From contig JASSKH010000001.1 in the NCBI GenBank assembly GCA_031763025.1, positions 7,187,024-7,251,023 of the forward strand: 64,000 nucleotides of DNA, read 5' to 3'. The translations under genes were made by a program, and so were the position numbers. The notes beneath the pieces were generated by a model. That model had not been told where the DNA came from. It worked only from the letters and a program-made list of their open reading frames with translations, and made no database searches. Positions 1-64,000 of the stretch are shown here, one piece after another (position 1 is the first letter of the stretch; each line of letters opens with the position of its first letter). The stretch comes from Macrocystis pyrifera. Taxonomy: Eukaryota; Sar; Phaeophyceae; Laminariales; Laminariaceae.

Positions 1-1796
1 CCGCCGGTGATGACGCCGGCGCCACCGGAGATGCCGCCGACGCCGGGGGTGATGTCACCGTCATCCCCACCGGGGGCCGAGAACCCTCAGATCGAGGACG
101 ACGAGGGTCCCCCGGACAACGAGCTTCTCCAACAGGGGCGGACGCGCGCGAGGACGAGGGCGTACCACCAGGCGTCTACTGGTACATCGCAGCCAGCTGA
201 CCACGCGCTTTTCAACCAGCGCCCGCCCAACCAACCCGCCCCTGCTCTGCCAACATGTGACGCGGGACAACTCTCGGAACCCGCTACCTACCAGGAGGCG
301 ATGCTCTCGCAATACCATGCGAACTGGTCCCATGCAATGGAGACGGAGATTGCCGGACTCGAGGGAGCTGGGACTTTCGGGGATGCTTAGCAGCAAAAGG
401 GAGGGAATGTGGTATCGGCCAAATGGGTGTTCACTTGGAAGGCAGATGAGCATGGTAAGGTAGTGAAGGCGAAAGCGCGACTAGTGGCGAGAGGATTTAG
501 CCAACGCCCCGGAGTTGATTACTATGAGACTTTTGCCCCCACCCCCGCCGCGTCATGTATCCGTATGATGGCTGCGATAGCCTGCGAGTTACAGTTAGAT
601 TTATGCCATTTCGATGTACAACAAGCGTTTGTCAAGGCCGAACTACAGGACTCGTTTTGATGCGAATGCCACAGGGCTGTGGTGATCTGAGCGGCAAATT
701 AATGCGCTTGAATCGTAGCCTATACGGCTTGAAACAGGCGTCGAGATCCTGGCATAGACACCTGGTCACCCGCCTGAAGAGTCTTAGTTTTGAACAGAGC
801 CTCGCAGATCCGTGTGTTTTTCGATTAATCGAGGCGGGGTCTGTTTCCATCATTGCTGTGGTTCACGTCGACGACATTTTTGCGGTAGGCCGTAAGGAGA
901 GATGTGACCGTTTTTGCGAGGATCTGAACCGCGTAGTCCCCATTAATAACCTTGGTGAGCTGCGATGGTATGCCGGTTGCCACTATTCCAGAGACAAGGT
1001 CGCGGGTTTACTGACAATTTCGCAAAAATCTTTCGCGGAGAAGACGGTCAAGCAATTTGGCGTGACCACTGGTAGGAACACCCCACTTTCCCCTGATCTT
1101 TTCCTGGAGGTGTTTGACGAGGAGGAGCCCACTGGTGACTGGCCGTATCGTGAACTAGTAGGCAGTTTGCTGTGGCTTTCTAACCAGACGAGACCTGATA
1201 TCTCAAATGCCGTAAGGGCGGTCGCGAGGTATATGCATGCCCCCAAACTCAAACACTGGTTGGCTGCGAGAGGGATTTTGGAGTATCTGAAGGTGACGAG
1301 TAGCTACGGTATTACTTTCCAGAGGGGCAGTGGATTAGAGTTGGTGGTTTATGCAGACGAAGCCTATGCCCCCCGAGACACTGTCTCGGGTGCAGCCGTG
1401 ATGTGTGGGGGTGCGGCCATTCAATGGATTTCTAGGACGCAGAAGACTTCCACACTCTCCACGAGTGAAGCAGAGTACGTTGCGATGGCAGAGGGTTTCA
1501 AGGAGGCTCTTTTTCTAAGGTCAGTGTGGCGTTTCCTGTTGCCTGATTTTGGGGATCCGTGCATCCAGGTTTTTGAGGACAACAAGGGTGCGATCCAAAT
1601 AGCGGTCAACCCTGTGACGAACTCTAACTCGAAGCACATAGATGTCCGCCACCACTTCCTGCGAGAACTTGTCGAAAAGGGAGAGTTTGAAATCACGCAT
1701 GTGAGGTCGGAATACGAACATGCGGAATTCTTGACGAAACCCCTTCCGAAAGACGCTTTCCGTTTCCACAGGAACTTCATCATGAACATGAGTTAA
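1..1796 (+). pseudogene. Ty1/copia retrotransposon pol, reverse transcriptase and RNase H part, decayed
   Basis: The 3' half of a copia-type polyprotein, entering from the left edge of the window. A Pro/Asp-rich linker (about bases 7-290) is followed by the RVT_2 reverse transcriptase, recognisable from the W-x-x-AM-x-x-E-I-x-x-L start, AKWVFTWK, KARLVARGFSQ, YETFAP, FDVQQAF, LNRSLYGLKQASR and the catalytic VHVDDI box. RNase H follows (VVYADEAYA, STSEAEYVA, EDNKGAI, KHIDVRHHF) and ends at the TAA at 1794-1796. Two lesions are visible: an in-frame TAG at 388-390 between the GTF and AKWVF motifs, and loss of one base near 650-656, after which the frame moves and reading continues as LMRMPQG. 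Gag and integrase would lie upstream of the window. The enzyme would copy element RNA into cDNA in cytoplasmic particles, but this copy cannot be translated whole. Family assignment is secure; inactivity rests on the two lesions. Confidence 0.93.
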
Positions 1797-2146
1797 TTTG
1801 TTTGTTTGTTTGTTTTGTTTTGTTTTTGAGTCAATTTTTATGTCTGACGAGGAGATTTATTTTTGGTCGTGTGATTGATCCCTATTTGATGATCCTCAAA
1901 ATTAGGATAATTTAGCACTAAGTCATTTGTGGTAAAATACCAGTACATCTAAATTACGGGTATTTCTATTCAAGTGATTTACGTGTAGATTAATGGTTGA
2001 TGACATGATAGTTGATAGCTGAGTGCGTCATTCTGGAATTCTGTTTTTTTTGTAGTATATGATACTGGTACGTACATGTACGGCCGCAGCAAGAGGCGGC
2101 AGTACGGAGTGTTTTGTGCGTATGTGATCGATAACAATCTGGCGTA

Positions 2147-2230
2147 CTCCGTCCCGGCATTGTAGCGATGCGAGGGCCCACAGTCATGATAGAAGAGTGG
2201 CCATGCATGACATCGAGTACCGAATCCCCT
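2147..2230 (-). repeat. Copy of the ATCATGCATGGCC module
   Basis: Read on the minus strand this segment gives TACTCGATGTCATGCATGG, then a CATGACTGTGGGCCCTCGC stretch, then CTACAATGCCGGGACGGAG. The same order of blocks occurs on the plus strand at 39403-39480, beside the G-rich tract. This is a diverged dispersed repeat; its class is unknown. Confidence 0.5.
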
Positions 2231-2250
2231 TCCGCTCCCCCAGCTGTTTG

Positions 2251-2414
2251 CATGGCCAAGTACGGGCACAAGGGGGACCTTACAGTGTTACACTATGCCC
2301 GTACTGGGTTTCTCAAGTTTAGGGATTTCCTGCATGGCCAAGTACGGGCACAAGGGGGACCACACAGTGTTACACTATACCCGTACAGGGTTTCTCAAGT
2401 TTATGGATTTCCTG
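2251..2414 (+). repeat. Tandem duplication, two 82-bp units
   Basis: Units 2251-2332 and 2333-2414 both run from CATGGCCAAGTACGGGCAC to GATTTCCTG with only a handful of substitutions. Each contains AGGGGGACC followed by CAGTGTTACACTA. The duplication lies in the putative 3' LTR region of the copia element and may have duplicated its polypurine tract and LTR start. Confidence 0.85.
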
Positions 2415-4623
2415 AGTTGAGGAATCGATCGTGATTCATGAGTGATGCTTTTTATCCCGTTCCGTTGGGGCTGGAAGACTGCTGTAGCAGGAAAGCTGAA
2501 ATATTTGGAACTACTGTACAACATAATTATTAATACATACGTACGTAACGCGGAATTGAAATCTGTAGTATACTAAGTCGACCGCACTAAACTGGGGCGT
2601 TATTTCAGAGACGAAATTCTGGGGTTTTGTTGCCATTTGACTGGATTTAGTGTGTCCCCTGTAGAGAGGCTATATCGGATTGGTGTTTGATTGAGATGGA
2701 GAGCCTAAACAAAAAAAGGGGGACTTACAGTACTATATAAATGATGCAAGGATTCGATTGATTGTTTTCTGAGATTTTGAGGAGTTGCTTTGTGGGCTTT
2801 TCTGGGCTTGGCGGGCTTGATCTTTCTGTACAGTCGAGATTTGAGGAGTTGATTTCTGTTTTTTTCTCCGATTTATTATTTTTCGGGTTTTGAGCAGCTG
2901 TTCTTGTGGTACTATTTTCTGAGATATGAAGATCAAGTTTCTTTCTTTGTCAGATTTGAGACTTTGATATTTTTATTTGTGATATTCTGATTTGAGGCAT
3001 TGGTGGTCTTGACATATACTTATCTTTGAGTACAATACCGTGGATTTGGATTTTAGGTGATCGTGGTCTATCATCATGGCATGGTACTTTATCATGAGCG
3101 ATGTTTGGTTATCCCATTCACCAAGCAGCCAAGCAGAGAGCAGAGGGGCTGTTCGGAGTGCTCACGTACTTGGTGTATGGATTTATGTGTAACGGTATTT
3201 GGGAGTTCCACACAGGAAATATGCGTGTTTCTGTGTGGAACGGTCAGCGGGTTGGGACGTATCTTATCCGCGGCTTTCTCTACTTCTTCTTCTTGTTCTA
3301 CTTCTTGTTGTGTGTGTACTTCATGTTCTCCCCCTTTCTTCCTTGTCTTGTGTATTCTAAGCGATACTATATATATACCCTGGAGGGGCTTCTACGAACT
3401 GACTCAGGCTTGGCCTATCATATCACTGAGTGCATCGAACAAATAGTAAAATACCCGAGGGTCGTCTGTAGTTCGTTGAAAATAACAAGGTCGAGGGGCC
3501 TTTCACCCAGTCAGCATGCCTTTCTTCAGCATACTACACGGCCACACAGTTGAACGGGACCCATCCATTGCATAATGCGGGCGTAAACAAATACCGTGGA
3601 GACATTGAACAACGTAATGTGTGTACTAAATCGCACAAGAGGTGTCGGCAACGTATCAATTCAGGACTATTAATGGTGCTCTATTTTGTTCAACGTCTCC
3701 ACAAGTCTTTTTCTACGCCCGCGTTAAGCAAGGGGCAGGTCCCAGCCACGTGTGCTTGGGTAGTCAAAATCTTACCCCAGCACCCGAACATCCATGTAAC
3801 CATCTCAGAGACGGTCTGGTTGAGGAAATCCTCGAGAATGTTCGGGCTGGCGAGTGGTTAATTGCGGCCGCGTCTCGATGGTGCAAGTTAAAGAAATACC
3901 ACCTTGACCTTGTGTGGCTGCTGCTGCTATATGTAAAGGTCCCTCCTGCCACTCGCGAAGCTAGGACCCTTTTGCAAAGGGTTAGCTGCCCTGAACCCTA
4001 CCAGGTACTGTAGATCGTTGGACCGACGTAGACCTATAATACTATATTTTACTTCCTCTCGAATTTGGTCCATGTCACTAAGACCTAAGTTCAGCTTCAT
4101 GGACAAGCGGATAAAACGAGAAAACGGGGCTTACTTCCCAACAGCGATCCGCATCGTGTCCCCGAATTGCGAAAATACTTGCAAGGATACGTATGAAATG
4201 ATTGAGTATCTTCGTTTAGCCCGTGCATTGTTCACCAAGTTTTTTTCGTTGATTCGAGAGATCGAGGAGCGAGGGAGACAACAGAGATCGCTCGTACTGC
4301 GTGTGGGGCTCTATTTGTGATCGTGTGAGTGTGCTTTGAAAAAAACAGACGCAAACAGAAACCGAAGCAGAGCACGAGCAGGAGTATATCATCCTAAAGT
4401 TGGAAATTGATTTTTCTTACGGCTCCCGCAGACCAAACTCTGAGCACAGCGTCACATATCAATAATTATTCCCAGCGTTCAGTAAACACCGCTGTGAGTA
4501 CTTCCGTCGCACACATTACATGTACGTAAGCGAGGGGAGGCAACACCACCGAGAGCGACACAAAACAGTTTTTTTTTTTTTTTCGTTATTTTTCAGTCAA
4601 ATAAATGAGGGATGGAAACTTCC

Positions 4624-6521
4624 ACACCTCGGATAACGTAACACTTAACGTTTTATGCTAATGTTAGGCGTCAGCGAAAAAAACACGTAACATTACGTTA
4701 CTAAGTTAACTGTTTTCTGGATTTTGTGATAACATAGTGTTAGTGTGTTATGATATTGGCGGGCGATCGCGCAACATTATGTTAGAGTGTTACCTTGATC
4801 TCGTACTGACCGCAGTATATGTGTTACGGTGTTAGGGTATGCAGCCCATAGCGAGTAACACTATGTTAGCGTGTTAGCGGAATTCCTGGTGGCTATCGTA
4901 ACACACGTTGAAGGGATAGCGTACATGGCCAATTAAACGTTAACATTATGTTACCGTGATAGCGACATCAGCCCGTAGCGAGTAACGTCATGTTAGTGTG
5001 TCAGCGGGATTCTTCTTGCTACCGTAACGCCCATTCGACGGATAACGTACACGGCCAAATAAACGCGTACATAACACTATGTTAGTTAATGCGTTAGTGA
5101 AATTCCTAGGGGCTATCGTAACAGACGCTAGAGGGATGACGTATATGGTCAATTCAACGTTAACATTATGATACCGTATCACCCGCAGCAGCAGTCTGTT
5201 TCAAGCGAGCTATGTGAGGGTATTACGGAAGTCTTGCTACCATAACAACACAACATACGTCAAACGGATAATAACGTATATGATCGATAAAACACTATTA
5301 ATAGCATTATGTTGATGTTGATAACTCGTATGCAATGTATGTAGTGACACAAGTTAGTAGAAAACGTACACCCCCAATCTAACATCAACAATACGTTACT
5401 ACCGTGTTAACTCGTACATGTGAGTGTGCATATTATGTTATAGATGGATAACGTAATGTGTTATAGATGGATAACGTACTGGCGGGGTTTCCACAAAAAA
5501 TGAGGCATTTTTTGCGGGGATCCCTCCTAAATACCCTCTGTTTTCGGGTTTTAAAATGTGGAGGCGTTTTTTCCCCAGGGACTCTTTACCATCCTCCCCC
5601 CCCCCGGGGATATTTTTGTAGGTATCCCCTACTGAGATGTCGGTGAAATTGGATAACACGGCTACGCTATGTGACTCCCACACACCCGCTTTACCGCTAA
5701 CGCAGGTAACGCATGTTAGATCTCGGAAAGATTCAAAGGGCAACGTAGTAGCATTACGTTAGAACGACTTCGGCCCCAACGGTAACTCAGAACTCAGAAA
5801 CATAAAGTTAGATCCGGATTGGTTTTTATGGTAACACGGTAACGGAATGTTACCATCAGATCTTTACTGACGGTAACACCGTATCACAATGTTACAGAGA
5901 CTTTCGCATTTGGGCCAAGATCCTAACATAATGTTACGTATGGGCCGGCTAAGACTATAACGTATCTAACGTACGTTAAGTGTTACGTTATCCGACCCTA
6001 AGGCCATCAGATGGGGGATCCAGATAACGAACTGTTGGTAGTGCTGGCCATTGCGTTATGCTACGTTAGTGTGTTATCTGCATCACAATGTTATGTGTTA
6101 GTAGTGCTGGCGAACATGGTAACGTTATGTTAGGGTGTTACGTATAACACTCCTCCTAAGGGTAACATAATGTAAGTGTGTTAGGTCTAACGCTGCATCG
6201 ACAACAACATTGTGTTATCGTGTTAGTAAATATGAGGATATCGATCTGGGCATGTTAGAGTGATAACGTATGTGTTTGGTTAAAGCCTAACACTGTGTTA
6301 CGGTGTTAGTTCAAGGACTGATCACGGTATAACAGAATGTTACTGTACCAGAGCTGGACGAGACCGAGCAGCAACATAACGCTAAGGCGCGTGGGTTTCC
6401 AGTCAACACTGTGTTATTGCGATACCGTGATCGCTTCTCCAGCGCTAACACGATGCTAGTACGTTACCACGTTCCTGTGTTAGGCTCCATAACGTAGATA
6501 AGTGTTATTATCCGAGGTGTA
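4624..6521 (+). mobile_element. Palindrome-rich non-autonomous DNA transposon, copy 1 (Mutator-like candidate)
   Basis: A 1.9-kb element bounded by ACACCTCGGATAA at the left and its inverse TTATCCGAGGTGT at the right. It is flanked by GAAACTTCC (4615-4623) and CAAACTTCA (6522-6530), which match at seven of nine positions and read as a decayed 9-bp target duplication. The interior is filled with short palindromes of the TAACATTATGTTA / TAACACTATGTTA type, often followed by a second GTTAGTGTGTTA-like half, roughly every 80-100 bp. A central block of about 260 bp (5480-5740) lacks them. No transposase is encoded. Nine-base target duplications are typical of the Mutator superfamily; that assignment is an inference. 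The second copy lies inverted at 9941-11859. Confidence 0.8.
5438..5743 (-). other. Open frame conserved between both palindrome-rich elements, copy 1
   Basis: A 101-codon open frame without an ATG start. Its first half (LTCVTCVSGKAGVWESHSVA, then a DTYKNIPGG block) matches the frame at 10723-11049 in the other copy, after which the two proteins diverge through indels. It occupies the central block without palindromes. It may be a coding remnant or merely conserved non-coding sequence; no family is recognised. Confidence 0.25.
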
Positions 6522-8895
6522 CAAACTTCAATGAATGGGTATGAAAAGAAGGAACAGGAAATCCCTATGGTACGTATTGACAATACGGACGTTGTTGTTA
6601 TTGTTGTCGTTCTCTCATTAACTCGCCACCAACCAACTTGTCCGCAGTCACAGGACAGGTTCCAATAACTCTGGAGTGGAAGAATAACTCAAGAAGATGT
6701 ACAAACAAACATAGTGTACGTCGTAGCTGAAGCACATCGTACGCCGTACTCTGGAAAGTGGGCTTTCTGGCGATTAACCAATATGTCGTTCCTGCTCGGC
6801 TCCCCGTCGCTTCAATACTCCCTGAACCCGGCGCGCGTGAGCGTCGGTGCCAAGCGAACATCTCGGTCACATTCCGGCTACAGTGCGCTCTTTCGCCCTG
6901 CGTCGCCGTCGGCCCGACGTTGCGACGCCCCTTGTTCGGCGGCGCTGACCTTGTGCTATGGTGAGAAGTGCGTCCGTCCTGGTGTGTGTACGTTCCTCAA
7001 GCGGGATAATTCGACAAGCCGATGCTTCTTACTCCTCCCAAGCGTCTCTCATGACTTGTAACCACCAGCGTCTCATCAAGCCAGTCGAACGACTGCTGTT
7101 TCTGTTTCGTCCATGACTCCCCACAGAACAAAAAACATTCCCACCATCGCAAACGCTGAGCAACGTTTTCGGTCCCAGACACACATTTCCTATGCACAAC
7201 AACACAGACAAGCCCTTCTTACACAGAAGCCGACTCAACTTCGCTGACCCGTTCCACAATAGCATGGCAGGTGCTAACCTTTCGCCACCGAAGCGCTTCC
7301 GCCGAACCTACCTGCAACCCCCACGGGAGATGCTTGCCTTATTCCCGATCGGCAGCGATTGACAAGGTGCTCACACAACATTTCAACCGAATACCGCTGG
7401 GATACTCTACAACATTGTTTTGGCGACCCCCCACAATCCACAGAGTCTACAGAGCAATCAGACCCCTGTGCGAGGAAACACTAGCCAGTCTTACGGATCT
7501 CAAACCCGGACTCCAGCTACTCAGGCTCCAGACACGAAAATGTCAGACAACCAGAGTCAAGGCCAACATATTAATTCCATCGCCAAACAACTAATACTCG
7601 TGAGTGACTCAGCCAGTGGAGCCATGCACAGTAGTGCTCCTATCGCCCTGCGTCGTCTTCCCCTCCACATCTCTTCCAGACTCAATCTCCCTGGAGTTCG
7701 CCATGTTGAAGAAGCTTGGGCCCTTGGACCACGGTATCCCAGGGTCGCTACGGCCGAGACTGGCTCTCACCTCTACGGACTTGAGTTCGATGGGGAGTCT
7801 GGAGTGTGTGCCCAGTTAATTCATCAGGCCATCAGATTCCCTCCAGGTTTCAGATCCCAATACCGGGCGAGCAACGTGGTTGGTTAACGAGGAACCAAGC
7901 GCGTTTGAGGGCGATATTTGTGTACAACAGGTAGACACGAGACCAGTGGACATGGTGGTTCGAATTTTCTACCTTACTTTGAGGGTGATTCGGCTAAACA
8001 CCACGTCGTTGGCCACTTCCACGGGCACACGATAGCGTTCCGGTCCCTGAAACCTATCCTCTAGCAACCTCTAGTATCTCAGCATGGAGCGTGGCCCATC
8101 CCTGCCCTCACAATGGACCCTCCACGCAACACTGGTCACGGCAGTCACTACACTTCGAAGTATTAAAAGCTGACCCCCTTCCTGCTGCAACACCTACTGG
8201 TACACTCGAGCGCTTGGTTGACAAAACATTGATTGTTGCCTTTGTATTCCTATGATACGACGTATGGAAACGAAAGAGAAATACAGCGAAATAAAGAGAG
8301 AGAAACAGGGAGAAAGCGGGGTGAAACCGAGCAAGTCAGCCAGAATCTTCATCACTTGTCTGTTTGTCTCCTGTCGGCAACTGTCCGCATCGCTTTACAA
8401 CTGGTCGTCCATATCGCATATGATTTTTTTTCGAGAAAAACTGCGTAGGTCCGGAGATACTAGACGGTGGCCTCAACACCACCCCCAAGATCTCCGCTTC
8501 ATCATATTTTAATGGTATTTTTTTTAGTGTAGACGGGAAGCCTAACAATATTTTGTTAGGAAGAAATCTTTATTTCCATTTAATTAGTTAGTTAGCCGGC
8601 GTTTCCATCTCTTTATATCATGCTTCATCAACGAATAGTGAGGGCATGCCCTACCTCTATTCAATTTTGTGGGACCAAACGGAACGGAACGACTGACGGT
8701 GTTTGTTAGTTCCATTCCTAAATAAAAAATCGTGTTTGGGTCCAGGCAGAATCCTGGGCCTGGCCGGCCAAGTAAGTACGAAGGATAGCATTTTTTATAT
8801 GTCACTACACAACACAGCGGGTTGGTCCGCAAGTGGTGTCCACCTCCGTCTTCGATGGTGTCCATCTACATCAAGCGATACTTTATTGAGTAGGT

Positions 8896-9188
8896 TTAGC
8901 AATCTGGGAGAAGGGATCTTTAGGGGTGTTTTTGACTTAAAAATTGCGTAGCGCGCGTCTGCACTTCGGAATCGTCGTCTGTAATTCAGAAATTTCCTGG
9001 TTCGATGCAAATGCGACGCAGCCGCGTTTATGGCCAGTTTTGGCCCGTTTTGGCTGCGGTTTGGGGTCAGGGTTAGGGTTAGGGTCAGGGGTTGGGTTAG
9101 GTCTTCGCCCGTACCTTGATCCCAACAGGGACCAAAATACCTTAACAGCCTACCAACCTAAAGATCCCTTCTCCTAGATTGCTAGGGG
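8896..9188. repeat. Inverted-repeat pair enclosing a telomere-like tract
   Basis: The ~32-bp arm at 8896-8927 (core GAGAAGGGATCTTTAGG) recurs inverted at 9157-9188 (core CCTAAAGATCCCTTCTC). Between them, at 9061-9102, is a degenerate TTAGGG/TCAGGG run. The arrangement looks like a ~290-bp foldback element, or a telomere-like fragment captured between inverted arms. Confidence 0.6.
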
Positions 9189-9626
9189 ACCTCACTTTAT
9201 TTGTGCCCGTCCGGTCCTCCTGTACAAGAAAAAGGGGTCCAGCACCTGTCCTTCCTCTTTCTACTTAGGCTAGGTAATTTTCTCGGGCTGCATAGAATAT
9301 ATTCGCTATGCAATCAGCACCAATAAAAATTGGGAATAAATTTCCACGGTTACTGCCCTCGATGAAATGCATTCGAGCAACTGTTCTCAGTTTGCTTACT
9401 TTTTTTTGTGAAGTCGCAGTTGGAGTTGGTGAGAGTGACGAGAGAGACCAGTTGGCACCGGCACAGACGGCACCCCGGTAGGCGGGGTTTGGCTCAGACT
9501 GAACGTCTACGTGCTCGCTATCGGGACTATACTTGTGGTCGTACTGGGCGGGGATACGGGATATTCGTGGGGGTTCGTAAAGGACATTCGACATGCTAGA
9601 AACATTTCTGGTTCGTGTTGTTGGTA

Positions 9627-9736
9627 CCACGGGGGACCATGGTAAATAGGACCAAATATTGTTAGTAAAAATAGGTAAATATATAGGTTTTTACGTATAC
9701 CATAGGTCCTATTAACTACAGTATGTACCCCCGTAA
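9627..9736 (-). mobile_element. TA-flanked MITE, copy 1
   Basis: Begins CCACGGGGGACC and ends CCCCCGTAA, flanked by TA at 9625-9626 and 9737-9738. The core has GGACCAAATATTGTTAGT, then TATATAGGTTTTTACG, then GGTCCTATTAACTA. Terminal inverted repeats of ~29 bp and TA targets suit a Tc1/mariner-type miniature element. Strand records the orientation relative to the copy at 63758. Confidence 0.9.
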
Positions 9737-9940
9737 TAGTGATGGACAAGATTCTCTTTCAAAGCCTACTACTGACTATTATACTACTAGAAGAAGAGTG
9801 GAATAATAATGAACGAACGTGGCAGATAAACGGCGGCAGCGACCGAGCTCCTAACTGCATGACGCTACTGCGCTGGCGGTTGTTGGACTGCCATGGATGT
9901 GTTGTCGTTCTCAGCCTAGTCATTTACAGTATACTAGTGC

Positions 9941-11859
9941 ACACCTCGGATAACGTAACACTCGGATAACACTTATCTACGTTATGGGGCCCAACACAGG
10001 AACGTGGTAACGTACTAACATAGTGTTAGCACTAGAGGAGCGATCACGGTAACGCAGTAACACAGTGTTAACTGGAAACCCACGAACGTGTACGACCCTT
10101 AACGTTATGTTGCTGCTCGGTCTCGTCCAGCTCTGGTACAGTAACATTATGTTACGCCGTGATCAGTCCTTGAACTAACACCGTAACACAGTGTTAGGCT
10201 TTGACCAAACACGTACGTTATCACTCTAACATTCCCAGATCGATACCCGCATGTTTACTAACACGATAACACAATGTTATTGTCGATGCAGCGTTAGACC
10301 TAACACACTTACATTATGTTACCCTTAGGAGGAGTGATATACGTAACACCCTAACATAACGTTACCATGTTCGCCAGCACTACTAACACATAACATTGTG
10401 TTACAGATAACACACTAACGTAACATATCGCAATGACCAGCACTACCAGCACTGCGTTATCTGGGCCCCCCATCTGATTGCCTTAGGGTCGGATAACGTA
10501 ACGCTTAACCTACGTTAGATACGTTACAGTCTTAGCCGGCCCATGCGTAACATTATGTTAGGATGTTAGACTAAATGCGGAAGTCCCTGTAACATTATGT
10601 TACGTTGTTACCGTCAGTAAAGATCTGATGGTAACATTCCGTTACCGTGTTACCACAAAAACCAATCCGCGTCTAACTTTACGTTACTGAGTTACCGTTG
10701 GGGCCGAAGTCGTTCTAACGTAATGTTACTACGTTACTCCTTTGGCTCTTCCCGAGATCTAACATGTGTTACTTGTGTTAGTGGTAAACCGGGCGTGTGG
10801 GAGTCACATAGCGTAGCCGTGTTATTCAATTTCGCCGACATCCCAGTAGGGGATACCTACAAAAATATCCCCGGGGGGGAGGATAGCATGGCATCCCCGG
10901 TAAAAAAAAAAACGCCTCTATATTTAATAAAAACAAAACAGGGGATATTTATGAGGGATCCCCTCAAAAAGCGCCTCATTTGTTTTTGTGGAAACCCCGC
11001 CAGTACGTTATCCATCTATAACACATTACGTTATCCATCTATAACGTAATCTGCACACTCACATGTACGAGTTAACACGGTAGTAACGTATTGTTGATGT
11101 TAGATTGGGGGTGTACGTTATCTACTAACTTGTGTCACTACATACATTGCATACGAGTTGACAGCATTAACATAATGCTATTAATAGTGTTTATCGATCA
11201 TATACGTACGTTATCCGTTTGACGTATGTTGTGTTGTTATGGTAGCAAGACTTCCGTAATACCCTCACATAACGTCGCTCGAAACGGACTGCTGCTGCGG
11301 CTGATACAGTCACATAATGTTAACGTTGTATTGACCATGCACGTCATCTCTCTAACGTCTGTTACGATAGCCCCTAGGAATTTCACTAACACACTAACAT
11401 AGTGTTATGTACGCGTTTATTTGGCCGTGTACGTTATCCGTCGAAAGGGTGTTAGGGTAGCACGAAGAATCCCGCTGACACACTAACATAACGTTACTCG
11501 CTACGGGCTGATGCCGCTAACACGGTAACATAATGTTAACGTTTAAGTGACCATGTACGTTATCCCTTTAACGTGCGTTACGGCAACCACCAGGAATTCC
11601 GCTAACACGCTAACATAGTGTTATACTCGTTATGGGATGCATACCCTAACACCGTAACACATTTACTGCGGTCAGTACGAGATCAAGGTAACACTCTAAC
11701 ATAATGTTACGCGATCGCCCGCCAATATCATAACACACTAACACTATGTTATCACAAAATCCAGAAAGTAGTTAACGTAGTAACGTAATGTTACGTGTTT
11801 TTTTCCGCTGACGCCTAACATCAACATAAAACGTTGAGTGTTGCGCTATCCGAGGTGTG
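9941..11859 (-). mobile_element. Palindrome-rich non-autonomous DNA transposon, copy 2 (inverted)
   Basis: Same family as 4624-6521 but in the opposite orientation: its right end (CTATCCGAGGTGT) corresponds to the left end of copy 1, and the internal blocks follow in reverse complement along the whole length. It is flanked by a perfect 9-bp duplication, TACTAGTGC, at 9932-9940 and 11860-11868. Its own target duplication shows that it inserted independently and did not arise by inversion of copy 1. It carries the same dense TAACATWATGTTA palindromes and the same central block. Together the copies form 1.9-kb inverted arms around 3.4 kb of spacer. Confidence 0.83.
10723..11049 (+). other. Open frame conserved between both palindrome-rich elements, copy 2
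   Basis: A 108-codon frame with an ATG at 10723, sharing about 45 consecutive aligned residues with the frame at 5438-5743 (LTCVTCVSGKPGVWESHSVA, then DTYKNIPGG). Beyond that an A-run (about 10902-10912) shifts the frames apart. Protein status is uncertain and no family is recognised. Confidence 0.25.
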
Positions 11860-11868
11860 TACTAGTGC

Positions 11869-14800
11869 TAACGACAGATGTCCCGCTAGCTGGACCGGAA
11901 CAGGCGACAAGTGCTGCCAGCCGGCAGAGACCCCGGGCACGCAGCACACCAGGGACGACCGCGGGGGCACAGGAACGACATTTCGGTTTGAAATAAACAC
12001 AGCGCCACCAGCCGCAGCGCACGACATCAGCACGAGCCACGCACCAGTGCTGCTGTACATCAGCAGCATTGAACGGGGATCAATTTCATCGAGATAGTCG
12101 GTTTCGCAGTGCAAAAAACACTGCGCTTCACAGCGCAAAAACCTTGTACTTGCGCAACTACTCCAACTTCCACAGCGGCACGAGCACCTGCACGAGTACT
12201 ACCGGTATAGCTTTGGGATCGATTTATGCCTGCCGTCGGTTGTATGCCGGTTGTCCAATGAAAAACATGTCGGTTGTTCCAAGAAACACGCACGACGGCT
12301 ACTATTACGGGGATCCATAGTTAATGGGACCAAATTTGGTTAGGAAAAATAGTTAAATATATAGGTTTTAACGTGTACCATAGGTCCTATTAACTATGGA
12401 CCCCCGTAATACAAAGTAAACGACAGATAAACAAGAGAACCAATCAGCACCCATTAATCTGGCAAATACATTTTCATTCGATTCGTTCCAAGAATGCACT
12501 TTGGGCGGGGTTTAGACACGCCTTCCTTGAGGATTAGCGAGGACGGTACCAGAGCTCCCATATTGTAGTCGCCAACCACGAACTCCGTGAGTTTTTTAGT
12601 CCGATTTTCAAAACTCTAAAGGCTCCTGTAGAAGGGCAAACTATTGTCGAACCAATCCCTTGCACACATTTTTACGAGGACACCTGTCTGCAGAAAACAA
12701 GCTCCATGGGGAGCATTGTTCCAAGTCTGCAATCGGAACTTGAGGGTCTGTTTTGCGTCTGGCCAGAAACCTTGATCGCACAATTTCCTCGTCTCATTCT
12801 TTTCCCCCCGCTTGATATTCAGCAGAATAACATCCACTAGATTTCCGCAATTGTGCATGGACGTCCGCACGCATGTTGTGCAGCAGCTAGCTGACGATGG
12901 CTGCCCCAGGCCAAAAGTTACGGTATTTCGAAGCAGACGCTGTCTTACGTATGCATGTTACTAGATTGGCTTTGGGACCGAAGCGCAAAAAGGAAGTCTG
13001 ACACTTCCTGGAACTGCTAAACTGATAAAATAGTATCACAGGTACCAGGTATGTATACAAGCGTATCCCACCTATCAGTACCCGTGCCAGCAGCAGTACC
13101 AGGTACCAGTCAGTCAATCTGGCAGCAGTTTTACTCATAGCAGCATACACAGTTACGAGGTAAAATGACCCATCTCTCCTGCGATGGTTCAACAAGATCA
13201 ACCTTCAAATCGGGCACTAGATGGGAGGTGGACACACATAAACAAAGAGCGACATTCAACTTCCAAGTACAGGTATACTTTACTTTACGCACCCCCACCC
13301 TCTTTTTCTCTCACGAAACTGTCTTGGGCTGCTCGAAACAGACAACAAAAAGTGTGGATGTTGTGGACGACGACGCTCCTTGCCCTCGCTTGAGTGACAG
13401 CAGCAGCAGTGTGTGGCAATCCTCTTACTACGCAATATTGACTCTAATCTTGACTCTGAGGAATACGCCACACACCAGGGATTATTCTACGGCCAAGGTC
13501 CGCGAACACCACACACTAGCCGGACGATTATCCTCCATCTCCCCACACGAAGCTCGACGCTTCAGGTTGTCAGTGGAAGTGGAAGGACTCCTATCCCAAT
13601 ACGTACATGCCTAAAGTCACCCACTGCAAACTTGTCTAACTCTGCGCCCTTCCTCTTCACGGAATTGCTTATCTCGCGATAGAGCCCTCAGATATAATTT
13701 TATTTGTGTTGCGTTTACCCCAGGTTACATATAATAAACAGCCTGGCGCTCCGCTCCGCCAGCGGGTTCTAGCAGCCCCTCTCCCAACGGTCCCCCTATG
13801 TCACTCAAAAGAAAGCATCCATCCGATAACATGTATGTATCGAAAAACATCTACAGTACCATCCACCCCATGACATGTACGTAAGATTACTGGGAAAAAC
13901 AGCAACAGGCTGTACACCACTCTCACCTCAAAAATTTCAGTGTGCGTAATATTGTAATGCTACGGGGGCCACACAATACGTCTAGCCCAGGGGGCGGAAG
14001 CCCACCTAGCGTGGCAGGAGGCATCTCACTATCAATAGGTACCTCAAATTTCCCCCCAAAACACCCGTGTTTTCCACCGATCGGAAAAAATAAACCCGAC
14101 GCGCATGTATGCATTAAGCCAAGCGGCCCAAACAAACGACGGAACCACAATCAGCCGTGACCGTTCTCCAGCAGTTGTAACCGTTGCCTTGACAAAAAAT
14201 ACAGCTCCACCACCTTTCGCGCGCAGTCAAAGGCCATCGCTGCAGGCGCCATGTAATTCGGACATGTGAGCAACCAACCCCTCAGGTCCGAGCGTACCGT
14301 TTCCTCGTCAAGCCCACTCCCCTCCCCCCCGGTACCAAAACTAGCTATTAATAGATACACTGCACCGTCCACAAATGCTCATGTACCAAAAAAAGCTAAC
14401 AGCTACCCTACAACACCGTCCATTGATGCTGTTGGCTGGAAATTACAGAGCTCTAGGAAAAATTTCTCGAAAAAAAACAATAAAAATCGATCGTCGGGTG
14501 AAATAGAGTTCGCCCGAAAAAGGCGAAGGCCCGAAAAACAAATCCTGAGCCTACATGCCCAACTCACACGGCATGAAGACAAAAGACACGAAGCACTCCC
14601 GTAGGTATCGGCGCTGCCTCTGAGCTCTATCTGCCAATCCACACAACATGTGCCCAACAAAAAAAAACTCATATAGAGCTTGGTGACGGTTGCCGCGTCA
14701 TACTACTGGCAAGTTACATAGACAAACAATACGCACGCACTGGCGCGCTTAGGCGTCGTCTATGTTGACAACAGGCGCTCACAGCAGAACGCCGGCCTTC

Positions 14801-15098
14801 AACAAACAAATACTGTCTGGGTTCTCGACTGCGTCGTCTCACAACACCTGTGTATGTGTTGCAACCGACCAGCGTGGGCCAGCAGTGTACAACACCGAAC
14901 GGTTTGTCAAGCACCAAACACGGCGGAAAAAAATCCACGTTCTTTCATTGTCCTCCGAAAGCACGATGGAGTCGTTCAATATTTTCTGATAGCACAATGG
15001 ACTAGTGAACTGGCTAACGAACGCGCAATGGGCTCATTAAAGTCCTCTGAAGGCTCAACGGAGTTGGAGGGCTTCCCTTGGGCACCCGACAAATGATG
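11869..15098. other. Intergenic, no confident gene
   Basis: Apart from a MITE at 12305-12409 I see no conserved protein or RNA gene. Several open frames of 60-150 codons occur on both strands but show no motif and overlap each other. The right end is the 3' flank of the minus-strand membrane-protein gene. Confidence 0.5.
12305..12409 (-). mobile_element. TA-flanked MITE, copy 2
   Basis: TTACGGGGATCC ... GGACCCCCGTAA, flanked by TA at 12303-12304 and 12410-12411. Same core as the other copies (GGGACCAAATTTGGTTAGG, then TATATAGGTTTTAACG). Confidence 0.92.
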
Positions 15099-18000
15099 TC
15101 ACCGGGTGACAGGCAACTGAGCCTTGTCTTCCTGCCACATTCTCTCTGCCGTTTCAGGGCTTATGCCCACATTGTGCGTTAAACTAGGCATGTCTCCCAT
15201 GTTTTTATCACTACTGGCTGTTTTGAGTGCGCGGAACGATGTCGACTCGCGCCAACTGGTCATGGAGCTGGACCGCTGCGGAGAGTCGAGCATTCCAATT
15301 GAGGGCGCCGGCGGTGGTGTCGACCTTCTGTCGCGTGCGAACCGGGCGTGCTTGGCAATGTCTTGCTCCGCTGTTAACATCGTCTTGGCGACGTTGAACG
15401 CGTTTTCGTCGTCTCGGGAGTCGTCCACCGACTGCTGTACTGCGAACCAGGAGGTCAAGAGAACGGCAAGGACGAGCAACACGTTAACCGCGACCAAAAG
15501 GACGCCGAAAGCCTCACGATCTTCTTTTCCTCCGACGTCCACCTTGATAAGCAGCGCCAGGAAATTACTCAGGAAGATTACCACGCATCCCTGTGGATGG
15601 TTGCGAAAGCGGCGTAAAGCGATGCGCACGGGAGGCGGCGGTTAACGTTACGCTGTTGCCGGGAAGTGTGAAAGCTGAGGTGCCCAGCACTCTAGCGAGT
15701 GCGCTCAACATCAACACATGCTCAAGCCAGCTCTGTCACAAAAATAAAAACGGCAAGAACCCACCAGGCGGTAGAGCCACGAGTCTGATGGATCCATATG
15801 CGGCCGCAGTAGCTCGAACCCCAGCAGGCTCGCGAAGGCGAAGATGCAAGCCATGGCCGCTTGAGTCGCGCTCTGAGGCGCGATGAAAATGAGCACTCCC
15901 GTCAACAGAATCCTCCGGCCGCACTCGATCACCTCGTAGTAGTACAGGTCGGGGCCTGGATACAAATCAGGCGCGGTCAGAGACGTGACGGAATTTTTCA
16001 CATATTTGTGGGTGTCGATGGTGTACCCGGCAAAAAAGACCACTTAAGGCATGGACCGAGAGCACAGTATGGGGCTGGCTAGGGTGGTTAGCACCTGTTG
16101 TGATCCCGTATGTCGCTACTTAAGGCTGGAGAGACACCATAACAACTACTCCAAAGAATGCCAGTCCACGCCAGCCAGCAACAGCAACAACGCTATACTA
16201 ACCATGCAGGGAGCACGATCGTTAGTTAGGCGGGTGGACTACTTCATTATTTACTTGTACGTAGCAGCGCGTACTTTGTCCGTTGCAAAAAATTAAGAAC
16301 CTCGACTAAGTAACTCGAAAAGTAACCCGGGATACTGGCCCAGGCTACTGCAGGTTTACTATTCGAGAAATCATGTGCTCCGCACTATTACGGGGGTACA
16401 TACTGTAGTTAATAGGACCTATGGTATACGTAAAAACCTGTATATTTACCTATTTTTACTAACAATATTTGGTCCTATTTACTATGGTCCTCCGTAATAG
16501 CTTGAGTACAACCGTCCCCGACCTTTTCCTTTTGTCCGGGAATTTCGGGCTGACTTACTTAAAGCATGCCTCATTACGAGAGAACAGGTGATTTACTGCG
16601 GGAGGCAGTCCAGAGCTAACGAACGGCACGCCGAAGTCCTCCGGCAGGACCGCGGGAGGTACATATACTGCAGACAAAAAATTGCGTACATGACAACATC
16701 CCAGTCATCCCAGCCATCAGAAGAAAACTTGATGCCGTCATAACTCTCACCGAAATCTTTCCACAAAAACATGGAGGGCACCAGCTGTGGGTGCCCTTTC
16801 CGTGCCTGCACTCGTTCCTCCAGCTCTTGCAACTCTTCAGGGGAAAAACCTTTCTTGATCCGGGCCTTCGACGTGGTACAGAGTACCGCCGTCGAGTCAG
16901 TGGTCGACTCATCGGCACTGTCGGAGTCGGGCTTGCAGTGGACGATGGAAGGGTTGAGCAACTCCCGGTTTGTCCATAGAATGACGGCGTACAGAACGGG
17001 GATGCCGATCGGGTACACCTGAAAAGCGGCAAAAAAAAGGTTGGGGGCAGTTCTTAGCCAAAAGAGGGCACAATAGAACACGGGTCATAACCCAAGCCAT
17101 CTGAATGTAATCACTTCACTGTATCCCTTGCTCGCACGCCGCACGGATTGGACAACACTGGTATATACACCACCGGGACAACAAGTATGGGTAGTACACC
17201 AGATAGACAACACGACAATGAATCAGCAAACCAACTATTGACCAAAGCTTTCCAGTGACTTTATCGTTGGCAGGCTCTGTCAAGACAATACATTTGAATC
17301 CCCAAAATCCCTGCTCGTCAACTCTGTTCTCACGTCTTACCACTATTATACTAGGAGCATACACCAACAAAAGAGGCACCACATGCCCCACGGCCAACTC
17401 CGTAGACGCCGGACTGCTCACCGCGATCATGAGACCTGAGTAGACTTCAAAAAACGTGTGCAAGCCCGTGTCGCACGATATACTGTAGTCTGCCCTGAGG
17501 TACTTCTTCCCTCGCACCACGTCCTTGTCGCAAGCGAAGGTCTTAAACACCACAGTAGAAGTCGACGTGAACACCTGCAGCCAATACGACCCAAAACATT
17601 TACGAGTAGGACGATAACTTCATGCACTGGATGCCCGAACTACGAGTGCACTGTGAGTCAAAACTGTTAGCCACGGGGCTGGTTTGGGGCCCAACTACAG
17701 TAGGCTATCCTCCCCGCAAGCCCAAGAGGTAATGCAGCAAGCGTCAAAACACACCCCAACGGGAGAAAGAGGCCTCCAACCTGCATGGACGAGCAAGCTG
17801 CGACCACCACGTGCTGCCCCCTCTCTCAACGTTAAGTGACCGACTCCTCCTAAAGCTGTCGCAGAAGCCCCCTCAAAACAAAAACACAGCGTACAAGTGT
17901 CCAACTCTTTCTAACACTACAGCGGTGGAAGCCAATCTGTTCTGATCGCAACCCACCAAGAACGTCAGAAGTAACCCCGCCGCCACATGCCTCGACCACG

Positions 18001-21000
18001 CAGCCCTTCTTGCGATCACCCCGGCGGACCCGATCCCCGCCCGGCCCTTCGCCATGCGGTATGTCAGCATCAACAAAGCCATCAGCGCCAGAGGGCCAAG
18101 AGTTGCCGCCAACAGCCTCAAGTAAAAGTTGATCGACGGAAGGATGCACGATGCCGAAAAGATGCTCCCCAGGTCGAGGTTCACGACGCTGATCCACGAC
18201 AGGAACATCGAGTAGGAAGCCGGGAACTGGACCCCCGTGATACCCGAGAAAAGAGCGAGGATCTGCCACACTACCACCAGGATCTTGAGTTTGTTCAGCG
18301 GCAGCAATGCCATCAAGCGTTTGATCTTGTCGCCAAGCCCACAACACTTTGGCTTCCCGCCACCACCAACCTCCACCCCCACTCCCGTATTTAATCGTGC
18401 TTCGCTCAATTCCGTACCCGTATCAGCTCCAGCGACGACAGATGGCCGAGGAGGTCGACTCGCAAGCCTCCCCGCGTCGCTAGCACCAGGCCTACCTGCC
18501 GGGTCGAACGCATCGGCCCCGACCCCGACAACAGCGCCGTGAGGTCGGGGAAACAACCGCTCATCATCTGTATCGGAATAGTCGGTCGGGAACACTCTGC
18601 CACGACGGACACCGCTGCCGTCGTCTTCATTTTTGGCCTCCGCCGCTATATCATACGCAGGTGCAACGAGGGCATCCATGGAGACCATCTCGCTCTCGGA
18701 TCGTCCTCTCAGGCTGGGCCCCGGTCCAGGGGGCAAGGTGCCGGACGCTTTGCTACCGAAGGAGAATTTTCGAGCGAAAGACTCCTTGACGATGTCGATG
18801 GCGTCAAGCCCTCCGATGAGGAACACCACTGCGAGGGCAAGCAGCACGAGCACCACCACGGCGAAAAGGGAGCCCATGGCGACGAGCAGGTGGGCCTTGG
18901 TGTTGTTGCAGACGTGGCACGCGTTGCCGACACCTCTTCCGTACCCTTCCCTGCAAACGGCGCAATCTGACAGACGAGCAAAACAGATATCGAGAGATCG
19001 TGGACGATGAGAGGTGCATCACGGTGTATACGTGACACAACATTTATAGCACGAAGGTTACCTCCAGGGAAGCATGCGAACAACATACCAGCACCGGGTA
19101 CGATATAAGCGGTTCAACTACGAGATACTGCACGACACGCAAATCTGTTCCTCCAGCAATCCTCCACCAATAACAGACGGTTTCATACAGGAGGATGAAC
19201 GCATCCGGGTAAGACAATGCTGACCGAGCTCGCCATACCGTTCGGCTGCACGTTAACTCACATGGACCCCTGTACCCTTCCTCGCAGTAGTCGTCTGAAC
19301 TAGATACCACCGTCGCGCCTACGCACGCCTCGTCGTGCAAGCATGCCCGAACATTTACCGATTCTTGGCTCGGCCGCCAGTATCCCTCTCGGATAGGTAG
19401 CGAGGCTAACGTCGCTCCCGGGACATCGCAATTCACTCCGTCCGCCTCATCGATCGAAGCACACGCCTTGCACAAGAAACCCTTGTCGCCGTCGCCATCT
19501 GTGGGGTCGGCGTATTCATAAGCCTGGCAAAGGTAGAACTTCGAGTTCACAATTCGGTGGGCGTCGCTGGTTGCGTCCGAGCTGACGCTTCCGGAGGTCA
19601 CGTTGAAGCTACTCATCAGTTCCCCCCCCACGTCCTGTGTCGAAGGGGTACCCGTAACCGTCACAGTGATGGAGCCCCCGGGAGGCAAGACTCCGCTGGA
19701 CGGAACTACGTCCAAGGTAAGGTCTTTACTCTCGAAGTGCAGGTTCCAGATAGCGTTCGTCGTCCCGGTAGCCGCCGATGAGACCACGAATTCATACCGC
19801 ACCGGAGCGGGGTCGAACGTCACCGCATCTGGGCTAGACACGCGGCTGAGGGATAGCTCGCCACCACCGTCCAGACATTCACCGTCCTCGAGGCACTCGC
19901 ACAGAACCCCGAGCGTGCTGTTCACGCAGTCCCCAGCCCCGCACGCGTTGGAATCGTTGCAGTCCAAAGCCCGGTCCACAAGCGTGAGCGAGTTGTTCAG
20001 CGTGTCGGCGGCGTTTTCGAAGGTGAGGCTACTGACGACGGCGTTGCGGATCTCTGCGTCCGAGTTGGGCGAGGTGACCGACATAGTTGCGGAGCTCCCG
20101 CCAAAGTTACAGCTGTCCAGAACAAGCGACCCGGCGGCCGAGTTCTTGTGGTAAACAACGGTATCTCCGCGCCAGCCTTCGAAAATGCACTTTTTCGCGT
20201 TAAGAGTGCTGTCACTGTCCAACTGTATCGCGCGATTGGAGGAATCTTCCTGAAGACCGACGCCCGACTTGAACATCACCTCTTTGGCAACGACGGAGCT
20301 CGCGGCTACATACACAACGCTGCCGCCAGAGGCCAGGTTGGCGTCGACGTCGTGGCTTTCTAAATTAGCGCCGCGCACGTTCGTCAGGTAGATGGCCGCT
20401 CCTTGGGGAGACTCGTTGGCGATCAAATTGCAGCTAGAGTTCACCCACTTGGCTTCTCGGCCATAGATGCCCCCGCCCTGGTCGCCGGCGTAGTTGCCAG
20501 AGATGTTGGCCCCCTTGCAATTGAGGCTGGCCTTTTCCTCGAGAAAAATGAAGCCGCCATAGAACTTTGCGGTATTGTTGTAAAATTCGCCGCCAGTGAT
20601 GGTCACGACCGTTGGGTCTAACCCCCCAGAGGTAGTCCCCCAGGCCACGATCGCGCCCCCCAGTTCCAGCGCGCTGTTGTTCCTGAAAACCCCTCCCTCG
20701 ATAGTCACCCTCGAACCTCCGAGATTGAAACTATCTCCCGAGCAATACACCTGATAAAAAGGGAACGGTGAAAGCGGGCAGGGCCAAGGCAGCAGCCACA
20801 TAACGGCAATCGACAGTCAGACACTGGTTGAAACGTTACGATTTGCCAAGCACCGCTCAATGAATCTCCATCGAAGCCGAGCTGACGCTCCCTTCTTGCA
20901 CCCTGAACCCACGGGAAACACATTTAAGACCCATTTCCCGCTAAGCCATCCCAACACGAGCAGCCCTTGCAATTTTCAGTCCCGGCCTAGAGTACGAGAC

Positions 21001-23409
21001 GCAACCTCAAGACCGAGACAGTGTTGGTGGGGTGGCTACGAGATGCGTAGCGGAGGCGTGTTCGCCGTACCGTAAAAAACATTCACGGTCAACAGTGTTG
21101 CTGGTGCGAAGGCCAGCAGGTCTCACAAGTGGCGCTCGAAAACAATCGGCCATCGATGACATGATGATATTTCGATAGAGCAGACATATCTGTTGACCGT
21201 CTAGTTTTGACCCGTTGTATGGCCCGTCGTTTGACCCGTCAAGGTCTATTTCGACTTTTCATCATATTTTCAGTGTGTGGACTTTCTTGACGGCTGTCCG
21301 TCAAGGGGAAATAGTGCCGTCAACCTTCGCGTCATATTTGCAATAGAGTACGCGTCACAGCGGCCAGAGGACTTGACGGATAACGACCTCAAGACGCCGA
21401 GACCTGAACCACTGGAGGGAAGACCAAACTTAAAGGCTCCAAAGTGAAAACGTTGAGGTCACAGCGGACTGACGCTTCGGCGTCGTTGTGTGGGCATCGC
21501 CGCTGCTATCAAGTCGCCGGCCCACTTACCGCGCCGGCTCTCCGTGTGGCCACATTATTTTCTATGAGGCCCCCGGCGATGTTCACGCGCGCCCCGTCCG
21601 AAGCGAACATGAACGCCCCATTTTTAGTGCATTGGCACGTGAATGTTCCCCCAGCGACTTCGATGTCGCAGCCTCTATACCCGTCTGGCGAACGCCAAAA
21701 TAAAAAGGCGAGACGGCAGGTGGGTGGGGTTTGTGACATGAGCAGTGAGGGCTAAGGTTGTCGGCTGGAAACGATTATTTTTTGGTTGATAACGGCCATG
21801 GAGGTGCACATGCACATGGTGTCTTCGCGCCAATCACACGAACAAAGCCCATATGTTCTGGTCCGTTACGCCATGGGTTGATGGGCGTTCTATTTCGTAT
21901 CGTCATGTACGTAAACACAACAACCTCGTGCTACATGCATGCGCATTCATAACAATACTATACCAAAACAGTCCTTGTGTTTACGGAAAGACTAGCCAGA
22001 CAGCCCTGGATCGACACTGCGGCCTCTCAACCAATTTCCAACACCACACCAGGCAGTGTGCACCCAAAACAAGGAGCTGAACACTCTGCACTGAAGGAGA
22101 GACGCAACCGATGGACATCGTATATCGACAGTCCTCATCCCCGCGCCCTCTATTTCTGCTGAAGCCGCTATACGCTGAGTAGCGCATCGTGCGAAAGAAC
22201 AAGTGATAAACTCCTCACGGCAACAAGAAAAAAAATGTAGCAAACACAAACAACAGATGCGTTCAAGGTGTCCTCACATATGCAGCCTCCAAGCTCCGCC
22301 ACGTTGTCCAGCATGACCGTTCCATTGTTGATAAGGGCCCTGCCAGCAGCGTAGAAGCAACCCCCGTTTTTCGCCGCAGTATTATTTCCGCAAAAAACGT
22401 CATTGAGTTCCATTGTGCCAGTCGTGTTCCATCCGAACACCTGCAAAATCAACACATCGGGGGGCGTGACAGATATACAAGGTATGTCGTTATCGATATC
22501 ACTGTCAATGTGTCGCGACTTCTATTCGACACGTCAATTTGCCGCGAGTTATACATATGAGCGGAGTTAGCCACTGAGCTCCGTACTTCATGTTTCCCGA
22601 CAACATACGTTTTCATGTAGAATGCATGGACATTTATAGTACCTGGTACTGTTTATTTGCCGGCGGCCCCCGGTGGTGACGGCAGTTAAGAGTCTCCTAC
22701 TTTCTGTACGTAAGGCTCGCGACTTATTGTTATGTCGACGTTGGGCATACCTGGTAGGCTCTTGACCGCTACCATAAACCTGGTATAATTTAGAGTGCCG
22801 TTCCTGGATGCATACAAGTGCTTATGGTATAGCTGTAGATTCCTGATTACAAAAAAATATAGCCTGATTTTTTTAACTCCCTGAAATCGTCAACTGTTGG
22901 GTTCAATTTCACGAACTTCGAGTCCCCCCCTGGAGTTTTGCCTCGCGCAAACAGTGGCTGCAAGAAGGTCTTATACTCGCGGTGCAACAAAACAGGCAGA
23001 ACTCATTCCAAGCAGTCTTTCCCCGAAAAAGTGCGTGCAGTTTGAACGGGGTGGTGTGTATGCACCATACAACGCGAGTCGACGAGGGAAGAAAATGCCC
23101 AATTCTTCGCGCGATAAAAATGTTCGTATCGTAGCGTGGTAGGGAGGGGGGAGGAGTGTCCGCTATGTGACCATACTATTAGCAACATAAAATGCTAAGA
23201 TATCTGAGTAACGAAATGGGGGGGGGCAGAGGAGCAGGCCAAATACAACAGAGGGGATAGGGGAAACGGAAATTAAGCGACGAACGGCGGGGGGGGGGGG
23301 AACTAGCAAAATAAAGTGATAGAGCGTCCGTCGATTTCGCCGCTTCGAGTTTGGCATATATGCATGGTGACATCATGAACTGAATCAGTAGTCTACTATT
23401 GTACTGCAA

Positions 23410-23453
<44 letters not shown>

Positions 23454-26400
23454 TTCTATCTACTACTACTGTTTGTACTATTATATTGCTTCATAGTGCC
23501 CCAGTCTAGTCCAGTCACTTGACGTGATATGTTTTTACCGAGGTACAGCAGCAGTATGGTACCCCAGTACAGTATAGTACACTATTATAGAATGTATAGA
23601 ATGGCGACATGCCTTGTCTGGCGTGTACATAAGAAACTGACTGGTACCGCAGGGGACAAGAAAACACATGAACGACAAATGCGCTGGACATGTGCAGCCT
23701 GATTATTATTAGGAGCTACTGCTGCACCACGGTACCAGCTAGTATTTACAAGCGACGGCCTACAGCAGAGCTGCTGCTGATGCCAAAACTTGACGCTGAA
23801 TATCGCCCGGTTTGCTTGAACAAAGTAGGCGACTACTGCTGATGCTGCTGCTGTAGTGCTTACACTACGACTGCTCTTTGCTGTGTCTACCATCGTACCA
23901 AAGCAGAGTACTCGTACGGTAGCAGCAGACAGCTGATGTTTTCTGCACCTGCCCGCCCTGATGCCGGTGCACGATGCTGCTGCCGTGCTACAGCGAGTAA
24001 ACTACATGAACACTTTGCCGCTGCTCTATGCAATCTGGTACAAGCTGTACGCACGCACCTATGGTATAATCATGCACTGACGTCGATAGTCGTATTCGCA
24101 CTATTAATATCAATGGCCGGTAGATACTAGCGCACTCGTACGATAATGACTGACACGTCGTGCTGCGCTACTGTATATAATTTATACTGTAAACCATCCA
24201 TACATAAAACAGCAGCAGACTTGTATTCCAGCGGTTTTTACCATAGGAGCGACGGCGCGAGCGATGGCGCGAGCGATGGTGGGATCGAACGAGCGACGAA
24301 CGCTTCCGATGAAGGCGGCCCGAGGCCGTCACGTATACCAACAAAATGCAAAATACCGAGCGACCGCACGATCGACGGTCGCGACCGAGTGAACGGTGCG
24401 GCCGAATGGATGTTTTACTATTATAATGCCGCTGCACGTATGAGTATACACGTGTTAACAATCAGAAGCGGTATGCTCAGAGTGAAAAACCTCTCGCAAG
24501 TTCAGAGGGAATTTTTCTTCAAAAAAATGAGGACACCATTTTGCGCTTACAGCAACGCCCACTGCGTGACTGGGGGGGGGGGGGGGGGGGGATACTAATT
24601 TCCACTGCGTGACTGGGGGGTGGTTCAAATTGATAGTGTATCTGAGTTACAATACAAGGAGTCGCGTACGTCGTACCCGTAAAGACTGCTTGATGGTCAT
24701 GCTGGTCGTAGACGGTAGGTGACACCAAAGTTGTCAACCATTGTTTTGGTCGCTACCTGGGGGGAAAATAATAATACTTGAAACTATTGATATAGCTATT
24801 ACGGACAGTTTCGAAAGCATTGTTTGACCCGAACAACTCAAAAATGAACTCCAGTGTACGGACACCACTCGCTTTTCGACATGGCCTTGGAGGGTGGCAT
24901 TATCGGTACGAGAAAATATCCCCGTTGGTAGGTTATACCCGGCGGTAAGGTTACCCGAGTACTGGTAGGTTATACCCGGCGGTAAGGGTAAGGTTACCGG
25001 GGTACCCGAAAGTGCATGCATACCCTACCAAACACACCTTTCGTACACACAGGATACAGCAATAATGAGATTCAAGATGCAAAAAAAAAAGAGCTTCTCA
25101 CTCGTAAAAACCTTCCACGTCTCGCACAAAGCATCTCCCTCGCTCGAGGGCCTTCCTTTTGCCGCGATTTTCGTCCCTAGTTGACCGCGTCACGCCGAGG
25201 CAAGAGACCGGACGCCCCCTATTCACCCGTGTGTCCACCCCTTGTCCCGCCTGAGCACTACGGGAAGCGCAAATAACCGGTCACCCACACCTCGACACCT
25301 ATTATACCTTTTACCTCCTCTCAGCCGGACCCCGGGACAAGCATTGGGCTCCTGCTGAGATACGGGGGATATCTGTGGAGGCGGGGGTGATTTCTTCCTT
25401 GAGTGCTCCAGCACGCCGAAACCAGCGGCGGCCACGCGCTCTACCGTACTTGCGACGCGAGGCAAAACTCTCCGAGCAGACTAGAGGTAGGGCTGTCGCC
25501 ACGCCTCATTTCGTAAGTGAACGCCAGATTTGGTCGCTTTTGATCTTGCCCTTGCCGCGCTCTCGCCGGCAAGAGCGCGGATCAGCGCGGTGCGAAACAA
25601 CGCTTTCCCCCTCATGTACCCCCCACCTACAGCAGTAGCTAACGCCGACCCGTGGCGAAAACCGGGGCCGAAACGCCGAAACGTCCCAGGACGGCTCATT
25701 CGCAAAACAACACTATTAATACAACTAATCCAGGAAAGAGGCAAACAACACCACTATCAACATGAACAACAAGAGCTGTAACACCAACATCAGTATTCCG
25801 GATAGAGACATACCAGGTACAGGTAGAGACAGACTTACTAACTAACGTACCCGGTACGTCGGATAAGTTGGCATTTCGTTGGCTTGTTCACGTTTCGCAG
25901 CGAATGTGGGTTTCTACTGTATGTAAAAAAACAGGGTCTGTGGCGACGCGATTCGTACCAGTATCTCTCCACCTCCGACTTTATATATAGGGTGAATAAT
26001 TAGGACGGACAAGGCTTGTGCATGTCGGTAGAAGTATAAGAAACAACGACATAACACAAAGCACCAAGCCTCGGCGATTGATGTTCTGCCCTACACTATG
26101 AGTCATCAATACGAGAACATGGATACTTGATTCTCCAATTCTGGAAAATGGTGTGCCAGATACAAGGTATCGTGGATGATGGTGCATGTTGGTGATATTA
26201 TACAGCAATTGTGTCACACGTTAATGGTACATCATACTGCCGCTGTGCCTTCCCTCTGTTCTGGTACATCGTCCTGTAAAAAAAAATCACGCTGCGTGAT
26301 GTCGGCGAGTAGAAGAACGGTTCAACATGAACACACATGAAGCCCGTACAAATTTAACCATGTACATGTGTATGGCACACGTTCGTAAGACAAAAAACAG

Positions 26401-29400
26401 CTCATGTATCATACATTTTTTTCGTTTTTTTTAATCCTCGGGTGGATTGGTAAAATAATAAAAGAACAACCCTTCTAGAACCGCAGTCCTGGTTCGGAGA
26501 CAAACTACTTGGAATTCGACTGCTTTGTCCCCAAAAGGGGACTGCAGTTCTCACAGAACTTCCACTCCACTAATCAGTAATATAACAGATAATACCTGTC
26601 GTGATACGCCTCGTATCATACGTTGGAATGGAATGATGGGGCGGGGGTTGTGGATGCGCGATTATGAGAATCAAACTGCAAATGCCTTCAAGACCAAAGA
26701 TCCTTTTTCACCTTTTCAGGTGCCACATCGTTCGAACCAGAACCAGAACGAACCAAAACAACATCGGAACAAACCACCAGGTGCCTACCTGACCGACGAC
26801 CTTGTGCGTGTGCCCTGTGGGCTGTGTGTGCGCACCATTGCGATTGGTATTATTTCCACCCAAGAACATCCAGCACAACCAGTGTTCTTTGCCGATTCTT
26901 CAATCCTACGAATAGAGATACATTCTTTTTTTTTTGCTCTTCTGTTTTTTAAATATACTGGTAAATCACTTTCACTTTCCAGCCTGAAGCCTGCGTCCCC
27001 GGTGACTTGGTGTAGGTGGTGCGCGAGCCGATCAAGATCAATTTTGTGGGTTCGAGTCTCACCGAGTGCATGCTCGTACTCGTACGTAGGGACTTTTTTT
27101 TGCTTCAAAAATGATCAGCGGAAAGCGCGAGAGCATGAGTCAGCTGTACATTCGATGAAAATCGACGAGCAGTGGGAATGCTGAAGCTTATGCGGGACAA
27201 AAAATAAAGGCATGTACCAGGGGGGAGAAGGGACGACACCTGAACCTGTAACCACGGCTTGTCCAGAAGATTACTTGGAATTTGATTATTAATAATACTG
27301 CTGCTCTAGTTTGTCCCCAAAACGGGACTGCAGTTCGAGTTATAAAGCAGAGCACACACAATATACAAATCCCATGTCATTGTGCTGGGTACGACGTACA
27401 AAGTCTACATATCATATCAAAGCGACCAAAATCGAAAGAAACATGTAAAAGAAGCTCGAGGCCGCCTGTACAATAAATGAGACATACATACATGCGTAAA
27501 TATAGGGACCGTTTTTTCATCAATATCAAAACTAAAACGATCTGTACATTTCCGGACAGAGTGAGTGAGTCGTACGAGGTGACGAGCAAGGCTCCGTCGC
27601 TATATGTGCGTACAAGTCAAGTATACATACCTGGTATATAGCGCTCAACTGCTCAAGTAAGGAATATTGGTGGAATATCTACTTAAGCAATCAAAACGTA
27701 CCCAAGGACTGAGGAATATTATACTATTTTTAATATGAATATATTCTTACCTGTGGTAGCAAACACAAAGTCACGGCATTCATTTTATTTCTTTCTCTTC
27801 CTTTCTCCCATTGATAAGCCTTACTGAAGGAGTCGTAGCGTGGGTGGATGACGAGCCTGCTTTGCTTGTTTCGTATTGTCTGACGCCGAGGGGCCGGGCA
27901 TAATTGACGAACGCAGGACGGAGGCGACAGACAGGGTAGCAAGGTACCAGGCGGACTAGCAGGGAGACCCTGGCTGCGCTCGTACTCGTACCATAAACTG
28001 CTGCCGCTACTTGAAGGATGCTTTGTGCGTTGGTTTGCCTGTTATTTTCTTTTGGTCCTTTGTCTTTACTCTGTTGACGACGTCTATTATTATTAGTAGT
28101 GGTGTTTTTCTTTTTTTTCCTTTTTTTCCCAGCTCGTTTTTTCAAGCGTCTGCCAGACCCCTGTGGGGGGGGCACAATGGTTTGTTTCTTATGTTCATTT
28201 CTTGTTTATTTTTCTCTTTTGAATTGTCTTTTCCTTGTTTTTGTTTTGTTTCGTTTTTTGCTCTTTGTTTCGTTTCGTTTCTCTAGGTCATGGAATGTGT
28301 ATGTCTCGTGCCTGTCGTATGCACTATGTCGACATGTTGACATGACATTGCATTACATACGTGGCAACGTAGTATCTCTGTGGCGTAGTTTTGTGACCAC
28401 AGAACTTGTATCTCTCTATATATGGGATTGAAGAATCGGCACGGACACTGGTTGTGCTGGATGTCGACGGGTAGAAATAACAGTTTGATGTGAAGAAAAC
28501 ACACAGAAATCCTCTTACTATTTTTTTTTTATAAGAAACTAAGAAAGCACTTACTATTTGTGATCTCCATCCAGCAGACAAAACACATTACGACGAACTG
28601 CTGTAATACAACTTCCGTATAGAGCAGTATCATCATCTGTCCACGACAAGCAACTCACCGCTCCACCATTGTAAAGGGCCTTGTTATCGACCAGCTGAGT
28701 ATCCGCCCCCAGCGTCATTGAAGAAGCGCCAATCGCCCCCCCGTAGCCCTTGACCATGTTCAAGGAAAAGTTGCACCTGTCAATCTTGATATCGGTGTCG
28801 TTGCCTCCAAACACAGCCCCGCCAGTGAACTGAGCGTAGTTACTCGTGAAGACCGAGTCGGTGATGTCGGCATCTGTGAACCAAAAAGCAGCGGCTCCGC
28901 CCCCATCGAGATCCTCCAACGGCACAACAGCAGTGAAGTCGAGGACATTCTCGAGGGAAGCATTGTTGGACACGAACTCGGCGTTGCGGATGGAGCACGA
29001 CGACCCCGAGTCGGTCCCCAGCCCTAGTCGCAACCCTCCGCAGTACAGCGCACCGCCTTCTACCGCCTTGTTGTTCTCGAACCTAGCCCCTTCTCTGACC
29101 ACTAAATTAGCATTCGTTGCGAGCACGGCGCCTCCGTTTAGGGTGGCGCTGTTGCCCAAGAATTCCCCCCCGACTATCGTGACGGTTCCACCATCTGCCC
29201 ACACCGCACCCCCGTCCCCGTCGGTGGCAGCGTTGCCGTCAAACACGCAACCATCCAGAGTCAAGTTGGCGCTGTCCGAGTAGATTGCGCCGCCATTGCT
29301 GGCAGCGCCTCCCGATAGCTTCAGATGTGTCAAGGTCAGGCTACCGCCTGGAGATACTTTAAACAGCTGGGTCTGAGAGCCGCCCTGGATTTCGGCCAGA

Positions 29401-29708
29401 GTGCCGTTTCCCGTTACGGACAGGGACGTGCCCGACGCAATTGCAATCGGAGTGTCAATCGTGACAGCAGCCCCAGTCCACTCGACCTGCAACACTCCAC
29501 GGTTGGCGCAGATTGCCTCGGCTCGGAGGGTGTCCACTCCTGACCCATCTTCTTCGACTCGAATTGGCGTGGTTATAGCTGCTGTTGAGCAAGTACTGCT
29601 GGTATTATTAGTTTGGGCCCAGGCTAGCGAGTTCAGACATGCTGCCCAGCCAACAACCAGTGCTGAAATCGCGGCCTTCGCGTAGCACCGGCGCGCTCGA
29701 GATGCCAT
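15099..29708 (-). CDS. Pmp-type beta-helix ectodomain fused to a TRP-like polytopic membrane domain (nine exons)
   Basis: Exons in transcript order: 29708-28659, 22440-22278, 21684-21530, 20750-19262, 18966-17957, 17574-17422, 17018-16751, 15955-15765 and 15590-15099. All introns are GT..AG, the phases agree throughout, and the sum is 1,657 codons including the stop. Residues 1-31 look like a signal peptide (hydrophobic run ending AWA|Q). Residues ~110-700 are right-handed beta-helix repeats with GGAI / GGAV and NN-type turns, as in chlamydial Pmp proteins; four of the exon joins fall at or beside such GGAxY/F motifs. An EGF-like Cys cluster lies at 720-748, then an Ig-like beta stretch and a Cys-rich segment (CAVCREGYGRG). 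A transmembrane helix is at ~983-1006, an acidic/Gly-rich loop follows, then the NKLKILVVVWQIL ... GVQFP ... SWISVVNLDLG block and further helices to ~1550, and a charged cytoplasmic tail. It is predicted to be a surface protein with a channel-like C-terminus; ligand and activity are unknown. An alternative start Met lies nine codons upstream (29735). Confidence 0.85.
16388..16497 (+). mobile_element. TA-flanked MITE, copy 3, inside an intron
   Basis: TTACGGGGGTAC ... GTCCTCCGTAA, flanked by TA at 16386-16387 and 16498-16499. It lies inside the 795-bp intron 15956-16750 of the beta-helix/TRP-like gene and does not touch the splice sites. Confidence 0.92.
20751..21529 (-). other. Intron 3 of the beta-helix/TRP-like gene, with a TGACGG-type repeat
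   Basis: A 779-bp intron: donor GTAAGTGGG read from 21529, acceptor TTTTTATCAG ending at 20751. Bases ~21205-21330 contain several TTGACGG / GACCCGTCAAG words and the string GACGGCTGTCCGTCAAG, which can fold. A related block occurs at 37685-37895. Confidence 0.7.
23412..23453. repeat. (ACT)n / (CTA)n microsatellite
   Basis: A perfect trinucleotide run of about 14 units, followed by shorter CTACTACTACTG remnants. Confidence 0.95.
26509..26552. repeat. TTTGTCCCCAAAAGGGGACTGCAG repeat, copy 1
   Basis: ACTTGGAATTCGACTG followed by TTTGTCCCCAAAAGGGGACT recurs at 27273-27334 (ACTTGGAATTTGAT ... TTTGTCCCCAAAACGGGACT) and in part near 56130-56152. The CCCCTTTTGGGG core is self-complementary. The two copies bracket the SINE at 26995-27272. 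Element class unknown. Confidence 0.5.
26868..26930 (-). repeat. Short LINE 3'-end fragment
   Basis: CATCCAGCACAACCAGTG and GATTCTTCAATCCTA match the minus-oriented LINE copy at 40310-40365. It is a diverged remnant of the LINE 3' end. Confidence 0.5.
26995..27272 (+). mobile_element. tRNA-derived SINE, copy 1
   Basis: Starts GTCCCCGGTGACTTGG, with an A-box-like TGACTTGGTGTAGGTGG and a B-box-like GGGTTCGAGTCTCACC about 50 bases later. The body contains AGCGGAAAGCGCGAGAGC, CGATGAAAATCGACGAGCAG and CACGGCTTGTCCAGAAGAT, as in the other three copies. The 3' tail seen in the others (GGCTGGAAAGTAAAAGTGAT) is missing, so this copy is 3'-truncated. It lies in intron 1 of the beta-helix/TRP-like gene. 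Confidence 0.8.
27785..28505 (+). mobile_element. 5'-truncated LINE copy (3' region only)
   Basis: Collinear with 60367-61085: GATGACGAGCCTGCTTTGCT, GACAGGGTAGCAAGGTACC, a T-rich stretch, then CTCTGTGGCGTAGTTTTGTG and GATGTCGACGGGTAGAAATA near the 3' end. It has no coding part. Copies sharing a 3' end with variable 5' starts are the hallmark of target-primed LINE insertion. It lies in intron 1 of the beta-helix/TRP-like gene. Confidence 0.7.
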
Positions 29709-29735
29709 CCCGCATACTCTCCTCCTCCTCTCCAT

Positions 29736-32700
29736 CTGCACGCCGGATACGCTACGAGCGCAGGCCGCGGCCCGGCGAACAATTTTCGGAAAAGCACCAC
29801 GCCAGATGGAGCAATAGATACTGCTGCTTAGGGCACCACAACTGCTGTGATCGCACCTGCTAGCATGGGCTTTTCCGATGCCTGAGGAATATTGCAAGCA
29901 GCGGATGGAAGAAATAGGGCCGAAGGGTCAGCGCTGCCTTCCGTCTTTCCCTATGGAGGCGCGCTGTCTTCTTTCGTTTCCGACAGGTGCCCTGGCAACG
30001 GCAAGTAGCGATGAGCCATGAAAAAAAATGTGCAAGTGAACCTACACCATAATAAGTTGGAAGAAAGTGGAGAAGCAACTGGCCACATCGTCCTGTGATA
30101 AAAAACTGAAACACCATTCATCAGGGGTACTCGCAGGGTGAACACACTAATAAATGCGAGAATAATAATACTGGTAGGCCTCGCGTAAGCACAAAACTCT
30201 GCTTTTGGGCATTTTCGGCGCTGTCCTCTTCTTCCTCAAGCGCCGAGGCACCGCAAGCCACTTGTATTGCCCTGGTGCCGTGGCCGTGGGCTGTCGCACA
30301 GCAACGCCAACAAAAAAAACAACGCCGAGCACAGCAGTAGATAGACACAGCAGTAGAGAGTATGCCTGCGATGATACGAAGGAAAGGTGCCTACGGCCTT
30401 TTCGGCCCTCGCGAAACAAACATTCTGCCAGGCTCACCTGCTCCTGCTCTCCTCTTCTCGAGAAGAGTCAGTGTAGAATAAAAAATTGCCACCCCACAAC
30501 AGCAACGCCAGCCCCAACGTCACAGCAGCGGCAGCACAGACAGCAGTTCGTGGCAGCAACAGCAGCAGTCAGTGGGAGCACCTGCGTTACTCGCCCGAGG
30601 ACCTTGCTTGGTTGCAGCACAAGTGTTTTATTTGTTGTCTTTCGTTTTTGTTGGTCTGTCTCGATACGCGTGATATCTCCACAATTAACTGCCGTATATA
30701 CTGGTACTCTCTGGCTGATCGTGATTGATCTGCTATGGATGTGATATGTTGCAGCCCACGACGGATCCACTTTGAAACAACGTGCAACTTTTTTTTTGCT
30801 CTAGTACGAAGTACATGCACGTATGAGACGATGAGACGCAACAACTTCGAATTGAAGCGGAGATCCCGAAATGACCGAATATAGTATAGACTGTCGATGG
30901 TCGATACAATACGTAATCATTTTCTGCCACAAAAATAATTTTCTGGCCGAAAATAATGCCGGATCTATGTGGCGGGATGTGGAGACGAGAAGTGGTGTAA
31001 ATTAATAATAATTCAAAATTTTAAATTTCACAGCAGTAGATAGATACGTAGTGGTGTTGTTTCGTTCAAATTTCATTTTTGCTTTTGTCAGATCAGATAG
31101 CGTGATCGTTTGTTTGAATGTCCTGTGTGTATCATACCGTTGAACATACATACATCAAGATATATATTAACGGATGAATGCCACACCACCACCATGTTCA
31201 CTCAATATCAATATAAGATACATGTGTAGTTAAATAGCTTTATAAAACTGTTCCTATTTTCAGGGATACAATAAAGTGCTGGAAGGATATATATATATAC
31301 CATACCTGGTACATACATACTGGCAGAGAAGGGTATGAGGGATACTATTAATACTGCTGCTGTGATTTACAGAAGGATATTCGGTTTATATAGGAACCGT
31401 CATCTTACAATTCAGCAGGGTAGCCCTTACAATGTTATTAATATTACGTGCAGCAGCAAGGTACGGTATAGCCCCCTTGCTCTATTAATATTAAATACTG
31501 GAAGGCAAGCATATGATAATATATACCATATATGTATACGTATATTTGTCAAATTTTCGTACTTTTGCCAACTTTTCTCTTCGCACGAGCACTTTTAGGC
31601 ATAACAGTAAGTACACGGACACGGGAAGCCCTGCCGGACACATTGGTCTAGGTCTCGGCGCGATCCGTGCACTCTGAAGCGCGTGGCAGGCGCTTAAAGT
31701 TGTTTTTCCGGCGGGAGTGGATAAGACGATTTCCCTGGTTTCGGTAAAGAGGCCTTATTTTGTACGTACGTATATCGGTACATTGTCATGCTCTCTGTTT
31801 TCTCCCCCCGGCTCTCATGAGAGCTGTGAGCACACACAGCTCAAGCATATACCAGGAACACAACAGACAACATCCACAGATCCCATCGTTCTAACGCTGC
31901 CGCCCACACGCCGTGCGTGTTCGACACGCCCATATGCGCAGTGGTGCTGTGGTTGGTTGTGTCTGTCGGAGCCTGTCGTCCGCATTCCATCGTCTGCCAT
32001 ATATTCTTTTATCCGTATGTACCCAGGATGACGTATAAAAACATCCCATAAATACATTTTTTTGGGTGGTTGCACGGAGCACGGACCACCGCCTAGAGAA
32101 CAATACCCACAGCAGTGCACAGAGCGTGCTTACCTCCAGCTTCCTACAGCACCACAACCAACCCTGCTGCCCAGCAGCAGCCTGTGTCCTACATTGCTGA
32201 TCGATAGATCCTAGAGCCATAGCTGAAAGGGGATCAGCACACGTACGTTCCTCGCGTTGCATTTTACAGCAGTACTACTGCTGAATATGCAGTCGTACCT
32301 GTACAAGCTACTCTATACTGCTGTATAGGAGATCGTGCAAAGTGTTTTAGATTGCGTAAAAAACACGACATGCCAGTTGTACGAGCGCTGTTCTAGCGTA
32401 TACCTGGTAGGTTTAAACTGCACTTGCCGGACAACATTTTCGTTTCCGAGGTTCGACTCGCACCATCCTTTTGACTATTTTTGTACCAGAACTACAACAG
32501 AGTACTACAGTAATAATAACACATTCTTCCACACCTTGCTTTTCTGAACGTATACTCGTAACATGATAGAGTACATACATGTTACTTGTGTGTTTTAGCC
32601 CAAATTAAAGAGTTTGGGCGGCGCGCTTGCGTGTGGCGTGCGTTCATACCTCAACATTTCACAGCTATACTCCGAATACTTGGGAGTAAAGCAAAGTATG

Positions 32701-33925
32701 TTCGAGAAAGTACTGCTGCTATTACCGTACTTCGTACACTCGCAGTATTTCGGGGGTTTTGTACTCGAGATACTGCGAGTACTCGCAGTATTTTGAGGTT
32801 CTGTAGATACTACTGCGTATACTTTCTTCGGGCTCGCACTATAATGCGGGGTTCGCTACTGCTGCTGGCATGGATACCGCCTGTTGTGCTTCAAGTATCT
32901 CGGGGTTATGTACCGCGGGTACTACAAGTATACCAGTAAGTATTAGTCTATAGCAGTATTTCGTCCATTGGTAGTGTTCGTACTGCTGCTTCTTCTGCGA
33001 GACTCAGTACTCGCAGTAATGAAATACCCTCAATATATGCCCAGTATACTTACTACTTTCGCTGGAGACAACTTGAGCACTCAAATCAGTCTGCCAGTAT
33101 TTCGATATAATAATATTATGCATCAGTCGAACTCAGAGCTGACGAATTTCAAAACTTATAAAATATTATGCATGACTGCGAATGCTCTCAGTATCTCGAG
33201 GTTCTGTACTGCGCATATATTGCCTTTACCCCAAGTGTTTATTATGTCGTGTTTCGATACTACTGCGCGTACATACTTTAAGCAACCTGTATTCTCGGGG
33301 TTCGGTACTGATCACACTCTCATTACTCTCAGTATTTGGGCCTTCTCAGTACTCGCAGTATAGTTTTGCCGCCTGTATTCCAATACTCTCAGTACTCGGA
33401 CTACGATTTGTTCTCGAGCATTTAAATGTGAAAACCCTTGATATTATATACCCTGAGCACAAAGAAACATTTATTTTGGGGGAACATATATATATTGTAG
33501 TACCAGTATGTATGTAAGTATGTATGTGCTGCACACCATTTATTACTGAGCCGGTCACAAAGTATTATGGCGCAACCTCGACCTCGCGCAACGTTTATGT
33601 ACTTACGAATTAATCGCCGCGAGTCAGCTGGATCTACCTTATTACCGATATACCCTATTATATATTATTATTGCAGTAATTAATGATCCCACACTAATTC
33701 CGTGATCAGCAGTATAATATAGTCTGTCCTCAAAATATGCTGTTTGTGTTCTTCACGTTAAAATGATGGGTGGGTGCAGGTGCTACTTCTAAAAAAGTGT
33801 GCAAGGTTTCATACGAGTACGAGTATAATTATTTTGCTCTTGCGCCACTCCCCTATTAATACGGCACCTCCCGGAGGGGAACCTTGTAATATATATATCT
33901 ACATATTTTCTTCTAGTGTCCTTCA

Positions 33926-33927
<2 letters not shown>
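29736..33927. other. Gene-poor region upstream of the beta-helix/TRP-like gene
   Basis: The start of the beta-helix gene is at 29708, so its promoter must lie at the left end of this stretch, but I recognise no TATA box or other element with confidence. The rest is AT-rich, with TACCTGGTA-type words, AT runs near 31290 and TATTAATA clusters. The open frames on both strands are short and without motifs. Confidence 0.4.
32680..33430. repeat. Degenerate array of CTCGCAGTATTTCGGGG-type words
   Basis: Variants of ACTCGCAGTA / TACTGCGAG and CAGTATTTCGGGGTT recur many times at irregular spacing, often on both strands. This is old, decayed tandem sequence; no coding content is supported. Confidence 0.5.
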
Positions 33928-33962
<35 letters not shown>

Positions 33963-34271
33963 CATCATCACTTTTACTTTCCAGCCCACTCGTAGGAGGT
34001 TTTACCCTCGACGATCTTCTGGAAAAGCCGTGGTCACAGGTGTCGTCCCTTCTCCCCCCCGGTACGTGCCTTTAGTTTTCATCGCGCATAGGGTTCAGCA
34101 TTCCCACTGCTCGTCGATTTTCATCGAATGTACAGCTAACTCACGCTCTCGCGCTTTCCGCTAATCAATTTCATACAAGAATAAGTCCCTATGAGCATGC
34201 ACTCGGTGAGACTCGAACTCACGAAATTGATCTTGATAGGCTCGCGGACCACCTACCAAGCCACCGGGGAC
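33928..34271 (-). mobile_element. tRNA-derived SINE, copy 2, with long poly(A)
   Basis: Read on the minus strand: GTCCCCGGTGGCTTGGTAGG (A box) and GAGTTCGAGTCTCACCGAG (B box), the shared body, GGGCTGGAAAGTAAAAGTGA, and a 35-base poly(A) (T run 33928-33962 on the plus strand). This is the most complete copy here, about 340 bp. The long pure tail suggests a recent insertion. Confidence 0.88.
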
Positions 34272-34325
34272 TACTATAATATTACTATACGTAATATTAT
34301 ATTATACGTATCTACCTCGTTGTTA

Positions 34326-34436
34326 TTACGGAGGACCATGGTAAATGGGACCAAATTTTGTTAGTAAAAACGGGAAAATATATAGGTTTTTGTGCGTACC
34401 GTAGATGCTATTTACTACGTATATGGTCCCCCGTAC
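34326..34436 (-). mobile_element. TA-flanked MITE, copy 4
   Basis: TTACGGAGGACC ... GGTCCCCCGTAC, flanked by TA (34324-34325) and TA (34437-34438). The core GGGACCAAATTTTGTTAGT is as in the other copies; the right terminus carries one substitution. Confidence 0.88.
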
Positions 34437-34439
34437 TAG

Positions 34440-36990
34440 TAAATTTCGTCTTTTCCCTGCTAGATAGTTCTTTGTGGCGAAAAACGAAGTAAAACCTTCT
34501 TTTTTTTTTCAAGCTTCGGAAGAAGAGCCTGCCCCCAAAGCCCCGAATAACGAGCCGAACGCGCTCGGTCGTCTCCTCAAAAGCACGAACCGCCAGTAGT
34601 ATTAATACTGCTGTATAATAGTAGTATACCACCATGCATGGTAAGTGTTTGTTCACCTATGATATATCTATCTCATCAGCCACAGCATGATGACATCATA
34701 AAATAAATATACCAAGGCCACAGGTAGGTAGGTATACACTCACCACTCACTCGTCATCCCCGTCACCTTTTCCGCAACAGCCAACCACCGTCGTCTCAAA
34801 ACATAGAACTACTTATAATATACCGGTATTAATATACTACCAGGTATTATGTTCGGTCAGTCGTACTCGCCGTCCAGCCCCATGCATGCCGAAAGGATGG
34901 GTGTTAGTCCCCCCCTCACCCCTCACAAGCGGTTCTTAGTATTAATAGGATGCACTCCATCCTGATGGGGGGGTGGTGAAGAATGTGAACCATCACCCAT
35001 TGCGTGTATGTGTCTGATTGGTTCTACTTTGGCCCATGAGATCACCTCCAAGTTTGTTTATAATCACAGTAGGAACAAACAGCCCCACGTGATGGCGGAG
35101 CCGCGCAGACGACCCTTGCGGGTCGGGTCAGGTAGGAGTATTGTTGTGTGTAGTAGAAGGAGAGTCAGAATTAGGATTGGGGGGGTTGGGGTTGGGGTTG
35201 GGGTTGGGGTTGGGTTGGGTCAGGTCGGCGCTAAGTACTTAGTCATCGATCGGTCATCATGGCGTTTGAGTGTGGTTGTTTGGGTGGTAGTTCATTTTCA
35301 CCACCCATGGGGTTGGAAAAATCGGCGCACCCCCCCCCCGCGCACTAGAAAAAAAACTACAGGTTCCCTATGTACTCACTCGTAGGCTGCTTGAGTCGCG
35401 TGTCCCAAGTAGTATAACTCAACAGGAACCACCACACACCACCACATACATTTGATACACGGTTGTGTATTAATAGTTCCTTCAAACGAAAAGTGGAACC
35501 AGGTACGTTTTCATACTACAGGCAGTATATAGAACTGGGTATAGTATACACGCAGTCTCGTTTTAGAATAATCTCGTCAGCAATCCCCCCAAAACCCAAC
35601 TCTAAAACCCCACGATGTGAGTGTTAGTGTCCCCCCCCTCCCCGCCCCGGGATGCGTGGTCAATGCAAAAACAAATACCAAGCAAGCAACAAGGAAGTAA
35701 GTACCCCCACCCCCCACCTGTTCGAAGCAGCTCACCATTCGTACGTACACTGCTGTGGGTTTTTTTCACATTGAACCGTTATTTCTACTTGTTAATGTTA
35801 AGTGTAAAGCAGTATGGACCTAGGGACCGACTACTGCTAGCAGGTTGATGCCTTTGGCTCTGTTCTGGGGTCACTCACACGAGGTGCTTGAGGATGGAAT
35901 AAGCTCTTGTGTTAGTTGCGGTTTGCCTCGCCAGATGTCTTCTGAACGAAGGGGCGAGGCGCTCATCAGAAAAACAGGCGACAACGCCTGCCATGTATGA
36001 TGAGGGGACGATTGCTACCAACCATAATGCCGCAACAGGGGAGAGGGGATCCCATAACATTAACACCCAGCACGCTCGGTGTCCGTGAGTTCTTTTTTCC
36101 CACTAAAAAAACAAACCAGGTATACTTCTCGGGTTCGAACTCTCGCTCGTCAGAAATCTCCCGTGCGTCAATAGAATCGAATAAGCGCGTTTTTGAGCAA
36201 GAACCTACCACACCACAGCAGTTATTAATAATGGATGCATACAAATAATACACTGTTGTTGGCGCACATTGTACCCTGTCTGTACATACTATTAATAACT
36301 ACTGCTGTGGTATCGTGTGCATGTTTTCTTTTACTAGTAGTAGTCGACATTCAGCACACCCAGTGTCCGTGCTGATTTTCCATCCTAGAGAGATGCAGGC
36401 TCTGTGGTCACAAACTGCGATACGGAGATAGTGCATCGCAATGCAGTAAAGTACTCGCAAGCCTGTTAGACAACGCAATGCCATGCCATCGTCCTGGGAA
36501 CGACAAGCACAACGTAAACACGCCAGCAGCCTCAACACAGTACACAGAGAGAAAATAATGGAGCAAAGGTTGCGGCCCAAGCATGACTATTTTAACGTAT
36601 GTATTGACGTAAATACCTGGTACTGACCGTGGTATCGTGTTATAGGTTCTTGGGGCTCAAGAAGGGTTGTTCGGGCTCAAGGATGGTTATTGTAGCGCCC
36701 CAGCACAAGAGAGGATTCTAACCTGGTATTTGTCTCCTGGTAAATCACGTCCGCCGATACTTGGGTGATGTGGTGTCTTGTTTATGTTGGGGCTCGAGAA
36801 TGGATAATGCACTTGAGATGACCGGAACAAATGTGACACGTCGTCAAATGGCAAATGAAACAACTACGCTTGGCGCCCGGGAGATTAAGGACGAGAGGTG
36901 ATTCGAAACAGAGAAAATTTAACGGGTAATTTTTTTCGTTAGAAGGAGCTACGAATGGCGGCAGAAAACCTGCTGGGCTGATTCAGGGAC
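34440..36990. other. Noncoding stretch with decayed repeat fragments
   Basis: No convincing gene is seen. It contains a GGGGTT-type telomere-like run (35171-35226) and short LINE 3'-end remnants at about 35748-35800 and 36342-36430 (minus orientation; ATTCAGCACACCCAGTGTCC, TCTGTGGTCACAAACTGCG). Confidence 0.4.
35171..35226 (+). repeat. Telomere-like GGGGTT repeat
   Basis: About six GGGGTT / GGGTT units in tandem, beginning after TTAGGATT. It resembles a degenerate interstitial telomere-type tract. Confidence 0.7.
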
Positions 36991-36997
36991 GAAAAAG

Positions 36998-37075
36998 CGT
37001 TGCTGGCGAGAATCGAACCTGAGCACAAATTTGGCTGGTGACCCTGCGCTACTTAACAGAGGTACTTCCTTAAAA
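36998..37075 (-). other. Degenerate tRNA-like sequence
   Basis: On the minus strand there is a TAGCGCAGGG (A-box-like) and, some 30 bases on, a CAGGTTCGATTCTCGCC (B-box-like), followed by CAGCAACG. The T-arm pairs at only about three of five positions and I could not build an acceptor stem, so this is more likely a tRNA remnant or another SINE head than a working tRNA gene. Confidence 0.3.
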
Positions 37076-37485
37076 GGAGCACCCCCTGTTCCTAAATAGT
37101 CTATCTGATATCGAGATGGTCACCTGAAGGAATAACAACGAGGACTATTAGTATTTGCAAAGGGCGCTCCGTACGCCTTCCCTTTTTGTAGCAACAGACT
37201 CTCCCCCCTGTACACTACCTGGCGCACTTGCCGTTGCCGCAATATATAGCTGATCGATCGATGAAGCTACGACCTTCCCCGCCGAGACGGTCCACGGTGA
37301 GGAAAGCGGTGAAAATAAAGTTTGTGGATGCGCTCGTCCAAGGACGTTTGTCCAAGACGAGCGTCGGCATGTATGCACTTGCCCGCCTCGGTAGAGGTAA
37401 GAGGCAGCCGATTCGTCGCGGTCAGCGCTACTGCCGCCACGCACAAGGCTTCCTCGCGATTTCGGGTCTGCGTGGGTTTCATCTA

Positions 37486-37590
37486 CCACGGGGGACCACA
37501 GCAAATAGGACCAAATATTGTTAGTAAAAATAGGTAATTGTATCGATTTTTGACTGTGCCGTAGGTCCTACTTACCATGGTCCCCCGTAA
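37486..37590 (-). mobile_element. TA-flanked MITE, copy 5
   Basis: CCACGGGGGACC ... GGTCCCCCGTAA, flanked by TA at 37484-37485 and 37591-37592. The core GGACCAAATATTGTTAGT is shared with the other copies. Confidence 0.9.
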
Positions 37591-37684
37591 TATTTATAGT
37601 AGGAGATGGCCTTCGCCGGTACTTGGGATTCGGCGCGTCCCGAAGATCTCTCCTGACCAAACATGTAGGTCGGCGGTCTACCAG

Positions 37685-37895
37685 TAGTTTTGACCCGCCA
37701 ACGCCTCTCTAGACTCAACACACTAGTTTTAGTGTGTGGAGTTCTTGGGCGGCTGTCCTTGTCGTCTGTCCTTTACGGAAGTTCTTGTCCTTGACGACTT
37801 CCATCGGCCGATGTGCTTGACGGATATCCTTGATGGACGTCCTTGACTGCTGTCCGTCACGGGTAGGGTCAAGAGTGCCGTCAACCGGCAAAAAT
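37685..37895. repeat. TGTCCTTGACGG-type mini-repeat block
   Basis: Repeated words TTGACGG, TGTCCTTG and GTCCGTCA at short intervals, ending AGAGTGCCGTCAACC. The frame GTTTTGACCCG ... TTTTAGTGTGTGGA ... GTGCCGTCAACC is shared with 21210-21330 inside intron 3 of the beta-helix gene. Element class unknown. Confidence 0.55.
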
Positions 37896-38426
37896 GACAT
37901 ACGTTCGCTTTCGACGATGATGTGTCCATCCTCAGGTTCCGATCCGACGAAACGGACGGTTCCCCACTACCATGGCCTCACTTGGTCACGGATCCCAAGC
38001 CGTTTGAGGGGACGGGAGAGATTGCGTGGAGAAGCGGCTGCTGGCCCTTTGGCTAACCTGCGTTCCTCCTGCTCTTGGGGCAGATAGATATGGGCGCGTG
38101 TCGTGTGTCCGCGTCGACTGACTGCGCCGCAGCAGAGGACCCCCCTCGCCCCCACATCTTGTACACACATACCCCTCAATGTTCGCCACACCCACCACAA
38201 CTGTGTGAAGAGGGTATGACTCCGAGAGGGTCTGTTGGCCGCGCCCGAAAGCAGGCGGTAGTTCCTGCCCCCTGGAGGGAGAGTCCTGTGCGGTACGCAT
38301 ATGACGTTTCTTAGCGAAGGCTCTTTCTGGTCTGCACCCCACTCTAGAGGGGCTCCGTCTCGCAAGGGATGCACGCGTGGTCAATGGTCAAATGGTTGAG
38401 GCAATCAACAAATGAGTACGTCCCCT

Positions 38427-39480
38427 TCCGGGTCTATGGTCATACGACTACGGGCATGCACAATATCGAGTACGCCCCCTCCCCCCCTCCCCTTCCTCGC
38501 CAGCGACTTGTCCAGTCCCGGCGGGCGTGTCGTCTCTGACAGCGGGTCCAGAAAAGCTGTCTGGGCTGCGTGAGGACCCCGGCTGACGAGCTTGCCCGAT
38601 TTTTGTTGAGAATCCTTGGAGTCAAGATTAGTAGTGACTGCGTCGTAAGCCGCCGACCTCTGGGGCCATTGAGGCGGTGTCCTGTTCTAATATTTCCCTT
38701 CATTGCCATAAGCCGTTTTTGTGGATAATTATAACGTGAAATCATTTTTTTTTGCTTGTCATTATGTGTTTTTCCGGACTGCGCCCCCAGTCCAGCCAAG
38801 ACTCAGGGACGATGCCGGCCATTGCTCACTTTGGGGCCCCGTATGTGTCCCAAAACTCTGTCAGGATCGTTTCGAGGTGAGCGATACTCCTCGACCCGGG
38901 AACCCACTCCGCGGGGGCGGGGGGGGGGGGGGGGGGGGGGGGCGTGTACTCAATATCATGCATGGCCGTAGTCGTATGATCATGGACCGGGGGGCGAAGA
39001 AAGGGGGGGTGTCGAAGGGGGGGTGGGGTGGACGGAGAGAGAAGGGATAAAAGGGGAGGGGGGGGGGACGACGGGTGTGTGGAGAGAGAGAGGGGTGAAG
39101 GGGGATGGGGGGGGGGGGGGGAGTAGAGGGGGGCGGTGAGGAGGGGGTGGGGGGTGGAGGGGAGGGCAGGGAGAGAGGAAGAGGGGTGACGGATGGGGGG
39201 GCTCGAGGGGGGTGAGGGCGTGGAGGGGAGGAGGTGGTGATGAAAGGGGCGGGTGTAGAGGGGGGGGTGGGGTAGACGGCGGGGGGGGGGGGGGGGGAAG
39301 GAGGAAGGAAGGGAGGGGGGAGGGACAATGGGTGTGTATGGAGAAGAATGTGTGGAGAGAGAAGTGGGGGGGCGGGGGGCGGGGGGGGGGGGGGGGGGGG
39401 GGTATACTCATTATCATGCATGGCCGTAGTCGTGTGACCATAGACCCTCGCCTCCCTACAATGCCGGGACGGAGCGCGTC
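38427..39480. repeat. G-rich purine tract framed by ATCATGCATGGCCG modules
   Basis: From about 38913 to 39402 the plus strand is almost entirely G with some A and T and very little C, including several G runs longer than ten. A ~45-bp module (ACTCAATATCATGCATGGCC, then GTAGTCGTRTGAYCATRGACC) stands at 38947-38990 and 39403-39447, and an inverted copy at 38427-38470. The tract is expected to form G-quadruplexes or triplex DNA and is hard to assemble. The long Pro-rich minus-strand frames across it are composition artefacts. Confidence 0.7.
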
Positions 39481-40261
39481 AGGGTTTCACCGACCAGGCA
39501 GACATCGCTGGCACCAAGCGCGAAGCGCCGTGAGGCTTCCGACTAGTCGCATGAAGGGCGAGCTGCATACTACTAAGAACCGCTTTAGAGGCGGATTTTG
39601 TTCCATATGGATGACAGCATCAATGAGGGGGCAGGGGGGGGATAAAGGGGCGCGGTGTAGAGGGGGCGGTGTGTGGAGAGAGGGAAAGGGAGAGAGGGGG
39701 GGGGTGGGGGGGGGGGGGGGGGTGAAGAAAGTAAAAAAATACATGGAAATGGTAATATTAAGCCAACACAATATGTGTTTTTCGTTTTTTTTTTTTTTCT
39801 TCTTTTATCAGTAGGGGATAAAGCTATAGACGGTTAGGGATCATACGTTTTGCGTAATATTCCCTAGGTACGAGATATCAAGTATTTTTTACGGAATGGT
39901 TTTTGTGGCGTTTTTTCGAATATCCCTTCTCGTCACAATGGAGGCACGAGCAGGTGACACACTCTCATTTTGTTCCATGTTCTGTTCTATTGGCTACGAT
40001 TGGTGTGTGTTTCTTTACCCGCCACATGCCACGCACCGATTGGCGGCCTGTCGACACGCACATTATACCATCTAGGTTCCCTGTGAAAATCGAATTCAGG
40101 TGGCGGAGGGTGATTACCGTAAGAATTCCAGTAAACACCCTACCGCCCCTCGGATCGACTTTTTCGAGCTCGACAACTCCGTAACAGAGAATATGTCAAT
40201 CAGCAATACCAAAGGACACTTTTTCGGACAGCCCTCGACCAAAGCTGTCCAACGACGCCGC
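39481..40261. other. Noncoding stretch
   Basis: Contains a second G-rich run (39620-39722) and a T run near 39787. No gene recognised. Confidence 0.4.
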
Positions 40262-41232
40262 CTTAATGTGTGTGTGTGTTTTCTTCACATTAAACCGCTC
40301 TTCTACCCGTCGACATCCAGCACAACCAGTGTCCGTGCAGATTCTTCAATCCTATTAATAGAGAGATATAAGTTGTGTGGTCACAAAACTACGCCACAGA
40401 GATGATACATTGTTACGTATGCATAAATAAGCACAGCAGCAGCACACAATGCAATGCCATGATGTGATCATACTGGATATGACAGACACGACATACATAT
40501 TCTATGAGAGTAAAAAAACGAAATATAACAAAGAAAAGGAAAAAAAAAAAGGAAAAAAAAAGAAAACAATCGAAAGAGAAAAAGGAAAAAAAGAAACAGG
40601 AAAAAAACTACGTGCCTCTCCGCTGGGGGATGTGGCAGACACTTGAAAAACGCGTGCTTTAAATGAAAAAAACACTACTTTACTGATAAACAGAGCAAGA
40701 CTAAGACCCAATGGGTTACAACAGACGAACCGAAGCACAAAGCACTACCCTTCAGGTAGCCGCAGCAGTTTGTGGTACGAGCAGCATAGAATCACCAGGT
40801 TCTCCCTACTAGTCCGCTTGGAACCTTGCTACCCTGTCTGTCGTCTCCGTCCTGCGTTCGTCAACTATGCCCCGCCCCTCGGCGTCAGACAATACGAAAC
40901 AAGCAAAGCAGGCTCGTCATCTATCCACGCCACACGACCCCTTTCTCAAGTCTTATCAATAGGGCGAGAAAGAAACCGAATAAAAATCACTGGGGGTCAA
41001 GCGCAATAAGAAAAAAAACAAGACAAAGGAAGACCACGTTCGAACCAGCTGCACAAGTTGGCGGCACGAGTAGCATAGGCATGTTCTATTTCCTAGTCGG
41101 CGTGATGCCTTGCTACCCTGTCTGTGCCATCTCCTTCCTACTTTTCGTCCACCGCGGTTTCCTTTCTAATACGTACCTTTCCTGTTTCCCCCCCCGCCCC
41201 GCATTCCCTCGAATCGGGTTTCCTTCCACCCC
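40262..41232 (-). mobile_element. 5'-truncated LINE copy, reaching the ORF end
   Basis: The reverse complement is collinear with about 60124-61085: it begins in the C-terminal part of the LINE frame (AACAGGAGGGGTGGAAGGAA), passes GGAAGGAGATGGCACAGACA and GGGTAGCAAGGCATC, a second GACAGGGTAGCAAGGT module, and ends in GATGTCGACGGGTAGAAGAG. It is interrupted by A-rich runs (40540-40610). Confidence 0.7.
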
Positions 41233-41914
41233 TCCTGTTATAATGTTATAATAGCTTTTTTTGTTTCGGCGCTGACATTCCTTTTGCAGTGCTGAGTGTG
41301 TGTGGTGATATCGAGCTCGAAAAGTTGGTCCGGGGGGGGCGGGTTTCCTGGCATTATTACGTGCGTACGATATAGTGAGTCGTACAGACACAGCAGTACA
41401 GTCGTAGTAGCATTAACAGCAGGCACACCACAAACCACAACAACAACAAAACCGCTCGTCATGCCACGTCACACGCTTACCATACCAGATACTGCTGCTG
41501 CACTTGATATATTCGATCGGAGAAATCGTAAAAGCAATCTCGTAGAACACGATTTAATGTCTATACCTCATTCCACATTCATTACGTCACACCTGCTCAA
41601 CGTCCCACGCCATACATACCATACGTCGATGCGTTGAGGTTTCAACCAACGGGAAAATATGTGTGACGACGTCATAATGACTTCTGGCACTATCCTTTAC
41701 GAAACTATGCCACTACGAGTAATACCGACCGGTAGCTAACTCAATAACCCATCACTGATCACATAATCACAAGTAAGTATCAGATATCCCAGCTGACTGG
41801 TTCTTTTGGTGGTGGTAGTGCAGGGATCATGTATTACAGCAGAGGACACCAATCAAAAAACAGTAAAAAAGCTGCATCGCATTATATACCAGGTACACAG
41901 CAAAGGAGTTACTA
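41233..41914. other. Noncoding stretch
   Basis: No motif-bearing reading frame and no repeat family recognised. Confidence 0.4.
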
Positions 41915-42022
41915 TTACGGGGGTCCATAGGTAACAGGACCTATGGTGTACATAAAAACCTATATATTTACCTTTTTTTAATAACAATATTTGGTCCTGT
42001 TTACTCTGGCCCCCCCCCGTAA
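41915..42022 (+). mobile_element. TA-flanked MITE, copy 6
   Basis: TTACGGGGGTCC ... CCCCCCCCGTAA, flanked by TA at 41913-41914 and 42023-42024. The right terminus has an expanded C run. Confidence 0.92.
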
Positions 42023-43240
42023 TACCCGTCTTACCGTTACGAGAAACCTTTTTTCATGAAGAAAATCGAATAGGCAAAAAATCATTTGATTTGATTTGCC
42101 TTTGGATCCTATCGAGGAATATAGCGTAGCATTGGTAGTAAAAAAAATAATCGAACGACGCACCAGGGTCAACGAATACCAGAGGCTATCGCTCTTGGGA
42201 CGTCTTGGGTGGCTGGCGCAGCCCCGAAGCCCCAAGCAGGCAGGAGCGACGAGGATACACAGCGATCGAACTTCTGAGCGAAGTCGTGACCTGGTCTGTG
42301 CTCGTGTGATTTTGTGAGGCAAAGAGGGATGAAAATCTGGGTTTGCGACGGCCTTGTAAGTTTTCGAGGCGCCGCGGATGGTCTACTCTGTATTATTAAT
42401 AGGGGCCGTCGGACCTCGCACGGCGGCAGCTCCGCGGTGGCCCCGTCTCTCGGGAATGGTGGATCTCACACGTGAACCAGTGAACAACACGGCTCACGTT
42501 TTTCGCGTGGCTTGCTTCGGTTTCAGGCACATGCTACGTCGAATTGGACAAACTTCCCGAGTCGAATAACACGAAGCAGTAGTAGACAAAGCATGATGAT
42601 ATTAATAGTAGATCTCCCTGAGGTAGCTAATTAGGCACTCTGATTGGCTAGGGGTATGTTTTACGCGGCTTAATCAACTTTCGAGCCTTTCCCAGCCACA
42701 GCATCCCGAGTCATCCCGAGTTAACCTAGATAGAGTCTTCCCAAGCTCAGCATCCACGCCGGCCGAGCCAACCTAGAGTCTTAACAAGCACAGAGTCCCA
42801 GCACTGACCACTGGCATAGGGTTCGGGTTCGGGTTCGGGTTAGGGTTCGGGTCGGAGGGTCGGCTTCAGACGTCCAGCACAAAACCCCCATAAAGATCTA
42901 CTATCAAGGTCTGTCCACCCCTCACACGAAGAGCAAAAGAAGTCCCAAAATACTTTTTGTCGAATTCGTTTTTTTTTTCGTTTCATTCGAATCAAGTGTC
43001 AAAATAAATGCCTGATTGTAATGATTCACTTTTCGACCAGTCAGATGCAAATCAAATCAAACGAAAAAAAAAGGCATTGGCGGAGCATCGTAAAATAAGC
43101 TTCTCGTTAAGATGGGCCCTTAATATTAGTGCTAAAACACGAAGTCTAATTTGTGTGCAGTACGCCAGTAGTACATATTCTTCGACGGGAGAAGGCTATA
43201 CACACGTGGCCATTTAGCTACCCCAAAAAATCCTGTACGC
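42023..43240. other. Noncoding stretch with telomere-like tract
   Basis: No gene recognised. At 42818-42857 there is a GGGTTC/GGGTTA repeat of about six units resembling degenerate telomeric DNA. Confidence 0.4.
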
Positions 43241-44179
43241 GCGAAAAAAGGCTGTGGAGGGCAATTTCACCCTCCAGAGGGGGATTTTGCCCTCTGGAGG
43301 ATAATGTAGAGGATTCTGTGAGTTTCTAAATCCTGCAGAGGGTAGGTTTGTCCACCAGAGGATTTTGCACAGGATTATTTCAAACAGTAAATCCTCCAGA
43401 GTGAATGAATGCCCTGTGGAGGCTATTGCACCAAAATGCTCCGAGGGAATCAGGGCATTGTGTTCCCTGTAGAGCATTTTATCGAATAAAACCCCCCAGC
43501 GGATTTTGCTCGCACCCCTGCAGAGGGTTTTGCAACCCTATTAAAGCCTGCAGAGGATAATGGGGTGTAATTTCCTGTAGGAGGTAGAGAACAATATCCC
43601 CCAGAAGATTTATCTACGAACGAACCTAAAGCCTGCGGAGGGAGACCCTTACGAATTACATACACCCTGTAGAGGAAAGACATCATGCTACAAAATCCTC
43701 CAGAGGAAATTGGCGAACAACGTCCAGGGGTTTTGTGATACAACTAATCCCTCCAGAGGAAATGTCATAGTAACTACACCCTCTAGAGGACAAAATACTG
43801 TATGTACAATCCTCTGGAGGAAAAGAAGGTATACTCTCCAGGGGTTCGGTGGAGCAATAATTTCCTCCGGAGAAAACACCTGCGAAATAGACCCTCTAGA
43901 GGACATACTACTGTATAATCCTGTAGAGGAAAAGGGGACCAACCCCCTCCATGGGATTTCTGGTGAAAAAAATCCTCCAGGAGGAATGTTGCAGGAGATA
44001 CGCCTTCCAAAGGATGTAATGACGCGTAAACCTCTGTAGGGAAAAAACATCCTCCTCTCCTCTCCAGGGGTTTGGTGCACCCATAAAAAAACTCCGGAGG
44101 GAAAAGCATGCAGTACACCCTCCAGAGGGCATAAGGTTGCATAATCCTGTAGAGGAAAACGGAACCAACACCCTCCAGC

Positions 44180-44485
44180 TGTCAAGATCAATTTCGTGAG
44201 TTCGAGTCTCACCGAGTGCCTGCTCGTAGGGACTTTTTCTTGCATAAAATTGATTAGCGGAAAGCGCGAGAGCGTGAGTTAGCTGTGCATTCGATGAAAA
44301 TCGACGAGCAGTGGGAATGCTGAACCCTATGCGCGATAAAAACTAAAGGCACGTACCGGGGGGGAGAAGGGACGACACCTGTGACCACGGCTTGTCCAGA
44401 AGATCGTCGAGGGTAAAACCTCCTGCGAGTGGGCTGGAAAGTAAAAGTGATGATGAAAAAAAGAAAAAAAGAAAAAAGAAAAAGA
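44180..44485 (+). mobile_element. tRNA-derived SINE, copy 3, 5'-truncated
   Basis: Starts within the tRNA head (GTCAAGATCAATTTCGTGAG), retains the B box (GAGTTCGAGTCTCACC) but lacks the A box, continues with the shared body and GGGCTGGAAAGTAAAAGTGA, and ends in an A-rich AAAG-type tail. It is inserted in the CCTCCAGAGG satellite. Confidence 0.85.
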
Positions 44486-45003
44486 TGTTTTCTGGCTCAC
44501 CGCATTCCTCCAGAGGTGCAATCCTTATAATACACCCTCCAGAAGATACAACAAAAGTTTAAACCTCCACAGGAAAAGAATCAACACCCTCCAGGTGATA
44601 TGTGGAGCCAAAATTCCGGCAAAAGGAGAACGTGCGCAGTACATCCTCCAGAGGACATAATACTGCAGAGTCCTTCAGAGCAAAGAGCAACCAACACCCT
44701 CCAGGGAGGGGTTGTGCGACCCAAAACATTCATCGAGAGGTAAAACAACGCCCTCACGAAGATGCAATGACGCATATAACCCCCCTAGAAGAAAACAATA
44801 CACATCCTTCAGGTGTTAAATAGGGCTGACCGTTGTGTGACCCAAAACATTCATCCAGAGGTAAAATAACGCCGTCACGAAGATGCAATGACGCATAACC
44901 CTCTAGAGGAAAACAATCAACAGCCTTCAGGTGTTAGGTGTAGCAATATAACTTCGGCCAGAGAGAAACGTACGCAGAGAGGACGTCATACTGCATAATA
45001 CTA

Positions 45004-45108
45004 TTACGGGGGACCATAGTTAATAGGACCTACGGTACACACAAACACCCATATATTTACATATTTTTACGAACAAAATTTGGTCCTATTTACTATGGCC
45101 CCCCGTAA
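45004..45108 (+). mobile_element. TA-flanked MITE, copy 7
   Basis: TTACGGGGGACC ... GCCCCCCGTAA, flanked by TA at 45002-45003 and 45109-45110. Inserted in the CCTCCAGAGG satellite. Confidence 0.93.
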
Positions 45109-45365
45109 TACCAGGTATAAAGTATGAAGCAACCAACACTCTCCAGGGGTTTTGTGACGTACCAAATTCATCCAGACGCAAAAGCAACACCCTCAAGAGG
45201 ATATACTAAAATAGCGCAGAGGAAAATAAGCAACACCCTTCAGGGGTTTGGTGAAGCAATAAACCCCTCCAGAGGGAAACCGCACGTAGTACACCCTCCA
45301 GAGGACAGAACGCAGAATAATCCTGTAATGCGTAAAAAGCAACCAACAAGCTCCAGAGATTTGTT

Positions 45366-47202
45366 TAGATGCGGGACACAGTAATCGGCATGATGTGTGT
45401 AATAAATGCACTATGCCTGTTCTAAACCTCTAGGGTCTCTAAAAAAAAAATTGTCAAAACTCCCAACGTGCCTGTCTTGTCTCTCTGACTATATTAGTAG
45501 TCCATTACTACTGAACGCTTGACACCTCGTGGTACTGATCTTGTCAACAGAGCGGCTACCACCTACTACTACACAACCTATACCTACAACGTAGGCAGAG
45601 GACTGAAGGCAAAAAGTATCACACCCTGCTCCACAATATCGCGGCAGCAACCACAGCATACAGCGTGTCATACTCGTAGAAACACGTGAGCGTGTTTTTG
45701 GTCTCTGACGCGTTCTAAGACAGATAGATAGACTTAACACATTTATTCCTGCCTCTGGCAAATGAGGCGTTCTGGGTCACCAAAATCGTCGGAAGGTCAA
45801 TCTTGTTTCGAAAAATGACGTTTTGGTATAGTTGGGCCACGGGATTATTCGTCGGGATGCAATTTGATTTTTGCTGAAGTCCGTTTTCGGATGGTGAGGT
45901 ATGGAGCTGCTCCTTTTAAGAGAGGAGCCTCAGAAAAATTAGCGTGAACCTCTGTGGTCGAACGCCTCCTCTAATATATCCTTCCGCTTTTCAAGAGATA
46001 CTGGATCCTGTGCGGTAATCACGGAGTCTTTTATACGAGTTGAAGTATGGCGATGACTTACATACAGCAGTAGTTCGAGAACAACAACAACATACGAATC
46101 AATTCAACAACAACAGCAACAACAACTTCCGTACGGTACAACATGGCTGGCTCTATATTTGTATATTTACTGGCAGCTATTACGGGGACGTTGATGTTTC
46201 AGTGACTTTTTTACCGTGTATACACAAGACCAGTGTGTGATCAAAATCCCTCATCAAAAACCAGTCGAACGATACGACAACAACAGCAGCACAGTACAGC
46301 AGTACTACTACTGTATAGTAGAGTACCTGGCACTAACGATTGAACCAGACACAGATAAGAGCAACAATTATTTTTGTAAGAGCGATTGATTACTCGGTGT
46401 TTGGTCTACACATGACATATATAATATGTACGCATCTACCTGCGGCACGCATGTATCATGTTCTACTGCTGCATGTTTCATAATATACTTCCAAGTATGG
46501 GGGCAGCAGGCCCTACAGCGGTAGGGGTGGATGAAATTATTTATTTAATTACTTTTGAGCAAGTGTGGATCAATTACTTCTGGCAATATGTAGAGGGAAA
46601 CACACGGTATAATATCAATCAATGATACCTGGTATGTTCCACGAATGGATGCACGCCAAGGAAACTGCCTCAATCTAACAACACGATGAACCAACATCCT
46701 CATCATCACCATCACCAAGAACACCTACGATATGCGATCATGGGCGCTTGTGTTGTTGAAGACGCCTCAAGAAATTTTGTGTCACCGCTTGAAGGGACTT
46801 GAACTTTCAATGTCCAGCTGTGTCATCTAAATTATGAATATCATACGCACACCACTGCACTCCCTGCTTACATGCCCTCACTGGAAAGGAATCGACTGCT
46901 GATCAATCATGAGATCAGATGGTGCCTAGCGTTACTCTGTTATTAATAATAGGCGTATATAGCAATTCGGCGCGAGTCGACGAGGGAAGACGGGGCTGAA
47001 TTTTTCTCGCTTTAAAAAATGCAAGGCACGAACCGTGGTGGGTAGGGGGGAGGGCCCCCTGCTGCGTAGCCCCGAATTGGAATAGAGATACGACTACGAG
47101 GGGGAGAGATTAAAAAAAAAGAGAAAAAAATAGAAGGGATGGGGAGTGTAAATAAATATAATATATATATATATATATATTATTATGCTTCCCATCCGAG
47201 AG
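45366..47202. other. Noncoding stretch
   Basis: No gene recognised. A GCGCGAGTCGACGAGGGAAG block near 46970-47060 also occurs, diverged, at about 23074-23158 (intron 1 of the beta-helix gene), so both belong to a minor dispersed repeat. An AT run lies at 47158-47183. Confidence 0.4.
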
Positions 47203-48259
47203 TGCTATGATACTGCTTTGTATAAGGTTGAAAGCTTGGTAATTACCTGTGGGTCAGGGCACTGGGAACGTATTTGTAGTACTTGGAAGGCGTATTTAAG
47301 GTGGAAAAGGTTTCCAGAGACGCACGGGCTTGGCCTCAGTCTCCGCGTGCACGAAAGGAATAAAACTGCAAAACAACACACGTGAGTACCAACGAGTACC
47401 GACTTAACAGGCAGACCTGTACAGGGATACAAAGTGTCCCGTATGCTTGTGATCTTAACAAGTGGCGTCGTCGGCACGTATTTATTTTTTTGTCATTTTC
47501 GTGGACTTTGGGAGGTGTTTCTGGTTTGCTTTCTTTTTTTTGGGGCTAGGTTGGGGATGAGTGTTTGCGTATTTTATCCTGCCTACCACCCCCGCTGAGT
47601 GTCGGGGCTGGTCTAGGTAATCGGGCCACTTATTTGTGACCCAGGACGCGTTTTCAGAGTTGTGGGCTGGTTTTAGGTGGTTCTTACCGCCTTCCGTGAT
47701 ATTTTTCTTCTCGTTTTAGGTATTCACTTTTTGCTTTTCTATGCATCTTCCTCGCCCCCGCCCCCGTGCGGGTGGCATGGCGATGTGGCTGTCATTGACG
47801 ATTTCTTCCTGCCCCTAAAGGTTAGGTCTTCCTTTCATTTTTTTTTCGCGTACTTTACCGGCTTCGTTTCCTTGCCGTTCAGAGGTGTGGGAGTGGGTTT
47901 TGAGGAGCCGCATCTTCGACTCATGTTCTAGCTCGTGGAATCGGAGTTTCCTTGAATTTCCCATATTTCTGTATATATACGCTCATCAGAGTGGGCTAGT
48001 GTTATGATACTGCTTTGCATGAGGTTGAACTTCAGGCTCTGGGAACATATTTGTAGTACTTGAAAGGCGTATCTTAGGTGGAAAACCAGGGGCTTTCCAC
48101 AGACGCACGAGCTTGGGCTCAGTCTCCCCATGCACGAAAGGAATAAAGCTGCTCTTCGTCTATATATCTAAGCAAACAACACACGTGACTACCAACGAGT
48201 ACCGACTTAAATAGGCAGACCTGTCCAAGGATACAAAGTGTCCCGCATTGATCTTAACA
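47203..48259. mobile_element. Small LTR element candidate (TRIM-like)
   Basis: Two direct repeats of about 260 bp, 47203-47460 and 48000-48259, both start TGYTATGATACTGC and end GATCTTAACA, giving TG..CA ends. Shared internal blocks include GTATTTGTAGTACTTG, CACGAAAGGAATAAA and ACCAACGAGTACCGACTTAA. Directly after the left repeat comes TGGCGTCGTCGGCACG, which could be a primer-binding site. The 539-bp interior encodes no recognisable protein. I could not find a matching 5-bp target duplication, so a plain dispersed duplication remains possible. Orientation is unknown. Confidence 0.45.
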
Positions 48260-50240
48260 ATGTGTAGCATGATATTCAACGTTGATCGCTCAAAACATTC
48301 CTGAAATAAGAACTCCTCGGAAACAAGGGAAACCTATCTATCTATGCACAAGATATATCTGCCTTCTATGTCTAATTCCCTCTACTCGTATGCTTTATCT
48401 ACGATACTCTATTTGTTGTCTTGGCCCCCTCCTCCATCTCAATATATACTCTTTACGTTTTATTCTCAATTCCTAAGCCGCATCCAAGCTCCATCCCCAC
48501 GCCATCATATGACATGTTGTAGAGCAGGGCAAGCGTTGCCCCGCGGTTCCCCACCAGGTACATGTAGGTGTCACCTTTCAATACAAGGTTTTGGACGGAG
48601 ATATGTAAATTTCAGGGATTGGTCGGGCTTGGAAAAAAAAAATCGGCCGAAAAGCAGGAACGATGCGTTCGCAAACACGTCGGTCAGAAACAGTAACATG
48701 TATTTGCATTTGGGGTAAGAGCGAAAACAAACGGAAGCGATACAATAACACTATACTGCAGAAGTCAGGTGCATTTTGGGTAGGAGCGAAATTTGCAGCA
48801 GCGAAATATATATACATACAAGGAGGGCTTCGCCGCGGCGGGCTGACGCCCGCCTGCGGCTCAGCGCATGCCCGTAATGGCTAAGGGCGTACCGGTGTGC
48901 AACTCGAGGCTGATAGTGCGACAGACAGTACTGCCAAGGGGTGCATTAAAAAAAATAACTCTGAGTGAAGAGAAAGAAAACGCTGCAAACACGAGAAGAA
49001 ACAAACATTGCCATCCGCCATTAGACCCAACAACGCATTACTCGTTCGTATACAGCAGCAGCAAGCAGCACTGCAAAGTAGTACGTATGAGACGCTCGGC
49101 ATCCGTACTGCCGTATTCTTCCTGTACAGATAGATACTAAACAATCAGTTGAGCAGAAGTCGATCGAGGTAATCGACAGGACGAAGCGCCAGCGATTACG
49201 TTGGTGCAGCAAGTTCATCAGCAGTAAGCAACAGCAGCAGCATAGCGTACAGATACATATCATACGAACATTACGCTGGCACGAGACCTCCGCCAAGACG
49301 TCATATAAATGTCAATTGCGAGACGGTACTCGTGCAGCTTCCGAAGCAGATGGGTCCGTCTTTCAGCCTTAAGATGCGGAGATACATCACCCACAGGATT
49401 TGACCTGCACAATACCCATGCGCACACGAGGGTCAGCAGCACAAACATATCGCAGACAAAGCAGCAGCACTAGCGACAGCAGCAGGACATACATAGCAAT
49501 AGTAGCACCAGGGCAGACGATGAATAGCGGCAGCAGCAGCAGCAGCAGTAGCACATCATGCACGCCCGAGGCTGCTCCTGGCACAACAGTCGGGGCAGGG
49601 GAGCCCGGTGGCGCACGAGGAGGGAAGGCATAATAATATATCTCAGGCCGACCTATTCCGTGAGGGGGCCTGCGTGAGCAGCAGCAGCAACAACAACAGA
49701 ACAACAGAGCAGCTGCCCCTAGCAGCAGCAGCAGAGTAGTGGTATTAGCAGCAGCCAAGAGCAGAGTAGGCCTGACGGGGCAAAGGTAGGCCGACAACCA
49801 AATTCTTTGGCCACGAGACTGTGATAAATCAAGTATCGACCACTCAACTCGTCCCACTCACAGCTGACGTAATCACACCCGGTCAGCCTGCAGCCAGGGC
49901 ACGGCGCAAGCACGCCCGAGGCCGCCCCCGACACAGTCGGGATCGGGGATCACGATGAGGCAGTTTCGTCCCGTGAGTTGAACCTCATCTCGCGCTAGAA
50001 CGAACTACTCAAAAAAAAAACGTCTACGAAACGCTACATGAGGAGAGCTGAGAGCACAGGACCAACAACTTTTCGTGTAATATAATAAGCTGTGTTGCCC
50101 CCGAATTAAATAAATAAATAAATGCAGTCGCGTTCTGTTCCCCATCGTCTGCGTGGTGAAGAGCCTTTTTTTGTAGAGAAGGAATGTGTGCAGAGGGATT
50201 GATACTATTAATATTAATACTAACCGCACTATTTTAACAG
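48260..50240. other. Noncoding stretch with CAG-rich tracts
   Basis: Contains several imperfect CAG/AGC runs (49190-49250, 49520-49560, 49670-49760). The minus-strand frame across 49387-49857 owes its Leu/Cys runs to these repeats and is not taken as a gene. Confidence 0.45.
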
Positions 50241-50374
50241 TTACGGGGGGGGAATAATAAATAGGACCAAATATTGTCAGTAAAAATAGGGGAATATATT
50301 ATACATGATGGATAGGTTTTGGTCTGTACCGTAGATCCTACCAGGTATTTACTATTATATTGCCCCTCGTATTA
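50241..50374 (-). mobile_element. TA-type MITE, copy 8, with internal insertions
   Basis: TTACGGGGGGGG ... GCCCCTCGTATTA around the shared core GGACCAAATATTGTCAGT. It is longer than the other copies (about 134 bp) because of extra bases around ATACATGATGGATAG and near CCAGGTAT. The TA flanks are degraded. Confidence 0.75.
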
Positions 50375-51449
50375 CTGTAAATTTAGCGAATAAACAAGAG
50401 AAGAATGAGACAACGAGGAATACGATGATTGACGATGCACTCGTGTGCATACTGAGTACAATTCTGTAGGTGTCGCAAGAAAAGCGCGAGGGACCTCTTC
50501 GCACGGCCGACGGTGAAAAATATCGCGCACAGGGTACTTACGTACGTGCCACATTTTTTAGGGGAAAAACTACTTGCAGTTAGTGTGTCCCATTGTTGCA
50601 GCTGCTGTGATTTCAGATGGGCCAGGCATCCTGTTCATGTTACATGATTTCGGGTGTGAAAACATGTTGGTCTGTTTTTTTCGGCAATGTTTCGGTGCAA
50701 CAGTCCAGCCAAACGTTTCTTGACTTGATTGTTTTTGCCTGGGCAAGTGCTACTATTACTATTAGTACTATAATACTGTCTCTTTCGCTGCTGGCGCGTG
50801 CTGCATCAACGCAACAAAAAAAAAGAAGTGCCGTGGAGACGGCAAACAAACAAACGTTGTTCCGAGTGTCCAGCTCGACGGTATGTACCACATGCGCCAC
50901 TCACTGTCGTCCCTATACACAATCCTTTTCATTCTAAAGAGACGAAAAAAACGGATGCCATCAAGCGGGACGCAAAACGTGCGCTGTCAAGGATGTAGGG
51001 CCGAGTGTTAAATATTGAAAACTAGTAGTTTGGTGTCAGTCAAAGCATGTCAATGTCAATGCAAAGTTGCTGTCTGTCAAGGGGTGAAAGTGCTGTCTCC
51101 TGACATCTTTGGTGTGACCGGCACGGACACCACGGATGCCTATCTCACGGGCGGGGTCGATCGACCAGCAGCGGCACTAGAATCACCACCGCCGCCGCCA
51201 CCGCCTCCACCTCCACAACCACCAGTAACACAGCGCAAGCACAACCATCAGAACAGCCACCATGAGCTGGCAACGCAACAACAACAGTGCTTGGGGCAGG
51301 GGTGGAAGAAATCAGAAGACGTCGCCCGTGTAGTGGCAGCACTTCTCGGGGCTTGGGCTGCGCGGGTCAAGAAGAAAACGTCTGCGTCGGGACGGCTCCC
51401 TTCGCGGAACCAGCAGTGTGCGGGAAATTTTTCACGTACAACCGCGCCG
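50375..51449. other. Noncoding stretch
   Basis: No motif-bearing gene. A CCACCGCCGCCGCCACC run at about 51186-51220 gives a short poly-Pro frame. Confidence 0.4.
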
Positions 51450-51840
51450 ACCTTGCGGCGGGAAAGAAGAAAAATATATTTACCGTCCCTCCCCGCCGAA
51501 GAAAAACAGAAAATTACCGTCCCGTCCCGCCGTGGGAAAAATATTTACCGTCCCGTCCCGCCGAGGAAAAAAAAAATTACCGTCCCGTCCCGCCGAGGGA
51601 AAAAATATTTACCGTCCCGTCCCGCCGAGGGGAAAAACATTTACCGTCCCGTCCCGTCGTGAAAATCAGCCCCGTTGACTTTTACCGTCCCGTCCCGTCG
51701 CGAAATTTGGCACCCGCTGTCCCGTCCCGTTCCGTCCCGCCAACTTTTTCTGTTCTCATTTCACCGTCCCGTCCCGTTTTCATTTTTTTTCCTCGCCAAA
51801 AAGAGTAAAATCTGTCCCGTCCCGTCCCGTTACGATTCTC
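51450..51840 (+). repeat. CCGTCCCGTCCCGCCG tandem array
   Basis: Units of about 33 bp pairing CCGTCCCGTCCCGCCGAGG with an A-rich AAAAATATTTA spacer, repeated about six times, then decaying into GTCCCGTCCCG runs up to 51828. Open frames through it read YRPVPPR / VPSRR-like repeats in every frame, which marks them as by-products. Confidence 0.75.
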
Positions 51841-53562
51841 AGTCACTGTGATAAGCCTTGAAAAAAAGCCACACAGACTGTAGCTTACGTATTATGCACA
51901 AACGACAGCAGCAGCAGCAGCAGCAGCAGCAGACATAGCAGCCGAGCGATAATTATGCTCCTCGCATTCTGTGATCCATAAATGTAAAGACGGGGGAGGG
52001 GGGGGTCCAGTATATAGCCACCATGAAAACACAAAAAAAATATGCAAAACATCGCTAAGCTTATTCCCATGAAAAAAATATCGATGCCGAGTGTCCATTA
52101 TTGTTATTGTCTACTACTGCTGCGCGTGCTAAGACGCCCAGACTCACCGTAACAGGAGTGTGCCCGAACACGTACCATCTGAGCAAAACAGCGATCCACC
52201 ATGATAAAACTTTCACCGTTTTCACGATTGATACCACAGCAGGTATGCCGTTTTCACGATTGATACCACCATTATACCGTTTCACGATGAAAGCACCATT
52301 ATACCCGTTTTCAAGGAAGACGCCAAAAAGTACAGTACCCACCGCACCGGAAAGCCGACGACGAAACGGGTTAGGCCCACGAACCAACACCACCACGGCC
52401 ACCATCACCATCACGACCACGACCACCATCGTACAGTGCCCTGACGCACTAACGAGCCTAAGCTACAGCAGTATATCATACCAGCACTAGCTAGTGCTAC
52501 AGCAGCAAATGCAAGAATACGCTTTCTTGTAGCAGCACATTGGAGCAACCGAACTCGCAAACCAAAACCAAACAACAGCAGTAGTGAATATTAATAGCAC
52601 ACCCGGGTGACAAGCTAGCACACCCCCTTGAATGAAATTCCGACCCGATTTTCTCCGAAAAAAAAGGGGGCATCAGTACTCGTACGGAACGAAAGTGGTC
52701 GTAGTTTAGGAAACATCTCGTCGAAACCAACCCTTCCCACAGTACGCATCCTCGGCGTTTCCAACTCTACCCGTCCATAAAGTCTGCTCGGAATTTCGTC
52801 TCTGGGGGCATGCTCCCTTTTACTCGGTGTGCTGCCTTATCACCAGTGTGATACGGTAAGTCACTAAATGTTGCGTTTGGGTTCTCCAATCCTGCATGAG
52901 AACTAAAGAACCAACCGAGTCCTGATGCTTCTTCCTGTACGTCAGCGTTTTGCAGTCTCCCTTCCTGGAACACGCTTATAGCACCTGCGTTCGGAGTGCT
53001 GCGGCACGACTGAATCAACCAACTCCCAGCCTACATAACTCTAGGACGTGGGCATTTTTCAGTCTCATTCCTGCCACAAGTTGAAAAAAAAACTAAGTCT
53101 ACGTACTGTACGGTCGAAGCCAATACTGCTGCAAGGGCTGCCTGCACGGCTGGCGAAGCACCGACGTTGCCCCCCCCTCCTCCACAAGAGCGAGCCAAGC
53201 ATTGGTGGACAAATCTTGGGCGGCATTTCTCCCCGTCGCCGATGCGTCTGGACGGGTTCACACCTTTCCCCTGCCTACAGTCGCCGAACGACGCCTCAGT
53301 TCGTCAGCACGTGCCCCCCCCCCCCCCTCCCCTCCCTTCCCTCCCTCCCGTTCCCTTGACCGCAGAAATGGCTGTCACTATCAGCCGTTGCGTCCAGTAG
53401 CGCATGGCGAGCCGAGAGACGCCTGCATAGCCTGCGAAAAACACCGCCAAACATCAGAACCACAACAGCAACAGTCGACATCAGACTGATCGAACCAATC
53501 GCACCTGCAGCAGTACATACCAGGCCTTGTGCCTATTACGACAGTAGTCTTGCCTATTAATA
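51841..53562. other. Noncoding stretch, one unassigned open frame
   Basis: Contains a (CAG)n run of about nine units at 51906-51932. The minus-strand frame 52767-53018 (83 codons, with FSDLPYHTGDKAAHRVKG) has an evenly mixed composition but no family I recognise and no visible splice partners; it could be an exon or a transposon fragment. Confidence 0.35.
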
Positions 53563-53678
53563 GTATGGGGGGCCATAGTAAATAGGACCTACGGTAAACC
53601 CAAAACCTATATATATATATATATATTATCTACTTTTTACCAACAATATTGGGTCCTATTTACTATGCCCCCCCGTAA
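53563..53678 (+). mobile_element. TA-flanked MITE, copy 9
   Basis: GTATGGGGGGCC ... GCCCCCCCGTAA around TAGGACCTACGGTAAACC and ACCAACAATATTGGGTCC, with a TATA-type expansion in the middle. TA precedes it at 53561-53562; the right flank is CA. Confidence 0.85.
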
Positions 53679-54130
53679 CAGTACAGCACGGCGAGCCGAG
53701 GGAAAGCCCGCACAGCCTCGCAAACAACGCAACGCATCAACATTGCACACCTCCAACATATACTCGATTCCCACTGTCGTGATCGATGTAGATGTTTCAA
53801 GGCAGATATGTTTCCGATCATGTACGAGTATTCATGTTCTACATGACCTCATGTTCCGGGGTGAGACCCAAACAATCTGCGTGATCTAGCACATGTTTCC
53901 TGGGTTGGATACGTACTATGCACAGACATGGAGATCCTGCACCACCTCTGAGAACGGCAGGTGATGAACTGGAGTAGATATTCTAGATCACAGATAGATG
54001 ACAGATAGATCATGATCAGTCCGAGGTGGGCATGTCAACGTCAGTACCATAGAGCGACAAGTTCCGAAATTCCAAGCCGGGTGCTTCTTCTACACACGGC
54101 GAGTACAAATACAGCCACAATTCACTTATT

Positions 54131-54464
54131 TATTTTTTAATCATCGCTTTCATTTTCCAGCCTAACTCGTATTAATAGGAGGTTTTACCCTCAGCGATCT
54201 TCTGGACAAGCCGTGGTCACAGGTGTCGTCCCTTCTCCCCCCCCGGTACTCGTACGAACCTTAATTTTTTGGTCGCGCATGGGGTTCAGCAATTCCCACT
54301 GCTCGTCGATTTTCATCCAAGTAGCTAACTCACGCTTTCGCGCTTTCCGCTAATCAACTTTTTATGCAAGAAAAATTTCCTGACGAGTATGCACTCGGTG
54401 AGGCTTGAACCCACGAAAATGATCTTAGTAGGCACGCGGTCCACCTACTAAAAGCCACCGGGGA
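54131..54464 (-). mobile_element. tRNA-derived SINE, copy 4
   Basis: On the minus strand: CCCCGGTGGCTTTTAGTAGG (A-box region), GGGTTCAAGCCTCACCGAG (B-box region), the shared body (AGCGGAAAGCGCGAAAGC, CACGGCTTGTCCAGAAGAT) and the GGCTGGAAAATGAAAGCGAT tail. It is more diverged than copies 2 and 3. A TATTAATAGG word has expanded near its 3' end. Confidence 0.83.
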
Positions 54465-54769
54465 TGTATCCTGTTTTTTCACAAAAAACTGAAACACGTC
54501 GCCCGCTGAACTTGGCTTCAGCGGCTGATGTTACCATTGATGCATTAGCTATATCACCCACGGTTTGGAGAACGGACCACTTGGAAGTAGTATGGGACAA
54601 TTTCTGCGTCACCACAGAGCATGAACTGCAAGGGTTGACGCAAAACACTTCGTAGTGCATGCAACAAAAAAAAAAGAACACTGGTTCAGAACTCGTGAAA
54701 ACCAAGACGAAAATTTTGATGCACACTGCCCTCATGCCCCAAAAGCCATGGTCGATTTCGATTTCGATG

Positions 54770-55820
54770 TCATCTTTCGAATTCTCCAGCACCCAAAAAA
54801 TAACACGACTGTAAAACCCGACGAAAATGAAAAAACCCCATCGTTTCCCCTCTCACCCTCTGAAACTCTAGCTGTTCCATGTTTCTCCTCTCCTGTTCCT
54901 GGCGCGACTCTTCCATCACTCTGGCCATCATTTCCTCCTCTCTCTCCGCTCTCAACGACCCCTGCTCCTCGGCTTCCAACCGAGACTGCTCCAGCACCCG
55001 CGCCAGATCCTCGTCCACCTCCGCCTCCACCTCCACCTCCCGCAAGTCTCCGCCACCAACGACATTGTCGCCACCGACACCATTGTTGCCAATGACACTA
55101 GTGTCGCCAACGTTCGCTCCCCCCACAACCTCGGCCTTGCCGGCCACAAGCGTCAGCGGCTCTCGAGGAGGCACGTGACTCCCACGGTCATCACCCGTAC
55201 CCGTATCCGTACCCGCGCCCGCGCCAACGTTCGCGGCTGACGCACGGACACCACGGTCGTGTCGCGAATGTCCATCGACGGAGGCATCAACCCCAACGAC
55301 ACTGCTGCCGTTCTCTTGGCCCTCGAAGTAGCGGTGCTCTTCCTCCAACGCGACTCGCAGCGCCCGCTCATCTTCATCTTCTCCGTCAAGCCCCCCCTGC
55401 TCCGGTGTCCCCGCAGGGTAAGACCGCGCCGCGTCCACCCCATCACCGCTCCAAGCGTCCGCCGTCTGCGGTTCGGCATAACCCACTAGGAGCGGCCGTG
55501 GTACCATCGCTTCCACCGAGCCGCCAGCTACACCAACACCGCCTCCGTGCTCGCCTAAGCCGGAGGAGTCACCAGCCGACGCCCCGCTCGGGTTTCCAGG
55601 AGGAGGCGGAGGCGGGGGTGGGGGCGGGGGAGGGACAGGGGAAGGGAAGTCCCCTTCTCTTGCTGCGGTGGAACCCGTCGGGTGCGCACCCACCCTCTGG
55701 CCGTCTTCGCCGGTGCCTCGGAAAGTGGTGGCAGTTCCGTTCGTGATGCCACCGTTCGCACCCTCAACGTTTTCCGTCGCGGCGAGGCTTTGAACGTGAG
55801 GCGTATGCTGCAGTGGTGGT

Positions 55821-55862
<42 letters not shown>

Positions 55863-58515
55863 AGCGGCGGTGCGGGCGAGGGGTCGGCCGGGACCGTCCG
55901 CCCCGCTAGCCGGCCGTCGTCGGCGGGATGCTCAAACGCTTGCGATGGAGCTGGGTCGCTCATCACCGACAGCTTCAAGGCCATCTGTGCGAGAGGAAGC
56001 AGACGAGCAGGGCAGGGTTGAGGGGCGCCTGCTAACCTTCACCCGTTTTCCTTCGGTTAACCCTTTCAGGATTGCAGTCCCGTTTTGGGGCCAAACCAGT
56101 CCAATCATCCAATCATGTCTTAAGTACTTTGTCCCCGAAAGGGGACCGCAGTACTACAAGGTCAAGGGCCACACTCGTTTGAGGACACATAGTACTGCTG
56201 CTCTTATCACTTGGAACAAAAGCCATGGGGGTATATGTGTTACGTATGGTGCAGTACACCAATGGGCCAGTATGCGGGAGGGTGCAACACGACGAACAGA
56301 AGCTCGCTCATCACGTTTATATTGGTATCTGGCCTGTTGAGCGTGTTGTTGGTTGTTGGGCTTGCCGCACTGCTTCAGGGTAAAAAAGGGTACCCAAGCC
56401 AAGGGGGGTCAGGGACCCACTCGTCATGTTTTGTACTGCTGCACGCGCTCTTCCTATTCACTGAATGCTCGTAGGGTCTTACGTGTCGCTTTTTAGGTCG
56501 CTAGAAGTGCGTCCCAATACTTCTAGTAGACCGCACTTTCTGCTATTCAAGCATCAATACCTGGGCCTCAAAACTTCACGTAAGACGCTTGTCGGTTTCG
56601 AGGTCACTATACCTGGGTCCCAATACCTCAACTAGCCTTGTGACATCAAACGCGCAAATGTTTCAGTCCGTTGACTTTCCATCGACAGCTAATGCAATGT
56701 CTCCTTCGTGATGATACCTCTATAAGAAACGCTGGAAACGGACAAGGCCGTCCGTGCCGTGACACACGAGCCCGTTCTCAAAACAAGCTCCGTCTCCCAT
56801 CATGGTATGCTACCCCTTACACATACACATATTGCGTGGGGGCATATGCCACAGCAAGCAGAACCTACGAAGGACAAAACAAGCATGAATCTCTCTATGT
56901 TTACACGCCACCTTCAGCATATCAACACCACTGTGCAGTATGCTATGATATGATGCCCCGCAATGGCTCCTCTGTCTCCGCATGCTACCCGATACACGGA
57001 AAGGTCCACTCACGTCCATCGCCCACTTGGCATCAATCTCCTCCTGCTGCCTGGCCGCCTCCACCACCCTCGAAGCCTCAAGCACAGCCGCCAACTCTCG
57101 CTCCTCGTCCGAAGCGGTGCTCAGCGGACCCTCAGCCCCCCCGACCTGCTGCAGAGACGCCTCCACCGTCTTCTCCAACTCCCGGTCCTCCTCAGACAGC
57201 TCCCCTTCCAACGCATGAGGAACACCCTGCCAACCTTTCACCGCGGTCGGTGTCGGCTCTACCGCAGCAGCAGCATGAGCAGCAGCAGGAGCAGCAACAA
57301 CACCCGCGGCATCTGCTGCGCCGTGAACCCTCCCAGAGAGCGGGGGCGCAAGGCCCGTCCAACCTGCGATCGGTGTTGTTCTGCCATCAACAGCATTCGC
57401 CTGCTGAAAGATGCCCGTAACTGCAGCCGCAACCGGCCCCGCCCCGACGGCAGCCTCCGGCCACCCCGGCGTGGACGCTGCCGGCGCGTTACAGCTGAGA
57501 CCGTGCGAGCCCCCGGCCAACCCTGTGGGAGCGTGGACAGTCGATAATTCCGGCGGAAAATTCGCGACGAGGTGTTGTTCTGGAATATGATTGACATGGT
57601 TACCGCCTCCGCCGGTTTGAGTTGCAAACGGGTACTCCTGCGCGCCCGCCGCCGCCCCACGATCAACAGCGCCACCGGCATCGCGCATCCCAGGCCCGAC
57701 ACCCGAAGAATACGCTTGCATCGGCGGTGGCGGCGGTGGCGGCGGGGGGGGCGGGAGGCGCTTGCAACGGCGGAGTCGGTGCTTCTCGAAGCGGGGACAG
57801 TACCGATACGTCCCCCCCCTGCGAGTAAGTTGCCCCCGTCGCCATCCCCACCCCTGCCTCCCTGAAAGCGTGGCCAAGACTGTTCACCTGGTCCTGCCGT
57901 ATTGGCTGCTGAGCACTGCCTGCACCGTAACCTCCACCTCCACCCCCGCCTCCGTTGCCCCCCCCCTCAAACGTTGCCCGCACCGCTGCGGCGGCCGGCT
58001 GCAGCCCGGACGGCGACATCCCGCCAGCAGAGTCGTACGGTAGCAGCGCTGCCGCTGCCGAAGAGAGATATTGCGCACCGCCAAACCCAGGCACCATCCC
58101 CGACGAGTCAGGTTGCACCGGCGGCTGCTGGTGCTGCTGGTGCTGGCCAACCGAATGGGAGAACGCCGACCCTCCCCTCGCGCCAGTGATTCCCATGTCA
58201 GCGCCCCTGATGCCTACTGACGACGTCAGGGGCTGCCCTGCTTGCGGCGTAGCAGTAGGCGCGTGCGAGGTCAATCGAGGATCGGGACCCATCACCATCA
58301 CCATCGGCGGCGGCGGTGGCGGTGGCGGCGGCTGCGGAGAGAGAGCCGAAGCCTGGGGCAAGACCGGTGTTACCTGGTGACGGTGGCCTGCGTTCGTCTC
58401 TCCACCGAGGCCCTCCGTCACCTTCGCCGCTACCCCCGTCACGCCTTTAGTATTCGGAGGGGCAGGTCTGGCCTTCTGAGATTTCAGCAATCTCTGCCTT
58501 GCCTCGTGATCGCTC
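54770..58515 (-). CDS. UIM-repeat, poly-Pro protein (at least two exons; one apparent frameshift)
   Basis: Exon 58515-57014 follows a strong polypyrimidine-AG acceptor (CCACCCCTCAG) and ends at donor GTGAGTGG. Exon 2 starts at 55984 (acceptor CTCGCACAG) and either splices at 54857 (AGG|GTGAGAGG) or reads on to a stop at 54770-54772. Both internal junctions are phase 0. The N-terminal half is low-complexity (Pro, Gly, Gln, Ala). UIM-like helices follow: SEEDRELEKTVEASLQQV and SDEERELAAVLEASRVVEA at the end of the first exon, then DEDERALRVALEEEHRYFE, VDEDLARVLEQSRLEAEE and EEEMMARVMEESRQEQE in exon 2. These match acidic-L-x-x-AL-x-x-S ubiquitin-interacting motifs, so it probably binds ubiquitin chains or ubiquitinated cargo; no enzymatic domain is seen. 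The frame changes within G8 at 57744-57751 (C8 on the coding strand). The 5' exon with the start codon is not identified. Confidence 0.7.
55985..57013 (-). other. Intron of the UIM gene
   Basis: 1,029 bp, GTGAGTGG at its 5' end and CTCTCGCACAG at its 3' end. It contains a partial copy of the TTTGTCCCC...GGGGAC repeat at about 56130-56152. No gene inside. Confidence 0.65.
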
Positions 58516-59037
58516 CTGAGGGGTGGGGGTGGGGGGGTAGGGTGGGTGGGGGGTGATAATGCACCGGGGCCTTGTGGGTTGCGGGGTTTGCTTTGCGAGG
58601 GAGGCTCTCAATGTGTTCAAACGGGTTCTCGGCAAAAACACGGAAACCTTACCGGTGCTATGTACGTGCCGAGCAAATTTCGCGCGACTGCCGTGAGCTG
58701 TTCATATCTGAAAATGAGCGCGTACGTATAGTCCGGGATAGAGAGGCAGATAACTGCTCGGGACATTTTTTGTACTTCTCGTTTTTGTACTTGTCTTGTG
58801 TAAAACTGAAAGCCGTTTGGCCTTGTGTTGAAACCTCCGTGGATCTAGGCTATATACTGGTAGGTGATAAATATTGCGTTTTTTCTAGTGGAAAATGAAG
58901 CTAAACAGCGTTGCTTTTGCCCCCGGCGGCGCCTTCAGCGCGACGCGCCGGACGTGCCTCCGGTGATACCTCCGGGTGTGCCTCTAGTGGGCCCCCCTCG
59001 GCGGGGGGGGGAGCTTTCTTGGATCGCCTGTCTTTCA
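58516..59037. other. Region upstream of the recognised UIM exons
   Basis: Must hold, or lie 5' of, the missing first exon of the UIM gene on the minus strand. A possible donor CACCG|GTAAGG is read near 58650-58660, but no clear ATG-led exon precedes it. Confidence 0.35.
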
Positions 59038-59317
59038 GCCGACATACCGACTAAAGTTAGCTATTAGTATTAATAGTTGGCGACTACTATAGTTATTAGT
59101 CGTGGCATGCTGCCGATTCTCAGGCGTGGCCATCCACTACAGTAAGGATTCGACGGGAAGAAAAAAATAAACGCAGTACGTACGTAAAGAAAGATGAATC
59201 CTTTGAAGAATTGTCCAAGCTTCGCCAGCCGACAAACCGAGTAAAGTCGGCTATTAGTAGTCGGCCAACAGTTAATGATCGTGAAATGCTGCCTACTCAC
59301 AGCCATGGCCATCCACT
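59038..59317. repeat. Tandem duplication, two ~185-bp units, at the LINE start
   Basis: The block from CCGACATACCGACTAAAG to GTGGCCATCCACTAC (59038-59142) recurs as 59222-59317 (CCGACAAACCGAGTAAAG ... ATGGCCATCCACTAC). Between them lies ATTCGACGGGAAGAAAAAAA with a following AAAGAAAGAT block, which is repeated again, diverged, after the LINE at about 61104-61180. Confidence 0.6.
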
Positions 59318-60254
59318 ACCTGTCTTCGAAGCAGCAGGCCTCATGGTGTCGGAAAAGAAGACAGAGACAATGCTTCTACAAACACCAGACCAGAAAACCC
59401 TCGCACCACCGGTCGTCATCGAAGCAGCAGGCCAGAGGTATAAGCAGACGGCCCAGTTCTTATACCTAAGCGGCATTATCCACGAAAACGCTGACCTCTC
59501 GCTCGGAATCGACCGACGGATCCGTCTCATGCAAGCATGCTTCAAACGGTTCGGCCCGGAGCTGTACGATAAGACGACCGCCCCCCTTAGCCTGAGAGTC
59601 CGAATGCTCAAGGCCGAGGTGATTGAGACCCTGCTGTACGGGTGTGTGACGTGGACCCTCAGAGCGGAACACTTTGCCAAGCTTCGAACGGCTCACCAAG
59701 TCCTGTTGCGAGCCATTGGCTTCCAGCGCCGACTTCGTACTGACCATACCACCCTCTCGTACGCAAAGGCCCTCAAGATGACACGTTGCGAGAGCATCGA
59801 AACGACCATTCGCAAACGGCGGCTCTTCTTCGCGGGGGGGGGTGGCACGGCAAAGCAAGGATCGATTACCCAGTCGGGTAATGTTCGGGACGATGGCTGG
59901 TGGGGAGAACCCGAGATCTGGCGGACAGTTCAAGACTTGGCGTTTAGAGTTGAGACCGCGCTGTGGTCCACTGCAGCAAAAAAGGCGGGGAAGTGGTACC
60001 GGGGGATCCTTGCTGCAGCCGAACGGTTCATGGTGAGGTGGCACGAGACTGGGGCTGAGCTGAGTAGGCAGCGCCGCGCATCCGCCGTGGGTGGTGTCCA
60101 AGGGAATGGGGGGAGGGGGGGCAACAGGAGGAGTGGAAGAAAACCCGACCAAGGGAATGCGGAGAGGGGGGGGAACAGGAGTAGAAGGGAAACTGCAGTG
60201 GACGAAAGTAGGAAGGAGATCGCAGACAGGGTAGCAAGGTACCGGGAAGACTAG
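59286..60254 (+). pseudogene. LINE-type retrotransposon ORF, C-terminal part of the reverse transcriptase polyprotein
   Basis: Reading starts within the RT: GLMVSEKKTETM, then YLSGIIHENADLSLGIDRRI, LRVRMLKAEVIETLLYGCVT and LLRAIGFQRR, the usual thumb-side sequence of non-LTR RTs. Two frameshifts follow. Near 59835-59842 (a G8 run) the sense frame moves to one reading MARQSKDRLPSRVMFG; by about 59935 it returns to the first frame (KWYRGILAAAERFMVRWHE). The endonuclease and the RT catalytic core are missing, so the copy is 5'-truncated and inactive. The end of the frame leads directly into the 3' tail that is dispersed elsewhere in the window. Confidence 0.8.
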
Positions 60255-61085
60255 ATACTAGAACATGTCTATACTACTCGTACCACCAACTGCTGCAGCT
60301 GGTGTGACCGTGGTCTTGTTTCGAGTTCCTTTTTCAATTATTTCTTGCGCTGATCTTCTGTTATTTTCATTTCTTTCTTTCTCTTTCTTTCTTCGATCGA
60401 TGAGCCTTATTGAAGGAGTCGTGTGGCGTGGGTGGATGACGAGCCTGCTTTGCTTGTTTCGTATTGTCTGACGCCGAGGGGCCGGGGATAGTTGACGAAT
60501 GCTGGACGGAGGCGGCAGACAGGGTATGGCAAGGTACCAGGCGGGCTAGCAGGGAGAACCTGGCTATGCTACTCGTACCACAAACTGCTGCCGCTACCTG
60601 GAGGATGCGTTGTGCTTGGGTTTGCCTGCTATTTTCTCTTGGTTCTTAGTCTTACTCTGTTTACAAGTAGTGGTGTTTTTCTTCTTTTTTCCCTTTTTTT
60701 CCAGCTCGTTCTTTTCAAGTGTCTGCCACATCCCCTGCGGGGGGGGGGACGACAGTTTGTTTCTTATATATATATACATATATATTTTTCTCCCGTTTGT
60801 TTTTCTTTTTCGATTTGTTTTCTTTGTTTCGTATCGTTTCTCTATTTCATAGAATGCGTATGTATGTCGTGCCTGTCGTATCCAGCATGATGGCATGGCA
60901 TTGCATTGCCTGCCCACTGTGCTGTGCTTACTGCTGCAAGGCAACGTAGTATCTCTGTGGCGTAGTTTTGTGACCACAGAACTTGTACATATCTCTCTAG
61001 GATTGAAGAATCGGCAAGGACACTGACTGATTATGCTGTGGATGTCGACGGATAGAAATATTGGTTTAATGCAAAGAACACACAC
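60255..61085 (+). mobile_element. LINE 3' untranslated tail
   Basis: Collinear with the truncated copies at 27785-28505 and, inverted, 40262-41000. The module GACAGGGTAGCAAGGTACC occurs once at the ORF end (60225) and, slightly altered, again at about 60518. The tail ends GATGTCGACGGATAGAAATA and CAAAGAACACACACAC, followed by an A16 run at 61111-61126. Confidence 0.75.
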
Positions 61086-61795
61086 ACTACAGTTTGTTCA
61101 GATTCGACCGGAAAAAAAAAAAAAAACGGAAGACGTAACATGTGTAAGCAAAGAAAGATTAATCCCTTCAAGGATTGCTTAAGCTGGGCCAAGTCTTCAA
61201 CACTAGATGGCAGATCATAAATTATTTCGGCGGGGGCGAAGAGTGCCAAGGAGCACACAGCCAGCCAGAACACGCAGTAGGGTCGGGGGGTGTGGGCCGA
61301 GTGACGACTTAGCTGATGGGGGCGAAGGCAGAAAGGAGACCCGCGAGAAATAAAATTCGTCGCGCGATGTAATCAGCCAAAGAGGAAGGTTGTCGTAGGG
61401 GCAACCTGGTGTTTGGAGGGTAACGGGTAGAAAAAAATAAACCAGTGAAGGAATGAGACGGTTTCGGAGGGTTTCCCATATAATAACAAGGGATGTTCAG
61501 TACGGGGGTAAGAATGAAAAATAATAGAAGTTCCGGATGTTTGATGAAGAAAGACCAACGCAGTTCAGATGCGAGCAAGCAGCGGTAGAGCGGTGTGAAG
61601 CGGGGTCGTCGGTGCAGCGAGTATCCAGGATAGATAGCTGACGGGCAAGGCCCTGCACGAGCTGAATAGAACCGGGCAAGGGACGTCAGGGAGTCGTCTA
61701 GTTTTTTTTTTTCCCCCCCCACCCTCCCGCAACAAATTTCCACGGCGGATGGGCAAACGGAGGGGAAGGAGACACAGTGGTTGATTAGAAATGGT
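61086..61795. other. Noncoding stretch 3' of the LINE
   Basis: Begins with a diverged copy of the AAAGAAAGATTAATCC block seen at 59190. The minus-strand frame 61309-61833 (174 codons) is the longest here; its N-terminal end is supplied by the paired-hairpin repeat and no domain is recognised, so it is not called as a gene. Confidence 0.4.
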
Positions 61796-62095
61796 TTAAT
61801 CCCGATCGCACGGGCCGTTAGAAACGGAATCATTACCTATTAATCGTTTAGTTTTCGTGGTGGGTTCCCGATCGCACGGGCCGTTAGAAACGGAATGATC
61901 ACATTCAATAATCGTTTAGCAATCGTGGTGGGTTCCCGGTACGAACGGGCCGTTAGAAACGGAACCACCCGAAAGCACAAGCACATAGTGGTCGATTAGT
62001 AGTGGCTTAATCCCGATCGCACGGGCCGTTTGAAACGGAATCACTACACTCATAATCGTTTGGCAGTCGAGGTGGGTCCCCGGCGTGGAGGCGTC
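61796..62095. repeat. Four-unit paired-hairpin repeat
   Basis: The motif CCCGATCGCACGGG plus GCCGTTAGAAACGGAAT, or a variant, begins at 61801, 61867, 61935 and 62012. Each unit can form two adjacent stems, CCCG..CGGG and CCGTT-AGA-AACGG. The third unit keeps both stems although its loop changed (CCCGGTACGAACGGG); the fourth alters the second loop (CCGTTTGAAACGG). Intervening text also repeats (AATCGTTTAG, then TCGTGGTGGGTTC). A larger duplication of about 210 bp is visible (GTGGTTGATTAGAAATGG at 61777, GTGGTCGATTAGTAGTGG at 61988). Confidence 0.8.
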
Positions 62096-63757
62096 TGGGG
62101 AGGCGTTCCACTAGCGGAGCACGACCGGTAAGGAGGTCGACCGCGTTTCGTTTGTGTGGAGGAGGGGGGAGGGCGTAAGCAAGCGAAAAGGGACGAGGCG
62201 ACCCCCCCTCCTTTTTCTCTTCCCTCCGGCTATTTTATATAGGGGTAAGGAAGGCGCACGCATGCAGGGGGGGGGACGGTCCAGGGTCTAGGGCACCCCC
62301 CCCCCCCCCCACCATTTCGGCTTCTTCAATTGATATCAAGCATTTTTTCGTGGAAGTGGACAACCAAAGCAAAGCCCAAATATTCGGTTTTAATTTTCCC
62401 GTCCATCCCGTATACCCGTATATATACACCCGCTGCTTTGGCCCGTCGTTTCTCAGTTATTCAAAGGCCACAAAGGGGTTTTGGTCGTGCCCAACAAATC
62501 AAAAGTTTCGGGGAAAACACAACAAGAACATACTGCCACACGACTCACGACCCACAAGTCAAGCCAACATCTGGCATCCGGCTAATCTCTGTTCAAGGGT
62601 GTTTAGGGTTTCGTTTTCCCTGCTTTTTTTTTTTTTTTTTTCAAGTTTCGTTCTTCCCCTCCAGATTTGTCTTGGAGCATGTCATGTCACCACGGGCCTA
62701 TAAAAGGCGCTACGGAAGTTAAAATGTGGTACCTGGTTTATTTACAGTATAAAATGAATATGAAAAAACTGTGAGATCGCGGATTTCGTCGAGCCCATCA
62801 TCTTTGCAAGCTGTGTGTCATACTATACTATCAATAGTGATACTCCCATCCCGCGTGCTACAAGCAGTACAAGCACAGGTTATAGAAGGCCTCATGCAGA
62901 AATGCAGAAACTACAATATACCTGTATTTATTGTACTGATGTAAGAAGTCAGGGAAGCACGACAGACGTACAAAGGGACTATATTAGAGGACACAACACT
63001 CCCCAAAAAGGTCAAATTAATAGTAGCTGTACGGCAAACAGCAGTAGCTGTAATGACAAACAAGCCGTATTTCTGCACGAATTTACCAAAAAACGTCGAA
63101 TTTTAATTTTTTTTATTGACATGGTTGTGGTATACCGCCCCCTGCCCGGGTCTCGAAAAGTGGATAGTGGCGTGTCGGGATTTTGTCTACTATATGCACT
63201 CATGAGGATGTACGAGTACGCAATAAGTTTTTCATTCTCTACTGGTACAAGTATTAATATATAGCGTCATGGCCCATAGCCGCAGACATAATTCTAGCGA
63301 CGAGTTATTGATGTGAGGAACAGCAACAACAAAGTTGTGCTCGTCGTACCCAGTACGGTGGGATGGCGCGGCGATCTCTACTCTTCCTACTGCTGCATAA
63401 CAATGTCTTAGTTTTGTGACGACAGAGCTGGTATCTCTCTTCGAGTAGGCTTCGAGTAGGACGAAAAAACATCGACACGGACACGGGGGGGTATGATGGA
63501 AGTCGACGGGTATCAATACAAACAACCGAGAAACCACACACACACGATAACGTTGCAGTGTTGCCTTGTGCCAAGAAACGCAACAAGAAAACACCAGTCC
63601 GACGTCAGCCGCGCACTATGATACGACAATATCGTATTAAAAAAAATCGTATCACACACACACACCCCAAACGCATCTGCACTCGTTGCTATGCTACCCG
63701 ACACACCTTCTCACCACTGAATTGTTAGAATCACTACACTACATCACCAGCCTATTA
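62096..63757. other. Noncoding stretch
   Basis: Contains a C run at 62296-62310, a T17-type run near 62625-62642, a short LINE 3'-end remnant in plus orientation at about 63395-63545 (TTTTGTGACGACAGAGCTGG, GAAGTCGACGGGTATCAATA) and a (CA)n run at 63652-63665. No gene recognised. Confidence 0.4.
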
Positions 63758-63862
63758 TTACGGGGGTCCATAGTTAATAGTACCTACGGTATACATAAAA
63801 ACCTATATATTTACCCGTTTTTACTAACAAAATTTGGTCCCGTTAACTATGGACCCCCGTAA
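63758..63862 (+). mobile_element. TA-flanked MITE, copy 10
   Basis: Near-canonical copy: TTACGGGGGTCCATAGTTAA at the left, TTAACTATGGACCCCCGTAA at the right, flanked by TA at 63756-63757 and 63863-63864. Internal core AACCTATATATTTACC and ACTAACAAAATTTGGTCC. The ends are perfect inverses over at least 20 bases, suggesting a recent insertion. Confidence 0.95.
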
Positions 63863-64000
63863 TAGTAGCTCGTCTAGTCAGTCGTGCCGCAGCCTCGAAT
63901 ACGAGCATCCAACTCAGCGGCAGGAGCTTACAATTGAGAGGGCTAACAAGGGTCGAAAAATAAAAGGTACCTGGTACCGCAGCAGTAGAGCTGCCGCATC

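Follow-up and report, generated by a model that had tools for sequence, protein, structure and literature searches.

A non-autonomous transposon family of the kelp Macrocystis pyrifera carries a phased array of half-sites

Non-autonomous transposons usually retain just their ends and a little subterminal DNA, and we know of no described non-autonomous element that is built as a phased operator lattice. Plasmid iterons are direct repeats of a protein-binding site in helical phase; the kelp array described here differs from these in sitting on a transposon, and no replication gene was seen. Among mobile elements, close counterparts are the non-autonomous terminal inverted repeat (TIR) transposons with 8-bp target duplications (hAT-, KDZ/Zisupton- and P-like). 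The kelp element resembles them in its short TIRs, its precise duplications, the lack of any detected coding capacity and its near star-like family, but differs in that its body consists of phased half-sites. A further point of comparison is the VANDAL/VANC system of Arabidopsis, where, as described in PMC5735166, VANC21 binds a nine-base motif that is dense in non-coding VANDAL21, and the motif arrays expand by tandem repeat formation. The kelp element is alike in that non-coding transposon DNA is filled with one short motif and has grown in tandem. In contrast, its array is palindromic, helically phased and free of a methylation signature, and its partner protein is only putative.

The window, the whole 64,000-bp stretch of M. 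pyrifera DNA that was analysed, contains two 1.9-kb blocks arranged head-to-head in reverse complement; an alignment that takes in short stretches of flank matches at 1778 of 1952 bases, or 91%. The two blocks are independent insertions of a non-autonomous TIR transposon (Table 1). A preliminary description had recognised both blocks and their shared end ACACCTCGGATAA, which is exact at 4624, 6508 and 9941 and has one mismatch at 11846. Its exact bounds did not hold: comparison of the ends over 30 genome copies shows that they are one base longer, giving CACACC...GGTGTG.

Table 1. Positions in the window of the two transposon copies, their target duplications and their internal parts
Feature	Position	Strand	Remarks
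Left copy, non-autonomous transposon	4623..6521	+	1899 bp; defined by ends and genome copies
Right copy, same transposon, opposite orientation	9940..11859	-	1920 bp
Left-copy target duplication, left flank: GAAACTTC	4615..4622		
Left-copy target duplication, right flank: CAAACTTC	6522..6529		7/8 match with GAAACTTC
Right-copy target duplication, left flank: TACTAGTG	9932..9939		
Right-copy target duplication, right flank: TACTAGTG	11860..11867		8/8 match
23-bp TIR CACACCTCGGATAACGTAACACT, left end of left copy	4623..4645	+	consensus ends
23-bp TIR, low-coordinate end of right copy	9940..9962	+	
Left copy, left-arm array of phased half-sites	4688..5484		limits approximate
Central segment without half-site array, left copy	5485..5640		about consensus 861-1010; window limits approximate
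Left copy, right-arm array of phased half-sites	5641..6458		limits approximate
Internal inverted copy of left TIR core (TCGGATAACGTAACACTTAA), right arm of left copy	5976..5995	-	
Phased half-site array, right copy	10016..11793		20 cores with at most one mismatch; broken by central segment
Internal inverted copy of TIR core, right copy	10489..10508	+	one mismatch

Each copy has a flanking repeat of its own, as had been reported, perfect for the right copy and with one mismatch for the left, but its length is 8 bp and not 9 bp. Across the 30 genome copies, the 8-bp register yields a perfect duplication in 15 and at most one mismatch in 18, compared with 6 perfect and 15 within one mismatch in the earlier 9-bp register. 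The 18 duplications share a weak palindromic consensus, RAAnnTTY. Twelve of the 30 copies are without a recognisable 8-bp duplication; a perfect 7-bp duplication is found in three of these (L005, L012 and L028), while L002 and L004, which are 99.4% identical to each other, adjoin another piece of the family. In eight further copies the duplication was perfect in four, matched at 7/8 in one and failed in three.

Uninterrupted relatives exist for the insertion site of the right copy. With 40 of 194 candidates scored, a search with the joined flanks of this copy listed 40 matches, comprising its own two flanks and 38 others, and all of these 38 (79-85% identical) run across the junction. Three of the 38 were aligned; the element is present in none, and each lacks 5-6 bases in the region of the target, which is therefore incomplete in them. 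The host sequence itself (about 9800-9939 and 11868-11987) is a member of a dispersed repeat family, to which the 38 other copies among the matches listed belong. Together with the different duplication at each copy, the uninterrupted relatives bear out the earlier view that the two insertions are independent. We looked for ragged ends among the genome copies and, in relatives of the right copy's site, for a single rearrangement behind both blocks, and saw neither.

Several other features were observed in the window. A hairpin element with 29-nt arms at 12303-12411, of which part has an 88% relative at 9629-9718, is a separate MITE-like repeat. The stretch at 8897-9184 has a 28-nt inverted repeat (96%) around about 230 bp, including a GGGTTAGGG-like stretch at 9064-9101, and looks like another small TIR element. 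A Copia-type reverse transcriptase frame (RVT_2) occupies 555-1796, with an 82-bp tandem repeat beyond it at 2249-2414, and further tandem arrays lie at 51469-51656 (32-bp units) and 61800-62082 (66-bp units). On the minus strand, 19044-20801 and 28554-29897 hold frames resembling polymorphic outer-membrane proteins or beta-helices (Chlam_PMP, E 5.7e-12; Beta_helix below cut-off). The segment at 38001-40000, with a strong GC skew (0.304) and G-rich runs, is unlike the rest of the window.

The genome searched comprises 537,376,219 bases in 223 contigs. With 40 of 1501 candidates scored, the element gave at least 51 matches, at least 33 of them near full length including the query; the other 32 near-full-length copies listed are 87-91% identical to it. 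Its first 16 bases occur exactly at 764 genome places (389 + 375), and their reversed control at none. The 1 match to this end 16-mer in a viral collection and the 20 in a prokaryote collection are within chance, and the papers listed by literature searches on kelp miniature inverted-repeat elements and on the end sequence were unrelated. Copies across the genome, with precise ends and target duplications, support the earlier proposal of a mobile family. The 30 copies are 94.3-98.3% identical to their 1908-bp consensus (1.7-5.7% away), which contains the 23-bp TIR, and have a mean pairwise difference of 5.3%. The first 14 bases are exact at both ends in 18 of the copies, the other 12 having 1-3 mismatches in all. 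Most derived states (848 of 1116) occur in a single copy only, as in a burst from few sources, and the family is near star-like.

Some members depart from this picture. A 1.6-kb variant (L031, L039, L040, L044, L066-L069 and L084) has one target site, GAAGTTTG or one change from it, and common flanks where compared, with only part of one flank shared in L068 and only a few bases compared in L084. This variant appears to be one insertion carried round the genome inside another multi-copy repeat. Of 74 listed ends with atypical neighbouring sequence, some were read: L073, L078 and L079 proved to be copies of one larger duplication, and L072 an old relative with about 70-72% identity. L089 (G000:C190:13618280-13620550, positions 92-1923) is a diverged relative, about 72-74% identical, with both terminal 10-mers exact; it may be of old age, or may descend from a still living subfamily in which the lattice was dispensable.

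The most distinctive property of the element lies in its interior. The consensus contains 54 TAAC and 69 GTTA tetramers, a total of 123 half-sites, against an expectation of about 7.5 each with equal base use (about 15 in total); the array is absent from its central 150 bp. The half-sites form a palindrome, TAACANNNTGTTA, of which the consensus has 24 cores with at most one mismatch. Core spacings fall within 1 of a multiple of 42 bp, which is about four DNA turns, in 17 of 23 cases, where 1.6 would be expected. The half-sites themselves have a period near 8.35 bp, or five slots per 42 bp, with a power of 26.0 compared with at most 9.6 in 200 random placements. Exactly one outer half-site accompanies 17 of the 24 cores at a fixed offset, on the right in 12 and on the left in 5 but never on both sides, and 7 cores have none; by chance, about 0.1 would be expected per side. 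The operator thus typically consists of three half-sites over 21 bp. Along the consensus its direction changes: it points right in the left arm, left at 1120-1288, and right once more between 1484 and the right end.

In the whole window, 37 cores with at most one mismatch were found, every one inside the two copies (17 + 20), compared with 0.61 expected. Spacer columns mostly carry less than 0.4 bit, but the three core columns that played no part in picking the cores are conserved too, at 0.73, 1.05 and 1.35 bit. The TIR word GATAACGTA/TACGTTATC occurs at 11 places in the consensus, in both orientations and with both TIRs included.

Across the 30 copies, the half-sites are no better conserved than the rest of the element, differing at 522 of 19,597 motif bases (2.66%) compared with 1112 of 37,458 others (2.97%). 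Single copies behave alike, with 15.2% of half-site bases differing versus 16.4% of the rest in L032, 7.8 versus 8.2% in L039 and L044, 3.4 versus 3.4% in L007 and 6.5 versus 5.3% in L001. The diverged relatives also show no preferential retention: in L089, 119 of 497 half-site bases (23.9%) and 219 of 991 others (22.1%) have changed and 3 cores remain, while 7 cores remain both in L072 (24.7% of half-site bases changed versus 29.9% of the rest) and in L032 (36.5 versus 30.6%, from another alignment than the figures above and with inserts included). Decay of the half-sites would be normal in dead copies, whereas in living subfamilies it would count against a binding array.

No transposase was found in any copy examined. 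Neither window copy has a frame of 150 aa, in agreement with the preliminary description, and the longest stop-to-stop frames in the 30 copies span 60-142 aa. An autonomous partner with the same ends had been predicted to exist elsewhere; we sought one, and none was found among the 159 distinct end places listed of 764 (100 + 74, 15 in both). Among 100 listed places examined, the end pairs 2.5-40 kb apart were L031-L038 and L066. L031 (G000:C127:2848600-2854600) was rejected as an autonomous copy, as it holds a nested LINE at 614-4363 with an uninterrupted 1249-aa frame containing endonuclease and reverse transcriptase; by eye, a window frame at 59211-60254 resembles the tail of this kind of LINE. 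L032 and L035-L038 were also rejected, their inserts lying at different places and several being bounded by short duplications, and L033/L034 is a 10.8-kb copy that holds an insert. Pfam searches with seven frames from L031-L035 gave only LINE domains and one match below cut-off, and in L036-L038 and L066 no frame is appreciably longer than 100 aa.

We also searched the genome for transposases of known superfamilies. The earlier inference of a Mutator-type enzyme was drawn from 9-bp duplications, a premise that fails with duplications of 8 bp and the consensus RAAnnTTY. The 8 bp of the element compares with about 9 bp for Mutator, although the 8-11 bp range of MULE duplications includes 8. MULE transposases gave 94 genome matches (150 of 151 candidates scored), the nearest lying 29 kb from any listed end by eye, and none was found by eye inside any of the 159 of 764 listed ends. 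The Mutator assignment is unsupported. For hAT transposases there were at least 150 matches (150 of 317 candidates scored), five of which lie less than 25 kb from a listed end, by eye; again, none was found by eye inside any of the 159 of 764 listed ends. None of the five could be placed inside a copy: those on C202 and C219 are outside closed copies, that on C190 is outside a closed old copy, that on C134 is some 20 kb beyond an ordinary truncated copy ending at consensus 1765, and that on C132 is 7 kb beyond the closed copy L038. Of the 18 duplications of the kelp element, 17 have A at position 2 and 14 have T at position 7, opposite to the hAT consensus nTnnnnAn.

Our leading guess for the superfamily is KDZ (Kyakuja-Dileera-Zisupton), whose elements are described as abundant in the brown alga Ectocarpus, with 8 families (PMC12477816). 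Besides this presence in brown algae, the points of likeness are the 8-bp duplications, as made by Zisupton, and the CA..TG termini, as described for Kyakuja, which makes 7-bp duplications (PMC12730594). In contrast to KDZ elements, no KDZ gene is linked to the kelp ends, and the KDZ Pfam profile search gave no match, its controls being silent too. P elements likewise make 8-bp duplications (PMC7776569). The profile search for P-type transposases gave no match, with controls equally silent, and a literature search on P elements in brown algae listed no paper.

On balance, we lean modestly towards a non-autonomous cut-and-paste DNA transposon that carries a phased array of predicted sites at which its own transposition protein would bind. 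That the sites exist, are in phase and resemble the TIR is directly visible; that they bind the transposase or a companion protein is suggested by the inner part of the TIR, which is the same word, GATAACGTA. A transposase made elsewhere and supplied in trans would spread the element, and this enzyme, or a small DNA-binding partner encoded with it, may read the TAAC half-site in the TIR and in both arms. With units four turns apart, bound proteins would be aligned on one face of the DNA, which could favour cooperative loading of many molecules and might in turn give these copies an advantage in competing for scarce enzyme. In a more far-reaching version, which we consider quite improbable, the element would be a mobile nucleoprotein scaffold, about 1.7 of its 1.9 kb forming a polarised 21-bp operator lattice at four-turn spacing that a putative transposon-encoded protein coats over its full length, bringing the ends together or protecting the copy against the host.

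The array could instead be a degenerate 42-bp satellite, captured by an ordinary non-autonomous transposon or grown in it by slippage, and functionless, an alternative that we regard as unlikely but credible. The left arm contains higher-order duplications at a distance of about 216-220 bp, which would fit such an origin, as would half-sites that are conserved like the rest, both among copies and in diverged relatives. The lack of half-site conservation in the relatives made us slightly less confident in the binding array, slightly less inclined to the end-to-end coated scaffold and somewhat more open to the satellite. A decaying satellite, however, should lose half-sites and spacers equally, whereas most of the consensus units share their half-sites and spacers are near random, and the TIR has the same word. 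The phase, moreover, is kept while polarity switches between stretches.

It is also conceivable, if distinctly improbable, that the array of this same transposon recruits a different protein, for example a VANC-like anti-silencing or chromatin factor of the autonomous element. The arms of the kelp element have likewise grown in tandem, with internal duplications of 118 nt and 108 nt, but VANC motifs stand in a single orientation, whereas the kelp half-sites are palindromic with a helical period. VANC furthermore counteracts DNA methylation, of which the kelp family shows no sign, CpG positions being no more variable (2.39%) than other C or G (2.74% and 2.66%). That one inverted segmental duplication produced both blocks is hardly credible. 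The copies do lie head-to-head within 7.3 kb, and of the derived bases found in 2-10 copies they have 16 in common; only one other pair within the 30 copies shares more. This hints at local hopping or gene conversion. Yet their target duplications differ, the homology ends at the TIRs, the right copy has uninterrupted sites, and many isolated copies exist elsewhere.

Under the favoured reading of a transposon that carries binding sites for its own transposition protein, a family that has spread widely with a 1.7-kb phased operator array would offer a direct test of whether extra in-register transposase sites improve a DNA element as a substrate. The family is also a well-delimited addition to what is known of mobile DNA in brown algae, a subject that has received little study.
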